Below are positions 1-64,000 of a stretch of DNA of 64,000 bases, one piece after another. The notes under the pieces were generated by a model. It was not told the DNA's origin, ran no database searches, and saw nothing but the letters and a program-made list of their open reading frames with translations. The translations under genes were made by a program, and so were the position numbers. The first letter of the stretch is position 1. Each line of letters begins with the position of its first letter. The stretch spans positions 6,679,765 through 6,743,764 of the forward strand of contig NC_057767.1 in the NCBI RefSeq assembly GCF_010389155.1, written 5' to 3'. This DNA comes from Erigeron canadensis. Taxonomy: Eukaryota; Streptophyta; Magnoliopsida; Asterales; Asteraceae.

Positions 1-638
1 TTCACAAATGGCAATAGATTTATCACAACTTGTTTGTCCTTAACTACAATGTCAACCTGTATGACAAGCCAATATCCCAAAGCCAATGCATAAACTTTAC
101 CGTCGCAACAAGTTGGATTTTTTAGGAAACCATCTACATCTACTTTGCTCATGCTCCTGAGCTGTTTAGCGTATGACATTTCAGCCCATGTTAATTTGTT
201 TCTTTTAAGACCTACCCGACAAAAAATGATAGTTGGCTTTTCGACTGTTGTTAACAGGATAACGGAACTTGGATCCCCAGGAGGAGACGACAAACAACAT
301 TCATGTAAATCTCCAATCTTTTTATTCAACTGCGGAAAATGGATCATCTTAGAAGTGATTGGATTCCAAAGAGACCAATTCACATTGCTTGGTTGATCAG
401 AGAGAATTAGCCAGCCATGGAAATATCCCCGGATACGTCTGTTGTGCAACTGGGGGATTCGGCACCTGTATGGAAATAACGGCTTGTGTAAAGTGTAGAA
501 AATCTGATCACCAATGTGATTGGCATCGTCTTTGGCTTCGTTGAGGTTCTGAGCAACAAACCACAAATAGTTTGCTGATAGGGGAGGTAGTCTATCATAT
601 AGTGAACCATGTTTTTTAGAATCTTGCTTCGGATCCAT
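1..638 (-). CDS. DUF295 / KIB-type beta-propeller protein, N-terminal part (cut by window edge)
   Basis: The minus strand is open from an ATG at 638 to the window edge, about 212 codons with no stop. The translation begins MDPKQDSKKHGSLYDRLPPL and contains the landmarks of the plant KIB1-4/DUF295 beta-propeller family: a 'LHKPLFPY' strand, 'GYFHGWLIL', 'WNPITSKMIHFPQL', 'CCLSSPPGDPSSVILL', 'IIFCRVG' and 'WAEMSY' in that order. Many family members carry an F-box before the propeller; none is visible here because the propeller starts within about 20 residues of the Met, so this is an F-box-less member or the true first exon lies upstream. Function of such proteins is mostly unknown; Arabidopsis KIB1 is a brassinosteroid-linked member. 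The family call is from motif recognition. The 3' end is outside the window. Confidence 0.72.
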   Translation of the reverse strand, partial: MDPKQDSKKHGSLYDRLPPLSANYLWFVAQNLNEAKDDANHIGDQIFYTLHKPLFPYRCRIPQLHNRRIRGYFHGWLILSDQPSNVNWSLWNPITSKMIHFPQLNKKIGDLHECCLSSPPGDPSSVILLTTVEKPTIIFCRVGLKRNKLTWAEMSYAKQLRSMSKVDVDGFLKNPTCCDGKVYALALGYWLVIQVDIVVKDKQVVINLLPFV

Positions 639-711
639 CTAATAAGATGTTCAAAATATATTATAAGAAAAAAAAACCATCACATTATAATAAAAATACA
701 AATACCAATAG

Positions 712-1039
712 AGGTTCTAGTTAAAATAAAAGTATTAAAGTAAAACAAATAAAGTAAATAAATACTGTACCAATAGAGGTTCTAGTTAAAATAAAGTAAA
801 CTGTTTGTCTAAAGCTTAGATTTCTAAATCATAATAAAGATACAAATATCAATAGAGGTTCTAGTTAAAATAAAAATATTATAGTAAAACAAATAAAACA
901 ATAGATTTTTTTTTACCGAAAATCTATTTTCGTCGTGCATCATGGAAATCGTCATGCATGCTTGTGCTTTGTGAATCTTTATGGGGTCAAGATCTTGTCT
1001 TATGTTTTACTTTAATACTTAGTTTTACAATAACGAACT
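712..1039. mobile_element. hAT-like MITE, same family as the one at 21221, with internally repeated left end
   Basis: Its right part matches, in reverse orientation, the 205-bp MITE at 21221-21425: both share a 'AAGTATTAAAGTAAAA' terminal stretch and an inner block with 'GATCTTGACCC', 'GATTCAC' and 'GATGCAC'. Flanking CCAATAG copies (705-711 and 1040-1046) look like a 7- to 8-bp target duplication. The left terminal segment starting 'AGGTTCTAGTTAAAATAAA' occurs three times (712, near 775, near 855), so the element is longer than its relative through partial duplication of one end. It lies just upstream of the DUF295 gene start. Confidence 0.55.
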
Positions 1040-1046
1040 CCAATAG

Positions 1047-1824
1047 AGGTATCTAGTACAAATAGAATAGTAATTTTTTAAGAAGAAGAAGAAGAGGAAG
1101 CTAGATTTATAGAATTCGTACCTCCAACTAATAATATCGCTTCCTGCCACCGAATACTTCAGGATGATTTAATAAGTAATTTGGTATTATTATTTTTTTT
1201 TTATATCTACAGGCTGGTTACATAATGGGCTTAAATTTTGTTTAGAGTCCATTCTTATTCTTATTATCCATATATGTTGTTGGTTTGGGCAGTAATTTAA
1301 TTTGCTTTCAAATTTTAATCCTTATCATGTAGGATTTATTTTCGTAGTTCCAAACCACAATTGTGAATTGAAAATAAGAAGCCCAAGTATATTTTCTGTT
1401 TGAAAGCCCACTTATAATTAATGAACTTGTTCTGCATACCTGATCTCCGAAACTTGATTGGAATGATGGTTTGCAAGCCGATTAATTCTATAACTACAAC
1501 CTGCTTATCTTGACCAATAATCAGGAATATAGAAAAAGGGTCAGATTTCCGATTTTATGTGACTTTTGATTCGTTATACAATGTGGATAGCCTCGAGTCA
1601 TTGCAGGTAAACCTCTGTGACCATAAGGAATATGTTTTGGCTTTTAAGATTTAAACTTGTGACCTTAAAGTAATACGTAATGTGGAATATGTTATAGTGC
1701 ACGTATAATTGTTGAGTATGGAACGAAAAAACGAACACTATAACGTATTTGTTGGATACTTCACAGGTTTTTACATGGAAACAAAGACAATTAAAGAACA
1801 CTTGGATGTATATCACTCCTTAGA
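1047..1824. other. Intergenic, no gene seen
   Basis: AT-rich spacer between the DUF295 gene and the 3' end of the FAD-oxidase gene. It holds a purine run (AAGAAGAAGAAGAGG near 1081) and short ORFs without family resemblance. It should include the 3' UTR of the minus-strand oxidase, but I could not place a poly(A) site. Confidence 0.5.
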
Positions 1825-3525
1825 TTACTCGCTCAACCTATCCCTGTCATTCTTGTTCCCCGACAACATCGGAGGAATGCTTTGTTGATGCCTAAAAACA
1901 TTGTAGGGATCGATTTGTGTCTTTGCCCTCACAAGTCGATCGTAGTTTTTACAGAAGTACTTTTCACCCCATTCTCTGACCTTCTCAACTGCATCAGCAT
2001 CCTCTGACTCGACCTGAGTTTTTATCCAGTCCATCACCCCAAGATCAGTATCTATGTAGTTGATGTATGCAGCTCGTGGTTCCTGCGACACATATGGCGT
2101 CATTGAGCCATGAAAGCCTCGTATCCATGCTATATAGTCGCTCGTTTTGTCATTATCAGTTTCTTTCCAATCGACTAGATATTGAATAGTGAAAATATTG
2201 CCTTTCCTATGGGGAAATGGAATCGAGTCACTACTTATGGTTTCCATTGCGCCGCCATACGGGTCCAAAATCACAAATCCTTTTGGTTGCTTTTCAAGTA
2301 TGTCGAGTGCGGTGGTTAAGCCAAATCGTGGAATAGGTTTCCTAACAAAGTCTGATTTTGCCTTATAATACGATTTATCTTGTAAGAATCGGTCCTTCAA
2401 GTCTGAAACCATACTTTCATCTCCGAAACCCGAGAAGAAAAGAATCGACTCGATCCAACTCATCTCTTTGCAGTCACTTTCCACGACCTTTAGCTCAGGA
2501 AAAGTTTGGTTTACGATCAATAAAGCTTTTGTTTTTGGTCCCAAATAGAACCCTTTGAATGTAGCTGATATACCCGGTTTGTTTTTCCGCTCGGGCAAAC
2601 ATGCACCTACGAAAGATGATATATAGAAATCATCCGTCAATTTAGGTGCAACGTGTTGCCATTTGTTGACCAAATCAGTCACTTGTCCTTTCGTGCCTGG
2701 TCTAGACACGACAAAACAAGTGACTGTTTTTGGTACAATTGATAATTTAATTTTCCAAGCATACACAATTCCCCAAACCCCACCACCACCGCCTCGTATT
2801 GCCCAAAAAACATCCTCTCCCATCGCATCGCGGTCCAATAACTCACCGTCAGCTGTCACTAAAACTGCATCAACCACATTATCGGCCGCTAGTCCATATT
2901 TTCGTGATAATAACCCGAATCCACCGCCCGAAATGTGACCACCGACTCCGACGGTCGGGCACGACCCGGCCGAAAAACCGTGCACCGGACTCGCCTCTGC
3001 GACGGCATAGTATGTCTGACCAAGCGTTGCACCGGCTTCGACCCATGCGGTTCCCGAGTTCACATCCACCGACACACTATCCAATCTAGTCATATCAATC
3101 ACCACAAAAGGTCTTCCTTCCATACATACTGATGATGTCCCTTCATAGCTATGACCACCACACCTAACCCGAATTTCGAGCAAAGATTGTCTTGCACAAA
3201 CAACAGTGTTAGCCAATTGTTCTTTCGTCTCGGGAAACACGATAACAGCCGGTTTTGGCAACGACAGACTCGAAAATCTTAGATTTTGTATGGAAAAATT
3301 TAGAAGTTGGTAATAAACCGAAGAATCATTGTTTGAATTCGAATGGGTCGTAAAGTTACGGATACCAAACTTAGTTAAACAAGAAGTGAAAACATTTGCG
3401 GGTTCTTCTTGTTCTTGATTCTTAGCATGATTATCGTGTTCGTGTTCGTAAGAGAAAGAAGGTAAAGAAATTGACATAACGAAAAAGACTAAAATGGTGA
3501 TTTTTTGCAAAAGCGTACACCTCAT
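1825..3525 (-). CDS. Berberine-bridge-enzyme-like FAD-linked oxidoreductase, secreted
   Basis: Intact 566-aa ORF without introns, the usual structure for plant BBE-like genes. A hydrophobic N-terminus (residues 8-25, 'KITILVFFVMSISLPSFS') is a signal peptide, so the protein should enter the secretory pathway. The FAD_binding_4 domain follows: 'RCGGHSYEG' with His125 and 'GSCPTVGVGGHISGGG' with Cys189 are the two residues that bind FAD covalently in BBE enzymes; their 64-residue spacing is close to that of the poppy enzyme. 'GEDVFWAIRGGGGGVWGIV' (238-255) is the second flavin-contact block. The C-terminal BBE domain ends in 'YFCKNYDRLVRAKTQIDP' and 'FRHQQSIPP', both family hallmarks. Family members oxidise alkaloids, carbohydrates or monolignols; the substrate here cannot be told. 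A His/Asp/Glu-rich linker (residues 26-44) after the signal peptide is unusual. Start is the first Met, just before the signal peptide. Confidence 0.95.
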   Translation of the reverse strand: MRCTLLQKITILVFFVMSISLPSFSYEHEHDNHAKNQEQEEPANVFTSCLTKFGIRNFTTHSNSNNDSSVYYQLLNFSIQNLRFSSLSLPKPAVIVFPETKEQLANTVVCARQSLLEIRVRCGGHSYEGTSSVCMEGRPFVVIDMTRLDSVSVDVNSGTAWVEAGATLGQTYYAVAEASPVHGFSAGSCPTVGVGGHISGGGFGLLSRKYGLAADNVVDAVLVTADGELLDRDAMGEDVFWAIRGGGGGVWGIVYAWKIKLSIVPKTVTCFVVSRPGTKGQVTDLVNKWQHVAPKLTDDFYISSFVGACLPERKNKPGISATFKGFYLGPKTKALLIVNQTFPELKVVESDCKEMSWIESILFFSGFGDESMVSDLKDRFLQDKSYYKAKSDFVRKPIPRFGLTTALDILEKQPKGFVILDPYGGAMETISSDSIPFPHRKGNIFTIQYLVDWKETDNDKTSDYIAWIRGFHGSMTPYVSQEPRAAYINYIDTDLGVMDWIKTQVESEDADAVEKVREWGEKYFCKNYDRLVRAKTQIDPYNVFRHQQSIPPMLSGNKNDRDRLSE

Positions 3526-3572
3526 AAAAATTTGGACTTGTTACATGAAATTGAGTGGTGTTTGAAGGTTGA

Positions 3573-3578
3573 TTTATA
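3573..3578 (-). promoter_or_regulatory. Candidate TATA box of the FAD-oxidase gene
   Basis: Minus-strand TATAAA about 50 bases upstream of the ATG at 3525, which would leave a 5' UTR of roughly 20 bases. The spacing is plausible but short; there is no transcript evidence. Confidence 0.35.
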
Positions 3579-3702
3579 TGGTGAAATTAATGGTAATATT
3601 TTAAGAAGAATCATACTGATTGGAAATAAAAGACAAACAGAAGTAAGTAAAGAAGAAATTAGTGTTCGTGGCCGGCCATTGCCAATTTCTTATGATTCTT
3701 GA

Positions 3703-6700
3703 AAAACTTACGCTACTGCATGCAGATAACTGAGCTTTCAAAGATAATATTCAATGATTGAGTGGACTATTCATTTGGATAGATAGTAGAATTCTAGTGG
3801 TTTAATCAACTTTCAATACTACACCCAAATGCCATCACTGCAATATAAGCAGACATGGAAATAAGAAATTATATTACACTCGTTAATATGGTGAAACTCT
3901 AGTAGTAGAGCCCATAAATAAAGGTTAAAAGACAAAGGTTCAAAATTTGTAAGGAAAGTGGAGATCTTATATCGTGATCCCATGTGTGAAGATGGTGACC
4001 TACCGGGTATGATATCTATATGGTGTACGTTTTGGATATCAAAATTGGTACATGAGAGTATGAGACTAGAGGCTTCCCAACTATTTAACTTTTTTTTTTT
4101 TTAAACTTGATAAAGTTATACTAATGAAATACTTTTAAACCATAATCAATTCATATAATTCTAATCGATCAAATATTATCAAACACAAACAAACTTAATT
4201 AAAATCAAAGTTACAATATTTAGACTTTAAAAAATCTAAAATAGGATACTTTTAATGAGAAAAAAATAATAATATAAAACCTCATCACATTCAACATATG
4301 TTAATCTAATACTCATTATCTTATAACATTTGTAAGTTATGAAACATCGGGTGGAACCAGCGTGGAATCCGGTGGAACCTGAGCTATAGATAGATTTATT
4401 AATGTAATTTACTTTGAAAGATGATGTATTTTTTTTTATTGATTATAAAAAATAAATATATTTTAACCATAAAACTCATAAAAACAATAGTTGTGCAACT
4501 AAATGTTAAATGTAAACCAACAAAGTGCTAAAATATTTAAAAATTGATAAAAGAAAAAAAAAAGTATAAAAATCTTTTAAATTCACCAAAACATAACAAT
4601 CAGTTATTATCGTTATTTTACATATAGGAGATTTTGTTTCCAATCCTGATCACGCACTAATTAATGATTTGCACATCATGATTCATTATGTTTTTTTTTT
4701 TTTTGTCAAGTGAAACGTACGTCCTCTGTTTAGTTATCGATTTTTGAAAAGTTATTTAGATCCCAAGTGACACGCGCGAATGTATGATGATCGATGATTC
4801 ATGTGCAAATATATGTCTTGGAGGTAGATCCAAACAATTTGTAAACTTGAAAAGTAGTTTAATTCTTTTCGAAGATTACTATGTTGGAGGTGCGATGAGA
4901 TGCCGGCCAACCGCAAGCTTCCAAAGGTTGCCGTTTCTTTCTCTTTACTTTAATTTTACTATATATAAAACCTACAATCGTTATTAAATTTATGAATATA
5001 CAGTATCTCTACTACAGTATAGGTTCTTTCATTTTTCAACTTTAACTAAGTGATAACCTCAAACTACCCCTAACACTTATTTATGATACCTTTAAAAAAA
5101 ATCTCAACCACTCATTTTTTTCTTTTCTCACAAATCTCAACCACTTATTTTTCTCTCTCCAGCATAAATTATTTTATTGTTCTAATTCATTCAAAATCTT
5201 TTATCTCAAAAACAGTACATCGATAAATTATAAAAATTATATAGGTGCTTTTAAAATTTCATACTCTTTCATTACAGATGTCATTCAATATATACTTTCG
5301 ACGAAATTTTAAATCCGATGGCGGAGCCCGGACGGCTAAGGCATTTAGCTATCACACTCCATGACCTATCACCTTCTATGACCTATTACCCTCAGCATCT
5401 CACCTTCGCAACATGTGGTTATTTTGTCTCGTAATTAAGTGAATGTCATGACTCATGAGTAGCTCAATGGTAATCATGAATAAAATTAGTTTATCTTACA
5501 AAAGTAGCTAGAGTTAATCGATCTCTTTAGGGATTATTATATGTATGTAACTCTCTCATCATAACTAACTTTATATTAATATATGGGAATGTAGTTTTAC
5601 AGAAATTTAAAAGAAATAGATCGAAAGGCCGTTTTATGTGCCAACTATGATTAAGATTGATGTTAATGTAACATGCATGATTTTGACATTTACGGGGTAT
5701 TTGAGAACAAATTGATAAGTAATTACATACTTTTATAGGATTGTTTGATTAGACACTTTTTTTAATGTTAAGAGTATACACACGTAATGTTTAGATTTTG
5801 ATGTCATTGATAAGCAAGGTGATACATTCACATTAATTTATAATCATTAAAAGCCAAAGGTGTAATCGGCAAGTTTCAGCGGTTCCTTTCATCGACTAAG
5901 ATCGGTACTTCGGTTCCCTTGTACCATCTTCTCTGGCCAAAATTGGCAAGTAGCATTGGTTATATATATATCGGCTCTATTGTGCCGATGCTTGTAAACG
6001 TTGAGAGTGTGATATGTGACCATTTTTTTTCTATGTTGTGGTGACAATTCTTTCTTCGTTAGAAACCTAATTTATAAATTAGGGGTTTTCGATTTTTGAG
6101 ACTAATATTATGTTTTCTTGTCTCGTATTGTCGGAATCAAAGCCAGAACCGATGAGCCGATGTTCCTAACATACTAGACCCTTTTCTGGAGAGATCTCAA
6201 ACCCCTTTTTACATTTTCCGACGTAACTATGTGTTGTCGGTTTTGGGCTTTGCATCTTCTTGTTTGGCATTTTGCATGTCCTTATTTGGGGTTTCATTTC
6301 ATCGCCAGCCATGGTTGATATTCGCTTTTCCGGCGATCCTTTTTTGAGGTTTCTGGTTTGTTTCTGCTTACTTTTCTGGCTATCCGATCTCTTTTAAGTT
6401 TATGATTTACCGCTGCTGTTGATGGTTATTATCAAAATTAGGTATTGTTTTATCGTATCATTCTGAAAAATTATATATGAACAACTGTTTATAGAATTTT
6501 TATAAAACGAACATATGACATATTAGTTTAAAAGAAGATAGAATATCAATAAAGGGATAGTAAAATGTTTGCATTATTAATCTAACAACGTTTCTTTCTT
6601 TATGATGTCCAAAAAACTTGCTATCTTTTTTTTTTTTTTAAGGTTTTGTTAGATGAAACTTTAAAAGTTTCATTTAAAGTGCATGAAATAATTATAATTT

Positions 6701-6825
6701 TGCCATACAATATTAAAATTATGCTTTTGATATAAAACGTATAAATTTTTTATGAACAAATTAACATATTTTAAATTTGTATGGTTCGGTGTGCAAACTT
6801 TATCTATTAGTCTTTTTATGGAAGC
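3703..6825. other. Long AT-rich intergenic stretch, no gene seen
   Basis: I see no coding homology and no element with both ends. There are poly(T)/poly(A) runs (4089, 4690, 6628) and long AT-rich blocks. Near 5850-6130 there is a less AT-rich patch with repeated ATCGG/CCGAT words, and near 6180-6400 a patch with CCGACG and CCGGCGATCC. These may be decayed transposon pieces but no boundary could be found. Confidence 0.4.
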
Positions 6826-6834
6826 AATTTTTAA

Positions 6835-7030
6835 TTTTTATGCTTGGATCATGAGAGATCAGGGTTCGAGTCTGAGCAGACGAAGTTTTACCTTTAATTT
6901 AACTTCGTGCCTTCTGTAGCGGTTAAATTGGTGGGTTTTTAATTTCCTCCCCTGTGGACCCTAACTTCGTGGATCGGTCACTGCCCGTATGGATGTAACG
7001 GCTAGCCGTTCCGTGACATAAACGTTAAAA
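6835..7030 (+). mobile_element. tRNA-derived SINE, group sharing the 'AGCGGTTAAATTGGTGGG' body
   Basis: Contains a pol III B-box-like GGGTTCGAGTCTG near 6862 and a body closely matching the copy at 45634-45882 (shared TGTAGCGGTTAAATTGG, CTTCGTGGATCGGTC, TATGGATGTAA, GGCTAGCCGT), and it ends in a run of ten A. The A-box side is degraded and no convincing target duplication was found, so the 5' end is approximate and the copy may be 5'-truncated. Confidence 0.65.
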
Positions 7031-7464
7031 AAAAAATCATATTTTATGAGATTAAAATCTATTATCATATACATTTTAAATTGGAAGAAATGCTCTTTAA
7101 TTAACTCAAGTTCTTCATTTGACCCCATATCGAGTAGTATATATTAGCATCAACAAACTTTAATACCAAAAGATACATCCAGCTATCGGCTGGCCGGTTT
7201 TGCCGAGAATACTACGTAATCATTATTCTTGGGGAAACGTTTTGAATGAATTTTGCTATGGGTTACCTACAACTGGTTTTGAATACGTGCCCATGGCAAA
7301 CCAGAAAAAAATATGTAGTCTTTAAAATATTCAAATAAATACACACATTTATTTATATAAATAACAATGAATCATCTTTTTAAAAGTACTACAGAAAATT
7401 ATTAAAGAAATACAAGCTAGCAAGGCGCCAACTGTATAAAATAAAATAATTACAAAAAATTATT
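7031..7464. other. AT-rich spacer, nothing recognised
   Basis: Between a SINE and a tandem duplication. No ORF with family resemblance and no paired repeats were seen. Confidence 0.4.
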
Positions 7465-7986
7465 AATTAGAACTACAACACTTACAAAAGAACACACCTT
7501 AACGTGTTCTCAAGTCCTTAACTGTAAAATTCATAAAAAGAATAAAAGAAAAAAGAAAGTCTAGAAGTCCAAATTGAGTCGGGTTCACTCCCTTAGGCTA
7601 TATATATATATATATATTGATGTCTGATTTTCACGTTACATTCAACTGAAAAGAATTTAAAAGAACATAATATATGCATATATATATAGGGGATATATTA
7701 GCTACAGCAAATATCAATTAGAGCTACAACACTTACAAAAGAACACACCTTAACGTGTTCTCAAGTCCTTAACTGTAAAATTCATAAAAAGAATAAAAGA
7801 AAAAAGAAAGTCTAGAAGTCCAAATTGGGCCGGGTTCGCTCCCTCAGGCTATATATATATTGATGTCTGATTTTGAAATCTATTGATAAAAGTGCCAGAT
7901 ATGTAAGATTTTTACGTTACATTCAACTGAAAAGAATCTAAAAGAACATAATATATATATATATATATATGGGATATATTAGCTAC
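7465..7986. repeat. Direct tandem duplication of a ~251-bp unit
   Basis: Unit 1 (7465-7715) and unit 2 (7716-7986) both run from 'AATTAGARCTACAACACTTA' to 'GGATATATTAGCTAC' and are nearly identical for the first 150 bases. Unit 2 carries an extra ~35-base segment near 7880. Each unit has a hairpin-forming GAACAC...GTGTTC pair (around 7490 and 7742) and a variable (TA)n tract. No coding content. It looks like a local segmental tandem duplication, not a transposon with ends. Confidence 0.85.
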
Positions 7987-9211
7987 CTTATCATATAGCC
8001 AAATTTTGTTTTATTTTTAATAAAATGATATCTACATCCTTAGTTATATCTCTTTCCTTAATCAATGTTATTAGTGCATTTTAGTATTTTTTTTTTCCTT
8101 TGAAATTCACGCAATTATTTATTTTTCTTAATTGAAAGTTCATATTCAATTCCCTCAATTTCATAGATATTTTGTCTCCTATAATTCTCGAAAACCGGTA
8201 AGCTTCATTAGATTAATTAAGTAATTAAATTGTTTATTTATGTTTTCAAGTGGTTGATCACTCATCAAAGAAAGCTTAATATAGTGTCACAAGTTCATTT
8301 GTGTTGTTAAATTAGAATTATGTATTGAGATAATCGAATACAATTTCATTTTAGTAATCTATTATAGAAGGGGAGTGATATTACTACAACATAAATTAGT
8401 CATCTATAACAAATATATAAATTTCATGATACAGTGTACAACTGTTTAATGCAAGTATTGTTGTAGATGACTAAATGTTATTGTAAAATATCATTTTCCA
8501 TTATGGAACTTTCCTGGAAGCTTAATTACTAGAAAAAGAGCATGTAACAAAACATCAAAGGGATAAACATATCTTCAATCCTATGTTAAAACTAACATCA
8601 TGATAATTAAATAATGAAAAAGAATATGAATTGAACTAATAATCTTGTAGCTCGTATCTCTGTTGGGAAAATAAATATGAAAATGATGGAATAATATTTT
8701 TGAGATTTGAAGGAAATTAAAGTATCGTAAATCTCCAAATTCTTAAAACGTTTGAATTTTTGTGCCCCATAAATTGATCAATTTTGTAAATCTTCAGAGC
8801 CTCCGTGATATAAACATAAACATATGTGATATGTATTGCTAAAACCGCTAACTTCCAAAGTTCGATGATATGAGTTTGTGATCAACTGGTCGTTGTCTTG
8901 TTAACAGATATATATATATTTTGGAAACATAAATGTGATGTTTGCATTTGGACAAATCTTATCCGTAATTCCATAAATGGACCTATCTTTTGATGTTTCA
9001 TGAAATAGATAAAACATGATATTGTTTGGACTACTAGAAAAGTATTTTATGTGGGTTTTTATGAAAAATTATATATATAGAACTCATTCATCAATGGAGT
9101 CGACAAATGGAAAGTGCAACTAGGGGGACTCAAGTCGCTTGGAGGGGCATAATAAAGCGAATGTTTTATGAGATATAAGGAATAGATATTGTTTATTAAT
9201 TAATGGAGTTT
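7987..9211. other. AT-rich spacer with one small foldback repeat
   Basis: No gene seen. At about 8377-8493 the segment 'TTAGTCATCTATAACAA' is repeated in inverted order as 'TTGTTGTAGATGACTAA', with matching outer GATATT/AATATC, suggesting a ~115-bp MITE remnant. No target duplication could be assigned. Confidence 0.4.
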
Positions 9212-9352
9212 GCTAAATACAGTCCTTAGGGCTGTGTTTAAGGTGCATAAATTATTTGTACATTTACCATGAAAATCAGGGGCGGACTTTTAATATGGAA
9301 GGTACAAGGTTTTTTATGCACGTTAAATACAGCCCTTAGGGCTGTATCTAGC
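9212..9352. mobile_element. Foldback MITE, ~141 bp, with self-complementary ends
   Basis: The left end 'GCTAAATACAGTCCTTAGGG' and the inverted right end 'GCTAGATACAGCCCTAAGGG' match over about 40 bases and both continue into GTGCATAAA. Within each end the sequence is itself a near-palindrome (CAGYCCTTAGGGCTG). The ~60-bp centre contains GGGGCGGACTTTTAA. No clear target duplication, so the superfamily is unassigned. Confidence 0.65.
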
Positions 9353-10610
9353 ATTTCCCTTAATGAATATGTTAATTTGATAATTGTCTTGTATTATATT
9401 ATATATGACGTAAATATGTGAATAAATTTAATTTGTAATTTAAGGTATGAGTTTGGCATTATTCGGCTATGATGAAAGTAAAAATTTTAGACACCCAAAT
9501 ATATAGTAATGTTTACTTAATTGCGTCAAATATTTGTGACTTAATTCACAACCTTTAAGTTGTTTGATTATCTCCCTATCACTAGGTCAAAGGCACTTTG
9601 GTATCTGCATTAATTTACCATTCCTTAAATCCCAATGATTTTACAAGCTTATGGATGTGAGTTTTTGATAAAAAGAGCAAAATTAATGCCATGAATCCAT
9701 GATTAGATTCATCTGCTTATCTTCGTACGTGCGGTAATATTTCCTCTAACCCGTCTAGCTAGATGGTTAATTTTTGATGTAGCGATTATCTAGAGATAAG
9801 TTTTTTTAGGAGCATTGACACTTAAATCTGTCTTGATGCATGGTTCATGACTTAACGAAACATTGATAGTTGTTCTAGGCATTTAGTGAATTAATTGTTC
9901 ATTTGTAATACGCCAGCTCCTAAGCATTGTTTGCTAATCCGATAATATTTTATATATTAATATCATCCGTTCAGTTAATTAATGGTCTTTTACTCTTTCA
10001 TAATAGATTTCAAACGAACCCATCATTAATAACCTATCACGCAATAATAACAACAACAATACTCAAATAAGCAAACCTGTAAAAGAGAGGTGAAATATTA
10101 GACAACATGTACAATCCACTAGAAAGACCAAAACAACAATACAAACCTGTAGAACCAATGGTCGCGTTAGAATAATAGATCTCACGTAGTCATATGGCTC
10201 ATTGTGCATCGCTTACTCTCATTTTTGTACAAGATTACAAATATATTTAGTCTGGATTGGTAACGCGTAGCCAACACGATGTTGGCTATGTGCCAAAATT
10301 GACACTCCATTTTAACTTCTTATAATTTGTCACTTATTTGGATTCATTGCCGCCGGGCGGCCTTGTAGTGTAAGTTTTACTTTTCATACCACCTTTTTTG
10401 GACTATTTTGGCAGTTTGTGCATTACGTTTTGGCTTTTTATGTGCATTGTAAAGTCAACTCCCAATTTCAACGGTATTTTAATCTTTGGGTCCCGACTTG
10501 TATGATTGTATCCATGAAGACTACCCCGTTAAGACTTAAGATATTGTTAACAATCTTAAAAGTGAATCAATTATCAAATAAAATGCATATAACAAAACAT
10601 TAACTAATTA
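9353..10610. other. AT-rich spacer, nothing recognised
   Basis: No ORF with family resemblance, no paired repeats, no RNA gene seen. Confidence 0.4.
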
Positions 10611-10628
10611 GGTACCATGAGTATCTGT

Positions 10629-10927
10629 ATTTCTCATTATAGCTCAGTGGTTGAACACCAGCTTTACATGCTGGAAGTTTTAAGTTCGAGACATAGGAAG
10701 GACATCTGAAGGATTTTCACAATAAAGTCTTCTAGTGAAGCAGGTTTGAGTCGTGCAGAGAGGACAAGGTTTTATTCCTATTAAATGTCGTGCCTTCGGG
10801 CGATTTAGTTGGGAGTTTCTCCTCCTATTAGGTATTAAGGGTGAGGGGGCTCTCTAGCGTGGACCCGGTTAAGACAACGTAAGCTAGATCTCCTGTTGCG
10901 AGCAAATGATCCACACCTTTCAAAAAA
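10629..10927 (+). mobile_element. Complete tRNA-derived SINE with 18-bp target duplication
   Basis: The head reads like a tRNA: A-box 'TAGCTCAGTGGTTGAACA', an anticodon arm CCAGC-TTTACAT-GCTGG whose loop gives a UAC anticodon (valine type), and a B-box 'AAGTTCGAGAC'. The acceptor stem does not pair, so it is not a working tRNA gene. The body has 'GTCGTGCCTTCGGGCGATTT' and 'ACCCGGTTAAGACAACGTA', shared with the copies at 13087, 54376 and 56520. The 3' end is AAAAAA. It is flanked by identical GGTACCATGAGTATCTGT at 10611-10628 and 10928-10945, the mark of target-primed insertion. Confidence 0.92.
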
Positions 10928-10945
10928 GGTACCATGAGTATCTGT

Positions 10946-12738
10946 TTTGCATGCAATATTTTGTATTAGACTAGATAATATAAAGATACGACAAAAATCA
11001 ACCTTTTAACATGAAAATAGAAGGTTGATTTAACAAACTCTTCATAGAAGAGTTGGCCACCAGCTGTCACCTTTTATGAGCAACCTGAGTTCGAATCTTG
11101 ATACCATCACTGCTGGGGATTATGTGGGTACCAATTCGATACATGGGATCAAACGGTTATTATCAATCTACCGTTTTTTTAGAAGGTTGATTTTTAACAC
11201 AATTAAAGTAGAACACCTCTCTTATCTCATACACACGAACAATTCCTTGGCACTAACCATGACAACAATCAACCATCTACACTTTGATGATGTACGTTAA
11301 CTCTTTAATGTTTTGGTTTGAAATGTCTAGATGCCCCTTTATGCATTCGACATCACATCAAGCCTTAAGACATGGATTAGCTTACCTTGAGACAAGGATA
11401 AGCTTACATACTCATTAGCACGACAGGTATCTTCGATATGCGAATTGAACTACTCATATCCAGACCATGCACTTATAATCAATTCTCTTCATTAAGTGAC
11501 CACCAGACATAATCTTATCCAGCAATTGAGGCACAAATCCTTTTTTTTACTACATACGCATCCTCCATTTTTTCACATCACACACCCAAACTAACCTTTA
11601 TACAACATGTTAGGAAGTTATCAAAATATGAAGCTAGTTACTCCAAAGACACACTTATGCATCTCAAATCTAGGGACTAATAACACAACCACTTCTCGAG
11701 ATGCATCTATGTCTTCGGATCCATTCATTGTCTCTAAAGAGGCGCAATTTATCTCAATATTAGACTCTTTGAACAGATGTGCATTAATGATCTATATTTT
11801 TTTCTTTCTAAGTACTCCTCGCTTTAACCTACTTCTTTTATCATTAGATCAAGTAGGCACAGAAAATTCTATGTAAAAATTATTTACTCTGAGTAATTAG
11901 ATTTATATACAATGAAGTTTTAGATTGCATATATACATAATTTTATCCATATATTGTGCGGAGCCATCAAGACTAATATACTCATTTACCAAAGAAGATT
12001 CTATCTTTTATTTCATGTTAATTGTAATTTAGTATCATTAAAAGAACAATTCATTTTGAATATCAAATTTAGTCTCTATTGAGATATGAATTTTCTTAAT
12101 ATTATTGATGACATAACAAAAAGCTTTATATAACTAATATACAATACATGAATATAAAAATAATATTTTTAAAATATAACTCGATGAATAAGAATATAAT
12201 CAACTAATATAGATGGTTTCTTTATAGTCTCATGCAAGCTTTGTAAAGTTGGGATTTTATCTATGATCATTTTTGTTACAAGACTGAAATCATTAGATCG
12301 GATTGAAAGATCCTATTTACATGTGTTATCTACAATAAATAACTTGAGGGCTTTTTTTTAAAAACATTGCAACACCAAAATTATGAATTGAAATTTTGCT
12401 AAAATTTTGAAGTTAATCGTTTGGAGTTCAACATATTTAATATTTCGAGTATGATAAAAATCCGATAAAGTGACTACTAAAAAGTCATATATATTGTTTA
12501 CAATTTATTGATTTAACATTTCGAGTAAAATAAAATCAAATCCAAACGCGAGTGTCTGATCTCCTAATCACGGGACGAGATTCTTAAATAGTATCATATG
12601 TTTGTCATACATCTACAGATCCGAATCATTATTTTCTTAAAAACATCTTAACGACTTGCTTCACGTTTTTCATTCCATCACTCAACTTTATCCCCTAATA
12701 ATCCAATAACAAAAAACCCCCAGAAATTAAATAAGAAA
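10946..12738. other. Spacer upstream of the glycine-rich protein gene; one SINE-like head
   Basis: At about 11040-11170 a tRNA-like stretch ('CACCAGCTGTCAC' then the B-box-like 'TGAGTTCGAATCTTGATACC') resembles the head of a different SINE group, also seen near 55410 in the other strand. No boundaries or target duplication. The remainder is AT-rich, with no gene seen; it should include the promoter of the gene at 12739. Confidence 0.4.
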
Positions 12739-15700
12739 ATGTCCAACAGAAGAAACAACAACAACGATGAGGAAAAAGGATTGATATGGAAATTACCGGT
12801 GTCATATTCAGATAAATTAGGTAAACTAGGCCCTGCTTTTGGTATTGGCGCTGGTTGCGGCGTCGGTTTCGGTATCGGTTTCATCGGAGGTTATATCTCT
12901 CTCTATCTATCTATTCAACATATTATTTTCAACTATTTTGTACTACTCATTTGACTAATTGTTGCTATTTTTGTGGCTTTACTAATTTTGCTTAGACTTT
13001 AGGGATAAGTGTTTAGAAATGTATCCGCCTTTAGTCTAGATTCTATTGTATGTATTCAACTTAGAACATTTTTATCGTGTGTATTTTTTTTTTAAAGGTG
13101 AATTTCGCTTGAAACTTCGTGTCGCGATTCGACAGCGAGAGTTCTAACATACGTTGTCTTAACCGGGTCCGTGCTAGAAAGCTCCCTCGAAGTAGAATTG
13201 TCTATTTCAAATACCAAATGGGGAAAAAAAACCCCTAGTAATCCGTCCGAAGGCACGACGATTAATAGCGTATACCCTGCCCCTTAGACTTGAATTTCGG
13301 TATACCCAAGCCAAGCCCTCATAGAGGGACTACCTATATCTCAAAGTTGGTGGAATAGGGATTCGAATGTGAGACCTATAGGTCACTAGGGGAACTCCAA
13401 ACCACTACACCAACTCATCATTGATTTATCGTGTGTATTTAACTTTCAAATACTGTTATTGTATGTATGTGGTGGTTGTATTGTTGACGTGGCAACTTAT
13501 ATGGATGCTGCGCGCATTTGTAGAAGTTGCCACGTGGTGTACGTATAATAATTATATTTGGGGGTGATATAAAAAAACAGAGTTTGTTTAATTAAAACGA
13601 GATTGACTTTATTTATTATAGGCTGTTGGCAAAACAAACTGATATAAAGTTGTAATGTTAATGAAATGGTGTCAAGTGAAAAAGCAAAAAGAGGATTGAG
13701 ATTCTAAAGACAAAAATACAAGGATTTAACTTGGTTATGTCTGAATGTCTGATTGTTGTGATCGGTTAAAGCCATTCATAGGAACCAGAGATGTATATTA
13801 TTTAATTTTATTTAAAAGTGTTACCTGATGGAAACTCTAACTAGGAATAGTTATAACGATGGAATCATAAATTATATAGGAAAGCATTTGGGTCGGCTTT
13901 AGGCCTAATGAACCTCAACCCCTTCTTTCCACTTATTCATCTGAAATTCCACTTCGGGTTTCCTAACTACCAATATGGGTCAGGTTATATTCTCTTTTGG
14001 ATGCACAATCTTAGATATAGGTGACATGATTAGGATGGAAAGACTTTCTTTTTTTGGTTGGAATTTGTTAGGTGATTAACTAAGAGAAGTGTTATCTCAG
14101 GTGCGGGGTTAGGTCCTGGAATTCCTGGCATGCAGCTTGGTTTTGGATTTGGTGCTGGATGTGGAGTTGGTCTTGGATTTGGTTATGGTGCAGGGAGAGG
14201 CATTGCTTATGATGAGAATCGTAAATACTCTAATGTCGGGAAGTTATTTAATGGACAGGGCAATCTTCCTACTCAGTAAGTTGTGTGTGTTTGTATGTCT
14301 TTTCGCTTTGCTTATGATTCAGTTTTTCTAAATAAGTTTCATTGTAAGAATGTACCATAGACACTAAGCCGCCTATAAATAGAAGAGAAATGCAACCCTA
14401 CTTTGGCAGGCCTGCATTCAAGCCAGAGTATGCACTATGCATATGCTAAACATCTTTTTTAACTGGATATGTAATCCTAATAGTAATTCAAATCCATTCC
14501 TCGATTCTTGTTTTTTTAAAGCAGTGCACAGTGCATACCTTAGTCGGAAATGCTAGACCTGCCACATTCTTAATGACCTCTATGGAGGGGTTATATCTCA
14601 TAATCAAATCATTAGTTTTTCTTAAGCTCATTGTGTGCCTAGGTCATGATTTTGTGTCTATTCAACCATCCTTTGCACTTTATAATCTCTTCTTTAAGAG
14701 GCAGAAAATTCTTTATGAGATCATCATTACAGATTTAGGGAAATTTAAAAATTCAATGATTTTGTGGATCTATCCAAAAATCTTGCAACTATGCTGAAAC
14801 CTGAAAGTTTACTGCTTGATTTTTGCTAATTCTCTATTTTCTTTATGAACAAGTATGTTTTGTGGTTCATTGAAATAAGTATGTTAATGAACAAAAGCAG
14901 GACCTTTTGAATTGTTTAGGATGTTGATATGTATGAAGCTGATTATAACATGAAAAGAATGATTAAACAGTGATAACACGAAGAAACGTAAGTTGTATGA
15001 TAAAAGATAGTGATGGATATAGCTCGAGTAGCTCCCATGAAACCCCTAGTAGCCCTAGTTCCTTAGAACAATGATAAAAATCTCCACGACCTAAACAATT
15101 GGCTGTTAGCCTTATTTAAAGAACTACCGGACAAGACCTAACTTGTCCACTAAGAAATTACTATATTTAATTAACTAACTACCGAAAACAACATTTAACC
15201 CCCTAACTTTATTTCTATTGTAACTTCTGATCCATATCATTACTCCCATCCCCAAAAACACCTTGTCCTCAAGGCGTGACTTCAAAATTGCTTTAGGTGA
15301 TTCCTGGATCACATATGATGACTTGAAATTCCAAAGCTTGTTGACTGTATAGATGAGACGCAGACTCATTCATGGATTTGTCTTCCAACCATGCCTTAAG
15401 CTAATAAGTAGAGTCTTTTGAAACTGCTCAATAAAGTTATTAAACTGCCACTTCAACTTCATATCAGGTCTCTGTGCAAATATTTTCCCGATAGCAGATT
15501 GATTAGGTAAAACTTTCAGCAAGGCACTCTCACCTAGCACCCAAGTAGCCTCATTGTTTTCAATGAACTGATGACCTAATTCTTCTGACACCACCATGAT
15601 AGCTGTAGGTTTGATAGGATCAACATAAAACTCATCCTCATTGATCAGCGTTGGTTTAACCACCACTGTCACTTCCCTGAGCTCCTTACTGATTTCTTGA

Positions 15701-17654
15701 CTATCTGATTTTGTACCTTTATGATGTCTATGTCTTCAACACTAAAAACAACTTTGTTCTCTTTTTTCAAATCAAACTCCAAATCTTTTTTATAAAGGGA
15801 AGTAGGATCAAAAGGAGAGAAAGAATCTTGCAAGTCATGAGAATCAACTTTTAAAGCCAATGACATCACATCTTTCAACTTAGAACAACTATTTGATGCC
15901 ATTCAACAAAGATTTCCCTAATTTCAGGATCTAAACCATAGATGAATAGGTATATAGCGTACGTTTCAGAAATTTCTTCCAGAATTAACTGGAATAAGAT
16001 TTGAAACGAAATGCAATATTCTTTTACAATACCTTCTTGGCTAATTGCCATAATCTTCTCCAAAGCAAATTAAATGTTAACTGATGATTTTTTCCCATGA
16101 ATGAACAGTAGCAGTGATCAGTACGTGTGAACAGTAATTTATTTATATATTTTTTCCACTACCACAGGTTGCAAGAAGGATAGCTCTGATACCAATTGAT
16201 ACGAACCAATGGCTTGTATCAAATGATAAGAACAATAAGAAGGATAGGCTGGTATTCGAGAATCAGTAAACTCCTAAATTGATCAAACAAGAACAATAAA
16301 CTTCTGAATAATATTCCACACTTCAGAATTACAGCCCCATTCTTTTTATACTAATCCTATAGCTTGGTTAACAAGCTAACTAAATAATAATAATAATAAA
16401 TATATCAATAAAAATACTTTCCTAATAATAATACTAATACTAATAATAAATAATATGGAGACGTATCAGATGTAACCACAACTATTTAAAATTTGGGCTA
16501 TATGGGACTTGGTTTCTATGTATACTTACCACTGTCACAGGCTTTTTGCAACATAAAAATAATTACTACCAAGGCACCAACGTACACCTGCCTGAGAAGG
16601 ATTGGGTTGTGGTGACATTGTCTCATGAGAAACTAATGACGAGTTTCCATTTCTGTGTTTATGACTTTATGTCCTTTATATTTAAATTTAAAAACTGAAT
16701 TAAAGTGTATATACATAGGTTAAATTTTGTTAGTTGAGTTTAAATCCTTCAGCTTGTGCTTATTTTATATACCAGTATATGAATATTAAGGCAATTTGAT
16801 CTTTTCTTAGTTGTTGTTTGGGCCCATATATTACATTGTATGCAATCACACCTGAGATTGAACTTTTTAGAATCAAATAATAGGAATATTGATTCCTCTT
16901 ATATGGCCTTTAACTCATATTTTTCTAGAGGCTTTGTGGATTACCGGGATCCAAACTGCTTTATCGTAATTGATATAATATCATAGGAGTCCTAGCCTAG
17001 ATTACTCATGTAATAATAGTATAGCTTTGTTAGAAAGTGATCAAGAAATAAAGACATTGTGGCTTCAACTCCTCCCATTAGGGTGATTGCAAATGGTCAT
17101 TATATCAAGTAAATAGATGGACTGAACTAGGTGGCATTGGTATCTTGAATGTTGGTGAATGCCTCACCAACTCAACCGGAATTAAAGCTCAAACTGTTGT
17201 TCTCTTCCATGGTTTTTGACCACCAACTAACAGCTTTTTCGTAGATATACTAAAAGAAATATATGCAACTAATCTATCAATTTGGTCAATGTACCTGTAA
17301 CTGATCATCTGTCACCATTCTATGATACTGTTGACCACACATTGACCTATAAATTCGTTCCTTCCAATTAGTATCTCATGTGAAAGCCGTTTTGCTTTGA
17401 CAAACATAGAATTTTAGTGTCATTAACTTAAAAATCATACTCCGAGTTATTCATTAGTCTTTTGTAGCAATCCGAAAAGTTTATATTCTTGAAACAATCT
17501 TGAATTCATGGTTCCAAAATTTTTTACTAACCTTTCAAAACTTTGACATGTTGATACCAGGGACGAGATTGGTTTTCTGATTGAGGAGGTTGTTGTGAAC
17601 ACCAAGAAGTTAATCAAAGCAACTCACAGAGAGGTTGAAAAATGGAGACGGTAA
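12739..17654 (+). CDS. Conserved plant glycine-rich protein ('keratin-associated-like'), 3 exons, 139 aa
   Basis: Exons 12739-12889, 14101-14275 and 17561-17654 join in frame (phases 1 and 2) with GT/AG borders and total 420 bases including TAA. The protein starts MSNRRNNNNDEEKGLIWKLP, continues with a Gly-rich core of alternating GxGxG blocks with regularly placed Cys ('GIGAGCGVGFGIGFIGGAG', 'LGFGFGAGCGVGLGFGYGAG'), then 'YSNVGKLFNGQGNLPTQDEI' and a basic C-terminus ending 'KATHREVEKWRR'. This layout is that of a small conserved plant family usually annotated keratin-associated-like or glycine-rich; function is unknown. The Gly/Phe/Ile core could be membrane-interacting, which is inference. 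Intron 1 (1,211 bp) holds a SINE and intron 2 (3,285 bp) an LTR-element relic; neither damages a splice site. Confidence 0.9.
13087..13424 (-). mobile_element. Complete SINE (minus) in intron 1 of the glycine-rich gene, 16-bp target duplication
   Basis: Read on the minus strand it starts with A-box 'TTGGTGTAGTGG', B-box 'CATTCGAATCCC', has 'GTCGTGCCTTCGGACGGATT' and 'ACCCGGTTAAGACAACGTA' in the body, and ends in a poly(A) (the T run at 13084-13094). Direct repeats TTTATCGTGTGTATTT lie at 13071-13086 and 13425-13440. It is a relative of the SINE at 10629 in the opposite orientation. Confidence 0.92.
14971..16468 (-). mobile_element. LTR-retrotransposon relic with gag remnant, in intron 2 of the glycine-rich gene
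   Basis: On the minus strand: a 272-bp LTR (16197-16468) bounded by TGATACG/CGTATCA, two bases, then a primer-binding site matching initiator tRNA-Met (TGGTATCAGAGC, 16183-16194). Then come interrupted gag-like frames between 16063 and 15370, a purine tract (GGGGATGGGAGTAA) ending at 15240, and a second 269-bp LTR-like segment (14971-15239, TGATA...TATCA). The internal part is under 1 kb with no protease or polymerase. The two LTRs match well only at their ends and no 5-bp target duplication is present, so it may be very old, a recombinant, or two overlapping relics. 'GAGGACAAGGTG' before the purine tract is typical of the tail of Ty3/gypsy internal regions. Confidence 0.6.
15370..16063 (-). 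pseudogene. Gag-like coding remnant of the LTR element
   Basis: Three minus-strand fragments in different frames (16063-15875, 15902-15669, 15672-15370). The first contains 'ISQEGIVKEYCISFQILFQ' and 'YLFIYGLDPEIREIF', which resembles the plant retrotransposon Gag block with 'GLxPxIR'. The later fragments ('KKENKVVFSVEDIDI', 'RPDMKLKWQFNNF') are not recognised. Frameshifts between them show it is not functional. Confidence 0.5.
16500..17560. other. Remainder of intron 2, nothing recognised
   Basis: AT-rich intronic sequence between the LTR relic and exon 3. No further exon that would keep the frame was found. Confidence 0.4.
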
Positions 17655-18055
17655 CGGTATTGATGGATATTATTCACCTCTTGGCTGTTAGATATGTAAA
17701 TAATATGGTCATGTTATATATATACACACTATCCATATGTTTTCCTCGTAAGGTGATTATTTGAAAGGTTAAATTCTCATTATCTTACCAGGTGCACCAT
17801 ATGCTTCTAGTAAATGTGGTTTTATGGCTAGCTATCTCGCTTAGGGAACCCTCCCAAGTATTTTATGCAAGAGTTACATATATCTGATAATCTGATGCTT
17901 TGTGCCCCCCTCCCCCCCTTTTAACTATATTTCTGTCAAATCTTATACTTTGAAGACAATCTTTTCACTTCAAAACATGACGGGTGTTTAATGTTTAGTG
18001 AAACCAGACAAATGAAAACATTTGCAACACACAAAATCTAGTTTGATAAGTTTGA

Positions 18056-18320
18056 GGGATAAGTTTCTTGGAATGTAACAAATTTTGTACGAATGTCTTC
18101 ATTGTATGTAATTATCTTTAAATTATGTCTATTGTATGTAAGAAGGCATACGTGGAAATCATATATAGCTGCCATTTGTTAGTTTTTGATTGGTCGGATA
18201 CATTTTTTTTACATATAATAGACATAATTTAAAGATGATTACATATAATGAACACAACTTTAGTTATTTTACACTATAGACATTCGTTTAAAGTTTGTTA
18301 CATTTCAGGATACTTATCCT
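18056..18320. mobile_element. MULE-type MITE, 265 bp, with 9-bp target duplication
   Basis: Direct repeats TAAGTTTGA lie at 18047-18055 and 18321-18329. The ends are inverted repeats: left 'GGGATAAGTTTCTTGGAATG', right (reversed) 'AGGATAAGTATCCTGAAATG', continuing through 'TAACAAA' and 'ACGAATGTCT' to 'ATCTTTAAATTATGTCTATT', so almost the whole element folds back. A 9-bp duplication with long inverted repeats is the Mutator-like signature. No coding content. Confidence 0.85.
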
Positions 18321-18329
18321 TAAGTTTGA

Positions 18330-19642
18330 GCGAAAGCCTTAACGGCCATACTAATTTTCCTAAACCTACATATATACTGGATTATCATTATATGTTCAGA
18401 TCTGCGGTGCTATTTGAAATACTTTTAGATCCTCTAGCTTTGTGTATGGTATGGTTAGCATTTTTACGTCTTCATTGACACTATTAGTCTCGGACCCTCC
18501 TCTGTTAATGTTTGTACGATTGGATCCTTTGGTGTTGATGTTTGTTATTGTCGTCTATTTTGTTCGAAGTTATCTTGTGCCCCCAGTTTGTCTAAAATAG
18601 TCTCGACAATCTGGATTAGGCATACTTGAGTCCAATATGGTTCTACATGAATAATGATATCCAAAATGACTTCATAATTCGGAGCAAGATAATCGTGACA
18701 CATTAATCTGATATGCGCATGCTTAAACTGAAACTAGTTTCTTAGGATAGCCAGTTTCAGCTCATTTATTTTGTATCAAGTTGAATTTGTGTCGCGTTAG
18801 TTTATTACGTTGATCGTGTTATTTCTGCTTGTATACTTCTTTGTTTATCACTCCATACTCCTAATGGAGTGATTTTATTAATTTGACAGTACAACTGAAA
18901 TTGTTTTTGGAGACTGCTTAATTTTAAACTTTTGGATTTAATCAGTGATATCATAAAACTTCAAGACTAGTCTATAATCTACCCTTTTTAAACTATAACT
19001 TCAAGACTAGTCTATAATAGTTTCATATAACTGTTCAATTTTAAACTATATCTATTATTGAATTATTAGTTTTTGTCCATTCTTTTTTATAAATAACTAA
19101 GTATACTACTTTATCAAAAACTTAAATATATTTAAAAAGCCAACTAGCTAGAGCTAACAATCACCAATTATTTGCCACCAATTATTGGCCATGACTAGTT
19201 TTGCCCATAACCTCAATCACTCAATGTGTTTCTGACAAAGAAATCGAAAACAATGGTACTCGGGTTGTAGATGGTGTAACTGGAACTGTATACAAATCTC
19301 TTCCACAATTCCTTTTTTAGAAAGATCATATATATAGCCGCCTTATCCAAACAATATGTTAAATTATCCACACCAACAACACATATATTAAGAGAAGAGA
19401 TACATACGTGTCATATTAGAGATGCCACATGTGAGCTTTTAAAGAACTCCTTGGGGTGATTCTCAGAGAGATGACATGTTCAATGCAAAACCAATTTACG
19501 TGTTTGTTTTTCAACAAAGAGATTTCGTTATATATATAGATAGAAAAAAATTCATATAGATATGTATACAGGGCATACATAATCTTGTATCAATAGATTG
19601 ATATATATTAAGAGATTATATTTTATTATTATTGATATAGAT
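18330..19642. other. Spacer upstream of the monooxygenase gene
   Basis: AT-rich. A short direct repeat 'ACTTCAAGACTAGTCTATAA' occurs near 18957 and 18999. A TATATATAG at 19531 lies about 110 bases before the ATG at 19643 and is a weak candidate promoter. No other gene seen. Confidence 0.4.
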
Positions 19643-22600
19643 ATGGATGATGGTGAGTATGAAGTGGTGATAATTGGTGCGGGTATTTGTGGATTGGCGA
19701 CTGCAGTTGCTCTTCATAGGAAAGGCATCAAAAGTGTTGTAATGGAGAAATCAGAAAGCCTTAGGAACGACACCGGGACGGCAATTGGAATATGGCAAAA
19801 TGGGTGGCGAGCTTTGGATCAGCTTGGCGTCGCCGACAGTCTTCGCTCCACTGTCATCCCTATTCACAGGTAACTCTCTCTCTATATATATATATATCTT
19901 TTTTTAAGAAAAAAATGTTGAGCTTATTTTTGAGGTCGCTCTTGGTTCACATATTTCAAATTGGAATTGAAATTTAATTTTCTGAAATTGAAACTTAATT
20001 GACCTTTTAATGTATTTGGTTATTTAAAGATGAAGAAATTTCATTTTGTACAAATGCAAATATTTTCTCGTCTATGAGATCTTCATTCTATTGGGAGGAG
20101 AAGGAATTTCTTTCCATCCTTGAATTATCAAAAATACAAAAAATTCTGTCAAATTTAATTCTTTCAAATTCTTTTTTTATTCTCTTCAATTACATTGTAT
20201 GAATTTTAAATTAAAGAACAATTTTATTAATTAATAATTGTGTTGTATTATATTTACTAGTTAGTACTTCATTTATATATTTTGTAGTACTTCCTTTTTT
20301 TAGAATAATAATGTCTTTCTTCTATTGATTTGTTGTTAAATATATTTACTCACTAACAATCTGATAATTGTCTCAAATTGAATAATGTTTTACTTAAGTG
20401 ACAAGATTACAATAATGTCTATAAATTTTGAAATACTCGGCTCATTTGAATCAGTTTTTGAAAAATTGTATTAAAGGTAAGTTGATAAGTGATAACTTAT
20501 TTTATTTTATATTTAAAAGTAAACATTTATTTATTTGAGACAACCTAAAATAAAATGGCAGATTTTGAAATGGATGAAATATTTAGCATAAAAAACAATA
20601 GTTAATATTTAGATAGTACCATTGACTAAGAAAAAAGTGTATATATAGACAACTTTGATTTGTGTTTTAAAAAACGACCAGAAGGAGGGTAACCCAACCA
20701 GTAACCTGACCACACTATCTGCGGCGATGTAGCCGTAGAAAGTCACACACCCTTTTATCCGTACACTGTTGACTATGACAATTGACAGACACTTTTGCCT
20801 TATTCGACTTTCTGCGGCGACATCACTGCGGAAAGTCGAATCAGAAAGTCGAATAAGACAAATGTGTCTGTCAACTGTCATAGTCAACAGTAAAAGTCTC
20901 TGTCGATGCCGCAGCGGATAGTTGCAAAAAGACAAAACCACACTGCAGATCAACAGGGTACTTTGTGTATATAACCGTGTTTTCAATTTCATTTTCAATG
21001 CAATTTCATTCGCTTTCGTTTTCAAAACATACCACAATTTCATCCGCTCTCGCTCTCTATCGTTTTCATTTTACTAAAATTTTTGATCTTTGGGTATGTA
21101 TCCATCCATACATTTCGGTTTCATTTTACAATACATATCCGTACTTATAATATAAATGTTTATATATAGTATAGAACTATTAGTAATATATATCCATACT
21201 ATCCATACTATTAGTAATATAGGGGTTGGGTATTATAAAACAAGTATTAAAGTAAAATAAATAAGACATGATCTTGACCCTTGGATCATAGTTAAATTGA
21301 TGCACGAAGATTCACGAAGCAATTGATGCACAATGATTTTCATGCTGCACGGTGATCTTCAGTAAAGAAAAACCTATTGTTTTATTTGTTTTACTTTAAT
21401 ACTTGTTTTATTTTACCTAAAACCTAGTAATATATGTCTATACTATTTTCTACCTTTATATATGTATCTTACGTAAACATATATATATATGAATATAGAT
21501 ATAGATATTATACTTATGTGTAATTATGTATATAGTTATTGTAGTAACTATCTATAATCCTTTATAAAAAGGATTGAGTTTAAGAAATTCAGCATAATTT
21601 TTGTTCCCAAAATATCCCCACTTTATTTCTAAAGTTTCAAACTTACCATTCCACACAAAAAAAACCCACACATCTTAGAAACACATATCCACACAAAGAA
21701 AAAACCCACCGGTATCTTTCTTTATTTTTCTATAGATGCCTCCGGCGCAGGAATCAGATCCCCACCGGTGTCTTTTTTGTTTGTTTTTCTTGAATGTTTC
21801 GTATGTGATCACCGTAAAGCTGCCGCAACACGCGGACACCGGGCTAGTGTATATAAATATGGATACCATCAATAGTTACTGAACTAGATGTTGACATGTT
21901 TACTTTAATTGTTTCAGATGGATAGTTTGGAGGATATTTGGGCAGACCCAGAAAACGTACGTATTGAAGTGTCGAATGATGAGTTTGAGACACCTGATGC
22001 AGACAGTGAATTTGACTACGAAGCTGGAGACTTGGAAACCGAGGAGGTGTTTGCTTCCGTCGAAGAATTGACGGAGAGGGCTCAAAGAACAGCACTGGAG
22101 TTGGGTTATGTTCTAGTCAGACAACAGTCGAACAAAAACTCGTTAAAGGTGGTCAATAAAGTGACACTAATATGTCACCTCGGTGGACCACGCGATAAAA
22201 GGTTAATTGGGCCACCCAAACAGTCCAACAAGATAAGGTGTCCCTTTACTCTGGAAGGCCGCCTAGGGTATGATGGTGGTTAGAGGGTCACTGTCAAGGA
22301 GTGGAAACACAATCATGATCCAGCTACAGTATGCATACGCGAGACGAATGACGGAAGAAGAAAGGAAATTTGTGGGAAACCAATCGGATCGCGGTATGTA
22401 CCTACGCCAGATCCTGGTAAACCTCAAAAATGAATTTCCAGGAAACCTGACTCGAAGAGGAGACATTACCAACAATCTGAAATCGAGACGGAGGTCGGGC
22501 CAAGCAGGGCATACTCCAATGAAGGTACAAACATCATATTAGTGATTATGTACTACGTTGTTGGAAGTGACTTATTTACTATATCTTGTTCACTTGTCGC

Positions 22601-25600
22601 AGGTTATGTTCTCATTACTGCAGGAGAAAAACTACTTTTACCAGTTTACTACAAATAGTAAAAATAGACGGTTGGAGAACCTCTTTTTCATGCATCCAAC
22701 ATCAATGACCCTATGGTGCGCATTTCCCTGGGTTATTGAAATAGACTCCACGTACAAAACCAACGTGTACAACATGTTGCTTGTTGAGATTGTTGGCGTG
22801 ACTTCAATGGGCAGGACCTTCAGCTTAGCATATGCTTTTATCGTAAACGAGCAGGAGGTAAATTATCAATAGGTGTTACAATCTCTCAAGTCCACCATTG
22901 TTGAAGGCTTTGCCGTTCGTGTCGTTCTAACTGACAGGGAGCTGGCTCTGATGAGAGCACTGAAGGTTATGCCGGAAGCGAAACACCTACTGTGTAGGTT
23001 CCACATATAGCAAAACATAACCAAACACTGCGAACCGGCATTGCGGTTGAAAGATATTGACATTGAAAGGCTTAACATCTGGTGGAAAAGAGTCTATCAA
23101 TCTCGGACTCATGACGAGTTTAAATCATACGAGAAAGAGTTAAAGCCTGGTAGAAGCTGTCCATGAAGTCGTAGGTGATCTTACGAGTTTCTTAGTTGAG
23201 CAACCTAAGGCCCAACGGAAACATTGGTTGTCAAAGATAAAGGACATGTTTAAGTCGGGTAATACACAAGTGAAAGACCCACCTGGGTTTCGGAAATCCA
23301 AGTCCAGTCGACCGAGGCCTGAAGAGGTGCCCGATCTGAACAAAAACCCACCTATGCAGCCCGCGAGACAAAGTGAGTACGCGCCCACCAAATGAGGGTT
23401 CGCGAACACACCTGATTTTTTGATGACCCACAGAGTGCGCAACACACTATGTACGAGCTGTCCCAATCCTGACATCTCCCCGATACACACAACTTGTTCA
23501 GGGAGCTTCAGGCCTCGGTCGACTGGACTTGAATTTCTGAAGCCTAGGTGGGTCTTTCACTTGTGTGTTACCCGACTTAAACATGTCCTTTATCTTTGAC
23601 AACCAATGTTTCCGTTGGGCCTTGGGTTGCTCAACCAAGAAACTCGTAAGATCACCTACGACTTCATGAACAGCTTCTACCTGGCTTTAACTCTTTCTCG
23701 TATGATTTAAACTCGTCATGAGTCCGAGATTAGTAGACTCTTTTCCACCAGACGTTAAGCCTTTCAATGTCAACATCTTTCAGCCGCAATGTCGGTTCGC
23801 AGTGTTTGGTTATGTTTTGCCATATGTGGAACCTACATAGTAGGTGTTTCGCTTCCGGCATAACAACCTTCAATGCTCTCATCAGGGCAGCTCCTTGTCA
23901 GTTAGAACGACACGAACGGAAAAGCCTTCAACAATGGTGGACTTGAGAGATTTTAACACCCATTGATAATTCACCTCTTACTCGTTTACGATAAAAGCAT
24001 ATGCTAAGCTGAAGGTCCTGCCTGTTGAAGTCACACCGACAATCTCAACAAGTGGCATGTTGTACATGTTGGTTTTGTACGTCGAGTCTATTTCAATAAC
24101 TCATGGAAATGCGCGCCATAAGGTCATTGATGTTGGATGCATGAAAAAGAGGTTCTCCAACCGTCTATTTTTACTATTTGTAGTAAACTGGTAAAAGTAG
24201 TTTTTCTCCTGCAGTAGTGAGAACATAACATGCGACAGGTGAACAAGATATAGTAAATAAGTCACTTCCAACAACGTAGTACATAATCACTAATATGATG
24301 TTTGTACCTGCATTGGAGTATGCCCTGCTTGGCCCGACCTTCGTCTCGATTTCAGATTGTTGGTAATGTCTCCTCTTCAAGTCAAGTTTCCTGAAAATTC
24401 ATTTTTGAGGTTTACCAGGATCTGGCGTAAGTACATACCGCGATCCGATTGGTTTCCCACAAATTCCTTTTCTTCTTCCGTCATCCGTATCGCGTATGCA
24501 TACCCCTGCAGATCGATAGCTGAATCATGATTGTGTTTCCACCCCTTGACAGTGACCCTCCAACCACCATCATACCCTAGGCGGTCTTCCAGAGTAAAGG
24601 GACACCCTATCTTGTTGGACCGTTTGGATGGCCCAATTAACCTTTTATCGCGTGGTCCACCATGGTGACATATTAGTGTCATTTTATTGACCACCTTTAA
24701 CGAGTTTTTGTTCAACTGTTGTCTGACTAGAACGTAACCCAACTCCAGTGTTGTTCTTTGAACCCACTCCATCAATTCTTCGACGGAAGCGAACACCTCC
24801 TCGGTTTCCAAGTCTCCAGCTTCGCAGTCAAATTCACCGTCTACATCAGGTATCTCAAACTCATCATCTGGCACTACAATACGTACGTGTTATGGGTCTG
24901 CCCAAATATCCTCCAAACTATCCATCTGAAACAATTTCAAGTAAACAAGTCAACATCTAGTTCAGTGACTATTGATGATCCTTATTTATATATATAGTTA
25001 CTACAATAACTATATACATAATTACACATAAGTATAAAATCTATATCTATATTCATAATATATATATATATATATGTTTACACAAGATACATATATAAAG
25101 GTAAAAAAGAGAATGGACATATATTACTAATAGTATGGATATATATATTACTAATAGTTCTATACTATATATAAACATTTCTATTATAAGGACGGATATT
25201 TATTGTAAAATGAAACCGAAATGTATGGATGGATACGTACCTGAAGATCAAAATTTTCAGTAAAATGAAAGGGATATGAAAATGATAGAGAGTGAGAACG
25301 AATTAAATTGCGGTGTGTTTTGAAAACGAAAGCGAATGAAATTGCATTGAAAATGAAATCGAAAACGCAATTATATACACAAAGTACACTGTTGATCTGC
25401 AGTTTGGTTTTGTCTTTTTGCGACTATCTGCGGCGACATCGATATCGACAGAGACTTTTACTGTTGACTATGACAGTTGACAGACACTTTTCTTATTCGA
25501 CTTTCCGCGGCGACACGCGGAAAGTAGAATAAGAAAAAAGTGTATGTCAACCGTCATAGTCAACATTGTACGGATAAAAGGGTACGTGACTTTCCGCGGC

Positions 25601-27591
25601 AACATCGTCGGGGATAATGTGGTTGGGTTACCCTCCTTCTGGTCGTGTTACCCACCACCTTTTTATATAAATATTCCTTATGGAAAATAGTGAGAAATAA
25701 TTTTAGAAGTGATAAGGAGTACTTGTTTAATTAAACTACTTTTTATGTTGATACGTCAATAATTTTTTATTGTGCGGGTATGTGTACATTTTACGAGTCT
25801 TATACGGATATTAATATCCCAGAAGATATAAATTTAATAGAGGACAATGGCCTACTTAATGGAGTTTTACTATAAAATCAATTGGTGATAAAAGGAGTAG
25901 TTCATTAGTTTACATGTTGAATTTGTGTTTCACAATCATTAATGTGTCTTAACGAGCTATCCAACTAATAAAACTATGTGTTTTAACATATTTTTTTTTT
26001 GTCTATGTACAGGGAACGAATTGTATCATTGGATGACGGGAAAGAGCAACTAATCTCCATGTAAGTTGCACTATGTTAAAATTCTTGGGTTAAAAAACAT
26101 CAAAAGAAGCATAGTTTTTCTTGGTTTTCATTGTCCCTTTTTCTTAATAAAACAAAATTAGAAGTAACAATATATATGTTTTGTAGTTTCAAACGGGTAA
26201 ATGGTTATGGGTCTTTTAAATTTAGATGTAGGTAGGTAGCCTTACAGTATGCCATTTCTAAATTTTTCCCCTCAGCTGATACAGTTAAAGAACTTGACAA
26301 TGATGAAACTAATCTGGATTTTAGTAAAAAAAAAATAAGGGATGGTCAAGATCAAATTTGATTTATTCACACATTTGATCAGTAGAAATTTTAATGAATC
26401 ATATGTAAATGAACCTCCACCATGACAGACAAGGAAAAATATAAGTTGTTATTATAGATTATTATTGTATAGTACTCATAATGTGTTTGTCTAATGATGA
26501 ACAATAGCAATGGTGAATTTCGAGCCTTAAGAAGGAAGGATATTATAGACACCCTTTTTGATGCTCTTCCTCCAGCAACTGTAAAGTTTGGCTGCCAACT
26601 TGAATCTATAAATACTGACACCGACACTGCTAAATCGGTTCTTAGGTTTCTTGATGGAAGCTCTATTATAGCCAAGGTATTAACTTTTTTCATAAAAGAA
26701 ATACAAGTATGCTTAGACGATTCTTGTTCACCATGTTTCCACTTATAGGTTGTAATTGGTTGTGATGGTGGCAATTCAGTTGTTGCTAATTATCTTAACC
26801 TCAAGCCTACTAAGATATTCTCTTTATGTGGAGTTAGAGGTTTCACAAACTATCCAAATGGTCATTCATTTGACCATGAGTTTGGTCTTTTCAGAAAAGA
26901 TAACATTCTTGTAGGGAGGATTCCAATGGATGATAATATGGTCTATTGGTTTTGTGCGCATCCTTATCTTCCTGAAGGTTGTTTATTATGTTTATGTAGA
27001 GTTTGATTCAATTATTTCGTTGTTCTTCTTTTCGTAGCTGATTTTATCTATATTTTATGATATACAGATGAAAGAACTTGGGAAAGTCCCGAGTTGATTA
27101 GAAGATCAACCTTGGAAGTGCTAAGCGCCCATCCGCAAGAAATTGAAGAGATGATAAAAAATGCAGACATAAACTCATTCTCTTTGGCACGCTTAAGGTA
27201 TCGCACTCCATGGGACTTGTTAACAGGGACATTTTATAAAGGAGCAGTTGTGGTTGCTGGTGATGCTTTACATGTCATGGGTCCATTTTTGGGCCAGGGT
27301 GGTTCAGCAGGGTTAGAAGATTCAGTTGTGTTGGCTAGACACATAACTCAAAAGGGCTTGAAGCAAGTAGGAAATGAGAGGAAGATAATGGTTGAGGGGC
27401 TTGGGGAAGCGTTTAATATGTATGCAAAACAACGGCGGATGAGAGTTTTACGATTGTCATTAGAAACTTATCTTACCGGGATGCTACTTGGAGCTACTTC
27501 GCGCCTAAAGAAGGTTATGTATTTTATGGTGTTGTCTTTTCTGTTTCCGATCAAAAATGGTCATGTGGATTATGATTGTGGTAGTCTTTGA
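19643..27591 (+). CDS. FAD-dependent monooxygenase, MO1/CTF2 type, 5 exons, 398 aa
   Basis: Exons 19643-19869, 26013-26060, 26508-26676, 26749-26977 and 27068-27591 join in frame with GT/AG borders to 1,197 bases. The product is a group A flavoprotein monooxygenase (FAD_binding_3): 'VVIIGAGICGLATAVALHRK' holds the N-terminal GxGxxG that binds the ADP of FAD; 'VIGCDGGNS' is the DG motif; 'GDALHVMGPFLGQGGSAGLE' is the GD motif contacting the FAD ribose. The end 'HVDYDCGSL' resembles plant MO1-like proteins. These soluble enzymes use NAD(P)H and oxygen to hydroxylate small molecules; the substrate is unknown. The ATG at 19643 is preferred over an in-frame one at 19598 because the Rossmann strand then begins near residue 7, as in relatives. 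Intron 1 is 6,143 bp, mostly a giant MULE palindrome. All exons are intact. Confidence 0.92.
20768..20890. repeat. ~123-bp palindrome inside the MULE terminal repeat
   Basis: 'TGTTGACTATGACAATTGAC' at the start returns as 'GTCAACTGTCATAGTCAACA' at the end, with TTATTCGACTTTC / GAAAGTCGAATAA inside. The same palindrome exists at about 25453-25567 in the right arm. A terminal repeat that is itself a hairpin is a foldback-style MULE end. Confidence 0.75.
21221..21425. mobile_element. hAT-like MITE, 205 bp, inserted in the left MULE arm only
   Basis: Flanked by AGTAATAT at 21213-21220 and 21426-21433; the right MULE arm has one AGTAATAT at the same place and no insertion. The ends are imperfect inverted repeats (AGGGGTTGGGTATTAT / AGGTTTTAGGTAAAAT) continuing into 'AAGTATTAAAGTAAAA'. 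An 8-bp duplication points to the hAT superfamily. A relative lies at 712-1039. Confidence 0.88.
21551..21848 (+). mobile_element. Non-autonomous Helitron, 298 bp, inserted in the left MULE arm only
   Basis: Begins TCTATAATCC right after an A and ends with a GC-rich hairpin region 'GCCGCAACACGCGGACACCG' followed by GGCTAGT. The right MULE arm reads straight through the site without it, which fixes both ends. The 5'-TC and 3'-CTAGT ends with no target duplication are the Helitron signature. Confidence 0.8.
21918..23165 (+). pseudogene. MULE transposase relic, left copy
   Basis: ATG at 21918 (MDSLEDIWADPENVRIEVSN) opens an acidic N-terminal part, then a WRKY/GCM1-fold DNA-binding block ('KIRCPFTLEGRLGYDGG'). 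TAG at 22281 stands where the right copy has TGG. Further on, in changing frames, come the MULE domain signatures 'IDSTYKTNVYNMLL' with the first catalytic Asp, 'GRTFSLAYAFIVNEQE', 'VVLTDRELALMRAL' with the second Asp, and 'KHLLCRFHI' of the zinc-binding insertion. The region that would carry the third catalytic residue is missing. Several stops make it non-functional. Confidence 0.85.
23325..23505. other. 181-bp loop of the MULE palindrome
   Basis: Unpaired sequence between the two arms. Read on the plus strand it continues the transposase-like proline-rich reading ('PDLNKNPPMQPARQSEYAPT') and then stops, so it is probably MULE 3' coding sequence kept at the junction where the duplication formed. 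Confidence 0.75.
23506..25645 (-). mobile_element. Right arm of the giant MULE inverted duplication
   Basis: Inverted copy of 20675-23324, without the MITE and Helitron. It ends 'GGTTACCCTCCTTCTGGTCG' at 25645; a further GTTACCCACC may be the original element terminus. The arm differs from the left one by scattered substitutions and small indels but keeps the alignment throughout. Confidence 0.9.
23540..24925 (-). pseudogene. MULE transposase relic, right copy (inverted)
   Basis: Same gene as at 21918, on the minus strand from an ATG at 24925. It has a TAA about 12 codons in, but from 24874 to 24377 a 165-codon frame is open, covering the acidic N-terminus and the DNA-binding block through 'GYDGGWRVTVKGWKHNHDSA', which the left copy interrupts. 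The catalytic block (minus strand about 24150-23800) is frameshifted. The lesions differ from the left copy, so the arms decayed independently after duplication. Confidence 0.82.
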
Positions 27592-27714
27592 CAAATCTAG
27601 TCTAAGAGCTTCTTAATTACTTGTTTTAAAAGTTCGACTGTAAGGTGTGATAAAATAAAATGTTCATCGAATGGACTTTTTACCCAAAAGATAAAGCGTT
27701 TATAAGGCACATGA
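27592..27714. other. Short 3' flank of the monooxygenase gene
   Basis: 123 bases between the stop codon and the Copia 5' LTR, ending in the target copy CATGA (27710-27714). A normal plant 3' UTR is longer, so the Copia element probably sits in or next to the original 3' UTR. Confidence 0.6.
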
Positions 27715-28103
27715 TGTTAGTATAGTATATAATTGTAATTAGGTTGGCTCGTTGGCCCTATTGTATATAGCCCATCATAGTACACAAATGTAATTATATA
27801 TTTACACCTAATGTAACATTGGATTTCATTGATTCTACATGGTATCAGAAATTTAATAAATCCTGGACCTTTCTTTCTTATCTCATCAATCTAATTTTAG
27901 GGTTCTTGGTTCAGCCGACACCCTTTATTTTCTTTTTCTTCTTATATGTTGGTTTGTCTTTTCAATGATTAGAAAGCACACCAATATATTATTCGTTGCA
28001 TCTATCACGAATTAGTCTTTGTCTTCTTGCTTTACAGAAGATTGTTTTCTTGCTTTTCTTTTAATTATTCTCTTATATGTACACATAAGTATATCTTACA
28101 ACC

Positions 28104-28889
28104 ATGACAACGGGTTCATCAACACCTCCTGTCGCTCCACTTCACAAAGCATATAGTATCACTACTATCAAATCGCAAATCCCTCTTACCCTTGATCTCA
28201 ACCATCTCAACTATGATATATGGACCGACCTTTTCGAAACCCATTGTATCGCATTCGATGTGATTGATCACATCGACGACACATATGATGCTACAACTAC
28301 CAATCCAGACAACAAACCACCAACCAAAGCCGAGTGGACCAAACTCGATTATATTGTCCAAAACTGGATTTATAATACTATAACATCGGATGTCCTCGCC
28401 AACGTCCATGCTAGAAAGGCCACCGCTCGTGCAACTTGGCTAGCTATTGAAACCCTTTTTCGAACAAACAAAGAAGCCAAGTCCCTTCAACTCGATAATG
28501 ATCTCCGTAACATTACTCTTGGCAATATGTCTATCAACGACTATTGCACAAAAATAAAGACCATGGCTGACCTTCTTAAAAACATCGGCACTCCTGTTCC
28601 GAATAACAATCTCGTGGCATACACTCTCAATCGTTTACCCTAAAAATGGAATGGGGTAACCCGCACTCTTCGTCTACGTGAAAAACTACCAACATGGATG
28701 GAAACTCGAGCGCTATTGCTTGGCGAGGAATCCAAGTTGGAAGAAAAACGTCTTGCAGATCCCATCTCCACTGACAACTCATCCTCTCCTAATGTTTTGC
28801 TCACCGGATCTAATGATCATCACGCGGGAATGCAGCGGACGGGAGAAGAAACGATCGTCGTAATGGTGGGCGCTGAAATAATCAGCTAG
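28104..28889 (+). pseudogene. Copia Gag (UBN2/RVT-gag type) with internal stop
   Basis: ATG at 28104 gives 'IPLTLDLNHLNYDIWTDLFE', 'WIYNTITSDVLANVHARKAT' and 'ARATWLAIETLFRTNKEAKS', the usual Copia Gag blocks. TAA follows 'LNRLP' at 28641; the same frame continues 'KWNGVTRTLRLREKLPTW' to a stop at 28887, so the TAA is a simple nonsense change. A CCHC zinc knuckle, expected near the end, is not visible. Confidence 0.85.
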
Positions 28890-28906
28890 CCCAACAATAC
28901 GGGTGG

Positions 28907-29329
28907 GTGTTTATTCCACCACCACGACCTAACACAAGACAACATATGTCTCGACCTCCCACTGGAAACAACACCACAGAAACTTATTTTCATGCAAATT
29001 GGAATAAGCCTAGCATTCTTGGCCGTCCAATTAATTACCCACCTGCCTATTATCCAGCAGGTCCAAATCAGCAAAGCCCACAAGCTTATACAGCATTTCC
29101 AGCAGGCCCAACAGCTTATGCAGCTCCTCCAACAGTCCCAACAGCTTATGCAGCTCATCCAACAGGCCCAATAGCTTATACAACTTATCCAGCAGGCCCA
29201 TCAGCCACTCCAGCAAACCTGTCAGGCCCATCAGCAACGTTAGCAGGCCCATCAGGCAACTTACAGCCCACAAATGGGCCTTTATTTGGATCTGGTCTGC
29301 CCACTAACCACACTGCCTTATTTATTTAA
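28907..29329 (+). repeat. Pro/Ala/Gly/Tyr-rich repeated spacer between Copia Gag and protease
   Basis: An open frame with repeats of the type TAYAAxPTGP / AGPxAY (about 29075-29245). At DNA level this is a short tandem array of CCAACAGCTTATGCAGCT-type units. Variable-length low-complexity spacers of this kind are common at the Gag end of Copia polyproteins. Confidence 0.7.
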
Positions 29330-29354
29330 TACCATGACTTTGTAGGACCCGGGA

Positions 29355-30560
29355 CAATCAGGTTGGATCATGGATAGCGGTGCTATTGATCATGTTCATT
29401 CGGATGCAAGTATACTTAAATCCATTTCTAATAACCTTGATACTCATTCTATTTTTGTTGGTGATGGTTCATTAACTCCTGTTGTGACTACTGGGCACAC
29501 CACCTTACCAAACCCATTTCGCACGCTTCATTTAAATAATGTCCTTATTACACCAAAAATTATTAAAAACCTCATCTCTGTACGTAAATTTACACATGAT
29601 AACCGTTCAATTGAATTTGATCCCTTTGGTTTTACTGTGAAGGACTATCGCACCCGTCAGCCTCTGATCCGATATGACAGTACTGGACTTCTCTACCCAG
29701 TTACATAGACCCCCTTTCAAGTTTTCACTGCTACCACTCCATCCATTTGGCACCAACGTCTTGGACACCCTGGTGACCAAGCCCTTCACCATTTAATTTC
29801 TCGTAATTTTATTTCATGTAATAAAGTAAAGTCTAACGTGCTTTGTCAAGCATGTCAACTTAGCAAATACGTCAAACTTCCGTTTCATCTTTCTAATTCA
29901 GTTGTTAGTTCGCCTTTTGATATTATACACTCTGATATCTGGACATCTCTGATATTATACACTTCGTCATAAGTCTGATGTATTTAAAAGAATTTGCACT
30001 TTATAGCGTATGTTAACAATCAATTTAAGTGTAAGATTAAATCGTTTCAATGTGATAATGGTGGTGAATACAATAATAAAGAGTTTCATGATTTCTTTGC
30101 CACCCATTGAATCCGTTTTCGTTTCTCATGCCCACATACCTCACAACAAAACGGTAAATCTGAACGCATGCTTCGTACCATCAATAATACCATTCGTAAC
30201 CTCTTGTTTCATGCACACCTTCCTCCTACATATTGGGTGGAAGCTCTTCACATGTCCACCCATCTCCTAAATATTCTCCCCTCATCCACTATCCACAATG
30301 ACACCCCCCATTTCCGCGTCTTCAAACAACATCCAACATACATGCATCTCCGTGTGTTCGGATGTCTATGCTTCCCTCACATCCTGAGCTCTCACAAGCT
30401 CGCCCCCCGATCCTCACCATGCATGTTTCTCGGATACCCATCTGATCATCGTGGTTTCTGTTGCCTTGATCTTTCTACTCGAAAGATCATCATCTCTCGT
30501 CATTTTGTCTTTGATGAGACTATTCTTCCCTTCGGCTCTGTTACCCCCACTCACTCACCT
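29355..30560 (+). pseudogene. Copia protease and integrase, partly deleted
   Basis: 'WIMDSGAIDHVHSD' (near 29367) is the aspartic protease active site (DSGA). It continues through 'LHLNNVLITPKIIKNLISVR' to 'YDSTGLLYPVT' and a TAG at 29706. Next, 'WHQRLGHPGDQALHHLIS' and 'CQACQLSKYVKLPF' form the integrase HHCC finger. 'IIHSDIWTS' carries the first catalytic Asp, but then about 50 codons are missing before 'FQCDNGGEYNN' (second Asp) and 'QQNGKSERMLRTINN' (Glu). An in-frame TGA lies after 'FFATH'. It is non-functional. Confidence 0.85.
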
Positions 30561-30859
30561 TCATACGAGTTCCTTGACTCTTTGTCTCCTTTATTTCGTC
30601 CGGAGTTCCAGCCACCACCACTAACGATGTCCTCGGATTCAGACAACCCCATCTCACCCATATCACCCACGTCATTTCCTACACCCAGCACCCAAAACAC
30701 TTTACCCATGACCCCCACACCACCCCCACCCGCCCCGCCTAGTCATCCTATGTTGACCTGTGGTAAATGCGGGATTACTAAACCCATAGATCGCCTCAAT
30801 CTTCACACCACTTCCGCTACACCGGTGCCTCGGTATATCTACAGACTATTAAGGACCCT

Positions 30860-31416
30860 CACTGGCTTAAAGCCATGAATGAGGAATATCAGGCTCTTAT
30901 TAAAAATGGTACTTGGGTTCTGGTTCCTCGACCACCGGGAACTAATGTGGTTCGTTGTATGTGGCTCTTTAAGCAAAAATTTAATGCTGACGGCTCCCTC
31001 GCACGTTACAAAGCTAGATTAGTCGCTAATGGTAACAGTCAGCAGCTTGGCATTGATTGTGACGAAACATTTAGTCCTGTTGTTAAGCCGGCCACCATCC
31101 GCACTGTCCCAAGTCTTGCAGTTTCTCGTCAGTGGCCCATTTATCAGTTAGATGTGAAAAATGCCTTTCTTCATGGTGATTACAAGAGAATGTTTACATG
31201 CATCAACCACCTGGATATCGTGATTCTAGATTTCCTGACCATGTTTGCCACCTGCAACGATCTTTATATGGTCTTAAACAGGCCCCGCGTGCTTGGTACC
31301 AACGTTTTGCTGATTTTATGCAGCAACATGGTTTTCAACGTAGCAGATCTGACTCATCCTTGTTTGTCTATCACCATGGGTCCTTAATTGTCGACCTTCT
31401 TTTATACGTTGATGAT
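30860..31416 (+). pseudogene. Copia reverse transcriptase, N-terminal part
   Basis: '[20 protein letters not shown]', '[20 protein letters not shown]', 'KARLVANG', '[14 protein letters not shown]' and '[13 protein letters not shown]' are canonical Copia RT blocks. A one-base frameshift near 31190 separates them from 'MHQPPGYRD', '[16 protein letters not shown]' and 'LLLYVDD'. The frame ends inside the catalytic YVDD motif because of the nested insertion at 31417. Confidence 0.9.
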
Positions 31417-31516
31417 TGATATGTCGTATTTTATACCCATTTCCCACGGTTTAGTTAATTGTTTTTATATGGTTTAAGAGTCGTTTTCATATATATTTGG
31501 TGCGTTAATGGTATTT

Positions 31517-32012
31517 CACAGGGCCGTCTCGTTGACTTTAGAGGCCTTGTTCTAATCTTATAAGGTAGGCCCTCATATTGTTATATAAATATTAACCATA
31601 TTACTTATACAGAGTATCTATATATTTTTGTTCTTAATCTTCCATTTTCATTGAAGATTTATTGTACAAATTATATCAAACTAAAAGTGTTCTTCTTGAC
31701 TATAAAAAAATATTAACATTTTAACTTAACAGTAACACCAACTTAAAAAATCTCAAAGTAAACATAAGCTAAGATAATTCAATTTGGAGAATACACAGAT
31801 ACAAATCTTAAATGATATAATATGTGTACGTTGGGCTGATTTGTGAAACTTGGAATTAAAATGCGAAAACATGAATCATAGAAAGGTGTATACATAAATC
31901 AGTATTAATACTTGGTTGATATTACATACTCCGTAGTATATAAAAGTTGGGCCCAATATATTTTGTAGGCCTTGTTCCACTGAACCGGTTGAACATGCTC
32001 TCCTCCGGCCTC
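31517..32012. mobile_element. hAT non-autonomous element, 496 bp, nested in the LTR-type element
   Basis: TGGTATTT target copies lie at 31509-31516 and 32013-32020. Removing one copy and the insert joins 'GCGTTAATGGTATTT' to 'GTTAGTGTTTCAGGG', matching the uninterrupted second unit near 33290. The left end has CAGGGCCG and the right end in reverse has GAGGCCGG, imperfect hAT-like inverted ends. It is the third level of nesting here. Confidence 0.82.
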
Positions 32013-32157
32013 TGGTATTTGTTAGTGTTTCAGGGTGTTAACATGTATTTAAGCGTTAATTTGGAGAAAACGATGTTTCTAGAGTAAAATGAGTGCTTAC
32101 GGACGTTTTACGAGGCACGAAACTGAAGATTCAAAGCTGGTCAACGAAAGTCAACGC

Positions 32158-32330
32158 ACACTGCGGCGCAGCATGAGCATGCGTCGCAGTTTCACGTTTC
32201 AAGGATTAAAATGCTTCGCAGTCATGTGAGACTGCGACGCAGTGGTACCAAACTCAAGTCAGATAAAGTCAAAGAAAGTCAAAGCAAGTCAAAGGAAGAC
32301 TGCGACGCAGTCTGGAACTGCGGCGTTCAT
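32158..32330. repeat. CG-rich palindrome cluster ACTGCGNCGCAGT, unit 1
   Basis: Palindromes of the form (C/G)ACTGCGNCGCAGT and close variants occur four to five times (about 32160, 32182, 32235, 32302, 32320), separated by AT-rich DNA and AGTCAAAG repeats. They are the most CpG-dense short words nearby. Their place upstream of the leader suggests U3 promoter sequence; that role is inferred. Confidence 0.7.
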
Positions 32331-33469
32331 AAAACCCTAACTTTTACTTCCAGCCGATTTCTAGAGCTTTGAAGCAGATTTTCGTCAGATTTCTTTTCTT
32401 CGAAGAACTTCATTACGATTGGATTATTTCTGTTACTCGTTTTCATTCCTTTGTATTCGGTAACGATGAATTCTCTTCATTAATTTGATTTGTATTTGTA
32501 TTTTCATATGAGTGACTAATCGCCTTTTCATCCATCTTGATGGAGTAAAACAATATGTAAGGATTGCATACATTTTAGAATTCAAAGTTGATTACATTTA
32601 ACGTTATATCGAAATCTCAGTGTATTTATTCTTTATAATTTATCTTGAATTGATTGGTGATTTATATGAGTCTTAAATGGTACAAATGATTAGATCTATG
32701 ATGGGTACAGTAGATAATTACTCAAAGATAATAGGAATAAATGTGTTGACAGTTGGGTACAATCGATAGGTATAATTGTTAATTTAATAACCAAAACCAT
32801 TGTTGAATTAGAAAAGTTATAAAAGATGTCTTGGGGTACCGGTCTTTATAACGGAACTAGTTTATACAAGAGAATCAAAGTATTTCACTAACTTGACGGG
32901 TACGGGGTTGGTGCTTAATTTGAGTCTCGGTTATTTAGTCAAGTAAATTGGGTTTGAACTTCATTTCATATGCAATCCGAACATGTTGTTGAGCGAAATC
33001 AAGATGGGTGACCTTTAAATTATTGTTTAATACAACAACTCCTCTTTTCGATTAATCCTGAGGGATTACTAACTCTTTTACTAACTATTTGCAACGTGAC
33101 AATTCGTCCACAAAAGACCCTTTTTATTTGAATCATTTCATTTGAACAATTGCTTTAAGAAGTCCTTGTGTTCGACCTCAGATTTACCGAATTTACTATA
33201 CTGCATGTGATGTGACCAATTTATACTCATCGTCCACATCATTATTGGCCATATATTTAAGTGTTTTAAGTCGATTTTATGTGCATTTGGCGCGTTTACG
33301 GTGTTTGTTAGTGTTTTCAGGCTCTAAACAGGTTACACGTTCATTTGGTACTTTTTCGGAAGATTTCTTGGCCTAGAAGTTGATTTGTGTTATCGAGAGT
33401 TGATTTAAATGGAAAAGATGATGAAGCTCGGCATGTATTCGAGATCGAAAGAAGATTGTTCGACATAAG

Positions 33470-33745
33470 CATTGACTGCGCTGCAATGGGTATGTTACAT
33501 GGCCACTGCGCCGCAGCCATTATCCACGGAGCTCAAAGTGAATTAACCCCATTGCGTCGCAGTGGGGGTTGCAAGGGTTGACTGCGCCGCAGTCATTGGA
33601 TGAAGAATTCTGGACGTGGATTCGGACTGTGCCGCAGTGGAGGTATCCATAGCCACTGCGTCGTAGTCGTAGGAAGTCAAAGTCAAACCCAGGAGACTGT
33701 GCCGCAGTGGGGAGCATCACTTGCCCACTGCGCCGCAGTGGATGC
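33470..33745. repeat. CG-rich palindrome cluster CACTGCGCCGCAGTG, unit 2
   Basis: Seven to eight near-copies of CACTGCGCCGCAGTG / GACTGTGCCGCAGTGG stand at intervals of about 30-50 bases. The spacing and the varied central base show the palindrome itself is what is kept, not a tandem unit. Confidence 0.75.
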
Positions 33746-34927
33746 ACGGGAGCTGAAGCCCTTGGACGATTTTTGCATCAGATTTGGAGAAGTAAAAATA
33801 AGAAACACAACCGTAATTCCCAACTTATCTAAAATCTTTCTAGGAGCTGTTCTATAAGGGTTCTTCAATCTCCAAGCAAGTTTTCTTAGGCAGATTCATT
33901 GAAGATTCACGAGCACTCATCTAGATCGTATCTACTTTTATTGTCTTGCAATTTCAATTTCTCAACGATTGGTACATCATGTTTCTCTTTAATTTTAATC
34001 ATTATTTTGAATTGATCATGAGTGGCTAAACAATTTATCATCCACCTTGATGAAACTAGACGAATGATGTGATTGCAATATTTTTAATTCAAAGGGTTTA
34101 TTTAATTATCATTGTTCCGTGATCTTGATGATTTAATTCTTTTCAATAATTATTATGATATTGGTTGCATATAAATTCTTCGTTGGTGGTACCAGTTGAA
34201 TGTATATGTGATTTTAAAATGGTTGTTTGTCTATGAGCAATTATTACTAGTTCATGGCATGGTAGTGAATATCATTTTAAGAGAAGTGTAATTTTGTCAA
34301 CGTAATTTATTATGGTTGGTGGTACCACGTTATTTTTACATAGGGCCAATTGATAATTTGATAGTCAGTAAAACTAATTGTTGGAAGAATTATCTTGGCA
34401 TTGGTGGTACCGGTCTGGGTAATTCAACTAGCAACTTAGGTGATTTGGTAATTTGTTCACGGTTGGTAGTACTACGTGAGCACCTTAATCTTTTCACGAC
34501 TATCCTTAAACTCAAATGAATTTTTTCTTAATTAAATACAATCACATTTGAAGTAAAGTGAATTCAAGGTGGATGACTTTTATTAATATTGTTTGAAGTT
34601 CTTCTTTACTTTTATGCAATTTGGCTTTCAAATTTATTGTCAAAAATATTTGCGAAGTAATACCCATTTTTCCAAACCATTTCATCAAACAACTAGTCAA
34701 TCCAATCCCTGAGAACGAACACGGTCTTACCTTTTAACTATATTACAAAAAGTTGGGTCCACTCCCCGTAAGTGCGTAGTAGTGAGTTTTTAGGAGATTC
34801 TGGTTTATAAATTTAAAGCTCGATTTGGCACATCAGCATGCGATCAGGTTCACTGCCTGTTAGTGTGTAGTAGTCAGTCGCAAGGTGATTCGTGTTTTAT
34901 AAATTTAAGACTAGATTTCACATATCA

Positions 34928-35787
34928 ATGACATCATACTCACCACATCATCAATGTCTTTGTTGCACACCATTATTGGCATGCTTGGTCGCGAGTTCTC
35001 TATGACAGACTTGGGCACTCTTAACCATTTTCTCGGGATCTCTGCCACTCGCAGCTCTAGTGGTTTGTTTTTATCTCAGAAGAAGTACGCTACGGACATC
35101 CTAAAGCGTGCTAATATGTTAAGCTGCAACCCTTGCCGAACGCTAGCTGACACACAGTCGAAGTTGGACACCACGGGCCCTCCGGTTGCAGACCCCACAC
35201 TATACAGGAGTCTTGCAGGTGCTCTTCAGTATCGTACATTCACTCGACCCGACATCTCTTATGCTGTACAGCAGATTCATGTTTCATCCACAGATGGTCT
35301 TGTTGCATATTCTGATGCTAATTGGGGCGGTTGGCCGACTACACGCCGCTCCACCTCCGGATATTGTGTATTTCTTGGCGATAATCTTCTCTCGTGGTCT
35401 TCAAAGCGCCAACATGTTATCTCTCGATCCAGTGCAGAAGCTGAATATTGGGGTGTGGCTAATGCAGTAGCAGAAACATGTTGGCTACGTAATCTTCTAT
35501 TGGAACTACACACATCTCCTACTAAGGCCACCCTTGTCTATTGTGATAACATCAGCTCAGTGTACCTGACATCGAACCCAGTTCAACATCAGCGGACTAA
35601 GCACATTGAGATTGACAATCATTTTGTTTGTGATCAGGTTGCCTTGGGTAATATTCGGGTTCTACATATCCCCTCTCGGTCACAGTATGCAGACATCTTC
35701 ATGAAAGGGCTTCCTACTTCACTTTTTACAGATTTTCGATCCAGTTTGAACGTTCGGATTTCTCCTCCCGATAAAACTGCGGGGGGA
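34928..35787 (+). pseudogene. Copia reverse transcriptase C-terminal part and RNase H
   Basis: After the nested element, RT continues with 'LGREFSMTDLGTLNHFLGIS' and 'FLSQKKYATDILKRANM'. RNase H follows: 'VAYSDANWGGWPTTRRSTSG' (first Asp), 'SRSSAEAEYWGVANAVAETC' (Glu), 'LVYCDNISSVYLTSNPVQHQ' (Asp) and 'RTKHIEIDNHFV'. The 279-codon frame is open from 34954 to a TAG at 35791 in the LTR. A segment around 'IHVSSTDGLVAYSDANW' is shorter than in relatives, so there is a deletion between RT and RNase H. Confidence 0.9.
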
Positions 35788-35932
35788 TGTTAGTAAAGTA
35801 TATAATTGTGATTAGCTTGGCTCATTGGCCCTATTGTACGTAAATAGCCCATCATAGCCTACAAATGTAATTATATATTTGCACCTAATGTAACATTGGA
35901 TTTCGTTGAGAAAAATATTATTCAACACATGA

Positions 35933-37768
35933 TTTATACTTCATAAATTGTAAAGTATCAATGTATTGGTAATTTCATATTGTCATCGTGTGCATCTTTA
36001 ACTAAAGCTCTAATCAATTGCTTTGGCCGATGATGAAATTGATGATCGATTCGCATTATTCACGTGATAGTATGTGTTTATGAGTCGGGTTATTCAAAGA
36101 AATTGAGTTGTTTAGGTTTAAAAATCTGGTTGGACCAGGTTAGTCAGATGAACCAAATTAGGATCTCGGGCTGTCTGGGTTTAGTGTAGTACTTTGCGGA
36201 GATTATTATGTTAAAGCAAACAATGAAAATTGGATAACAATGAATGATGTTACCCACATAACATACAGTTACATTAAAACCACAATGATAACGATAATAT
36301 GCCTTACCAACAGTTACCTCAACTAAAATAATGACTATCTAAGGACAATTATATGATATATCTTAATAAATTTGATATCTAATCCAGAGAAAAAAACTCA
36401 TACAAAGAAGCTAAAACCTAGAGTTAAAGATACTTGTTCAAAAACTACTTTGTTGCATCCACGCCAGGTTCGAATCTTGATAATGCCCTAAAAGGTTTGA
36501 TCTACCATGTGTAGATAGGTATAACATTACTAAGGCTCCCTCACTACATTTGCATGTAACACGATTTGAACCCATGACCCCCTAGGAAAAACAACAAATT
36601 GGAATACATAGTACACGAAACATGTACTTGTAAATAAAATAAAGATATGAACTAACTTTCAATAGATTCTCTAGCAACACACCACATCTATCTAAAATAT
36701 ACTTAAAATATTTTCTAACTATGTGTATCCAAATTATTTCTCTATTTATTCACTAATTTAGATATTTCTACCTAACATACCAATAATACTCTTAACAAAA
36801 TTATTTACAACATATATCCTTTAACATTTAAAATAACCTCAATACCTATTTTACATCAAACTTTTACACAATAATCTCACGTTACTGCTACCATCACCGA
36901 CACCACCACCCATTGCCTAAGGTCCCCTAATAGTTTGGGCATTTAAATTTATGGCTGAAAATAAATATATTATTGGGGATTTTTTTACATTTAGTTTGAC
37001 TTTAGTTATGAGTCTAAGGAATAAAGGTGACGTGCTATTTCAAGTCGATATTTTCATTCAAGTGAAATGCGCCTTCTTTTTAGTTATCATTAAATATGAA
37101 AAAAAATATATGGAGAAATATATGAATGTAAAAAACAATATTTTTTTCAGTTTTTTATGAATTTGAAACCTGTGATGTGTTAAAATGAAAATGACATTTA
37201 AAAATAGTTTTTAAATATAATCCAACCAATCCGAATACAAGAAAATAAAATTTTCAATCAATCAGAAGCGAGAGAATTCATTCTTTTTTTTTCTCTGCTC
37301 TACCGGCAATATTATATATATAATATATATATAGGGTAAAGTTATTTTGAGAACCCTTTTTTTTGCGAGAACCTTTGAGAACTTTTCAAATCAAGCCCAA
37401 CCGATGATTGTCCTTTACATGAAAATTGTTTTTTTATTGTTTTCTGAATAACTTATGTGTAATTTTGAAGTTTATAATTGTGTGAAGCATGGATTATCAT
37501 CCGTTATACAATTATGTGGAGATTTGGATTATTGATCACATGTGCACGAATATTGCTATGATCACATGTAATCATAGCAATATTTGAGTGACTGAAGTTG
37601 TACAATAGGATTATAGGAAAGACACTTTGGTGAAGGGTAATACTTGAAGAAACAAAGACTAAAAGAGCGACCAAAAGTGAAGATAGTTGACACTTGATAT
37701 GTTTGGAAAGGATGGTGATATATTTAAAATTATTATATATATATTTTTTTTGAACAGCTTTAAGATTA
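35933..37768. other. Spacer with a SINE-like trace; no gene seen
   Basis: At about 36450-36600 there are two pol III B-box-like words: 'CCAGGTTCGAATCTTG' (plus) and, on the minus strand, 'CATGGGTTCAAATCGTG', suggesting one or two decayed SINE heads. At 37331 'GGTAAAGTTATTTTGAGAAC' begins a segment that looks like a transposon end, but its partner end was not found. The rest is AT-rich. Confidence 0.4.
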
Positions 37769-38149
37769 TCTCTATCTCTATATATATATAAAAGCCTATC
37801 AGAAAGCGCTTACGTGGCGCTCTTTGAGCCCGCCACCTCAACTTTTTCTCACGTGGCATCACGAGAACGATTCAAGTGACAAGTCATCAGCACGTACGCA
37901 ACTTATCCGATGATGTGGAGTGTCTACTTAAACATGTATATAAACCAGTAAATCATCTTTCAATAAAAAAAAAAGCTAAAGGTAGGGATTAAACCCATGA
38001 CCTCAAGGTTACCATGGCATAACATTTGTCAATTGAACCACAATGACTTTTGTTTCAAATTTAGAAAACCACATTACTTAAATGCTTATAATATTACTTT
38101 CCCATCAATTGCTATTCTAGAAAGGAAATAAATAGATTTATGTTTTCTT

Positions 38150-38200
38150 TGCCATCTATTATTATTATTATTTTTATTATTCTTATTATTAGTGTTATTT

Positions 38201-38274
<74 letters not shown>

Positions 38275-38290
38275 GAATACTATTATTATT
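38150..38290. repeat. Compound (TAA)n(TTA)n microsatellite
   Basis: A run of about ten TAA units (38202-38238) passes directly into about twelve ATT units (38239-38273), with more ATT on both sides. The two halves are complementary, so the tract is a perfect AT hairpin about 35 bp per arm. Confidence 0.9.
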
Positions 38291-39335
38291 ATTTTAACAA
38301 CGATATTATGATTATTGTTGTTAAATATAATATGACAGATTATAAGATTATTGTTATTATTAAGAATATTATCAATGGATAATCGTGTTATCAATGGGTT
38401 TAAAGATTAAAATTTATTAGCTTCTTAACTCATGTACTTTTTTATTAAAGTATTTATTGATCGTGGGCTACATGACTCATGGTCACTCAATAATGCTTAT
38501 CTATTGTTATTAATATTAATTTGATCAATACAATTGTTATTTGTGAAATTCACTTTTTATTGTGATCATGATTGATATTCCACCAAATTTTTACAATAAT
38601 ATGACAATACTCTAAGTAATATAGAAATATTTTTAAACTAGAAAGATTGAAAATCATTGGGTTTAAGGTTGCATATACCTCGTCCAAAAAAAAAAATTCA
38701 TATGATTAATCACCGATCTCAGGTAATAGTTTTATTTACCATTAATTTCTGTCATTTAAAGATGTCGTCTTTTATCTCTATTATTTGAATAGTCATGGGA
38801 TCGAGATTACTTGAACATTACTACTTTTCTCCTGTTGTTGATGTGTTTTCTTCATATCCTTAAGATTATGGTTCTATGAATTGTATATATAGAAAATGGA
38901 AGATGATGATGATGAAATGTGTATGGGTAATTAGGTATGGATTTGAAAAAAGAAATAATGAAGACCGAATGATCACAGCTAAACATCAATCTTTTCATTA
39001 TTTTTCTTCTTTCACCCGTATAGGGATCTATATTCTATTTGTTTGATCTTCCTTAATACTTTAGCACCATATGTCATCAAATATTTCTTGTATTTGATTT
39101 ATAAAGAAACTATTATTTATAAATTTTGTTTAATATATAATACTCCAAAGTAGAGATATAGGTAGATGACGATCGTCTGATTTCATGCTAATTTAATGGC
39201 TTTTTGTGATGATTGTAGGTAATCAGTTTTATTTACTATTCATCGTCATCTTAGGGTAATATTATTGTTATTATTATTTTTATTAGTAATCATATTAATG
39301 TATCTCGGTTTTATTGTTATCATATTAATATATTA

Positions 39336-39592
39336 CTCCCTCCGTCCCACTAAACTTGTCCACTTTTATATTTTCAAAGTCAAACTTTACGAACTTTGAC
39401 CATAAATATTTTTGTTTGTGTTATATAATATTTGATGAAAGTTATATGAATTGATTGTGTTTTAGATGTGTGTTTTATTGGTATAACTTTTATCGACTAA
39501 TATATAACATAAATAAAAATATTTATGGTCAAATTTTGTAAAGTTTGACTTTGAAAATATAAAAGTGGACAAGTTTAGTGGGACGGAGGGAG
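39336..39592. mobile_element. Stowaway MITE (Tc1/mariner), 257 bp
   Basis: Begins CTCCCTCCGTCCCACT and ends with its exact reverse complement, with TA on both sides (39334-39335 and 39593-39594). The inverted repeats extend about 110 bases each ('AACTTGTCCACTTTTATATT'), so the whole element is a near-perfect hairpin. It is nested in the Helitron. Confidence 0.96.
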
Positions 39593-40152
39593 TATTATCA
39601 AGGATTTCCAAATCAATGGGTTTACAAATCAATGCTATTATTATATGATTTTTTTAATTATGATTTTAATATTTGTTATTAGTATTATTGCCAAGAATAT
39701 TAAAATCATTAAGTTTATAAAATTGAAATTCGTTGATTTAGTTTCATAAAATATTTACCTGCTTGATCACTCATAGTTTGCAAATATCACTACAAACTGT
39801 AATACTAGAATCATTGAAAATCTCCACTAGGTCTAGAAGTATTATCACTCACAATTTTACTGATGTGTGTCTACATTATTTCTTTTATAATCAGTTGAGA
39901 CTTTGTTTTCAAGACAACAAGATGTGTTAGTAATTGTCAAGAGGTATAACAATGTCGAATGAAAGCCAATGAAAATACAAATGGTGGCCTGGATGGGATT
40001 AGATATAGTAGCTTGTGTTGGTGACCACTTTTGTGAACAATGTTGGCAATACGAATGGTTTTTTGGTAAGATTATTCTTATTGCATTTCATTTACGATGA
40101 ACTATATAAGAAAACTAGAATAGCCCGATGCAATACACGGGTATCACTTAGT

Positions 40153-40592
40153 TATATTATATTGGCTCATTGTTCTATTGAACATAATTGATTCAATCCT
40201 CCTTTCTTCATTTTTTGGAGCTTGATGCCTTGCTTATCATCAAGATATTTTTGCATAGTCACCCCTTGGCTCATTGGCACGCTATCAGGACCTTCTTTTA
40301 TGTTGCAAGCCGCATGCCATGTCGACTATGATTAATTGTCGTAGTTGATGAGTTAAAAGAGCCCTAGACTCATACGATTACCATGGTATACACATAATTA
40401 TAAGATATGAACTCGTTATTCTATTAGTCAAATTAATTAATTTTACATAATTGAATTCATAAATAATTGTAATAATAATTAAAGTGTACGTCGGTAATTT
40501 CATATGGTTAGAAGCATCGTTAATTGAAGCCCAATCCATGTTTTTACATATTTTTGAAGAAAGTTAACAATAACAATACAAATATATATAGA
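40153..40592. other. 3' flank of the NAC gene
   Basis: AT-rich; should contain the 3' UTR of the minus-strand NAC gene. No other feature seen. Confidence 0.4.
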
Positions 40593-43563
40593 CTATTTTC
40601 CGTAGCGCCAAAAGTCCATCTCTCCATGTAATGATACTTGATTGATTTGTTGCATTGATGAAGACGATGATGCATTTGTATTACTCTCATACCTCACCAC
40701 CCTTTTTGATGAATCCCCGTCTCCATCGGTTGCCCCAATATGAGAAGTATTCACTAGTCTATCCATCATCCCCCATTCGTTTCCAGTTGCATTTACCATG
40801 CTTTGAGCCGGTTCACAGGTTCCGATCTCCAAACCAGGCTCACAAGTTTGGTATGCAACTGGAAGCTGATTTTCACAGCTTCCACTGTCACAGTCGCCAT
40901 GGTTAGACATTAGTTGTTTAACCATGACGGGTGAATCTTCAGATGGAAGATTGGAAAAATCGTAACCTAAAGGTTTGTGAGTCGGTATGAAATTTTGAGC
41001 TTGGAGATGAGGGTAAGAATGAGGAAGGTGACCATGGTTGAGCCCTAAATCAACAAAGGTTTGTAGATTTTGGTGTTGTTGTTCTTGATGGTATGGTAAG
41101 TATTGATGGTTATCAACTCTAGCGTTTGGAAATGAACCATGTTGGTTCGGACCATGGCTAAGTTGATCAGATCCCATGCTACTTCTTGATGACCCGTCGT
41201 TACCTCCAACCTTAAACAAATTCTTCTTCTTGAATACCCTACAAATTACCCATCCATCCTCCTGAAAAAGTGGTTAATTCGTTGACAAAAGTCTTTTAGA
41301 TAAGTCACTATTCACTTAAGATTAAAGAAAGAAGCAGCAGATTTAAAGGACACTGTGATTTTATATATATATGAATGTATTTTATTTTATACATGGTTCA
41401 ATGGGTAGCTAGACACAACTAACCTAATTATTAAATGAATTTTTGGGTCTAAGTTCAAATTGTTAGACATGATTATTAATTAATTAAGCATATATATAAT
41501 AAGATGTAACTTACAGGAGATGTGAGCGAGGGATTGAGAGGATCATGATGATCATCATTATCTTCTAGTCGATATTCATGCATGATCCAATCAGTCTTTT
41601 GGCCGTGTGGAGCTCGTCCCCGATAGAAAACCAGGGTTTTCCTCATACCAATCTTTTCAGAAGTGTTGCGAATACATTTGTCTCTCCCAGTTGCCTTCCA
41701 AAATCCAGCGTTCGTCGCTCTGTTCGTCCTTGAACCTGTCGGGTACTTTCTGTCCTTGTGGCTGAAAAAGTACCACTCGTTTTGCGGCGTCGATCCGATG
41801 TTGCACCTTTCTGTAAGAATCATCAATCTCGTTTCAGTTAGGAGTAAAAGTCATCGTTTGTATTACGTATATACAGATAATGTACGTTTTGTTAAGTTTG
41901 ACCAAATAGTTTATTTGAAAGGAAGTAAAGAAAGAAAGAAAGAAACTTTATCTCTTCCGCTGGTTTTGAGCCTTAATACTTCGACGGTGTACGGAGGAGG
42001 TTAAAATGTAGGCAGACCTTACCTCTACCTATGTAGAGAGTCTACTTCCATTTCTACTTAAATGGTAGAAAAGACCCTTCAACCTTTGCATGGGATGAGG
42101 ATCAAACCATGACCTCTGTTTTCAGAGGCCAAAGTGTTTAATTACCACTGATCCGACCATACTTGTTTTTTTTTGTTTTTTTTTATTTTTTATTCTTTTT
42201 TTTAGGAAGTGTTACCAAATATTTAACTCACTAGCTATACTTTACAGTCATTCCTTTAAGTCATTGTAAATTCAGTTGTATTTCTAAAAATTTTCTATGT
42301 TTTCAATGATTTTTTCGAGTTTTAGGCATTTTGATATATAGTTATCTCTCCTTAAGTTAGACAAATACGTCTTTACGAGTTTTATAAGCAAGTTTAAAAT
42401 TGATAATTAATACATTGATCTATATCGGATATTCGTTTCACCCGTAACACTACTAAAACTACTGTATATATTATTATTTTTATTTTCCGAAGAAACAAAA
42501 TACACATAACTTTATTAACGGATTGTGTAGCCTAGACTACCCCCTTTGTTCTATAAATTTACGCCTGTGGCTAAATGTAACCACATGACTAAAGCTACTT
42601 TTCATTACTAGATACTCGTACATTTTATTAATAGAATTATTGATATCTTATGCCTACTTTTGTTTTCCAATTTTACTATTAGATGTAAAACGTTTAGTTA
42701 GTCCTTTAACACTAATTTGAGATGATGAGCATAGTGTCCGCCTGTTGCAGCGGCGGTGGAGATGAAGGGCGGTCGTGGAGATGAAGGGCGGTCGTGGAGA
42801 TGAAGGGAGACGGTGAAGAAGGAGGGCGACGGCAGTCCGGAGAGTGATAAAAGGTAGAAGAAATTAAGTGTATTATGATTAGAGAGAATTAGATAAATAA
42901 GGGTATATAAGGATTTTATATTTAAATAGGGGTATTATGAGAATACTGAAAAATATGCTTAATTTCCAAATATAAAAAACTAATATGCTTTATAAAGGTT
43001 TATATTTATAAGTTTATATATTATAGATAACTCATTCTTAATCAGTAAAATTTAAGTTTGTTTAATTTTTGTATGTGACATTTTTGAATATATATATAAT
43101 TTTTTCTTTAACTTTAATTTTAAAAAAAGCTTGTTTTCATTAAACCAAGCTCGTACGTAACTAGCTAATTAGTCAAATTCAACATCAAATCGTTCGGTCT
43201 GTCACTCAATTATATTCTACTTTGTTTCATACTTAATTTCATTTTCATATATAAAAGATTCGTAAGTCGTAACACAATATATAGCCTGATGATGTTTTTA
43301 TTAACACACTAATAACATGCATGCAATAATTCTATTCTAATACATATATAAAAGAGCTAATTATATTAAATATATATCCAAATCAAATAACAAAACTAAC
43401 CTTGAAGATCCCATGGCTCAACCTTGTTCAAGTCAATTTCTCTAATAACATCCATATCGAATTTCTGGAAAGAAATTTTCTTCTTCAAGTAGTAATGAAG
43501 CAGTTCTTCATCCGTTGGATGAAACCTAAACCCCGGTGGAACACCTCCACTCGACGAAGCCAT
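40593..43563 (-). CDS. NAC transcription factor, SOMBRERO/BEARSKIN clade, 3 exons, 375 aa
   Basis: Exons on the minus strand are 43563-43401, 41810-41515 and 41261-40593, joined in frame with GT/AG borders (1,128 bases with TAG). The NAC domain fills residues about 8-170: '[20 protein letters not shown]' (subdomain A), '[15 protein letters not shown]' (B), '[20 protein letters not shown]' and '[15 protein letters not shown]' (C), '[20 protein letters not shown]' and '[12 protein letters not shown]' (D), and '[18 protein letters not shown]' (E). '[19 protein letters not shown]' and the C-terminal '[10 protein letters not shown]' point to the SMB/BRN1/BRN2 group, which controls root-cap cell maturation in Arabidopsis. 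The C-terminal half is Gln/His/Ser-rich, as expected for an activation region. It acts in the nucleus. The two intron positions are the conserved NAC ones. Intron 1 (1,590 bp) carries a SINE and a Helitron. Confidence 0.95.
42001..42163 (-). mobile_element. SINE (minus) in NAC intron 1
   Basis: On the minus strand: A-box-like 'CGGATCAGTGGT', B-box-like 'CATGGTTTGATCCTC', then 'ATGCAAAGGTTGAAGG' and an end 'GAGGTAAGGTCTGCCTACAT', a tail typical of a widespread plant tRNA-derived SINE type. No target duplication assigned. Similar tails appear near 47270. Confidence 0.6.
42725..43027 (-). mobile_element. Short Helitron (minus), ~303 bp, in NAC intron 1
   Basis: On the minus strand it starts TCTATAATATATAAAC after an A, passes 'CTTTATAAAGCATATTAG' and 'TTGGAAATTAAGC', and ends with 'CCGCTGCAACAGGCGGACAC' and TATGCTCAT. 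The same order and wording are found in the plus-strand element at 62447-62689. A 20-bp unit 'GGAGATGAAGGGCGGTCGT' is repeated three times near its 3' end (42756-42808). Confidence 0.75.
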
Positions 43564-43697
43564 CACACGCTCACTAAGTGCTTATAATTCTTTTCTCTAA
43601 ATAGATATACGTATCGATCTTTTCTTTTTCTTTGTTTTACGAAAAAGGATCGGATCGATCGATCATATATCAGTCTAAAATTGATGTGCAAAAAGGT

Positions 43698-43705
43698 TTT
43701 ATATA
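43698..43705 (-). promoter_or_regulatory. Candidate TATA box of the NAC gene
   Basis: Minus-strand TATATAAA about 135-140 bases upstream of the ATG at 43563, giving a 5' UTR near 105 bases, a normal arrangement for a plant gene. Confidence 0.5.
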
Positions 43706-44045
43706 GTGGTTAATAATGTTTATATATATTTTGTGAGGTGTCAAGGAATTGAAGAAGGGATGTGAAAGTTGAAGGCCGGTGACTACGCCGGCGGTGTAGC
43801 TTAAAGCTAACGTAGAATGCAAGTCATAGTATTTGGACTCTTAGACATGATCCCATGCAATTTCAACTTCTTTCCCCACGCGCTTTTCTATATGCGCGTG
43901 TATACATGTACTTTCCCGCTTACAATTTTTTTTGTTACACTTCAATCTGCATGAACCGAATTTGATGATACAATTGTGCTTGGATGTCACTCTAAAAATA
44001 AAGAAATAAAAAAAAAAATTCTCTCATTTTAAATGTTTTAGTTTA

Positions 44046-45134
44046 AGGTTAAGTCACTGGATAACTAATGTACTTTTACTCATTTACATGGTTACCCATT
44101 AAACTGGATTATTGATATATATCACCCACATATATACTTTTTAATTTTTTTACATGGTTACCCATTTTTTACCTGATAACCTGTTGTAATAAGTTAAACT
44201 TTTTTTCTAATTCAAAATTCATAAGTTCATTTATTTATATGCTTATCTCTCTTCCAATATGGGTTAATCATTAGTTATAAAAAAAAATTGGATCAGGAAG
44301 GCAAAGATCAAAAATCCAATATACAACTTGGATCAGGAAGGCATCAATCATCTCGTGAGGGACAAACTCAACAAAAACAAACCAACTTCTTAATTTGATA
44401 CATCTCGTTTATATTACAAATATCCCATGGAAGACCCATATCCGAACACTCCATAGAAGACCCAGATTCAAGTTGAAGAAGACCCGGTCGGCCTTACAGA
44501 TTTTCTTTGTTTTCAGATGCGAACTTTTCAATCCAGATTCAATAGGCTTGAATTCTTCGATTTTTTTTATCAGATTCTCTTTGTTTTTCAAACTTTGTAC
44601 ACACATATTGTATATGTTTTATATATACACATATATATATAATTATAGTACGCGGAGTATTTGTTTATGTATCAATGGAAACAGATGCATTAGGAATGAA
44701 TTTTAAGTCTTGTTTTGATATTTTCTTTTACTTTTTATTAATCTTAAATCACAAGCCCAAGACTTATTGTTGCTTTCATCTATATACTGACTTGTTTTGA
44801 TTTATTAGTATTTCTGTCCTTTTTGTCTTTTCTTTTATCCGTTTTTTAGAGAACGAGGGATATTCTGACTTGCATATTGATAGAAAAATGGATGAATGTT
44901 GAATTTGGAAAAAGTGTAATGATTTTTTTAATGAAAGAAATATTTTTTTAGGGTGATATTGATGAAATCTGAAAATGTTTGATGACATCTGGAAATGAAT
45001 ATACAACGATGATGAAATCTGGAACTCTACTTTAAAAAGAAAAGCATTTAACTTGTTATAGCAGGTCATCAGGTCAAAAATGGGCAACCATGTAAAATAA
45101 GTGAAATTACATTAGTCATCTAGTGACTTAACCC
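44046..45134. mobile_element. MULE-type element, 1,089 bp, long inverted ends, 9-bp target duplication
   Basis: TTTAGTTTA target copies lie at 44037-44045 and 45135-45143. The left end 'AGGTTAAGTCACTGGATAAC' and reversed right end 'GGGTTAAGTCACTAGATGAC' match for about 100 bases, through 'ACATGGTTRCCCATT' and 'ACCTGATRACCTG'. The left end carries an internal ~67-bp tandem duplication containing a second ACATGGTTACCCATT. The interior (about 44300-45000) has no transposase; a 103-codon plus frame at 44395 and a 103-codon minus frame at 45087 show no family resemblance. It could be captured sequence (Pack-MULE) or plain filler. Confidence 0.85.
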
Positions 45135-45143
45135 TTTAGTTTA

Positions 45144-45625
45144 TTTTAAAGTTTTTTTCTTTCAACTTTAATAGTAAATAGTTTCATTTGTATTATATAG
45201 TGCATAAAAATTAAATAGCTGAAAAATACATTTAAAATCCAATATATTTATATATTTTGTATCATTATTACATAATATAAACTAAAATATTTACAGTCAA
45301 AGGTAAAAAAAAAAAAAAAAAAAAAACAATGAAAATAAATTGGATGAAGTTATTAATAATGCATGGAGATTTTCCTAATTTTTTCGAGTTAACTCGAATA
45401 TATATATGCCTGTCTAATCGATCGGGTAACTTTATGGCTGTTTACAACCTTTTATCATCTGGTTTAAGATATTATTTAGAAAACTTAGTTAATCACCAGG
45501 TCACTTTAACGTTGATTCCAATTAATAAAACTTTATTACACTCAACAAAACTGTAAGGTCCAAAGATTGCATAATATTTAATTCACAATTAATGTTAAAC
45601 ACTAAGTAAAGAACACAAAAGCAAT
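45144..45625. other. AT-rich spacer
   Basis: Contains an A run of about 24 (45306-45327). No gene seen. Confidence 0.4.
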
Positions 45626-45633
45626 TAGATAAC

Positions 45634-45882
45634 GAGCCAATGGATTAAAACCCCAGTGGCATTCCGAAGTCCTGCAATGATGTTTGGATCCTGGGAGAGC
45701 AGAGTTCGAGTCTGAGCAGGCGAGGTTTTACTTCCAATTTAACGCCGTGTCTTTTGTAGCGGTTAAATTGGTGGGTTTTCTCTCCCCTGTGGTCCCTGAC
45801 TTCGTGGATCGGTCGCTAGCGACTGTCTACCCATATGGATGTAATGGCTAGCCGTCCCGTAACATGAACGTTTAAAAAAAAA
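45634..45882 (+). mobile_element. SINE with short target duplication, relative of the one at 6835
   Basis: TAGATAAC stands at 45626-45633 and 45883-45890. The head contains 'CCCCAGTGGCA' (A-box-like) and 'GAGTTCGAGTCTG' (B-box), the body 'TGTAGCGGTTAAATTGG' and 'CTTCGTGGATCGGTC', the tail a run of nine A. Confidence 0.82.
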
Positions 45883-46037
45883 TAGATAACAGTTTAAACA
45901 ATTGTATATTATATTTTCCATGTAGTAAATGAGTGGATATAAGGCTTAAATACTTAACATACAAAGACCAAAAATACACAAGGTATTACAAAGAAATACA
46001 CTTGGTAATTTCTTGGACAAAAAACAAGAGATGTATT

Positions 46038-46238
46038 CAGTGGCGAAGCTAGAAAAATTTCAGTGGGGGGTCGGGATCTAAATTTTTTTTCCCTAACTCT
46101 ATTTTTCGGGTAAATGGGGGTCGAAACCGAGTATATCAAAAATTTTTCTACACGAAAACAATAAACCCCTATATCGCAAAAAAAAAAAAATTCAGGGGGT
46201 CGGACGCCCCCTCCGGCCCCTTAAAAGCTACGCCCATG
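46038..46238. mobile_element. hAT MITE, 201 bp
   Basis: GATGTATT target copies lie at 46030-46037 and 46239-46246. Ends are CAGTGGCGAAGCTAG and, reversed, CATGGGCGTAGCTTT, the common plant hAT end type. The interior is GGGGGTCGG...CCCCCTCCGG and poly(A). Confidence 0.93.
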
Positions 46239-46246
46239 GATGTATT

Positions 46247-48229
46247 TACTATATATTACGAGTACCTTTTATTATAGGGCAATAGAGTAGGAAACAACTT
46301 TGTCAAACCTGTAGAAGCTAGGTTGTAAATAATCAACATTCGGTGAAGATCTTTGCATTTTGCTGAGTGTGCATTGCTTGTTTGTTTTCTTGGATAAAAG
46401 AGAAAAGCGGTGTTATACTGTTTTATTTTCATACGAATAAAAGTCAGGTCATATAGTAGTCATTAGACTCTTTGGGACTAATTATAAGTTTTTTTCTTTC
46501 AATTTTTCGTCATATATATTTGACTTAGAAGATATGGGCCGGGGTGAGTCATGAAATAATCCTCAAGTCATTTGAATAGAACCATGACTGACGTTGTTAG
46601 AGTTATCTCAACAAATTAATCTTTTACTAATTAGACAAATACTTCTTCCAAATTTTCTCAATTCATTTAAAATATTAATTCTCTACCTAGAGCTAGCGCT
46701 AGCGTAAATGATTACTCACACACAGATTTAAATCGTAATTAGAAAGTAGTATTATTAATTCTTCTCTTCTTTTATATAAATAAAATAAAATTGTTTTTAG
46801 AACTTTTTTTTTATGTAACATACCCATATTTTCTCTAAAGCTATTTTCTACAAATTTATGATGTTATAATTATTTTTCTTTATTATCAAAAATTCATTTT
46901 TTTATATTAGGCCCTTTGTTATTTATTTTTTTACATATTATTTTTGTAACCTTAAAAACTTTTTTTATATATATTAGGCCCTATGTTATTTATTTTTTTA
47001 CATTTTTTTGTAACCTTATATTTTTTTAAAATTAATATGAAAAATGATCGATTGTATTCTAGCTCTCTTTATTTTTAATTCTATATCTACCACTGATTTA
47101 TGCTAGTTAGTTTTACTTTTTTTTTATCACCTAATCGGATTCATATATTAATTTTATCTTTATAAATATGTTGCTATCTCCATATTAAAAATTATAATGT
47201 GTCGACAACAAATTACATACTAACAACAACAATAACAACGGTACCTAATGCGGCAAAAGCTGTGTTTGGGGGAGTTAGAATGTAGACAACCTTAACCATA
47301 CACGAAGATAGATAGACTACTTTCAGAAACATCTCCGATTAAAAAGAGGAAAAAGATAGAGAGTGTAAAAAGTTTAGTAAGCATACATGTTGGTCGAGTA
47401 TTGTCTGACTACATTATAATTAGAGAAGAATAACAGACAGCACATAACACACTTTAGCGTAAAATGAACAATATATAGTAAAATGGGCATTTAAACTTAT
47501 TAAACATCAACCTACATATGTAATAAACATGTATATGCACATACTACCAAACATGGTTTCAACAATTAGGAACGGTATGTGTAAAATTTCTCCTAAATTC
47601 CCTCCCAGCAAGCCAAAGAAACAAATATGGTTGAACCAGACATACACAACTCTCCAAAATTATATACATAAGTCTATATATTTTTTGGTTTTAACTTTTT
47701 AATTATATAGTAATTCTAATAAAGCCGATAGATATGATACTTTAGTAGAACTACTCTCGAGTGAAGAACCTTCGTTGTTGGTGGTGCAATGCACTTGCGA
47801 GTGAGCCGCGTCGTGGTATAAGTAAAGCACTATTATTAAATGCAAACAAACGATCCCGAGGTATAATAGTAATATTATACAAAGTAATTATTGCAATATT
47901 TGATTGTTTTCTAAGCAATTAAGAACCACCTCCTCGATCAACCTCCCCTCGAGATTTGGATGTAGTATTCAATTTAAAATTGCAATGTATTACATTCGAC
48001 TGCTTGATGGAATATATTACGTGATAACAACCGACAATTATATTAACTAGTTTAGTTTAATTTGCTCTTATTCAGATGAAATTTATCGAAGCTTTTTTCT
48101 CTCTTTTTCTTGGAATAGCAAATATGTTGAAGCTGATAAAATGCGTCTAGCCATGAACAAACTTGTCATTTGGTTTTCGGTATCGAATTTATATGATAAA
48201 ATGCCTCAAGTCTATTCCTATGTATCTCA
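46247..48229. other. AT-rich spacer with a local direct repeat and SINE trace
   Basis: Around 46905-47035 a ~70-bp unit is repeated ('TTAGGCCCTWTGTTATTTAT' then 'TTTTTGTAACCTTA'). Around 47230-47340 a decayed SINE tail ('TTAGAATGTAGACAACCTTA', 'AGACTACTTTC') is visible. No gene seen. Confidence 0.45.
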
Positions 48230-48234
48230 TGTGA

Positions 48235-48430
48235 TTGTACAGAAACTAGACAATATTTACCTCGATGGTCTATGATGGGGGTTGTACAGAAACGATACAA
48301 TATCACTATCTAGGTAGAAAAACTCTTAGAGGTTTTATCTAAATCATAGAAAATGATCTCCGGCACGCATCGGCATTTGCATGGGGTAAAAATCGAATCT
48401 GTAACCTCTGTCTTATGTTAACCACTTGAT
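48235..48430 (-). mobile_element. Probable SINE (minus), degraded
   Basis: On the minus strand it shows 'GATCAAGTGGTTAAC' (A-box-like), 'GGTTACAGATTCGATTTTTA' (B-box-like), 'CCCCATGCAAATGCCGATGC' and an end with 'CCTAGATAGTGATATTG'. The order matches the SINE in the NAC intron. No target duplication seen. Confidence 0.5.
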
Positions 48431-51040
48431 CTATTCATTTGAAAGTCTAGTGTTATTTTATATCTCAAAGTAATTAAACAAACAATAGTTTCATAGTCGT
48501 ATATACATGTATTATGTTCACTCAAATAAAGCAGAAAGGATTTACAACAACCATATCTTGTCGTTTCCCCTTTTCGTCCTACTACTCCTTTTTTTTCTTT
48601 TCAACTAACAGATTGGTGTGTAATATGTTTATTTCTCTTTAAACGTATATATTAATCATTTACATTTAACCGTACGTGGTTGTTTTTTACAGAGACAAAG
48701 CCTCCCATTTTACTATATTTGACCATTTACATTTAATCAAGAGCTCATTTGCTAATATCCCTTTTTCCGATATGCGTGGAAAAACTCAATACAAAATTCA
48801 AGAGAAAAAAAGGCTTAGATATATAAATTTGGTACGGCCACTATTACCACGTAACCAACTTGGGGAATTTATAAGTGGGGATAATATACCTTTCTTTCCT
48901 CTACTATACCAAGCTCAATAGAATGTACGGTTAGTATGCTAGACCTAAAGGCCATGTTAAACCGAAGATGAATTCTGACATATTATTGGTATCCAAAGCG
49001 GAAATGAGACTTGGGAGTCTTGCCATTAGAGATCTTGATTTAAAATTCGTAAAATAGCATTTCATATATAATTTTTAAATTTTATTAATTACTAACTACT
49101 AGTAATTAATTACTTTTTTAAAGTTCTTGCTAATGACACCTTACAGCAAGTGATAACCATTATCATAAAATTCAAATACCTAGTAAGCTTTCAATACGAG
49201 AAATACAAGTTTTTTTCAAGCTATTAACATTCCTTTTCATTAAATTCGTCCGAATTTTGCTTTTAAATACCAAGAAGGCGAGCTTCTCTGCTTTGATCAA
49301 GTCAAAAGCCCAGTCAGCCACCAAATCGGTGCACGTCACGTGACCTACTGCAGCAAAAATCCATTTTTAGATTAAAAAAAAATGTTAATATAGTTGTAAA
49401 TTATCCCAAAATATTCTAATTACACATATGTCATGAATAGACATCACTCTTAAACAAAAGCTTTTATCGAATGAGCTAATCTCATACTAGCGAATATCCG
49501 AATACGTAAATTGTTTCTATGATGTTGAAACGTTTTCGTTAGTGTGAATTGAAATGGAAAACGTCCATTCTAATCAAGTAAGGAAAGTCAAATGAAGAAG
49601 ATACAAATACATTAAAGTATAAATATTCCAAGGCTTAAGCCACATGTGCAACGCAAAGCTAATGCGGCTGTGCCTCTTACCTTTAATGGAACAACCATAT
49701 GGCATGCATATTACTTTCCATCTCAAAAATATTGTTTTCGTACAAAAATCTCATGATTAAATATGGATAATTGAAATGAAAGAGATGATTAAAATGAAAG
49801 AGATGATTAATCTTTGTAAATATTAACTTAAAAATTTTCTTAAAATCTTATAAATGTGACATGTGAATTACATTAATTTTCTTTTTTATTCTTGTCCCTT
49901 GATTGTCTTAAATGTCATTATTTTATTATTAAAAAGGTTTTAGGCTAAAAAGTTAGAAAGATAGATCATCTTTTATCATATGAATAGATTTTTATTCATA
50001 TAATTTCTAAGTAAAAAGGTCTTTGAGATATATACTTAAATGAAATGGTAACCAGTAGACAGTAATATACTCTAACATACTAATTTCTTTAAGTTAAAAT
50101 AAGATATTTTGATAACATACGGAAAAATAAATTATTAGTTGGTAGATAAACTAATGAAGAAAAATTGTAAACTTTTTGATATGAGATCAATCCAGATGGT
50201 TATTGGCCCAAGTATGAAATATCTATCAGTTTGGGTTAGAAGTAATTTCTGCTAGTCTCTAACTTTGAATAAAAGTAAAACTATTTATACTCACATCTTT
50301 ATCTATTGTGGAAAATATAGTTGAGCATGGTTGTTACTTAGTTCATTAAGTATAACGATAAAAATTATTAATATAAATAAACGATTTATTAAATGCTAAA
50401 GAGGCAAGTATGCCATATGCATTTGTTAATTCCTTGGAGCTGGAAAATAAAGTTGTAAAGGCTGCTCTTGCTGGTCCAATAATAAATTAATAAGCCTAGT
50501 GTTACCAGTTGTCCACTTCCATTTAAACAAGGGCAGTTGGTGATCCATGCATCCAGTGGGTATCGATCATTTACTTTCCCAAGTGGGCTTTATCTAGGAC
50601 TATGTTTGTTGGGTTGGGATAGTTAACACATTTCTAGAAGCTGTGGAGATATTCTCCAATGTAGGCTTTGAAATGGGCTAAATAAAATGAATATATGTAC
50701 TATAGATCCATAAGAAAGACACTACATAGTCAAAACTCAAGTATGAAAAAAATTTGATAAAATATTACATCTTAACACCCTAGGGTAGGCTGGTATGCAA
50801 CAATCACTTTGTCAAGGAATAGTCTAAGGCCGGTACTGGAATAGGAAATGACTACAAAATTACTAGCTGCTCAGTTCCGTATCTCCTATTGTTAGGCATC
50901 TATTAGTCTATGAAAAAAGATTCTTGATTTTATAAGGTCCAAGTAAATCAAGTCATTTTAAACTTGTTTAGAACGACTATAAACTAAGATATGTATATCA
51001 TAATTTGTGGTGTGGAATAAAGTTTGTTCAACTCTATTCA
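48431..51040. other. Long AT-rich spacer, no gene seen
   Basis: Short ORFs (for example 48676-48921) lack any family resemblance. No paired transposon ends were found. A CACGTCACGTGAC word at 49333 contains a G-box-like CACGTG, without a gene nearby to assign it to. Confidence 0.4.
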
Positions 51041-52929
51041 GGGGGGAAGGAGTGGGAGTCGGCTACCACTCGGGTTCACCGACCACGATCGGCTACACCG
51101 TTTTCAGGGTTCGGCTAGGACTCGGGTAGGTAGATTTCGGGTATTAGATTGGTTTGTGAAGCCGAGAGTCGTGGTGTTGATTTGAACGTTGGAACATGTG
51201 GACCCCCCCCCCCCCCAACGGCTACATACCCCTTTAATTTAAAAAAAAAAACCTTTCTCCCTATATATACATTTACTACTTACATTCATTTTAACACACA
51301 CACCAAACACAAATATCATTTTAACACACAAAAAAAAACCCTTTCTTCTCAAATGTCTAGTTCATCGGAATCTCGTTGTGTCATTCTCGGATCGGATTCA
51401 TCATCTGAATCCGATGGTATGTTCCTGCATAACGCACTTTAGTGGATGGAAGACACGGCATCTTCCAACGCGGTTCAAAACCGTTGAACCATAAAGCGCC
51501 AACGCGAAATTGGTCATCAAATTTTGCTTAATGATTGGTTCGTTGATGAGCCAAAATACGATGACACTTAGTTTCGAAAGAAATTTCGAATGGAAAAAAG
51601 CATGTTTTTGACAATCGTCGCCGACATCGAGGCGAATTTTCCATATTTTAGAGACGGGTTCTATGCACGTGGGCGAGGCAGTTTCAAACCACTCCAAAAA
51701 TTCGCATCGGCAGTATGCCAACTCGCAACGGGCAATCCGCCCAACGAGTACGATGAGTACTTACACATGGCCGCGAGAATCGGCCGCGATTCTCTTGATC
51801 ATTTTTGTGACGCCATCATTAAGTTGTATGGCCATGAGTACTTACGTAGGCATACCCAACACGACGTTGCTCGTATTTTCCAAGCTCACGAAGAACGCCA
51901 TCACATGCCGGGGATGCTTGGTAGCATCAATTGTACACATGTCCAGTGGTTAAATTGTCCAAGACACTTGAAAGGACAATATACAAGAGGCAACCATACC
52001 GTTCCCACTATTATGCTTGAGATAACCGCTTCTCAAGACTTGTGGATTTGGCATGCTTATTTTGGTGCTTCTGGTTCAAACAACGACATCAACGTGTTGA
52101 ACCAATCCGACTTGTATAACACGGAGCGAAATGGCACGGCCCCGGATAGTTCATTCGTCGTTAATGGTCGACAGTACAAACGCGGTTATTATCTAACCAA
52201 CAGCATCTACAACAAGTACTCGACGTTTGTTAAAGCATACCCGTATCCTACTGACTCGAAGGATAAAAGATTCAAGAAATTACAGGAGGGGGCGATGAAA
52301 GATGTGGAGCGTGCTTTTGGGGTTCTAAAAGGAAAATGGAAGATTCTTAGACGTCCTCTCCGACCACTGATCAAAGAGAAGATTGGTCAGTATGTTTACG
52401 CGGCGTGTATTTTGCATAACATGGTGATAAAAGGTGATGGTCGAGCTATCTCGCCGGTTCACATCATGGACCAACCGGTCCAACCGGTGTGGGACGATAC
52501 CTTTTACGCGGAGTTGCTAAACGAAGACATCCATCATCGTCTTCGTTATGAACTCACTGAACACGTGTGGGCTCAAGACTTGGGACATCTCGACGACTAG
52601 TTTTTTTTTTTTAAAATAAGTCTAGTGTTTTTATTTTAATGTTTTTTTATTTTGTATTGTTTTTATTTTAATGTTTTTTTTAATTATGTATTTTTTTTTT
52701 AAATGTTATGTAATGTTTTTTTTAAGTTTTTAATAAAATGTTTAGTTAAATTATTGGTGGAATAAAATAAAAAGAAAAAGAAAATGAATTTGGGTAAGTT
52801 TAATAAATTGGTTATGTATTTCAAGTGTTTTGGGTAAAAATTGGGTTAAATTGGGTAGTGGTGAGTTGGATGGTATTGATTGGATAAACATTTGAGTATT
52901 TTACCCAGGTCAAAAACCACTCCTTCCCC
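51041..52929 (+). mobile_element. PIF/Harbinger DNA transposon, ~1.9 kb
   Basis: Left end GGGGGGAAGGAGTGGGAGTC; right end, reversed, GGGGAAGGAGTGGTTTTTGA. The G-rich end type and the enclosed DDE_Tnp_4 gene identify PIF/Harbinger. The usual 3-bp TNN target duplication is not exact (TCA on the left, TCT on the right). The second Harbinger ORF (Myb-like partner protein) is absent. Confidence 0.8.
51353..52600 (+). pseudogene. Harbinger-type nuclease transposase with three stops and altered catalytic Asp
   Basis: One frame runs from ATG 51353 to TAG 52598, but TAG at 51440, TGA at 51485 and TAG at 51569 interrupt the N-terminal part. From ATG 51590 the frame is open for 336 codons and covers the nuclease core: 'GMLGSINCTHVQWLNCP', 'GQYTRGNHTVPTIMLEITAS', 'QDLWIWHAYFGASGSNNDIN', 'GRQYKRGYYLTNSIY', 'KDVERAFGVLKGKWKILRRP' and 'YAACILHNMVIKG'. 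The catalytic triad is Asp-Asp-Glu; the second (GSNNDIN) and third (ERAFGVL) are present, but the first position reads SINCTH where relatives have SIDCxH, an Asp-to-Asn change. Plant genes such as ALP1 are domesticated members, but the intact element ends and premature stops argue for an ordinary dead transposase. Confidence 0.9.
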
Positions 52930-52957
52930 TCTCAACCAATACTTCTTATTAAATTTA

Positions 52958-53184
52958 GGGTAAATTACAAAAATCATACCCGAGGTTTGTTCAAAACTAC
53001 ACTGGTCATACCTACAATTTTAAAATTACGCGAGCCATACCCATCATTGTCAAAAACATACATTGACCATACCTATCAGTGACGGCCGTCAATTTGGCCG
53101 TTAATTCAAGTCACGTGTTGTGCATGTGAGGTATCAAAACCATAATTTTGTGTATACATCAGGTATCATTTGTGTAATTCACCC
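52958..53184. mobile_element. 227-bp MITE, copy 1
   Basis: Ends GGGTAAATTACAAAAATCAT and, reversed, GGGTGAATTACACAAATGAT, with TA on both sides. The interior has repeated 'CATACC' words and 'GACGGCCGTCAATTTGGCCG'. It is repeated in inverted orientation at 53864-54090. Confidence 0.8.
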
Positions 53185-53863
53185 TAATAAAAATTATTAC
53201 GATATTTATATTTATATTTCATTTATTAAAGTGGGTAGATATTCTATATTAAAATTCACAGACACACACACATACACACATATATATATTTTTAAAAAAA
53301 ACCTATTTCAAAATAAAAATTAAAAAAATTATAAAAGAATGTCATCATATGATACAAGTTTAGGCTTAGAAATTCTAAGATTAGACTAACGATTAACCCT
53401 GGAACTTCAAACACAAAATACCACAAATTGCTAATTTTAAGATATATTCTAAAATCGTAACGAGTATTCGATATTGCTTTACCCTCTAATCTGAGGGGGA
53501 TGTCAACAAACCATACGAAAAAATTATATTGCTTTTTAAAATTATATTTTTTTAAATAGGTTTTTATTAAAAAGAATAAATCATAAATTAATAATAGTAA
53601 TAATATAATAATAATAATAATAATAATAAGATATAAAAGTGAAAATTTTAGTGGTTTTGATGGTTCTCATCCTTGTTATATTTACTATACACATATAACA
53701 AAATAATAACGACATTAATAATAATTAATTTATTTTTGTATCAACTATTTTTCTCGATATACTTTTCATTATAAAAATTATTGTTTCATAATAAATGTTA
53801 TATCTACCCAACTTAATAAATGAAGTATAAATAATACTCTAAAATTCTTAATAATTATTTTTA
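53185..53863. other. 679-bp AT-rich segment between two inverted MITEs
   Basis: No coding resemblance. Includes ACAC and ATA simple repeats (53261-53280; 53593-53630). Confidence 0.5.
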
Positions 53864-54090
53864 TGGTAAATTACAAGGATAATACCTGAAGTATCCACGA
53901 AATTACAGTTTTGATACCTCGCATGCATGAAACGTGACTTGACTTAACGGTCAAATAGACGACCGTCAGCGATAGGTATGGTTAGCGTAAGTTTTTGACA
54001 ACAGTGGGTATGACTCATGTAATTTTTAAATTGTAGGTATGACCAGTGTAGTTTTGAATAAACCTCAGGTATGATTTTTGTAATTTACCC
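53864..54090. mobile_element. 227-bp MITE, copy 2 (inverted relative to copy 1)
   Basis: Same length and word order as copy 1, read on the other strand ('GGTATGATTTTTGTAATTTA' at the right end, 'GGTAAATTACAAGGATAATA' at the left). TA flanks both sides. Confidence 0.8.
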
Positions 54091-54375
54091 TATTTATATC
54101 CCAAAAAGTAATTTAATATGACTTTCTCCTTTCATCAAGCAACCCGATTGAAAATAGAAAAGTGTAATTTCATATTTCAATTATTTAAATAGAACTATTA
54201 TAAACTGAGTAGATTCTAGTTTATAGTTGAATGAAAGTTTTCTTGGAGATCATGAACAAATCTTAAACAATGAACTGGCAATGGGACCACCTAAGCTCTG
54301 TAACATCCTAGTCTTTGTTTGGGAGAGAGGAGTGCATGTGCTTGTCTGGAATCATAACTATATGGGGACTGATGT

Positions 54376-54689
54376 TTTTTTTTTTTTTTTCATATTTTTG
54401 AATTTTGCTTCAAACTTTGTATCGCAATTCGACAGCGAAAGATTTAACATACGTTGTATTAATCAGGTCAGCGCTAGAAGGCTTCCTCGAAGTAAAAATA
54501 TCTATTTCAAATACCCGATGTGATAAAACCCCTATTAATTCGCCCGAAGGCACGACGTTCAATAGGGGTAAACTCTGTTTCCTCAGACTTGAACCTGAGT
54601 ATACCCAAGTCAAACTTTCATCAAAGGATTTCCTATGTACTTTGAAAGTATTGAACCCAAAACCTTCTGCTTGTAAGACAGGTGATATT
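54376..54689 (-). mobile_element. SINE (minus) of the 10629 group
   Basis: A poly(T) tract at 54375-54390 is its poly(A) on the minus strand. The body matches 13087-13424 ('CGAAGTA', 'ATCTATTTCAAATACC', 'CCCGAAGGCACGACG', 'AATTCGACAGCGA'). A B-box-like 'TTTGGGTTCAATAC' lies near 54660 but the A-box part is eroded. GGGACTGATGT (54365-54375) and GGGACAGATGT (54690-54700) form a target duplication with one mismatch. Confidence 0.82.
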
Positions 54690-54700
54690 GGGACAGATGT

Positions 54701-56519
54701 ATTTATTTATTTAGTTATAAAATCTATTTTTATTTACATGTAATGTAATTTAATGCAAAAGAAGTCTTATAAAATACACGATCTTCCGAATTAGACCCTT
54801 TGTTTCATAAGTTATTGAAACAACCGGCTTATTTCCAATGAGATAGAATTGCCTGTAAGTTAATTTAGTAAATGAGATCTGCTATTTGCTAATTAGTGTC
54901 TCTCGGACATTAGTGAAAATGTAGATAATGAGCTCTAACTTTCCTCACATATGAAAATTTGCATTTATGATTCACATAAAAACTGATAACATTACAAGTT
55001 TAGTGAGTATTATAAAAAAATTTGATTATCTAAAAAAATGAATATTATTAAATGCATTATAACTAATGCCGCAATGGCACTAGTTTATCGAACCACTCCC
55101 AATTCATTTGAGATGCTTGGACAAATCTCAAAAAGGTAATAGGAAAACCCTAACCTCGGTACCACAATTAGATATCCATCGACCCACCTCGTATGAGTCA
55201 TATGATGTCAGTAAAATACCTCCATCTTAATCCCCATATGATCTAGGCACCTCGAAGGATCGAACCCGCGTATTTAAACTTCACATATGGGTCTAGGTTT
55301 CATTAGTAACATATACCTTAAAGCAATTATATTTTATCCCCAGCAGAGATCAAACCTGAAACCTTAAGGTCACCAAATATTTGCCTTACCACTAGGCTAA
55401 TTCCTTCTTGGTATGCTAGGACAAATCTCAAGGAAGGCTACGAGTCCCTTAGACAGGTGATTTGTAAGGTCCTATACAAATCCTATATCAGGTTGTATTG
55501 AAAAGTATTATAGAAAACCTCACTCGACTAAAATGCACAAATATCATTGGATTCCTTATGATGAAGATCAGGAACTAGAGGGCTATATCTAACATAGTGG
55601 GTATAGAAAAGGGGTATTCCATAGAAGTTGGAGTGAAGATAAGGGGATGTATATGGATATAAAAGCTTGGAAGTCGTTTTCTAGTCAAAGAAGTTGGAGA
55701 CAGCTAGCAAACCAACTTGACCAATCGGGGTAAGTTTGCCAAGTGATAAGAGACACTTCTTGATTGTTGGCATGTGAAAAACATTTGTAAGAGTCAGAAT
55801 CTTTCCCGTAATGAACTGAAGCTTAAAATTTTCATCTCTCTTAAATCTCACCAATTAAATACCTTCAACTCAATTTTTTTTTTCAATCCTTCCAACAAAC
55901 CCTCCCAACCAAAATCAATGACATTAATTACTTTCTCAACCCTCTCAAAAAAAATTTTTCTTTTTCATTTAATTTAATCAAACATAAACATAATTTAGAA
56001 AATACATCAACATAATTAAAAAAACTATATATTTAAATCAATGAAACACTTTAGCCACAAGCCTAAACTAGCAAGCGGAGTAAAAAAAATAAAAAAAGTA
56101 CAATGAAATTAATCTAGTGGAGTGGTCATACAAAACCAAGTGCTTTTTATAGAGACTTCAAATTTCATTAAATTTAATTTATTTCTCATCATCTCCTATT
56201 CTCTTTTTCCATTATCTTCTTCATCATTTACCAAACCAAAAAAACATCATTTTTCCTTACTACAAATATAGTTTAAATGGGTTTAACTAAATAAGAGTTT
56301 TTTTTATAGCTGTTACATTATTTTCGGTGTGACCCCACCTCCATACACTCCCCTAGCTCCCAACAGTCACATTCTTTTCCAAACCGCCGAGGGCTTAAAG
56401 CCCGTCCACTTCCATGCTGTTGTCATGCCGCATTGATGGCGGTGGTGTTCCTTCAACGGGCTGGGCAAGCCGCTTGCCATGCCGTGACCACTCCTCTCCC
56501 CCTTAGAAAAGAATCAATC
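54701..56519. other. Spacer with a SINE head and a possible Harbinger-MITE fragment; no gene
   Basis: On the minus strand at about 55410-55270, 'GAATTAGCCTAGTGGTAAGG' (A-box) and 'TTTCAGGTTTGATCTCTGC' (B-box) form a SINE head, and 'GCGGGTTCGATCCTTCG' near 55260 is another B-box-like word. At 56330-56503 a GC-rich patch ends 'CCACTCCTCTCCCCC', the same end type as the Harbinger element at 51041, but the opposite end is missing. The rest is AT-rich. Confidence 0.45.
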
Positions 56520-56740
56520 AAGAATTACTGCCCTAGTGCTCTATGAGGCAGGTCTTGGGTTCAATGCTTGCTGAGGGGACATGATTTACCCTAATTAATG
56601 TCATGTCTTCAAGCGGTTAGTTAGGGGTTTTCCCCCCACGTGGTCATGGTGTTGCGGTTCTGAGGTGTCCTAGCACGGGTCCGATTAAGATAACATAGTC
56701 TAGACCCTCAGAAATTCGCAAATCTAAAAAATAAAAATAA
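56520..56740 (+). mobile_element. SINE (plus) of the 10629 group, degraded
   Basis: B-box-like 'CTTGGGTTCAATGC', body 'GTCATGTCTTCAAGCGGTTA', 'GGGTCCGATTAAGATAACAT' and a tail AAAAAATAAAAATAAAA. These match the other members of the group in order. The 5' end is indistinct and no target duplication was found. Confidence 0.65.
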
Positions 56741-57839
56741 AAGCCATAGTTTTTGCTTTGATCGGGTGAAACGTGCATTCTTCTCCTAACCACCTCGTTT
56801 ATCATCTCCATACTTTATAGCAACTAATACAACTAATATTTTACGTCAATGCAGGATTAGTCTAGTTAAGTCAAGTTTTCGTTTTTGACATGCGTATAAC
56901 AGTACTAGAATCTAGACCCAGGTCTAACCCTGGACACGGGTTACATTATTGTCAATATTATATTTTCATACATTTAAGTAATAAAATTTTATAATTTTAA
57001 AGATAAAGGGTTCCAAGTGTAGCACATTGCAAGTTGTATTACAATAATCACAGGTTCTTTACTGTCATTATTAACTGAGACTTATTGATGAAATTGTTTG
57101 TCGTAGTCATTACACAATGCAGATGCTATCGATTGAAAAAAAATTTTTTAATTAATGAGATATTTTCTACAAATATTAATATAAATATTAATATCATAAT
57201 ATATTTGGATGACGACTATTATGATATTTAATCTATAATTAGATTTAAATGATGACATAAGTGGGGGTTAGTTTGATGAAATTGAGCGATTTAATTGTTT
57301 TATAAGTCTTTTTGAAATAATTTTTTGTAAACAATATTCATATGTTTGAAATTTTTTTAATTAATTAAATGATTAATAATGTTAAAAAACTTTCTTAATT
57401 TGATGGATAAAATTAAATATAGGGTTAAAAAGTTAATGGGAAATTTTCTATAAACATTAATATAATAATATATTTGGATAATGATTATTAAGATTTTTAA
57501 TTTATAGTTGAATTAAATGATGACGTAAGCGAAAATCAATTTAATGAAATCGAACGATATGATTGATTAATAAATAATTAGTTCAACTATCATATATGGT
57601 CATATAATATAGATTAATATTAAGATATATATATAAGGTAACTTAGGAGTCAATTTAAATTAACCGATATAAAATACTAACTAGCTGTTAGAAAGGGAAA
57701 ATTTAAACTTATTACATTTAAGTTTTAATTTCCTGACTAAATTGTACGTCAACACTTTTTTGATTATCTCTTTCACTTGAAAGTTTTTAACATTTTATTA
57801 TATAAATTCATTTTGGTTTCGGTTATATATATGGATTTT
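56741..57839. other. AT-rich spacer
   Basis: Two ~200-bp stretches near 57120-57330 and 57390-57580 resemble one another ('ATATTTGGATRATGAYTATTA', 'GTTTGATGAAATYGARCGAT'-like wording), which suggests an old tandem duplication. No gene seen. Confidence 0.4.
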
Positions 57840-58122
57840 AGATAAAATTCGTCATTTTTCGTCACTAATTTTGTTTAGTGACCAAAATTTGGTCATTATG
57901 ATATATTAGTGACCAAAATTTTCAGTGGTCATTTTTCGTCACTAAAAGTCCGTCGCTAATTTTGTTTAGAGACAAAAAAATGTCATTTTTTGGCCACCAA
58001 TTTTGTTTAGTAACCAAATTTAGTGACCACTTTTTCTAAATGGTAACTAAATAAGGTTATTAGTGACCAAATTTTAGTTGTCGCTAAACAAAGTCGTAAC
58101 TAATCAACATTTTTTTGTAGTG
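57840..58122. mobile_element. CACTA-type transposon end with subterminal repeats
   Basis: The right edge, read on the minus strand, is CACTACAAAAAAATGTTG, the CACTA superfamily terminus. Inside it, TTAGTGACCAAA and TTGTTTAGTGAC words occur about ten times in both orientations, as CACTA subterminal motifs do. I did not find a matching left terminus, so the element is truncated or its other end is unrecognised. Confidence 0.6.
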
Positions 58123-58509
58123 CCTTTTTAGCCCATTATAAACCAACGTTGCTGGATTTTGATGGTGGTGGGGATGGGATGGCCGGATCTTTATGGTTAA
58201 CGATGATGGGGTGATCATAACACAATCCAATTTGAGGATTAGGGTTTGTCACCACCAAAAAGTGAATTAAATGAAATGAAATTGATTTTAGGAACAAGAT
58301 TTGGGATTTGTTCTTGAAGAGGAAGCAGTAGGACCATAGTTACGTACAGTGTATTTATAAATGTATATATAAATCTATCTATATCTAGTTTTAAAGTCTA
58401 GAAATGGAAGTTATATCACTATTATTGAATCGTGTTCAGAAATCTTTAAATGTATATACTTGATTTGCATTTTTATTCTTGTCTTTAAATTTATGTTGTA
58501 CAAGTAACT
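58123..58509. other. Spacer
   Basis: Nothing recognised. An 'ATCTATCTATATCTAGT' word near 58372 recurs near 61440 on the other side of the LTR/hAT block. Confidence 0.35.
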
Positions 58510-59863
58510 ATCTAACCTAAACACACGTAACGAGCAGAGAACTCGGTCAGTGTAATATAGCCTAGTGGGAAGTTACAAGATCGTTCGTAGGGACGCGTTG
58601 TTTTACCTAATCTAGTAGTATGTGTAAATCTAGTTTGTTTAGGGGTTTGTCAGTAACTCCGAATAAACTGATACTTTTAAACAGTAAATTAAAATCTAAC
58701 CGCACGCTTTTCAGCGAGAGGCTAATCTGAAAATATTTGGAAAAAGCAAATAACAGTAATTAAATTAAAATACTTGTTTGGCATCTTCGATCTCATGGTG
58801 CGACCAAATACTATCCTATTGGTTTGTTAGTGTGTTGGAAACTTAATCACGGTTCAGATTCTCGTTAGATTCACTTTGCCAAGTTAGTAATGCTGTCCCT
58901 AAACTCACACTACCCTTTAAAACAAATTCACGCTAGATTCATTGTTTTAAGCATTAATGACCTAAATTTTGTGTTACTAATTCATCTTTTAATTGCCTGG
59001 CTCTTAAGTCATGACCAGATATAATTCCCTCCAATGACCACAGTGCTCGTTTTCAAGTCAAAGGATCGCGTCTGGCATTGTTAAGCTTCATGTTCAATTC
59101 ATTCTAGTTACTATGGTTCTGGATCCCTCGGCTAAAAGTGAATCACTTTTTTACTTCTAGTTATAGACCGACTAGTCGTTTTTTGTCTTAGCATATTAGT
59201 CCTAGTGTATGATCATAGACAACCATCAGAACTAAACTAATATGTTCAGATATAAAACCAATATCAACATGAATTACTAATAAACATGGATCAAAGATAA
59301 ACAATAAAGCACACTCCAACAGAATCTAAACAAACACAGTAAAACAATAAGCGTCTACATGATCACATCGATCCAAATAAGTATTCAGCCTACTAGCCTA
59401 GCATTATTAAAGAAATAACAAAGTCTGAAAAAATGAAAGACATTGTTTGATAATATAAAGTAAATAAAGATGCAAGATCTATACCAAGAGTGAAGATCGG
59501 AAGGTGTTAGAAGCTCCAAAACCTTCTTGGAATCTGCAATTTCGATCTAGGGTTGTTGCTGGGCGGCTAGGGCTGTTGAATCGGCTCTCTCCTAGGGTTT
59601 TGAGGGTTAGTTCGACTTAAATAGGTGGAAAAGTCGGTTTCTGATCTGGGCCGACCAGCGGTGCTGGTCCTGGGCTAGCGCCGCTAGTGACATAGGAAGC
59701 GGCACTCATGGTTGGCCAGCGGCGCTGGTGGTTGCTGTTCTTGTTCTTGTGTCTTCGTTTGGCTCCCGAATCACTTCCTTGTGTCTTGTAACTTCATAGG
59801 CTTCCTTCTTGAGTCAGTTGATGTCATTTACCCTCTCTCGCATCTTCCAGGAACCTGCATAAA
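58510..59863 (-). mobile_element. LTR-like sequence (minus) with CG-rich palindromes
   Basis: On the minus strand: a block with 'ACCAGCGCCGCTGGCC', 'CTAGCGGCGCTAG' and 'GACCAGCACCGCTGGTC' palindromes, then a TATA-like CTATTTAAG, a leader with 'AAACCCTAGG', 'CAACCCTAG' and 'GATCTTGCATC', a long AT-rich part, and 'GTCCCTACGAACGATCTTG' near the end. This order matches the units of the element at 31417. Coding parts are absent, so it may be a solo LTR. Both ends are uncertain; the upstream side is interrupted by the hAT at 59864 and probably resumes at 61329. Confidence 0.5.
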
Positions 59864-61320
59864 CAGTGGCGGAGCCAAGGGAGAGGGGGGGTGGCTGGGG
59901 GGTGCTCAGCCCCCGCCAACCATCCATGCTTTCCGTTGATATACTAGCCATAGCCGACTGTTACACATGTTCTTTTTTATAACCGAGCCACCCCCAATCT
60001 CCAATAATGTAATATGTGGTCATGTTAATTAGAAAGATATGAATCGAGAAGCGAGATATTCCATATAAATTTCAGTCTTCAAGTGAGTGTCACAATACTG
60101 TCACCGGTTGTTGAATATCGACGAGATAGAAGAAGATCCGGCTGTGATACGGCGATGCTGTTGATGGGGTGTTGTATAGGGACATGTATATGCATAATAA
60201 AAGATGTCGTTACAGGCGTTGGAAATTGACGGCGGTGCTGGTGGTGTTTGGACGGTGTTGACGGGTTTGGAAGGAGAGAATCAGAGAAGAATGTCAAGAT
60301 GACAAAGAAAGTTACATACAGGGACGGCTCCACAATGGGGGCAGTGTGGGCAACTGCCCCCATTCCAATGTTGGTACAATGTAATTTTTTAGAGGTACAT
60401 TTATAGTTTTATTCCTAAATAATACTCGTAACAATAAACAGAAAATACATTATACATACAAATGTCACCATCGTTGTCATAAGACTCTTCTTTGGAAGTA
60501 TGTTACTTATGTTGGGAGCATTAGTTTTGAGATAAAATCTTCTATTGGTAAAGTAAAAATATTCGGTTATTTTGATTTTTAACGAAGTTGAAAAAGAGAA
60601 GTTGAAAAAAGTGTTTTATTTGTTTGGGTAATTGTATCAAAATTTATCACATGCTCTAAAATTGCAAAGAACAATGTTCAAGTTAAAGATAAATGTTCTC
60701 ATAACTGGCACTCAGACGAAATTATTTTAAGGGTCCTTTTTTTCTAAATTCTTCGTTGAGAGTTAATTTTTGTTTAAAAATTTTTTTCCCCTCAAAGATG
60801 ACTCTAATAAATATAATAAGAGACTTTTAAATTTGTCCACTTACAAAAAAAGTTATGGCTCCGTTCCTGATTATATATAGAACTTTTTTGGAGTAACTTT
60901 TATTTCTGAGAGAAATGAGTGTGTGGTGATAAATGATTTCAGATTTCAAGATGTTTTACTATTTGGATGACAGTTACTATAGAGAACTTCATGTTATCAT
61001 TACTTTTGGTTCATAAAACTGATGTAATTTTCATTTTTTAAAAGTCTATATTTTTTTAAAAGATAAACGATAAATATAAAAATTATTGTTGATATATATT
61101 AGATATTATTTTTTAATTTATTATATTGAATTTATTTGTTAAAAAATGTAAATTGATGATGGAAAAAAAAGTATAAATTAAAGTGAAAATTAAAAACAAT
61201 AGTTACTTAAGAAAATCGAAAGCTATGATTAGTCGATAAATTATTAGAGCAATTATCTTTTAGTATATAAGAAGATGTCATCACAGCCCCCGCCAACCGT
61301 AAATCCTGACTTCGCCTCTG
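59864..61320. mobile_element. hAT element, 1,457 bp, containing a second hAT
   Basis: TGCATAAA target copies lie at 59856-59863 and 61321-61328. Ends are CAGTGGCGGAGCCAAGG and, reversed, CAGAGGCGAAGTCAGG. It includes GGGGGTGGCTGG...CAGCCCCCGCC near the left end and CAGCCCCCGCCAACC near the right. No transposase frame. Confidence 0.92.
60319..60869. mobile_element. hAT element, 551 bp, inside the previous one
   Basis: Ends CAGGGACGGCTCCACA and, reversed, CAGGAACGGAGCCATA. The flanking 8-mers GTTACATA (60311-60318) and ATTATATA (60870-60877) agree at six of eight positions. 'GGGGGCAGT...ACTGCCCCC' follows the left end, typical of plant hAT MITEs. Confidence 0.82.
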
Positions 61321-61328
61321 TGCATAAA

Positions 61329-62446
61329 CACATCGTTCATGTACCAATAGTTCTGGAATAATAACTCATTTAAGCATAGAAATAAAGCCTTTCTTTAAGG
61401 GTTTTTATCACAAAATGGATGCTCATCAATACTGTATGCATCTATCTATATCTAGTGTTGAATTGTGTTCGGGATTAAAGTTAGACATTGAGTTATAGTT
61501 TCACATTTGCTCTCCGGAAAAAAATGTTGTTACCAAAGATAGTATCGGAAATTAGCCAGAGAAGATGACCGGAGTATAAAGTCGTCGGAGTAACTGGATA
61601 ACATACATCGAGAGAACAAAACAGATAGATTCTTATATCAATTAAACACTTTCGTAGTTCATTACATTACATGCATAACCATTCCAAACCTATATCTGTG
61701 ATCACCAACCATTCCAAACATATATCTGTGATCACCAACCATTCCAAACCTAACCAGCACATTTCAGTTTCATTTCATGCCATCCAGCTGCATTCCCCAA
61801 AGGGAACATAACTTCCGCACCTGCATAGTATTTATAACACTCATACTCATCAATTACCTCTTATATGATCAATAATAACAATGATCAACCCATCAACACT
61901 TCTGCATTCTTAACATCTATTATGTATTTATTATAATATTATTATTTAATTATTATAATGTTACCATCTAACGAACAAGTTTAATTTAGTATGTATATAT
62001 TACTTGTATTGAACTTTTTGAATGGAATAAGATCGAGACTTATCGATATAACCCTTAGGTAATTACGAATGTATTATTTTGCTAGTTATACACCCGTGCG
62101 ATTTACGGATTGTTTAAAAATATGTGATATACGATATGATTAATATATATACATCATAACAATGAGTTTATGTTTAAAATATCATAAAACCTAAATAAAA
62201 ATAAAAGGATTGTATATGAAAATATATAGATGGATGGATGGAGATTTTATTTATAATATTTTAAATATTAAAATATAATGATAGGATAGTAAAAGAATTA
62301 TCTCTATATAAAAAAACTAATGATCAATCCTTTAAATTTATATGTCTAAAATCCTTTTAATGCTAAGTTGATATGATTTTAGTAACACTTTTTAGACAAA
62401 TATTAGTAAGGATTAATTATTTTTAAAAAAACTGTAAGGAGACCTA
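61329..62446. other. Spacer with a short tandem repeat
   Basis: At 61679-61749 a 32-bp unit ('CCATTCCAAACCTATATCTG' plus 'TGATCACCAA') is repeated about 2.3 times. The first ~100 bases may continue the LTR-like sequence of 58510-59863. No gene seen. Confidence 0.5.
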
Positions 62447-62689
62447 TCTATACTATTCTATAAAGCATATTGTTTTTTTTTTTATTTTTGGAAATTAAGC
62501 ATTTTTTCAGTATTTCCATAATACCCTTACACCCCTACCTTCTTTCTAATCATTACACGCTCTCCTCGACCTCCTATCACCCTCCGCCTCCGCCCTCCTT
62601 CTCCACCACCGCCCTCGATCAACAACAGCACCTCCCTTTTATATTGTCTTCGCCTTCTAGCCGCTGCAACGCGCGGGCACTATGCTCGT
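62447..62689 (+). mobile_element. Short Helitron, ~243 bp
   Basis: Starts TCTATACTATTCTATAAAGC after an A and ends 'CCGCTGCAACGCGCGGGCAC' then TATGCTCGT. It is the plus-strand relative of the copy in NAC intron 1 and shares its 3' hairpin type with the copy in the MULE arm. It is pyrimidine-rich inside (CACCCTCCGCCTCCGCCC). Confidence 0.75.
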
Positions 62690-63011
62690 CTATTAAAATT
62701 CTCATTTGGATTTAAAGGAAAAAATGTTAGTAAACCAAGATTAATTTGTAAAAGTGAAAATGTGAATAAGGACGACATTAACTTGCATCAATATTGATTA
62801 AATTGTTATGAATCGTGATTATATAGGTGAACATTATGTGCACCTATAAACATGCATATATATATATTGTATAAATATCTAGCAATTATGTAAATAATAA
62901 TTGTCACATATTATTGTTCATGTATTAACTCCTGTGGGCCTTATAAAATGTGTCTTCAAATGTTAACCACTTGTTAGATACATGCCATATAATCAATCAT
63001 ATTGCTCCCTC

Positions 63012-63019
63012 TATATAAA
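63012..63019 (+). promoter_or_regulatory. Candidate TATA box of the sulfotransferase gene
   Basis: TATATAAA, 58-65 bases before the ATG at 63077, giving a 5' UTR of about 30 bases. Confidence 0.55.
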
Positions 63020-63076
63020 GAAATGTAAGGCACATAGAGTTTTTGTCATTATTTATAACTACACACAATTCTTGAA

Positions 63077-64000
63077 ATGTCGTCAAAGACTTTTGATGAA
63101 GATCACATTGCGAACAAGTTGTCTCTATTTTTTGATAGATACAAGTCCAAAATCATAACTTTTCCCAAAGAGAAGGGTTGGATGACTGATGAACTATACA
63201 TGTATCAAGGTTTTTGGTTCCAATCTGCTCGAATGTTTTCAATTATGACTGTTATGGCAGCACAAGACGATTTTAAACCTCATCCAAGTGATATCTACTT
63301 GGCCACACAGCCAAAGTGTGGCACAACATGGCTCAAGTCGCTCGTGTTTGCTATAGTGAACAGAAACCGTTACCAAAACGAAAACCATCCCCTTCTCTCC
63401 ACTAATCCCCATAAACTTGTGCCTAACATTGAGACCGAAGTCGTAGAAAAGATTCCTACTTATGCCGAGGGCCACTCACCCCGTCTCTTTTTTACCCATC
63501 TACCTTGCATTTCATTGCCCCCGTCCATTCTTGATTTCGGTTGTCGCATAGTTTATATGTGTAGAGATCCTAAAGACGTTTTAGTTTCCTTGTTTCACTT
63601 TGCAAACAAGCTTAGAGGCACATCGACTGGCCCAATGACGGTTGAGGAGGCATTTGAGAAGTTTACTAAAGGTATCACCCCACATGGACCGTATTGGGAG
63701 CACGTGAAAGGGTATCGTAAGGCCAGTTTAGAAAATCCATCCAAGATCTTGTTTTTAACATACGAGAACATGAAATCGGATACTGAAAATAATGTGAAGA
63801 ATCTTGCGGACTTCTTGGGCTACCCTTTCACCGAAGAGGAAAACTCTCGTGGTGTGATGGAAGAGATTGTGAGCTTGTGTAGTTTTGAAAAGTTGAGTGC
63901 GGCCAATAAGCATGGTGATTTAGGTCGTGGTTTGCCAAATAGCGCCTTCTTTCGGCAAGGTAACGTTGGAGACTCGATCAATTATCTCACACCTGAAATG
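63077..64000 (+). CDS. Cytosolic PAPS-dependent sulfotransferase (SOT family), cut by window edge
   Basis: 308 codons are open from ATG 63077 to the last base of the window. Sulfotransfer_1 motifs are in order: 'LATQPKCGTTWLKSLVFAI' (residues 75-93, the 5'-phosphosulfate loop), 'FFTHLP' with the likely catalytic His141, 'RIVYMCRDPKDVLVSLFHF' (157-175, with Arg163 and Ser171 for the 3'-phosphate of PAPS), 'PYWEHVKGYRKASLENPSKI' and 'LFLTYENMKSD'. Family members transfer sulfate from PAPS to hydroxyls of flavonols, brassinosteroids, jasmonates or glucosinolate precursors; intronless genes of ~320-350 codons are normal in plants. The C-terminal PAPS loop, normally RKGxxGDWKN, reads 'FFRQGNVGDSINYLTPEM' (residues 291-308), so the Lys and Trp are changed. 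No signal peptide. The substrate is unknown and the stop codon lies beyond the window. Confidence 0.94.
   Translation, partial: MSSKTFDEDHIANKLSLFFDRYKSKIITFPKEKGWMTDELYMYQGFWFQSARMFSIMTVMAAQDDFKPHPSDIYLATQPKCGTTWLKSLVFAIVNRNRYQNENHPLLSTNPHKLVPNIETEVVEKIPTYAEGHSPRLFFTHLPCISLPPSILDFGCRIVYMCRDPKDVLVSLFHFANKLRGTSTGPMTVEEAFEKFTKGITPHGPYWEHVKGYRKASLENPSKILFLTYENMKSDTENNVKNLADFLGYPFTEEENSRGVMEEIVSLCSFEKLSAANKHGDLGRGLPNSAFFRQGNVGDSINYLTPEM

What the first reader, a model, noticed from the sequence alone, without database searches (positions are those of the whole stretch)
20675..25645. Natural Mu-killer-like locus: giant MULE inverted duplication in an intron of an expressed-type gene
Two ~2.14-kb arms of a MULE, including the transposase gene from its ATG to beyond the second catalytic Asp, face each other around a 181-bp loop inside intron 1 of an intact monooxygenase gene. 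The pre-mRNA would fold into a hairpin several kb long covering terminal repeat and transposase. In maize, Mu killer is an inverted duplication of part of MuDR whose hairpin RNA silences all MuDR copies. This locus has the same architecture but is driven, if at all, by a host gene promoter. It could be a trans-acting silencer of a MULE family. The duplication is seen directly; the silencing role is inference.
Basis: partly seen in the sequence, partly recalled or inferred. Interest (0 to 1): 0.88.

Follow-up and report, generated by a model that had tools for sequence, protein, structure and literature searches.

The report
Mu-killer-like transposon hairpin inside weed gene
In horseweed, half of a jumping gene lies as two mirror-image copies in the first intron of an intact enzyme gene, one public version of that enzyme starts inside one of the copies, and RNA read across both would fold into a hairpin about 2,000 base pairs long that is predicted to feed small RNAs, much like maize's Mu killer.

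Summary
Two arms (2,141 bp each once a MITE and a Helitron in the left arm are set aside; 93.3% identical) face each other around a 181-bp loop in intron 1 of an intact five-exon monooxygenase-1-like gene of Erigeron canadensis. New here: (1) the public protein "monooxygenase 1-like isoform X2" is reproduced 335/335 by splicing a first exon at 25544-25581, inside the right terminal repeat, to host exon 2, so a transcript leaving the right arm into the gene is annotated. (2) Both arms share deletions absent from every relative that could be checked, and are sisters in trees (100/100): one inverted duplication of one internally deleted MULE. (3) The junction was found nowhere else among scored hits. 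(4) The duplication looks older than all 13 sampled copies of the abundant subfamily. (5) The same family holds a second, independent, younger inverted duplication on C2 (2,776-bp arms, 97%). Hairpin RNA, siRNAs and trans-silencing are predicted, not shown. Mu killer's architecture is matched (two copies of one terminal repeat, inverted transposase half, transcript running into a flanking gene); descent from MuDR was not shown and silencing is untestable here. The timing speaks against control of today's copies.

The parts
20674..23324 (+). Left arm: MULE copy reading inward from its terminal repeat (transposase sense on +), outer 13 bases missing
   Evidence: end by comparison
23325..23505 (+). 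Loop, 181 bp; MULE sequence continuing the left arm
   Evidence: 73-86% to family copies in the same order as the left arm
23506..25646 (-). Right arm: same MULE part reading inward on the - strand
25647..25659 (-). Probable outer 13 bases of the right terminal repeat, absent on the left
   Evidence: by eye against L033 and L034
23145..23150 (+). Point in left arm where relatives carry 525-630 bp more
   Evidence: 16 of 16 loci with matches on both sides
23680..23685 (-). Same deletion point in the right arm
   Evidence: spanning 181-bp query matched end to end only by the two arms among 40 scored hits
21222..21424 (.). MITE inserted in left arm after the duplication; 10-bp TSD TAGTAATATA on both sides; empty site in right arm
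21551..21847 (+). Helitron-like insertion (ends CTAG, between A and T), after the duplication; empty site in right arm
   Evidence: Helitron rules recalled
20968..20974 (+). TATATAA motif facing inward in left arm (candidate transposase promoter)
   Evidence: function not tested
25371..25377 (-). Same TATATAA motif in right arm, facing inward
25544..25581 (+). First coding exon of public isoform X2, inside the right terminal repeat, donor GTACGT
   Evidence: splice to host exons 2-5 gives P0001, 335/335 residues
19643..19869 (+). Host exon 1 (ATG; carries the GAGICG dinucleotide-binding motif)
19870..26012 (+). Host intron 1, 6,143 bp, holding the inverted duplication
26013..26060 (+). Host exon 2
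26508..26676 (+). Host exon 3
26749..26977 (+). Host exon 4
27068..27591 (+). Host exon 5 with stop

Best explanation
An internally deleted Mutator-like element lies as a 2.14-kb inverted duplication in intron 1 of an intact monooxygenase-1-like gene, a public isoform of that gene takes its first coding exon from the right terminal repeat, and RNA crossing both arms would fold into a stem of about 2 kb that is predicted to be diced into small RNAs, likely acting first on this locus and only weakly on today's relatives. Shown: the anatomy, the shared deletions, the single origin of the arms, the later MITE and Helitron hits, the isoform's exon. Inferred: that the isoform record reflects real RNA; that RNA leaves the right arm antisense to the transposase, either from a promoter inside the right arm or from the left arm's inward promoter through the whole hairpin; that Dicer-like enzymes process the stem; that siRNAs methylate the arms and could touch relatives through short identical stretches. 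The isoform lacks exon 1 with its GAGICG motif, so it is predicted to bind FAD poorly or not at all.
For: Arms and fold. Isoform: (Pfam FAD_binding_3 covers profile 1-318 in the full model, and only 114-318 in the isoform). Single event: arms are sisters 100/100 and share the 525-630-bp gap (16 of 16 checkable relatives lack the gap) and a 161-171-bp gap (10 of 10). Junction: only self covers the 301-bp junction query among 40 of 97 candidates scored. Targets: 21-mers shared with 16 of 20 relatives at 157-292 each. Parallel: in Mu killer plants that silence, antisense transcripts start inside the locus, cross TIRA and end in the flanking gene amy4 (PMC3440606, passages).
Against: No small-RNA or RNA reads could be examined. 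The isoform record's own evidence was not seen, its 5' UTR is unknown, and no full-length 398-aa record was among the 120 of 858 listed hits. Only 501 of about 2,134 right-arm 21-mers are perfectly paired, and perfect duplex runs of 21 or more number 29, the longest 95. The C-to-T excess at CG and CHG in the arms has about the same shape as in relatives, so it does not single this locus out as a small-RNA source. Changes private to each arm (28 left, 36 right) give no sign of upkeep of the pairing.
Confidence: 0.5

Rival explanations
1. Decayed fossil with a cis effect only: the right terminal repeat serves as an accidental first exon or promoter for the host gene, no RNA spans both arms, and no small RNAs act in trans.
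For: Arms have drifted to 93.3% identity and the left arm took a MITE and a Helitron; the relatives spread later; the isoform exon needs only the right end. Outward-reading promoters near Mu ends are on record (Barkan and Martienssen 1991, seen only as a reference title).
Against: A stem with 2,007 predicted arm-to-arm pairs in a gene that is annotated as transcribed would be an unusual intron to escape Dicer-like enzymes; this is inference.
Confidence: 0.33
2. Active trans-acting silencer of today's MULE family: siRNAs from this hairpin hold the present full-length copies silent.
For: Family copies are many (135 places for one 24-mer with up to 3 mismatches, control 0) and share 157-292 21-mers with the arms in 16 of 20 fetched relatives.
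Against: The duplication is older than 13 of 13 sampled copies of the abundant subfamily, so it did not stop them; divergence is 10-13%. The younger C2 inverted duplication is a better match to another subfamily (671, 895 and 667 shared 21-mers with L039, L038, L041).
Confidence: 0.12
3. A palindromic element that moved here as a unit, or two separate insertions in opposite orientation.
For: Both outer ends are the same terminal repeat, which a transposase might use.
Against: Left end truncated by 13 bases and no target-site duplication seen (by eye); junction not found elsewhere among scored hits; the right copy has no inner half; shared private deletions.
Confidence: 0.03
4. Assembly artefact.
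For: Long inverted repeats are hard to assemble (general knowledge).
Against: Arms differ at 141 of 2,100 aligned columns, and only the left one carries the MITE and Helitron.
Confidence: 0.02

Closest known systems
Mu killer (Muk) of maize
   Same: Two terminal repeats, both from the transposase-side end; inverted duplication of the outer half of the transposase gene; internal deletion; transcripts crossing a terminal repeat into a flanking gene (Muk features from passages of PMC3440606).
   Different: Derived here from a FAR1-type MULE with a full MULE domain match, not shown to be of MuDR descent; lies inside an intron, not between genes; arms 2.14 kb against about 1.3 kb; arms 93% identical, so old; silencing not shown.
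Outward-reading promoters at Mu ends (hcf106::Mu1 type)
   Same: RNA of a host gene begins at the end of a Mutator-type element.
   Different: Known to me from a reference title and recall; here the end belongs to a giant inverted duplication and supplies a coding exon.
Transposon and gene hairpins that give miRNA-like small RNAs in maize
   Same: Foldback RNA from Mutator elements and introns linked to small RNAs and CHH methylation (PMC10760457, passages).
   Different: Those are local stems (median 25 nt for one class in that paper); this is a stem of about 2 kb from an inverted duplication.

Membership tests
Mu killer-type locus | Both outer ends derive from the same (transposase-side) terminal repeat | tested here: met
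   the left end lacks 13 bases
Mu killer-type locus | Partial inverted duplication of the transposase gene with the element's inner half gone | tested here: met
Mu killer-type locus | Transcripts of the locus cross a terminal repeat into a flanking gene | tested here: inconclusive
   Isoform P0001 starts in the right terminal repeat and splices to host exon 2; a protein record, no reads seen
Mu killer-type locus | Dominant, heritable silencing of the intact element in trans through small RNAs | not testable with these tools
   No small-RNA, methylation or genetic data held; timing speaks against it for the abundant subfamily
Mu killer-type locus | Descent from MuDR itself | not tested
   No comparison with MuDR was run. 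The relatives' transposase matches Pfam MULE (3e-26) and, below its cut-off, FAR1; placing it apart from MuDR is recalled knowledge
Mutator-like element (MULE) | MULE transposase domain | tested here: met
   Left-arm piece 1.2e-10, relative L024 3e-26
Mutator-like element (MULE) | Target-site duplication of about 9 bp at the ends | tested here: not met
   None seen by eye at 20674 / 25659; the left end is truncated, so this does not speak against MULE origin of the arms

The most novel reading that the evidence does not exclude
A MULE family that keeps giving birth to its own killers: two subfamilies each produced an independent inverted duplication of the transposase in one genome, and the older one, in a transcribed host gene, silenced its own lineage so well that no other copy more than 92% alike over 500 bp or more was found, while lineages 10-13% diverged escaped the siRNAs and expanded.
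Probability: 0.12. Interest if true: 0.88.

Novelty: new variant of a known kind. Interest (0 to 1): 0.63.

Why it matters
Mu killer arose in maize stocks and is the textbook case of a transposon silenced by its own inverted duplicate; whether such loci arise and persist in wild plants is open. This window gives a fully sequenced, dated (relative to relatives) and annotated candidate in a weed, with a transcript already annotated at one end, plus a second, younger one of the same family. Together they make it testable how often inverted duplications arise in a MULE family, how long they stay potent, and whether diverged lineages escape. The host gene has no close paralogue (next match 36% identity), so an effect on its isoforms would be visible.

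Tried and rejected
Rejected: mobile palindromic element, two insertions, assembly artefact (reasons under rivals). Considered that the arms lack introns as a cDNA would: rejected by my reading of the sequence, since an intron-like stretch stays in the arms and the large missing stretch is coding in relatives. Tested whether C-to-T changes mark the locus as specially methylated: the arms show CG 13/107 and 12/109, CHG 9/83 and 8/84, CHH 12/319 and 15/322, A>G or T>C 10/647 and 11/654; relatives show the same tilt at lower levels, so no. Rfam gave 0 matches in the window. A plasmid search gave no match and was beside the point. An empty site could not be sought: no close paralogue and no related plant genome held. 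Literature: (open-access library only; listings) showed no other described MULE inverted duplication of this kind apart from Mu killer; subscription papers were not searchable. One search placed exon 1 wrongly; one search corrected it. Tree rows dropped: of 20 relatives, six were left out (L031 and L035 aligned too briefly, L030, L032, L033, L034 gave no hit at the limit used); of seven more, three (L037, L042, L043) were left out for short or missing matches.

Full report
Place and host. The window is G000:C7:6679765-6743764 of a 426-Mb genome in 356 contigs. The host gene model has five exons, 398 codons and GT-AG introns and matches Pfam FAD_binding_3, PF01494. Its best database relative is P0001, "monooxygenase 1-like isoform X2", Erigeron canadensis; splicing window pieces reproduces that record residue for residue, which is my ground for the species name. 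The next match to exon 5 in this genome is 36% identical; 7 of 7 candidates were scored.

Anatomy. Left arm 20674-23324, loop 23325-23505, right arm 23506-25646. With the MITE (21222-21424, 10-bp TSD) and the Helitron-like insert (21551-21847, ends CTAG) set aside, both arms are 2,141 bp; 141 of 2,100 gap-free columns differ and 82 columns have gaps. The right arm has the empty site of both inserts, so they came after the duplication. The right end probably extends to 25659; the left end lacks those 13 bases, and I saw no target-site duplication by eye. RNAfold of 20674-25659 gives 2,007 arm-to-arm pairs and -3,627 kcal/mol; one equally long control stretch gives -1,210.

What was duplicated. 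Relatives share 8.2-8.4 kb (for example L019 866-9219 and L022 901-9108 in outer-to-inner orientation) with a MULE transposase (PF10551, 3e-26 in L024; FAR1 below its cut-off). Against them both arms lack 525-630 bp at one point (16 of 16 loci with matches on both sides carry it: L017-L025, L028, L036, L038-L042) and 161-171 bp at another (10 of 10: L017, L018, L036-L043). A 181-bp query across the first point matched end to end only in the two arms; the other 38 scored hits ended by base 105 or began at base 86 (40 of 135 candidates scored). In trees of the inner block the arms are sisters with 100/100 support. So one internally deleted MULE was duplicated in inverted orientation once. The junction query (301 bp) was covered in full only by itself (40 of 97 candidates scored).

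Transcription. P0001 begins MSTVIVNIVRIKG and goes on as host exons 2-5. These 13 residues come from 25544-25581, inside the right terminal repeat, with a GTACGT donor. The record is a protein in UniRef and nr; its RNA evidence and 5' UTR were not seen, and no full-length 398-residue record was among the 120 listed of 858 hits. The isoform lacks exon 1 with GAGICG and keeps profile positions 114-318 of FAD_binding_3 against 1-318 in the full model. Direction: + strand, antisense to the right arm's transposase. In Mu killer plants that silence MuDR, antisense transcripts start inside the locus, pass TIRA and end in amy4, while plants that fail to silence have sense read-through from amy4 (PMC3440606, passages). 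Inward TATATAA motifs lie at 20968 (+) and 25377 (-); no function was tested.

Age and targets. Left-right distance is 0.064. In the 20-row tree the arms' end branches are 0.027 and 0.034; the 13 copies of the abundant clade have 0.003-0.02; other rows reach 0.031 (L040) and 0.027 (L041), so not every relative is younger. Pairwise distances in the 13-copy clade ran 0.013-0.048 in a printout of every sixth value, and arm-to-family distances 0.10-0.13. Shared 21-mers: 157-292 in 16 of 20 relatives, 0-19 in L030, L032, L033, L034; a control stretch shared 0 in 19 and 1 in 1. Non-self hits over 500 bp or more reached at most 92% and 90%, 40 candidates scored in each; short pieces reach 96%. Thus siRNAs, if made, could touch relatives, but the hairpin did not prevent the spread of the abundant clade.

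A second case. One search showed opposite-strand hits on C2. L047 (C2:12561500-12569000) holds arms 899-3674 and 3828-6603, 97.2% identical, loop 153 bp. Its arms fall in another subfamily (L038, L039, L041) as sisters, 97/96; the loop lies on the transposase N-terminal side, the reverse of this window. It shares 895, 671 and 667 21-mers with L038, L039 and L041. Of 28 loci scanned (L017-L043 and L047, many partial), only L047 has separate inverted arms of 200 bp or more. A 24-mer found 135 places (control 0); among the 100 listed, opposite-strand neighbours within 10 kb occur at these two loci only; a second 24-mer found 71 places, all listed, with the same two (by eye). If 133 loci were uniform, neighbours within 1.5 kb in either orientation would be expected 0.06 times.

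Judgement. Architecture like Mu killer: yes. RNA out of the right arm: likely. Hairpin small RNAs: plausible, untested. Control of today's family: unlikely. Most telling is that one MULE family made two independent inverted duplications in one genome.

Noticed in passing
L047:899-6603 (G000:C2:12562398-12568102): Second, independent and younger inverted duplication of the same MULE family, 2,776-bp arms at 97.2% and a 153-bp loop; the right flank encodes a stretch resembling the family's second, opposite-strand gene (by eye).
   Followed up: partly
L024:4190-5425 (-) and similar frames in L018-L023: The relatives' frame downstream of the transposase carries a DGDGSCGFRA motif that recalls OTU proteases; Pfam gave no match. 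A further opposite-strand gene looks like a plant transposase-type protein, also without Pfam match.
   Followed up: partly
window 28089-35793: Pieces of a Copia-like retrotransposon (gag-, integrase- and reverse-transcriptase-like frames; naming recalled) begin about 500 bp downstream of the host gene.
   Followed up: no
window 1825-3540 (-): 571-codon open frame of a berberine-bridge-enzyme-like protein (FAD_binding_4 and BBE).
   Followed up: no
window 51572-52600 (+): 342-codon open frame matching Plant_tran and DDE_Tnp_4, a PIF/Harbinger-type transposase by recall.
   Followed up: no
window 20765-20891 and 25462-25565: Each terminal repeat holds a palindrome of its own (arms 57 and 30 bp), seen in several relatives too; possibly a transposase-binding or foldback structure.
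   Followed up: no
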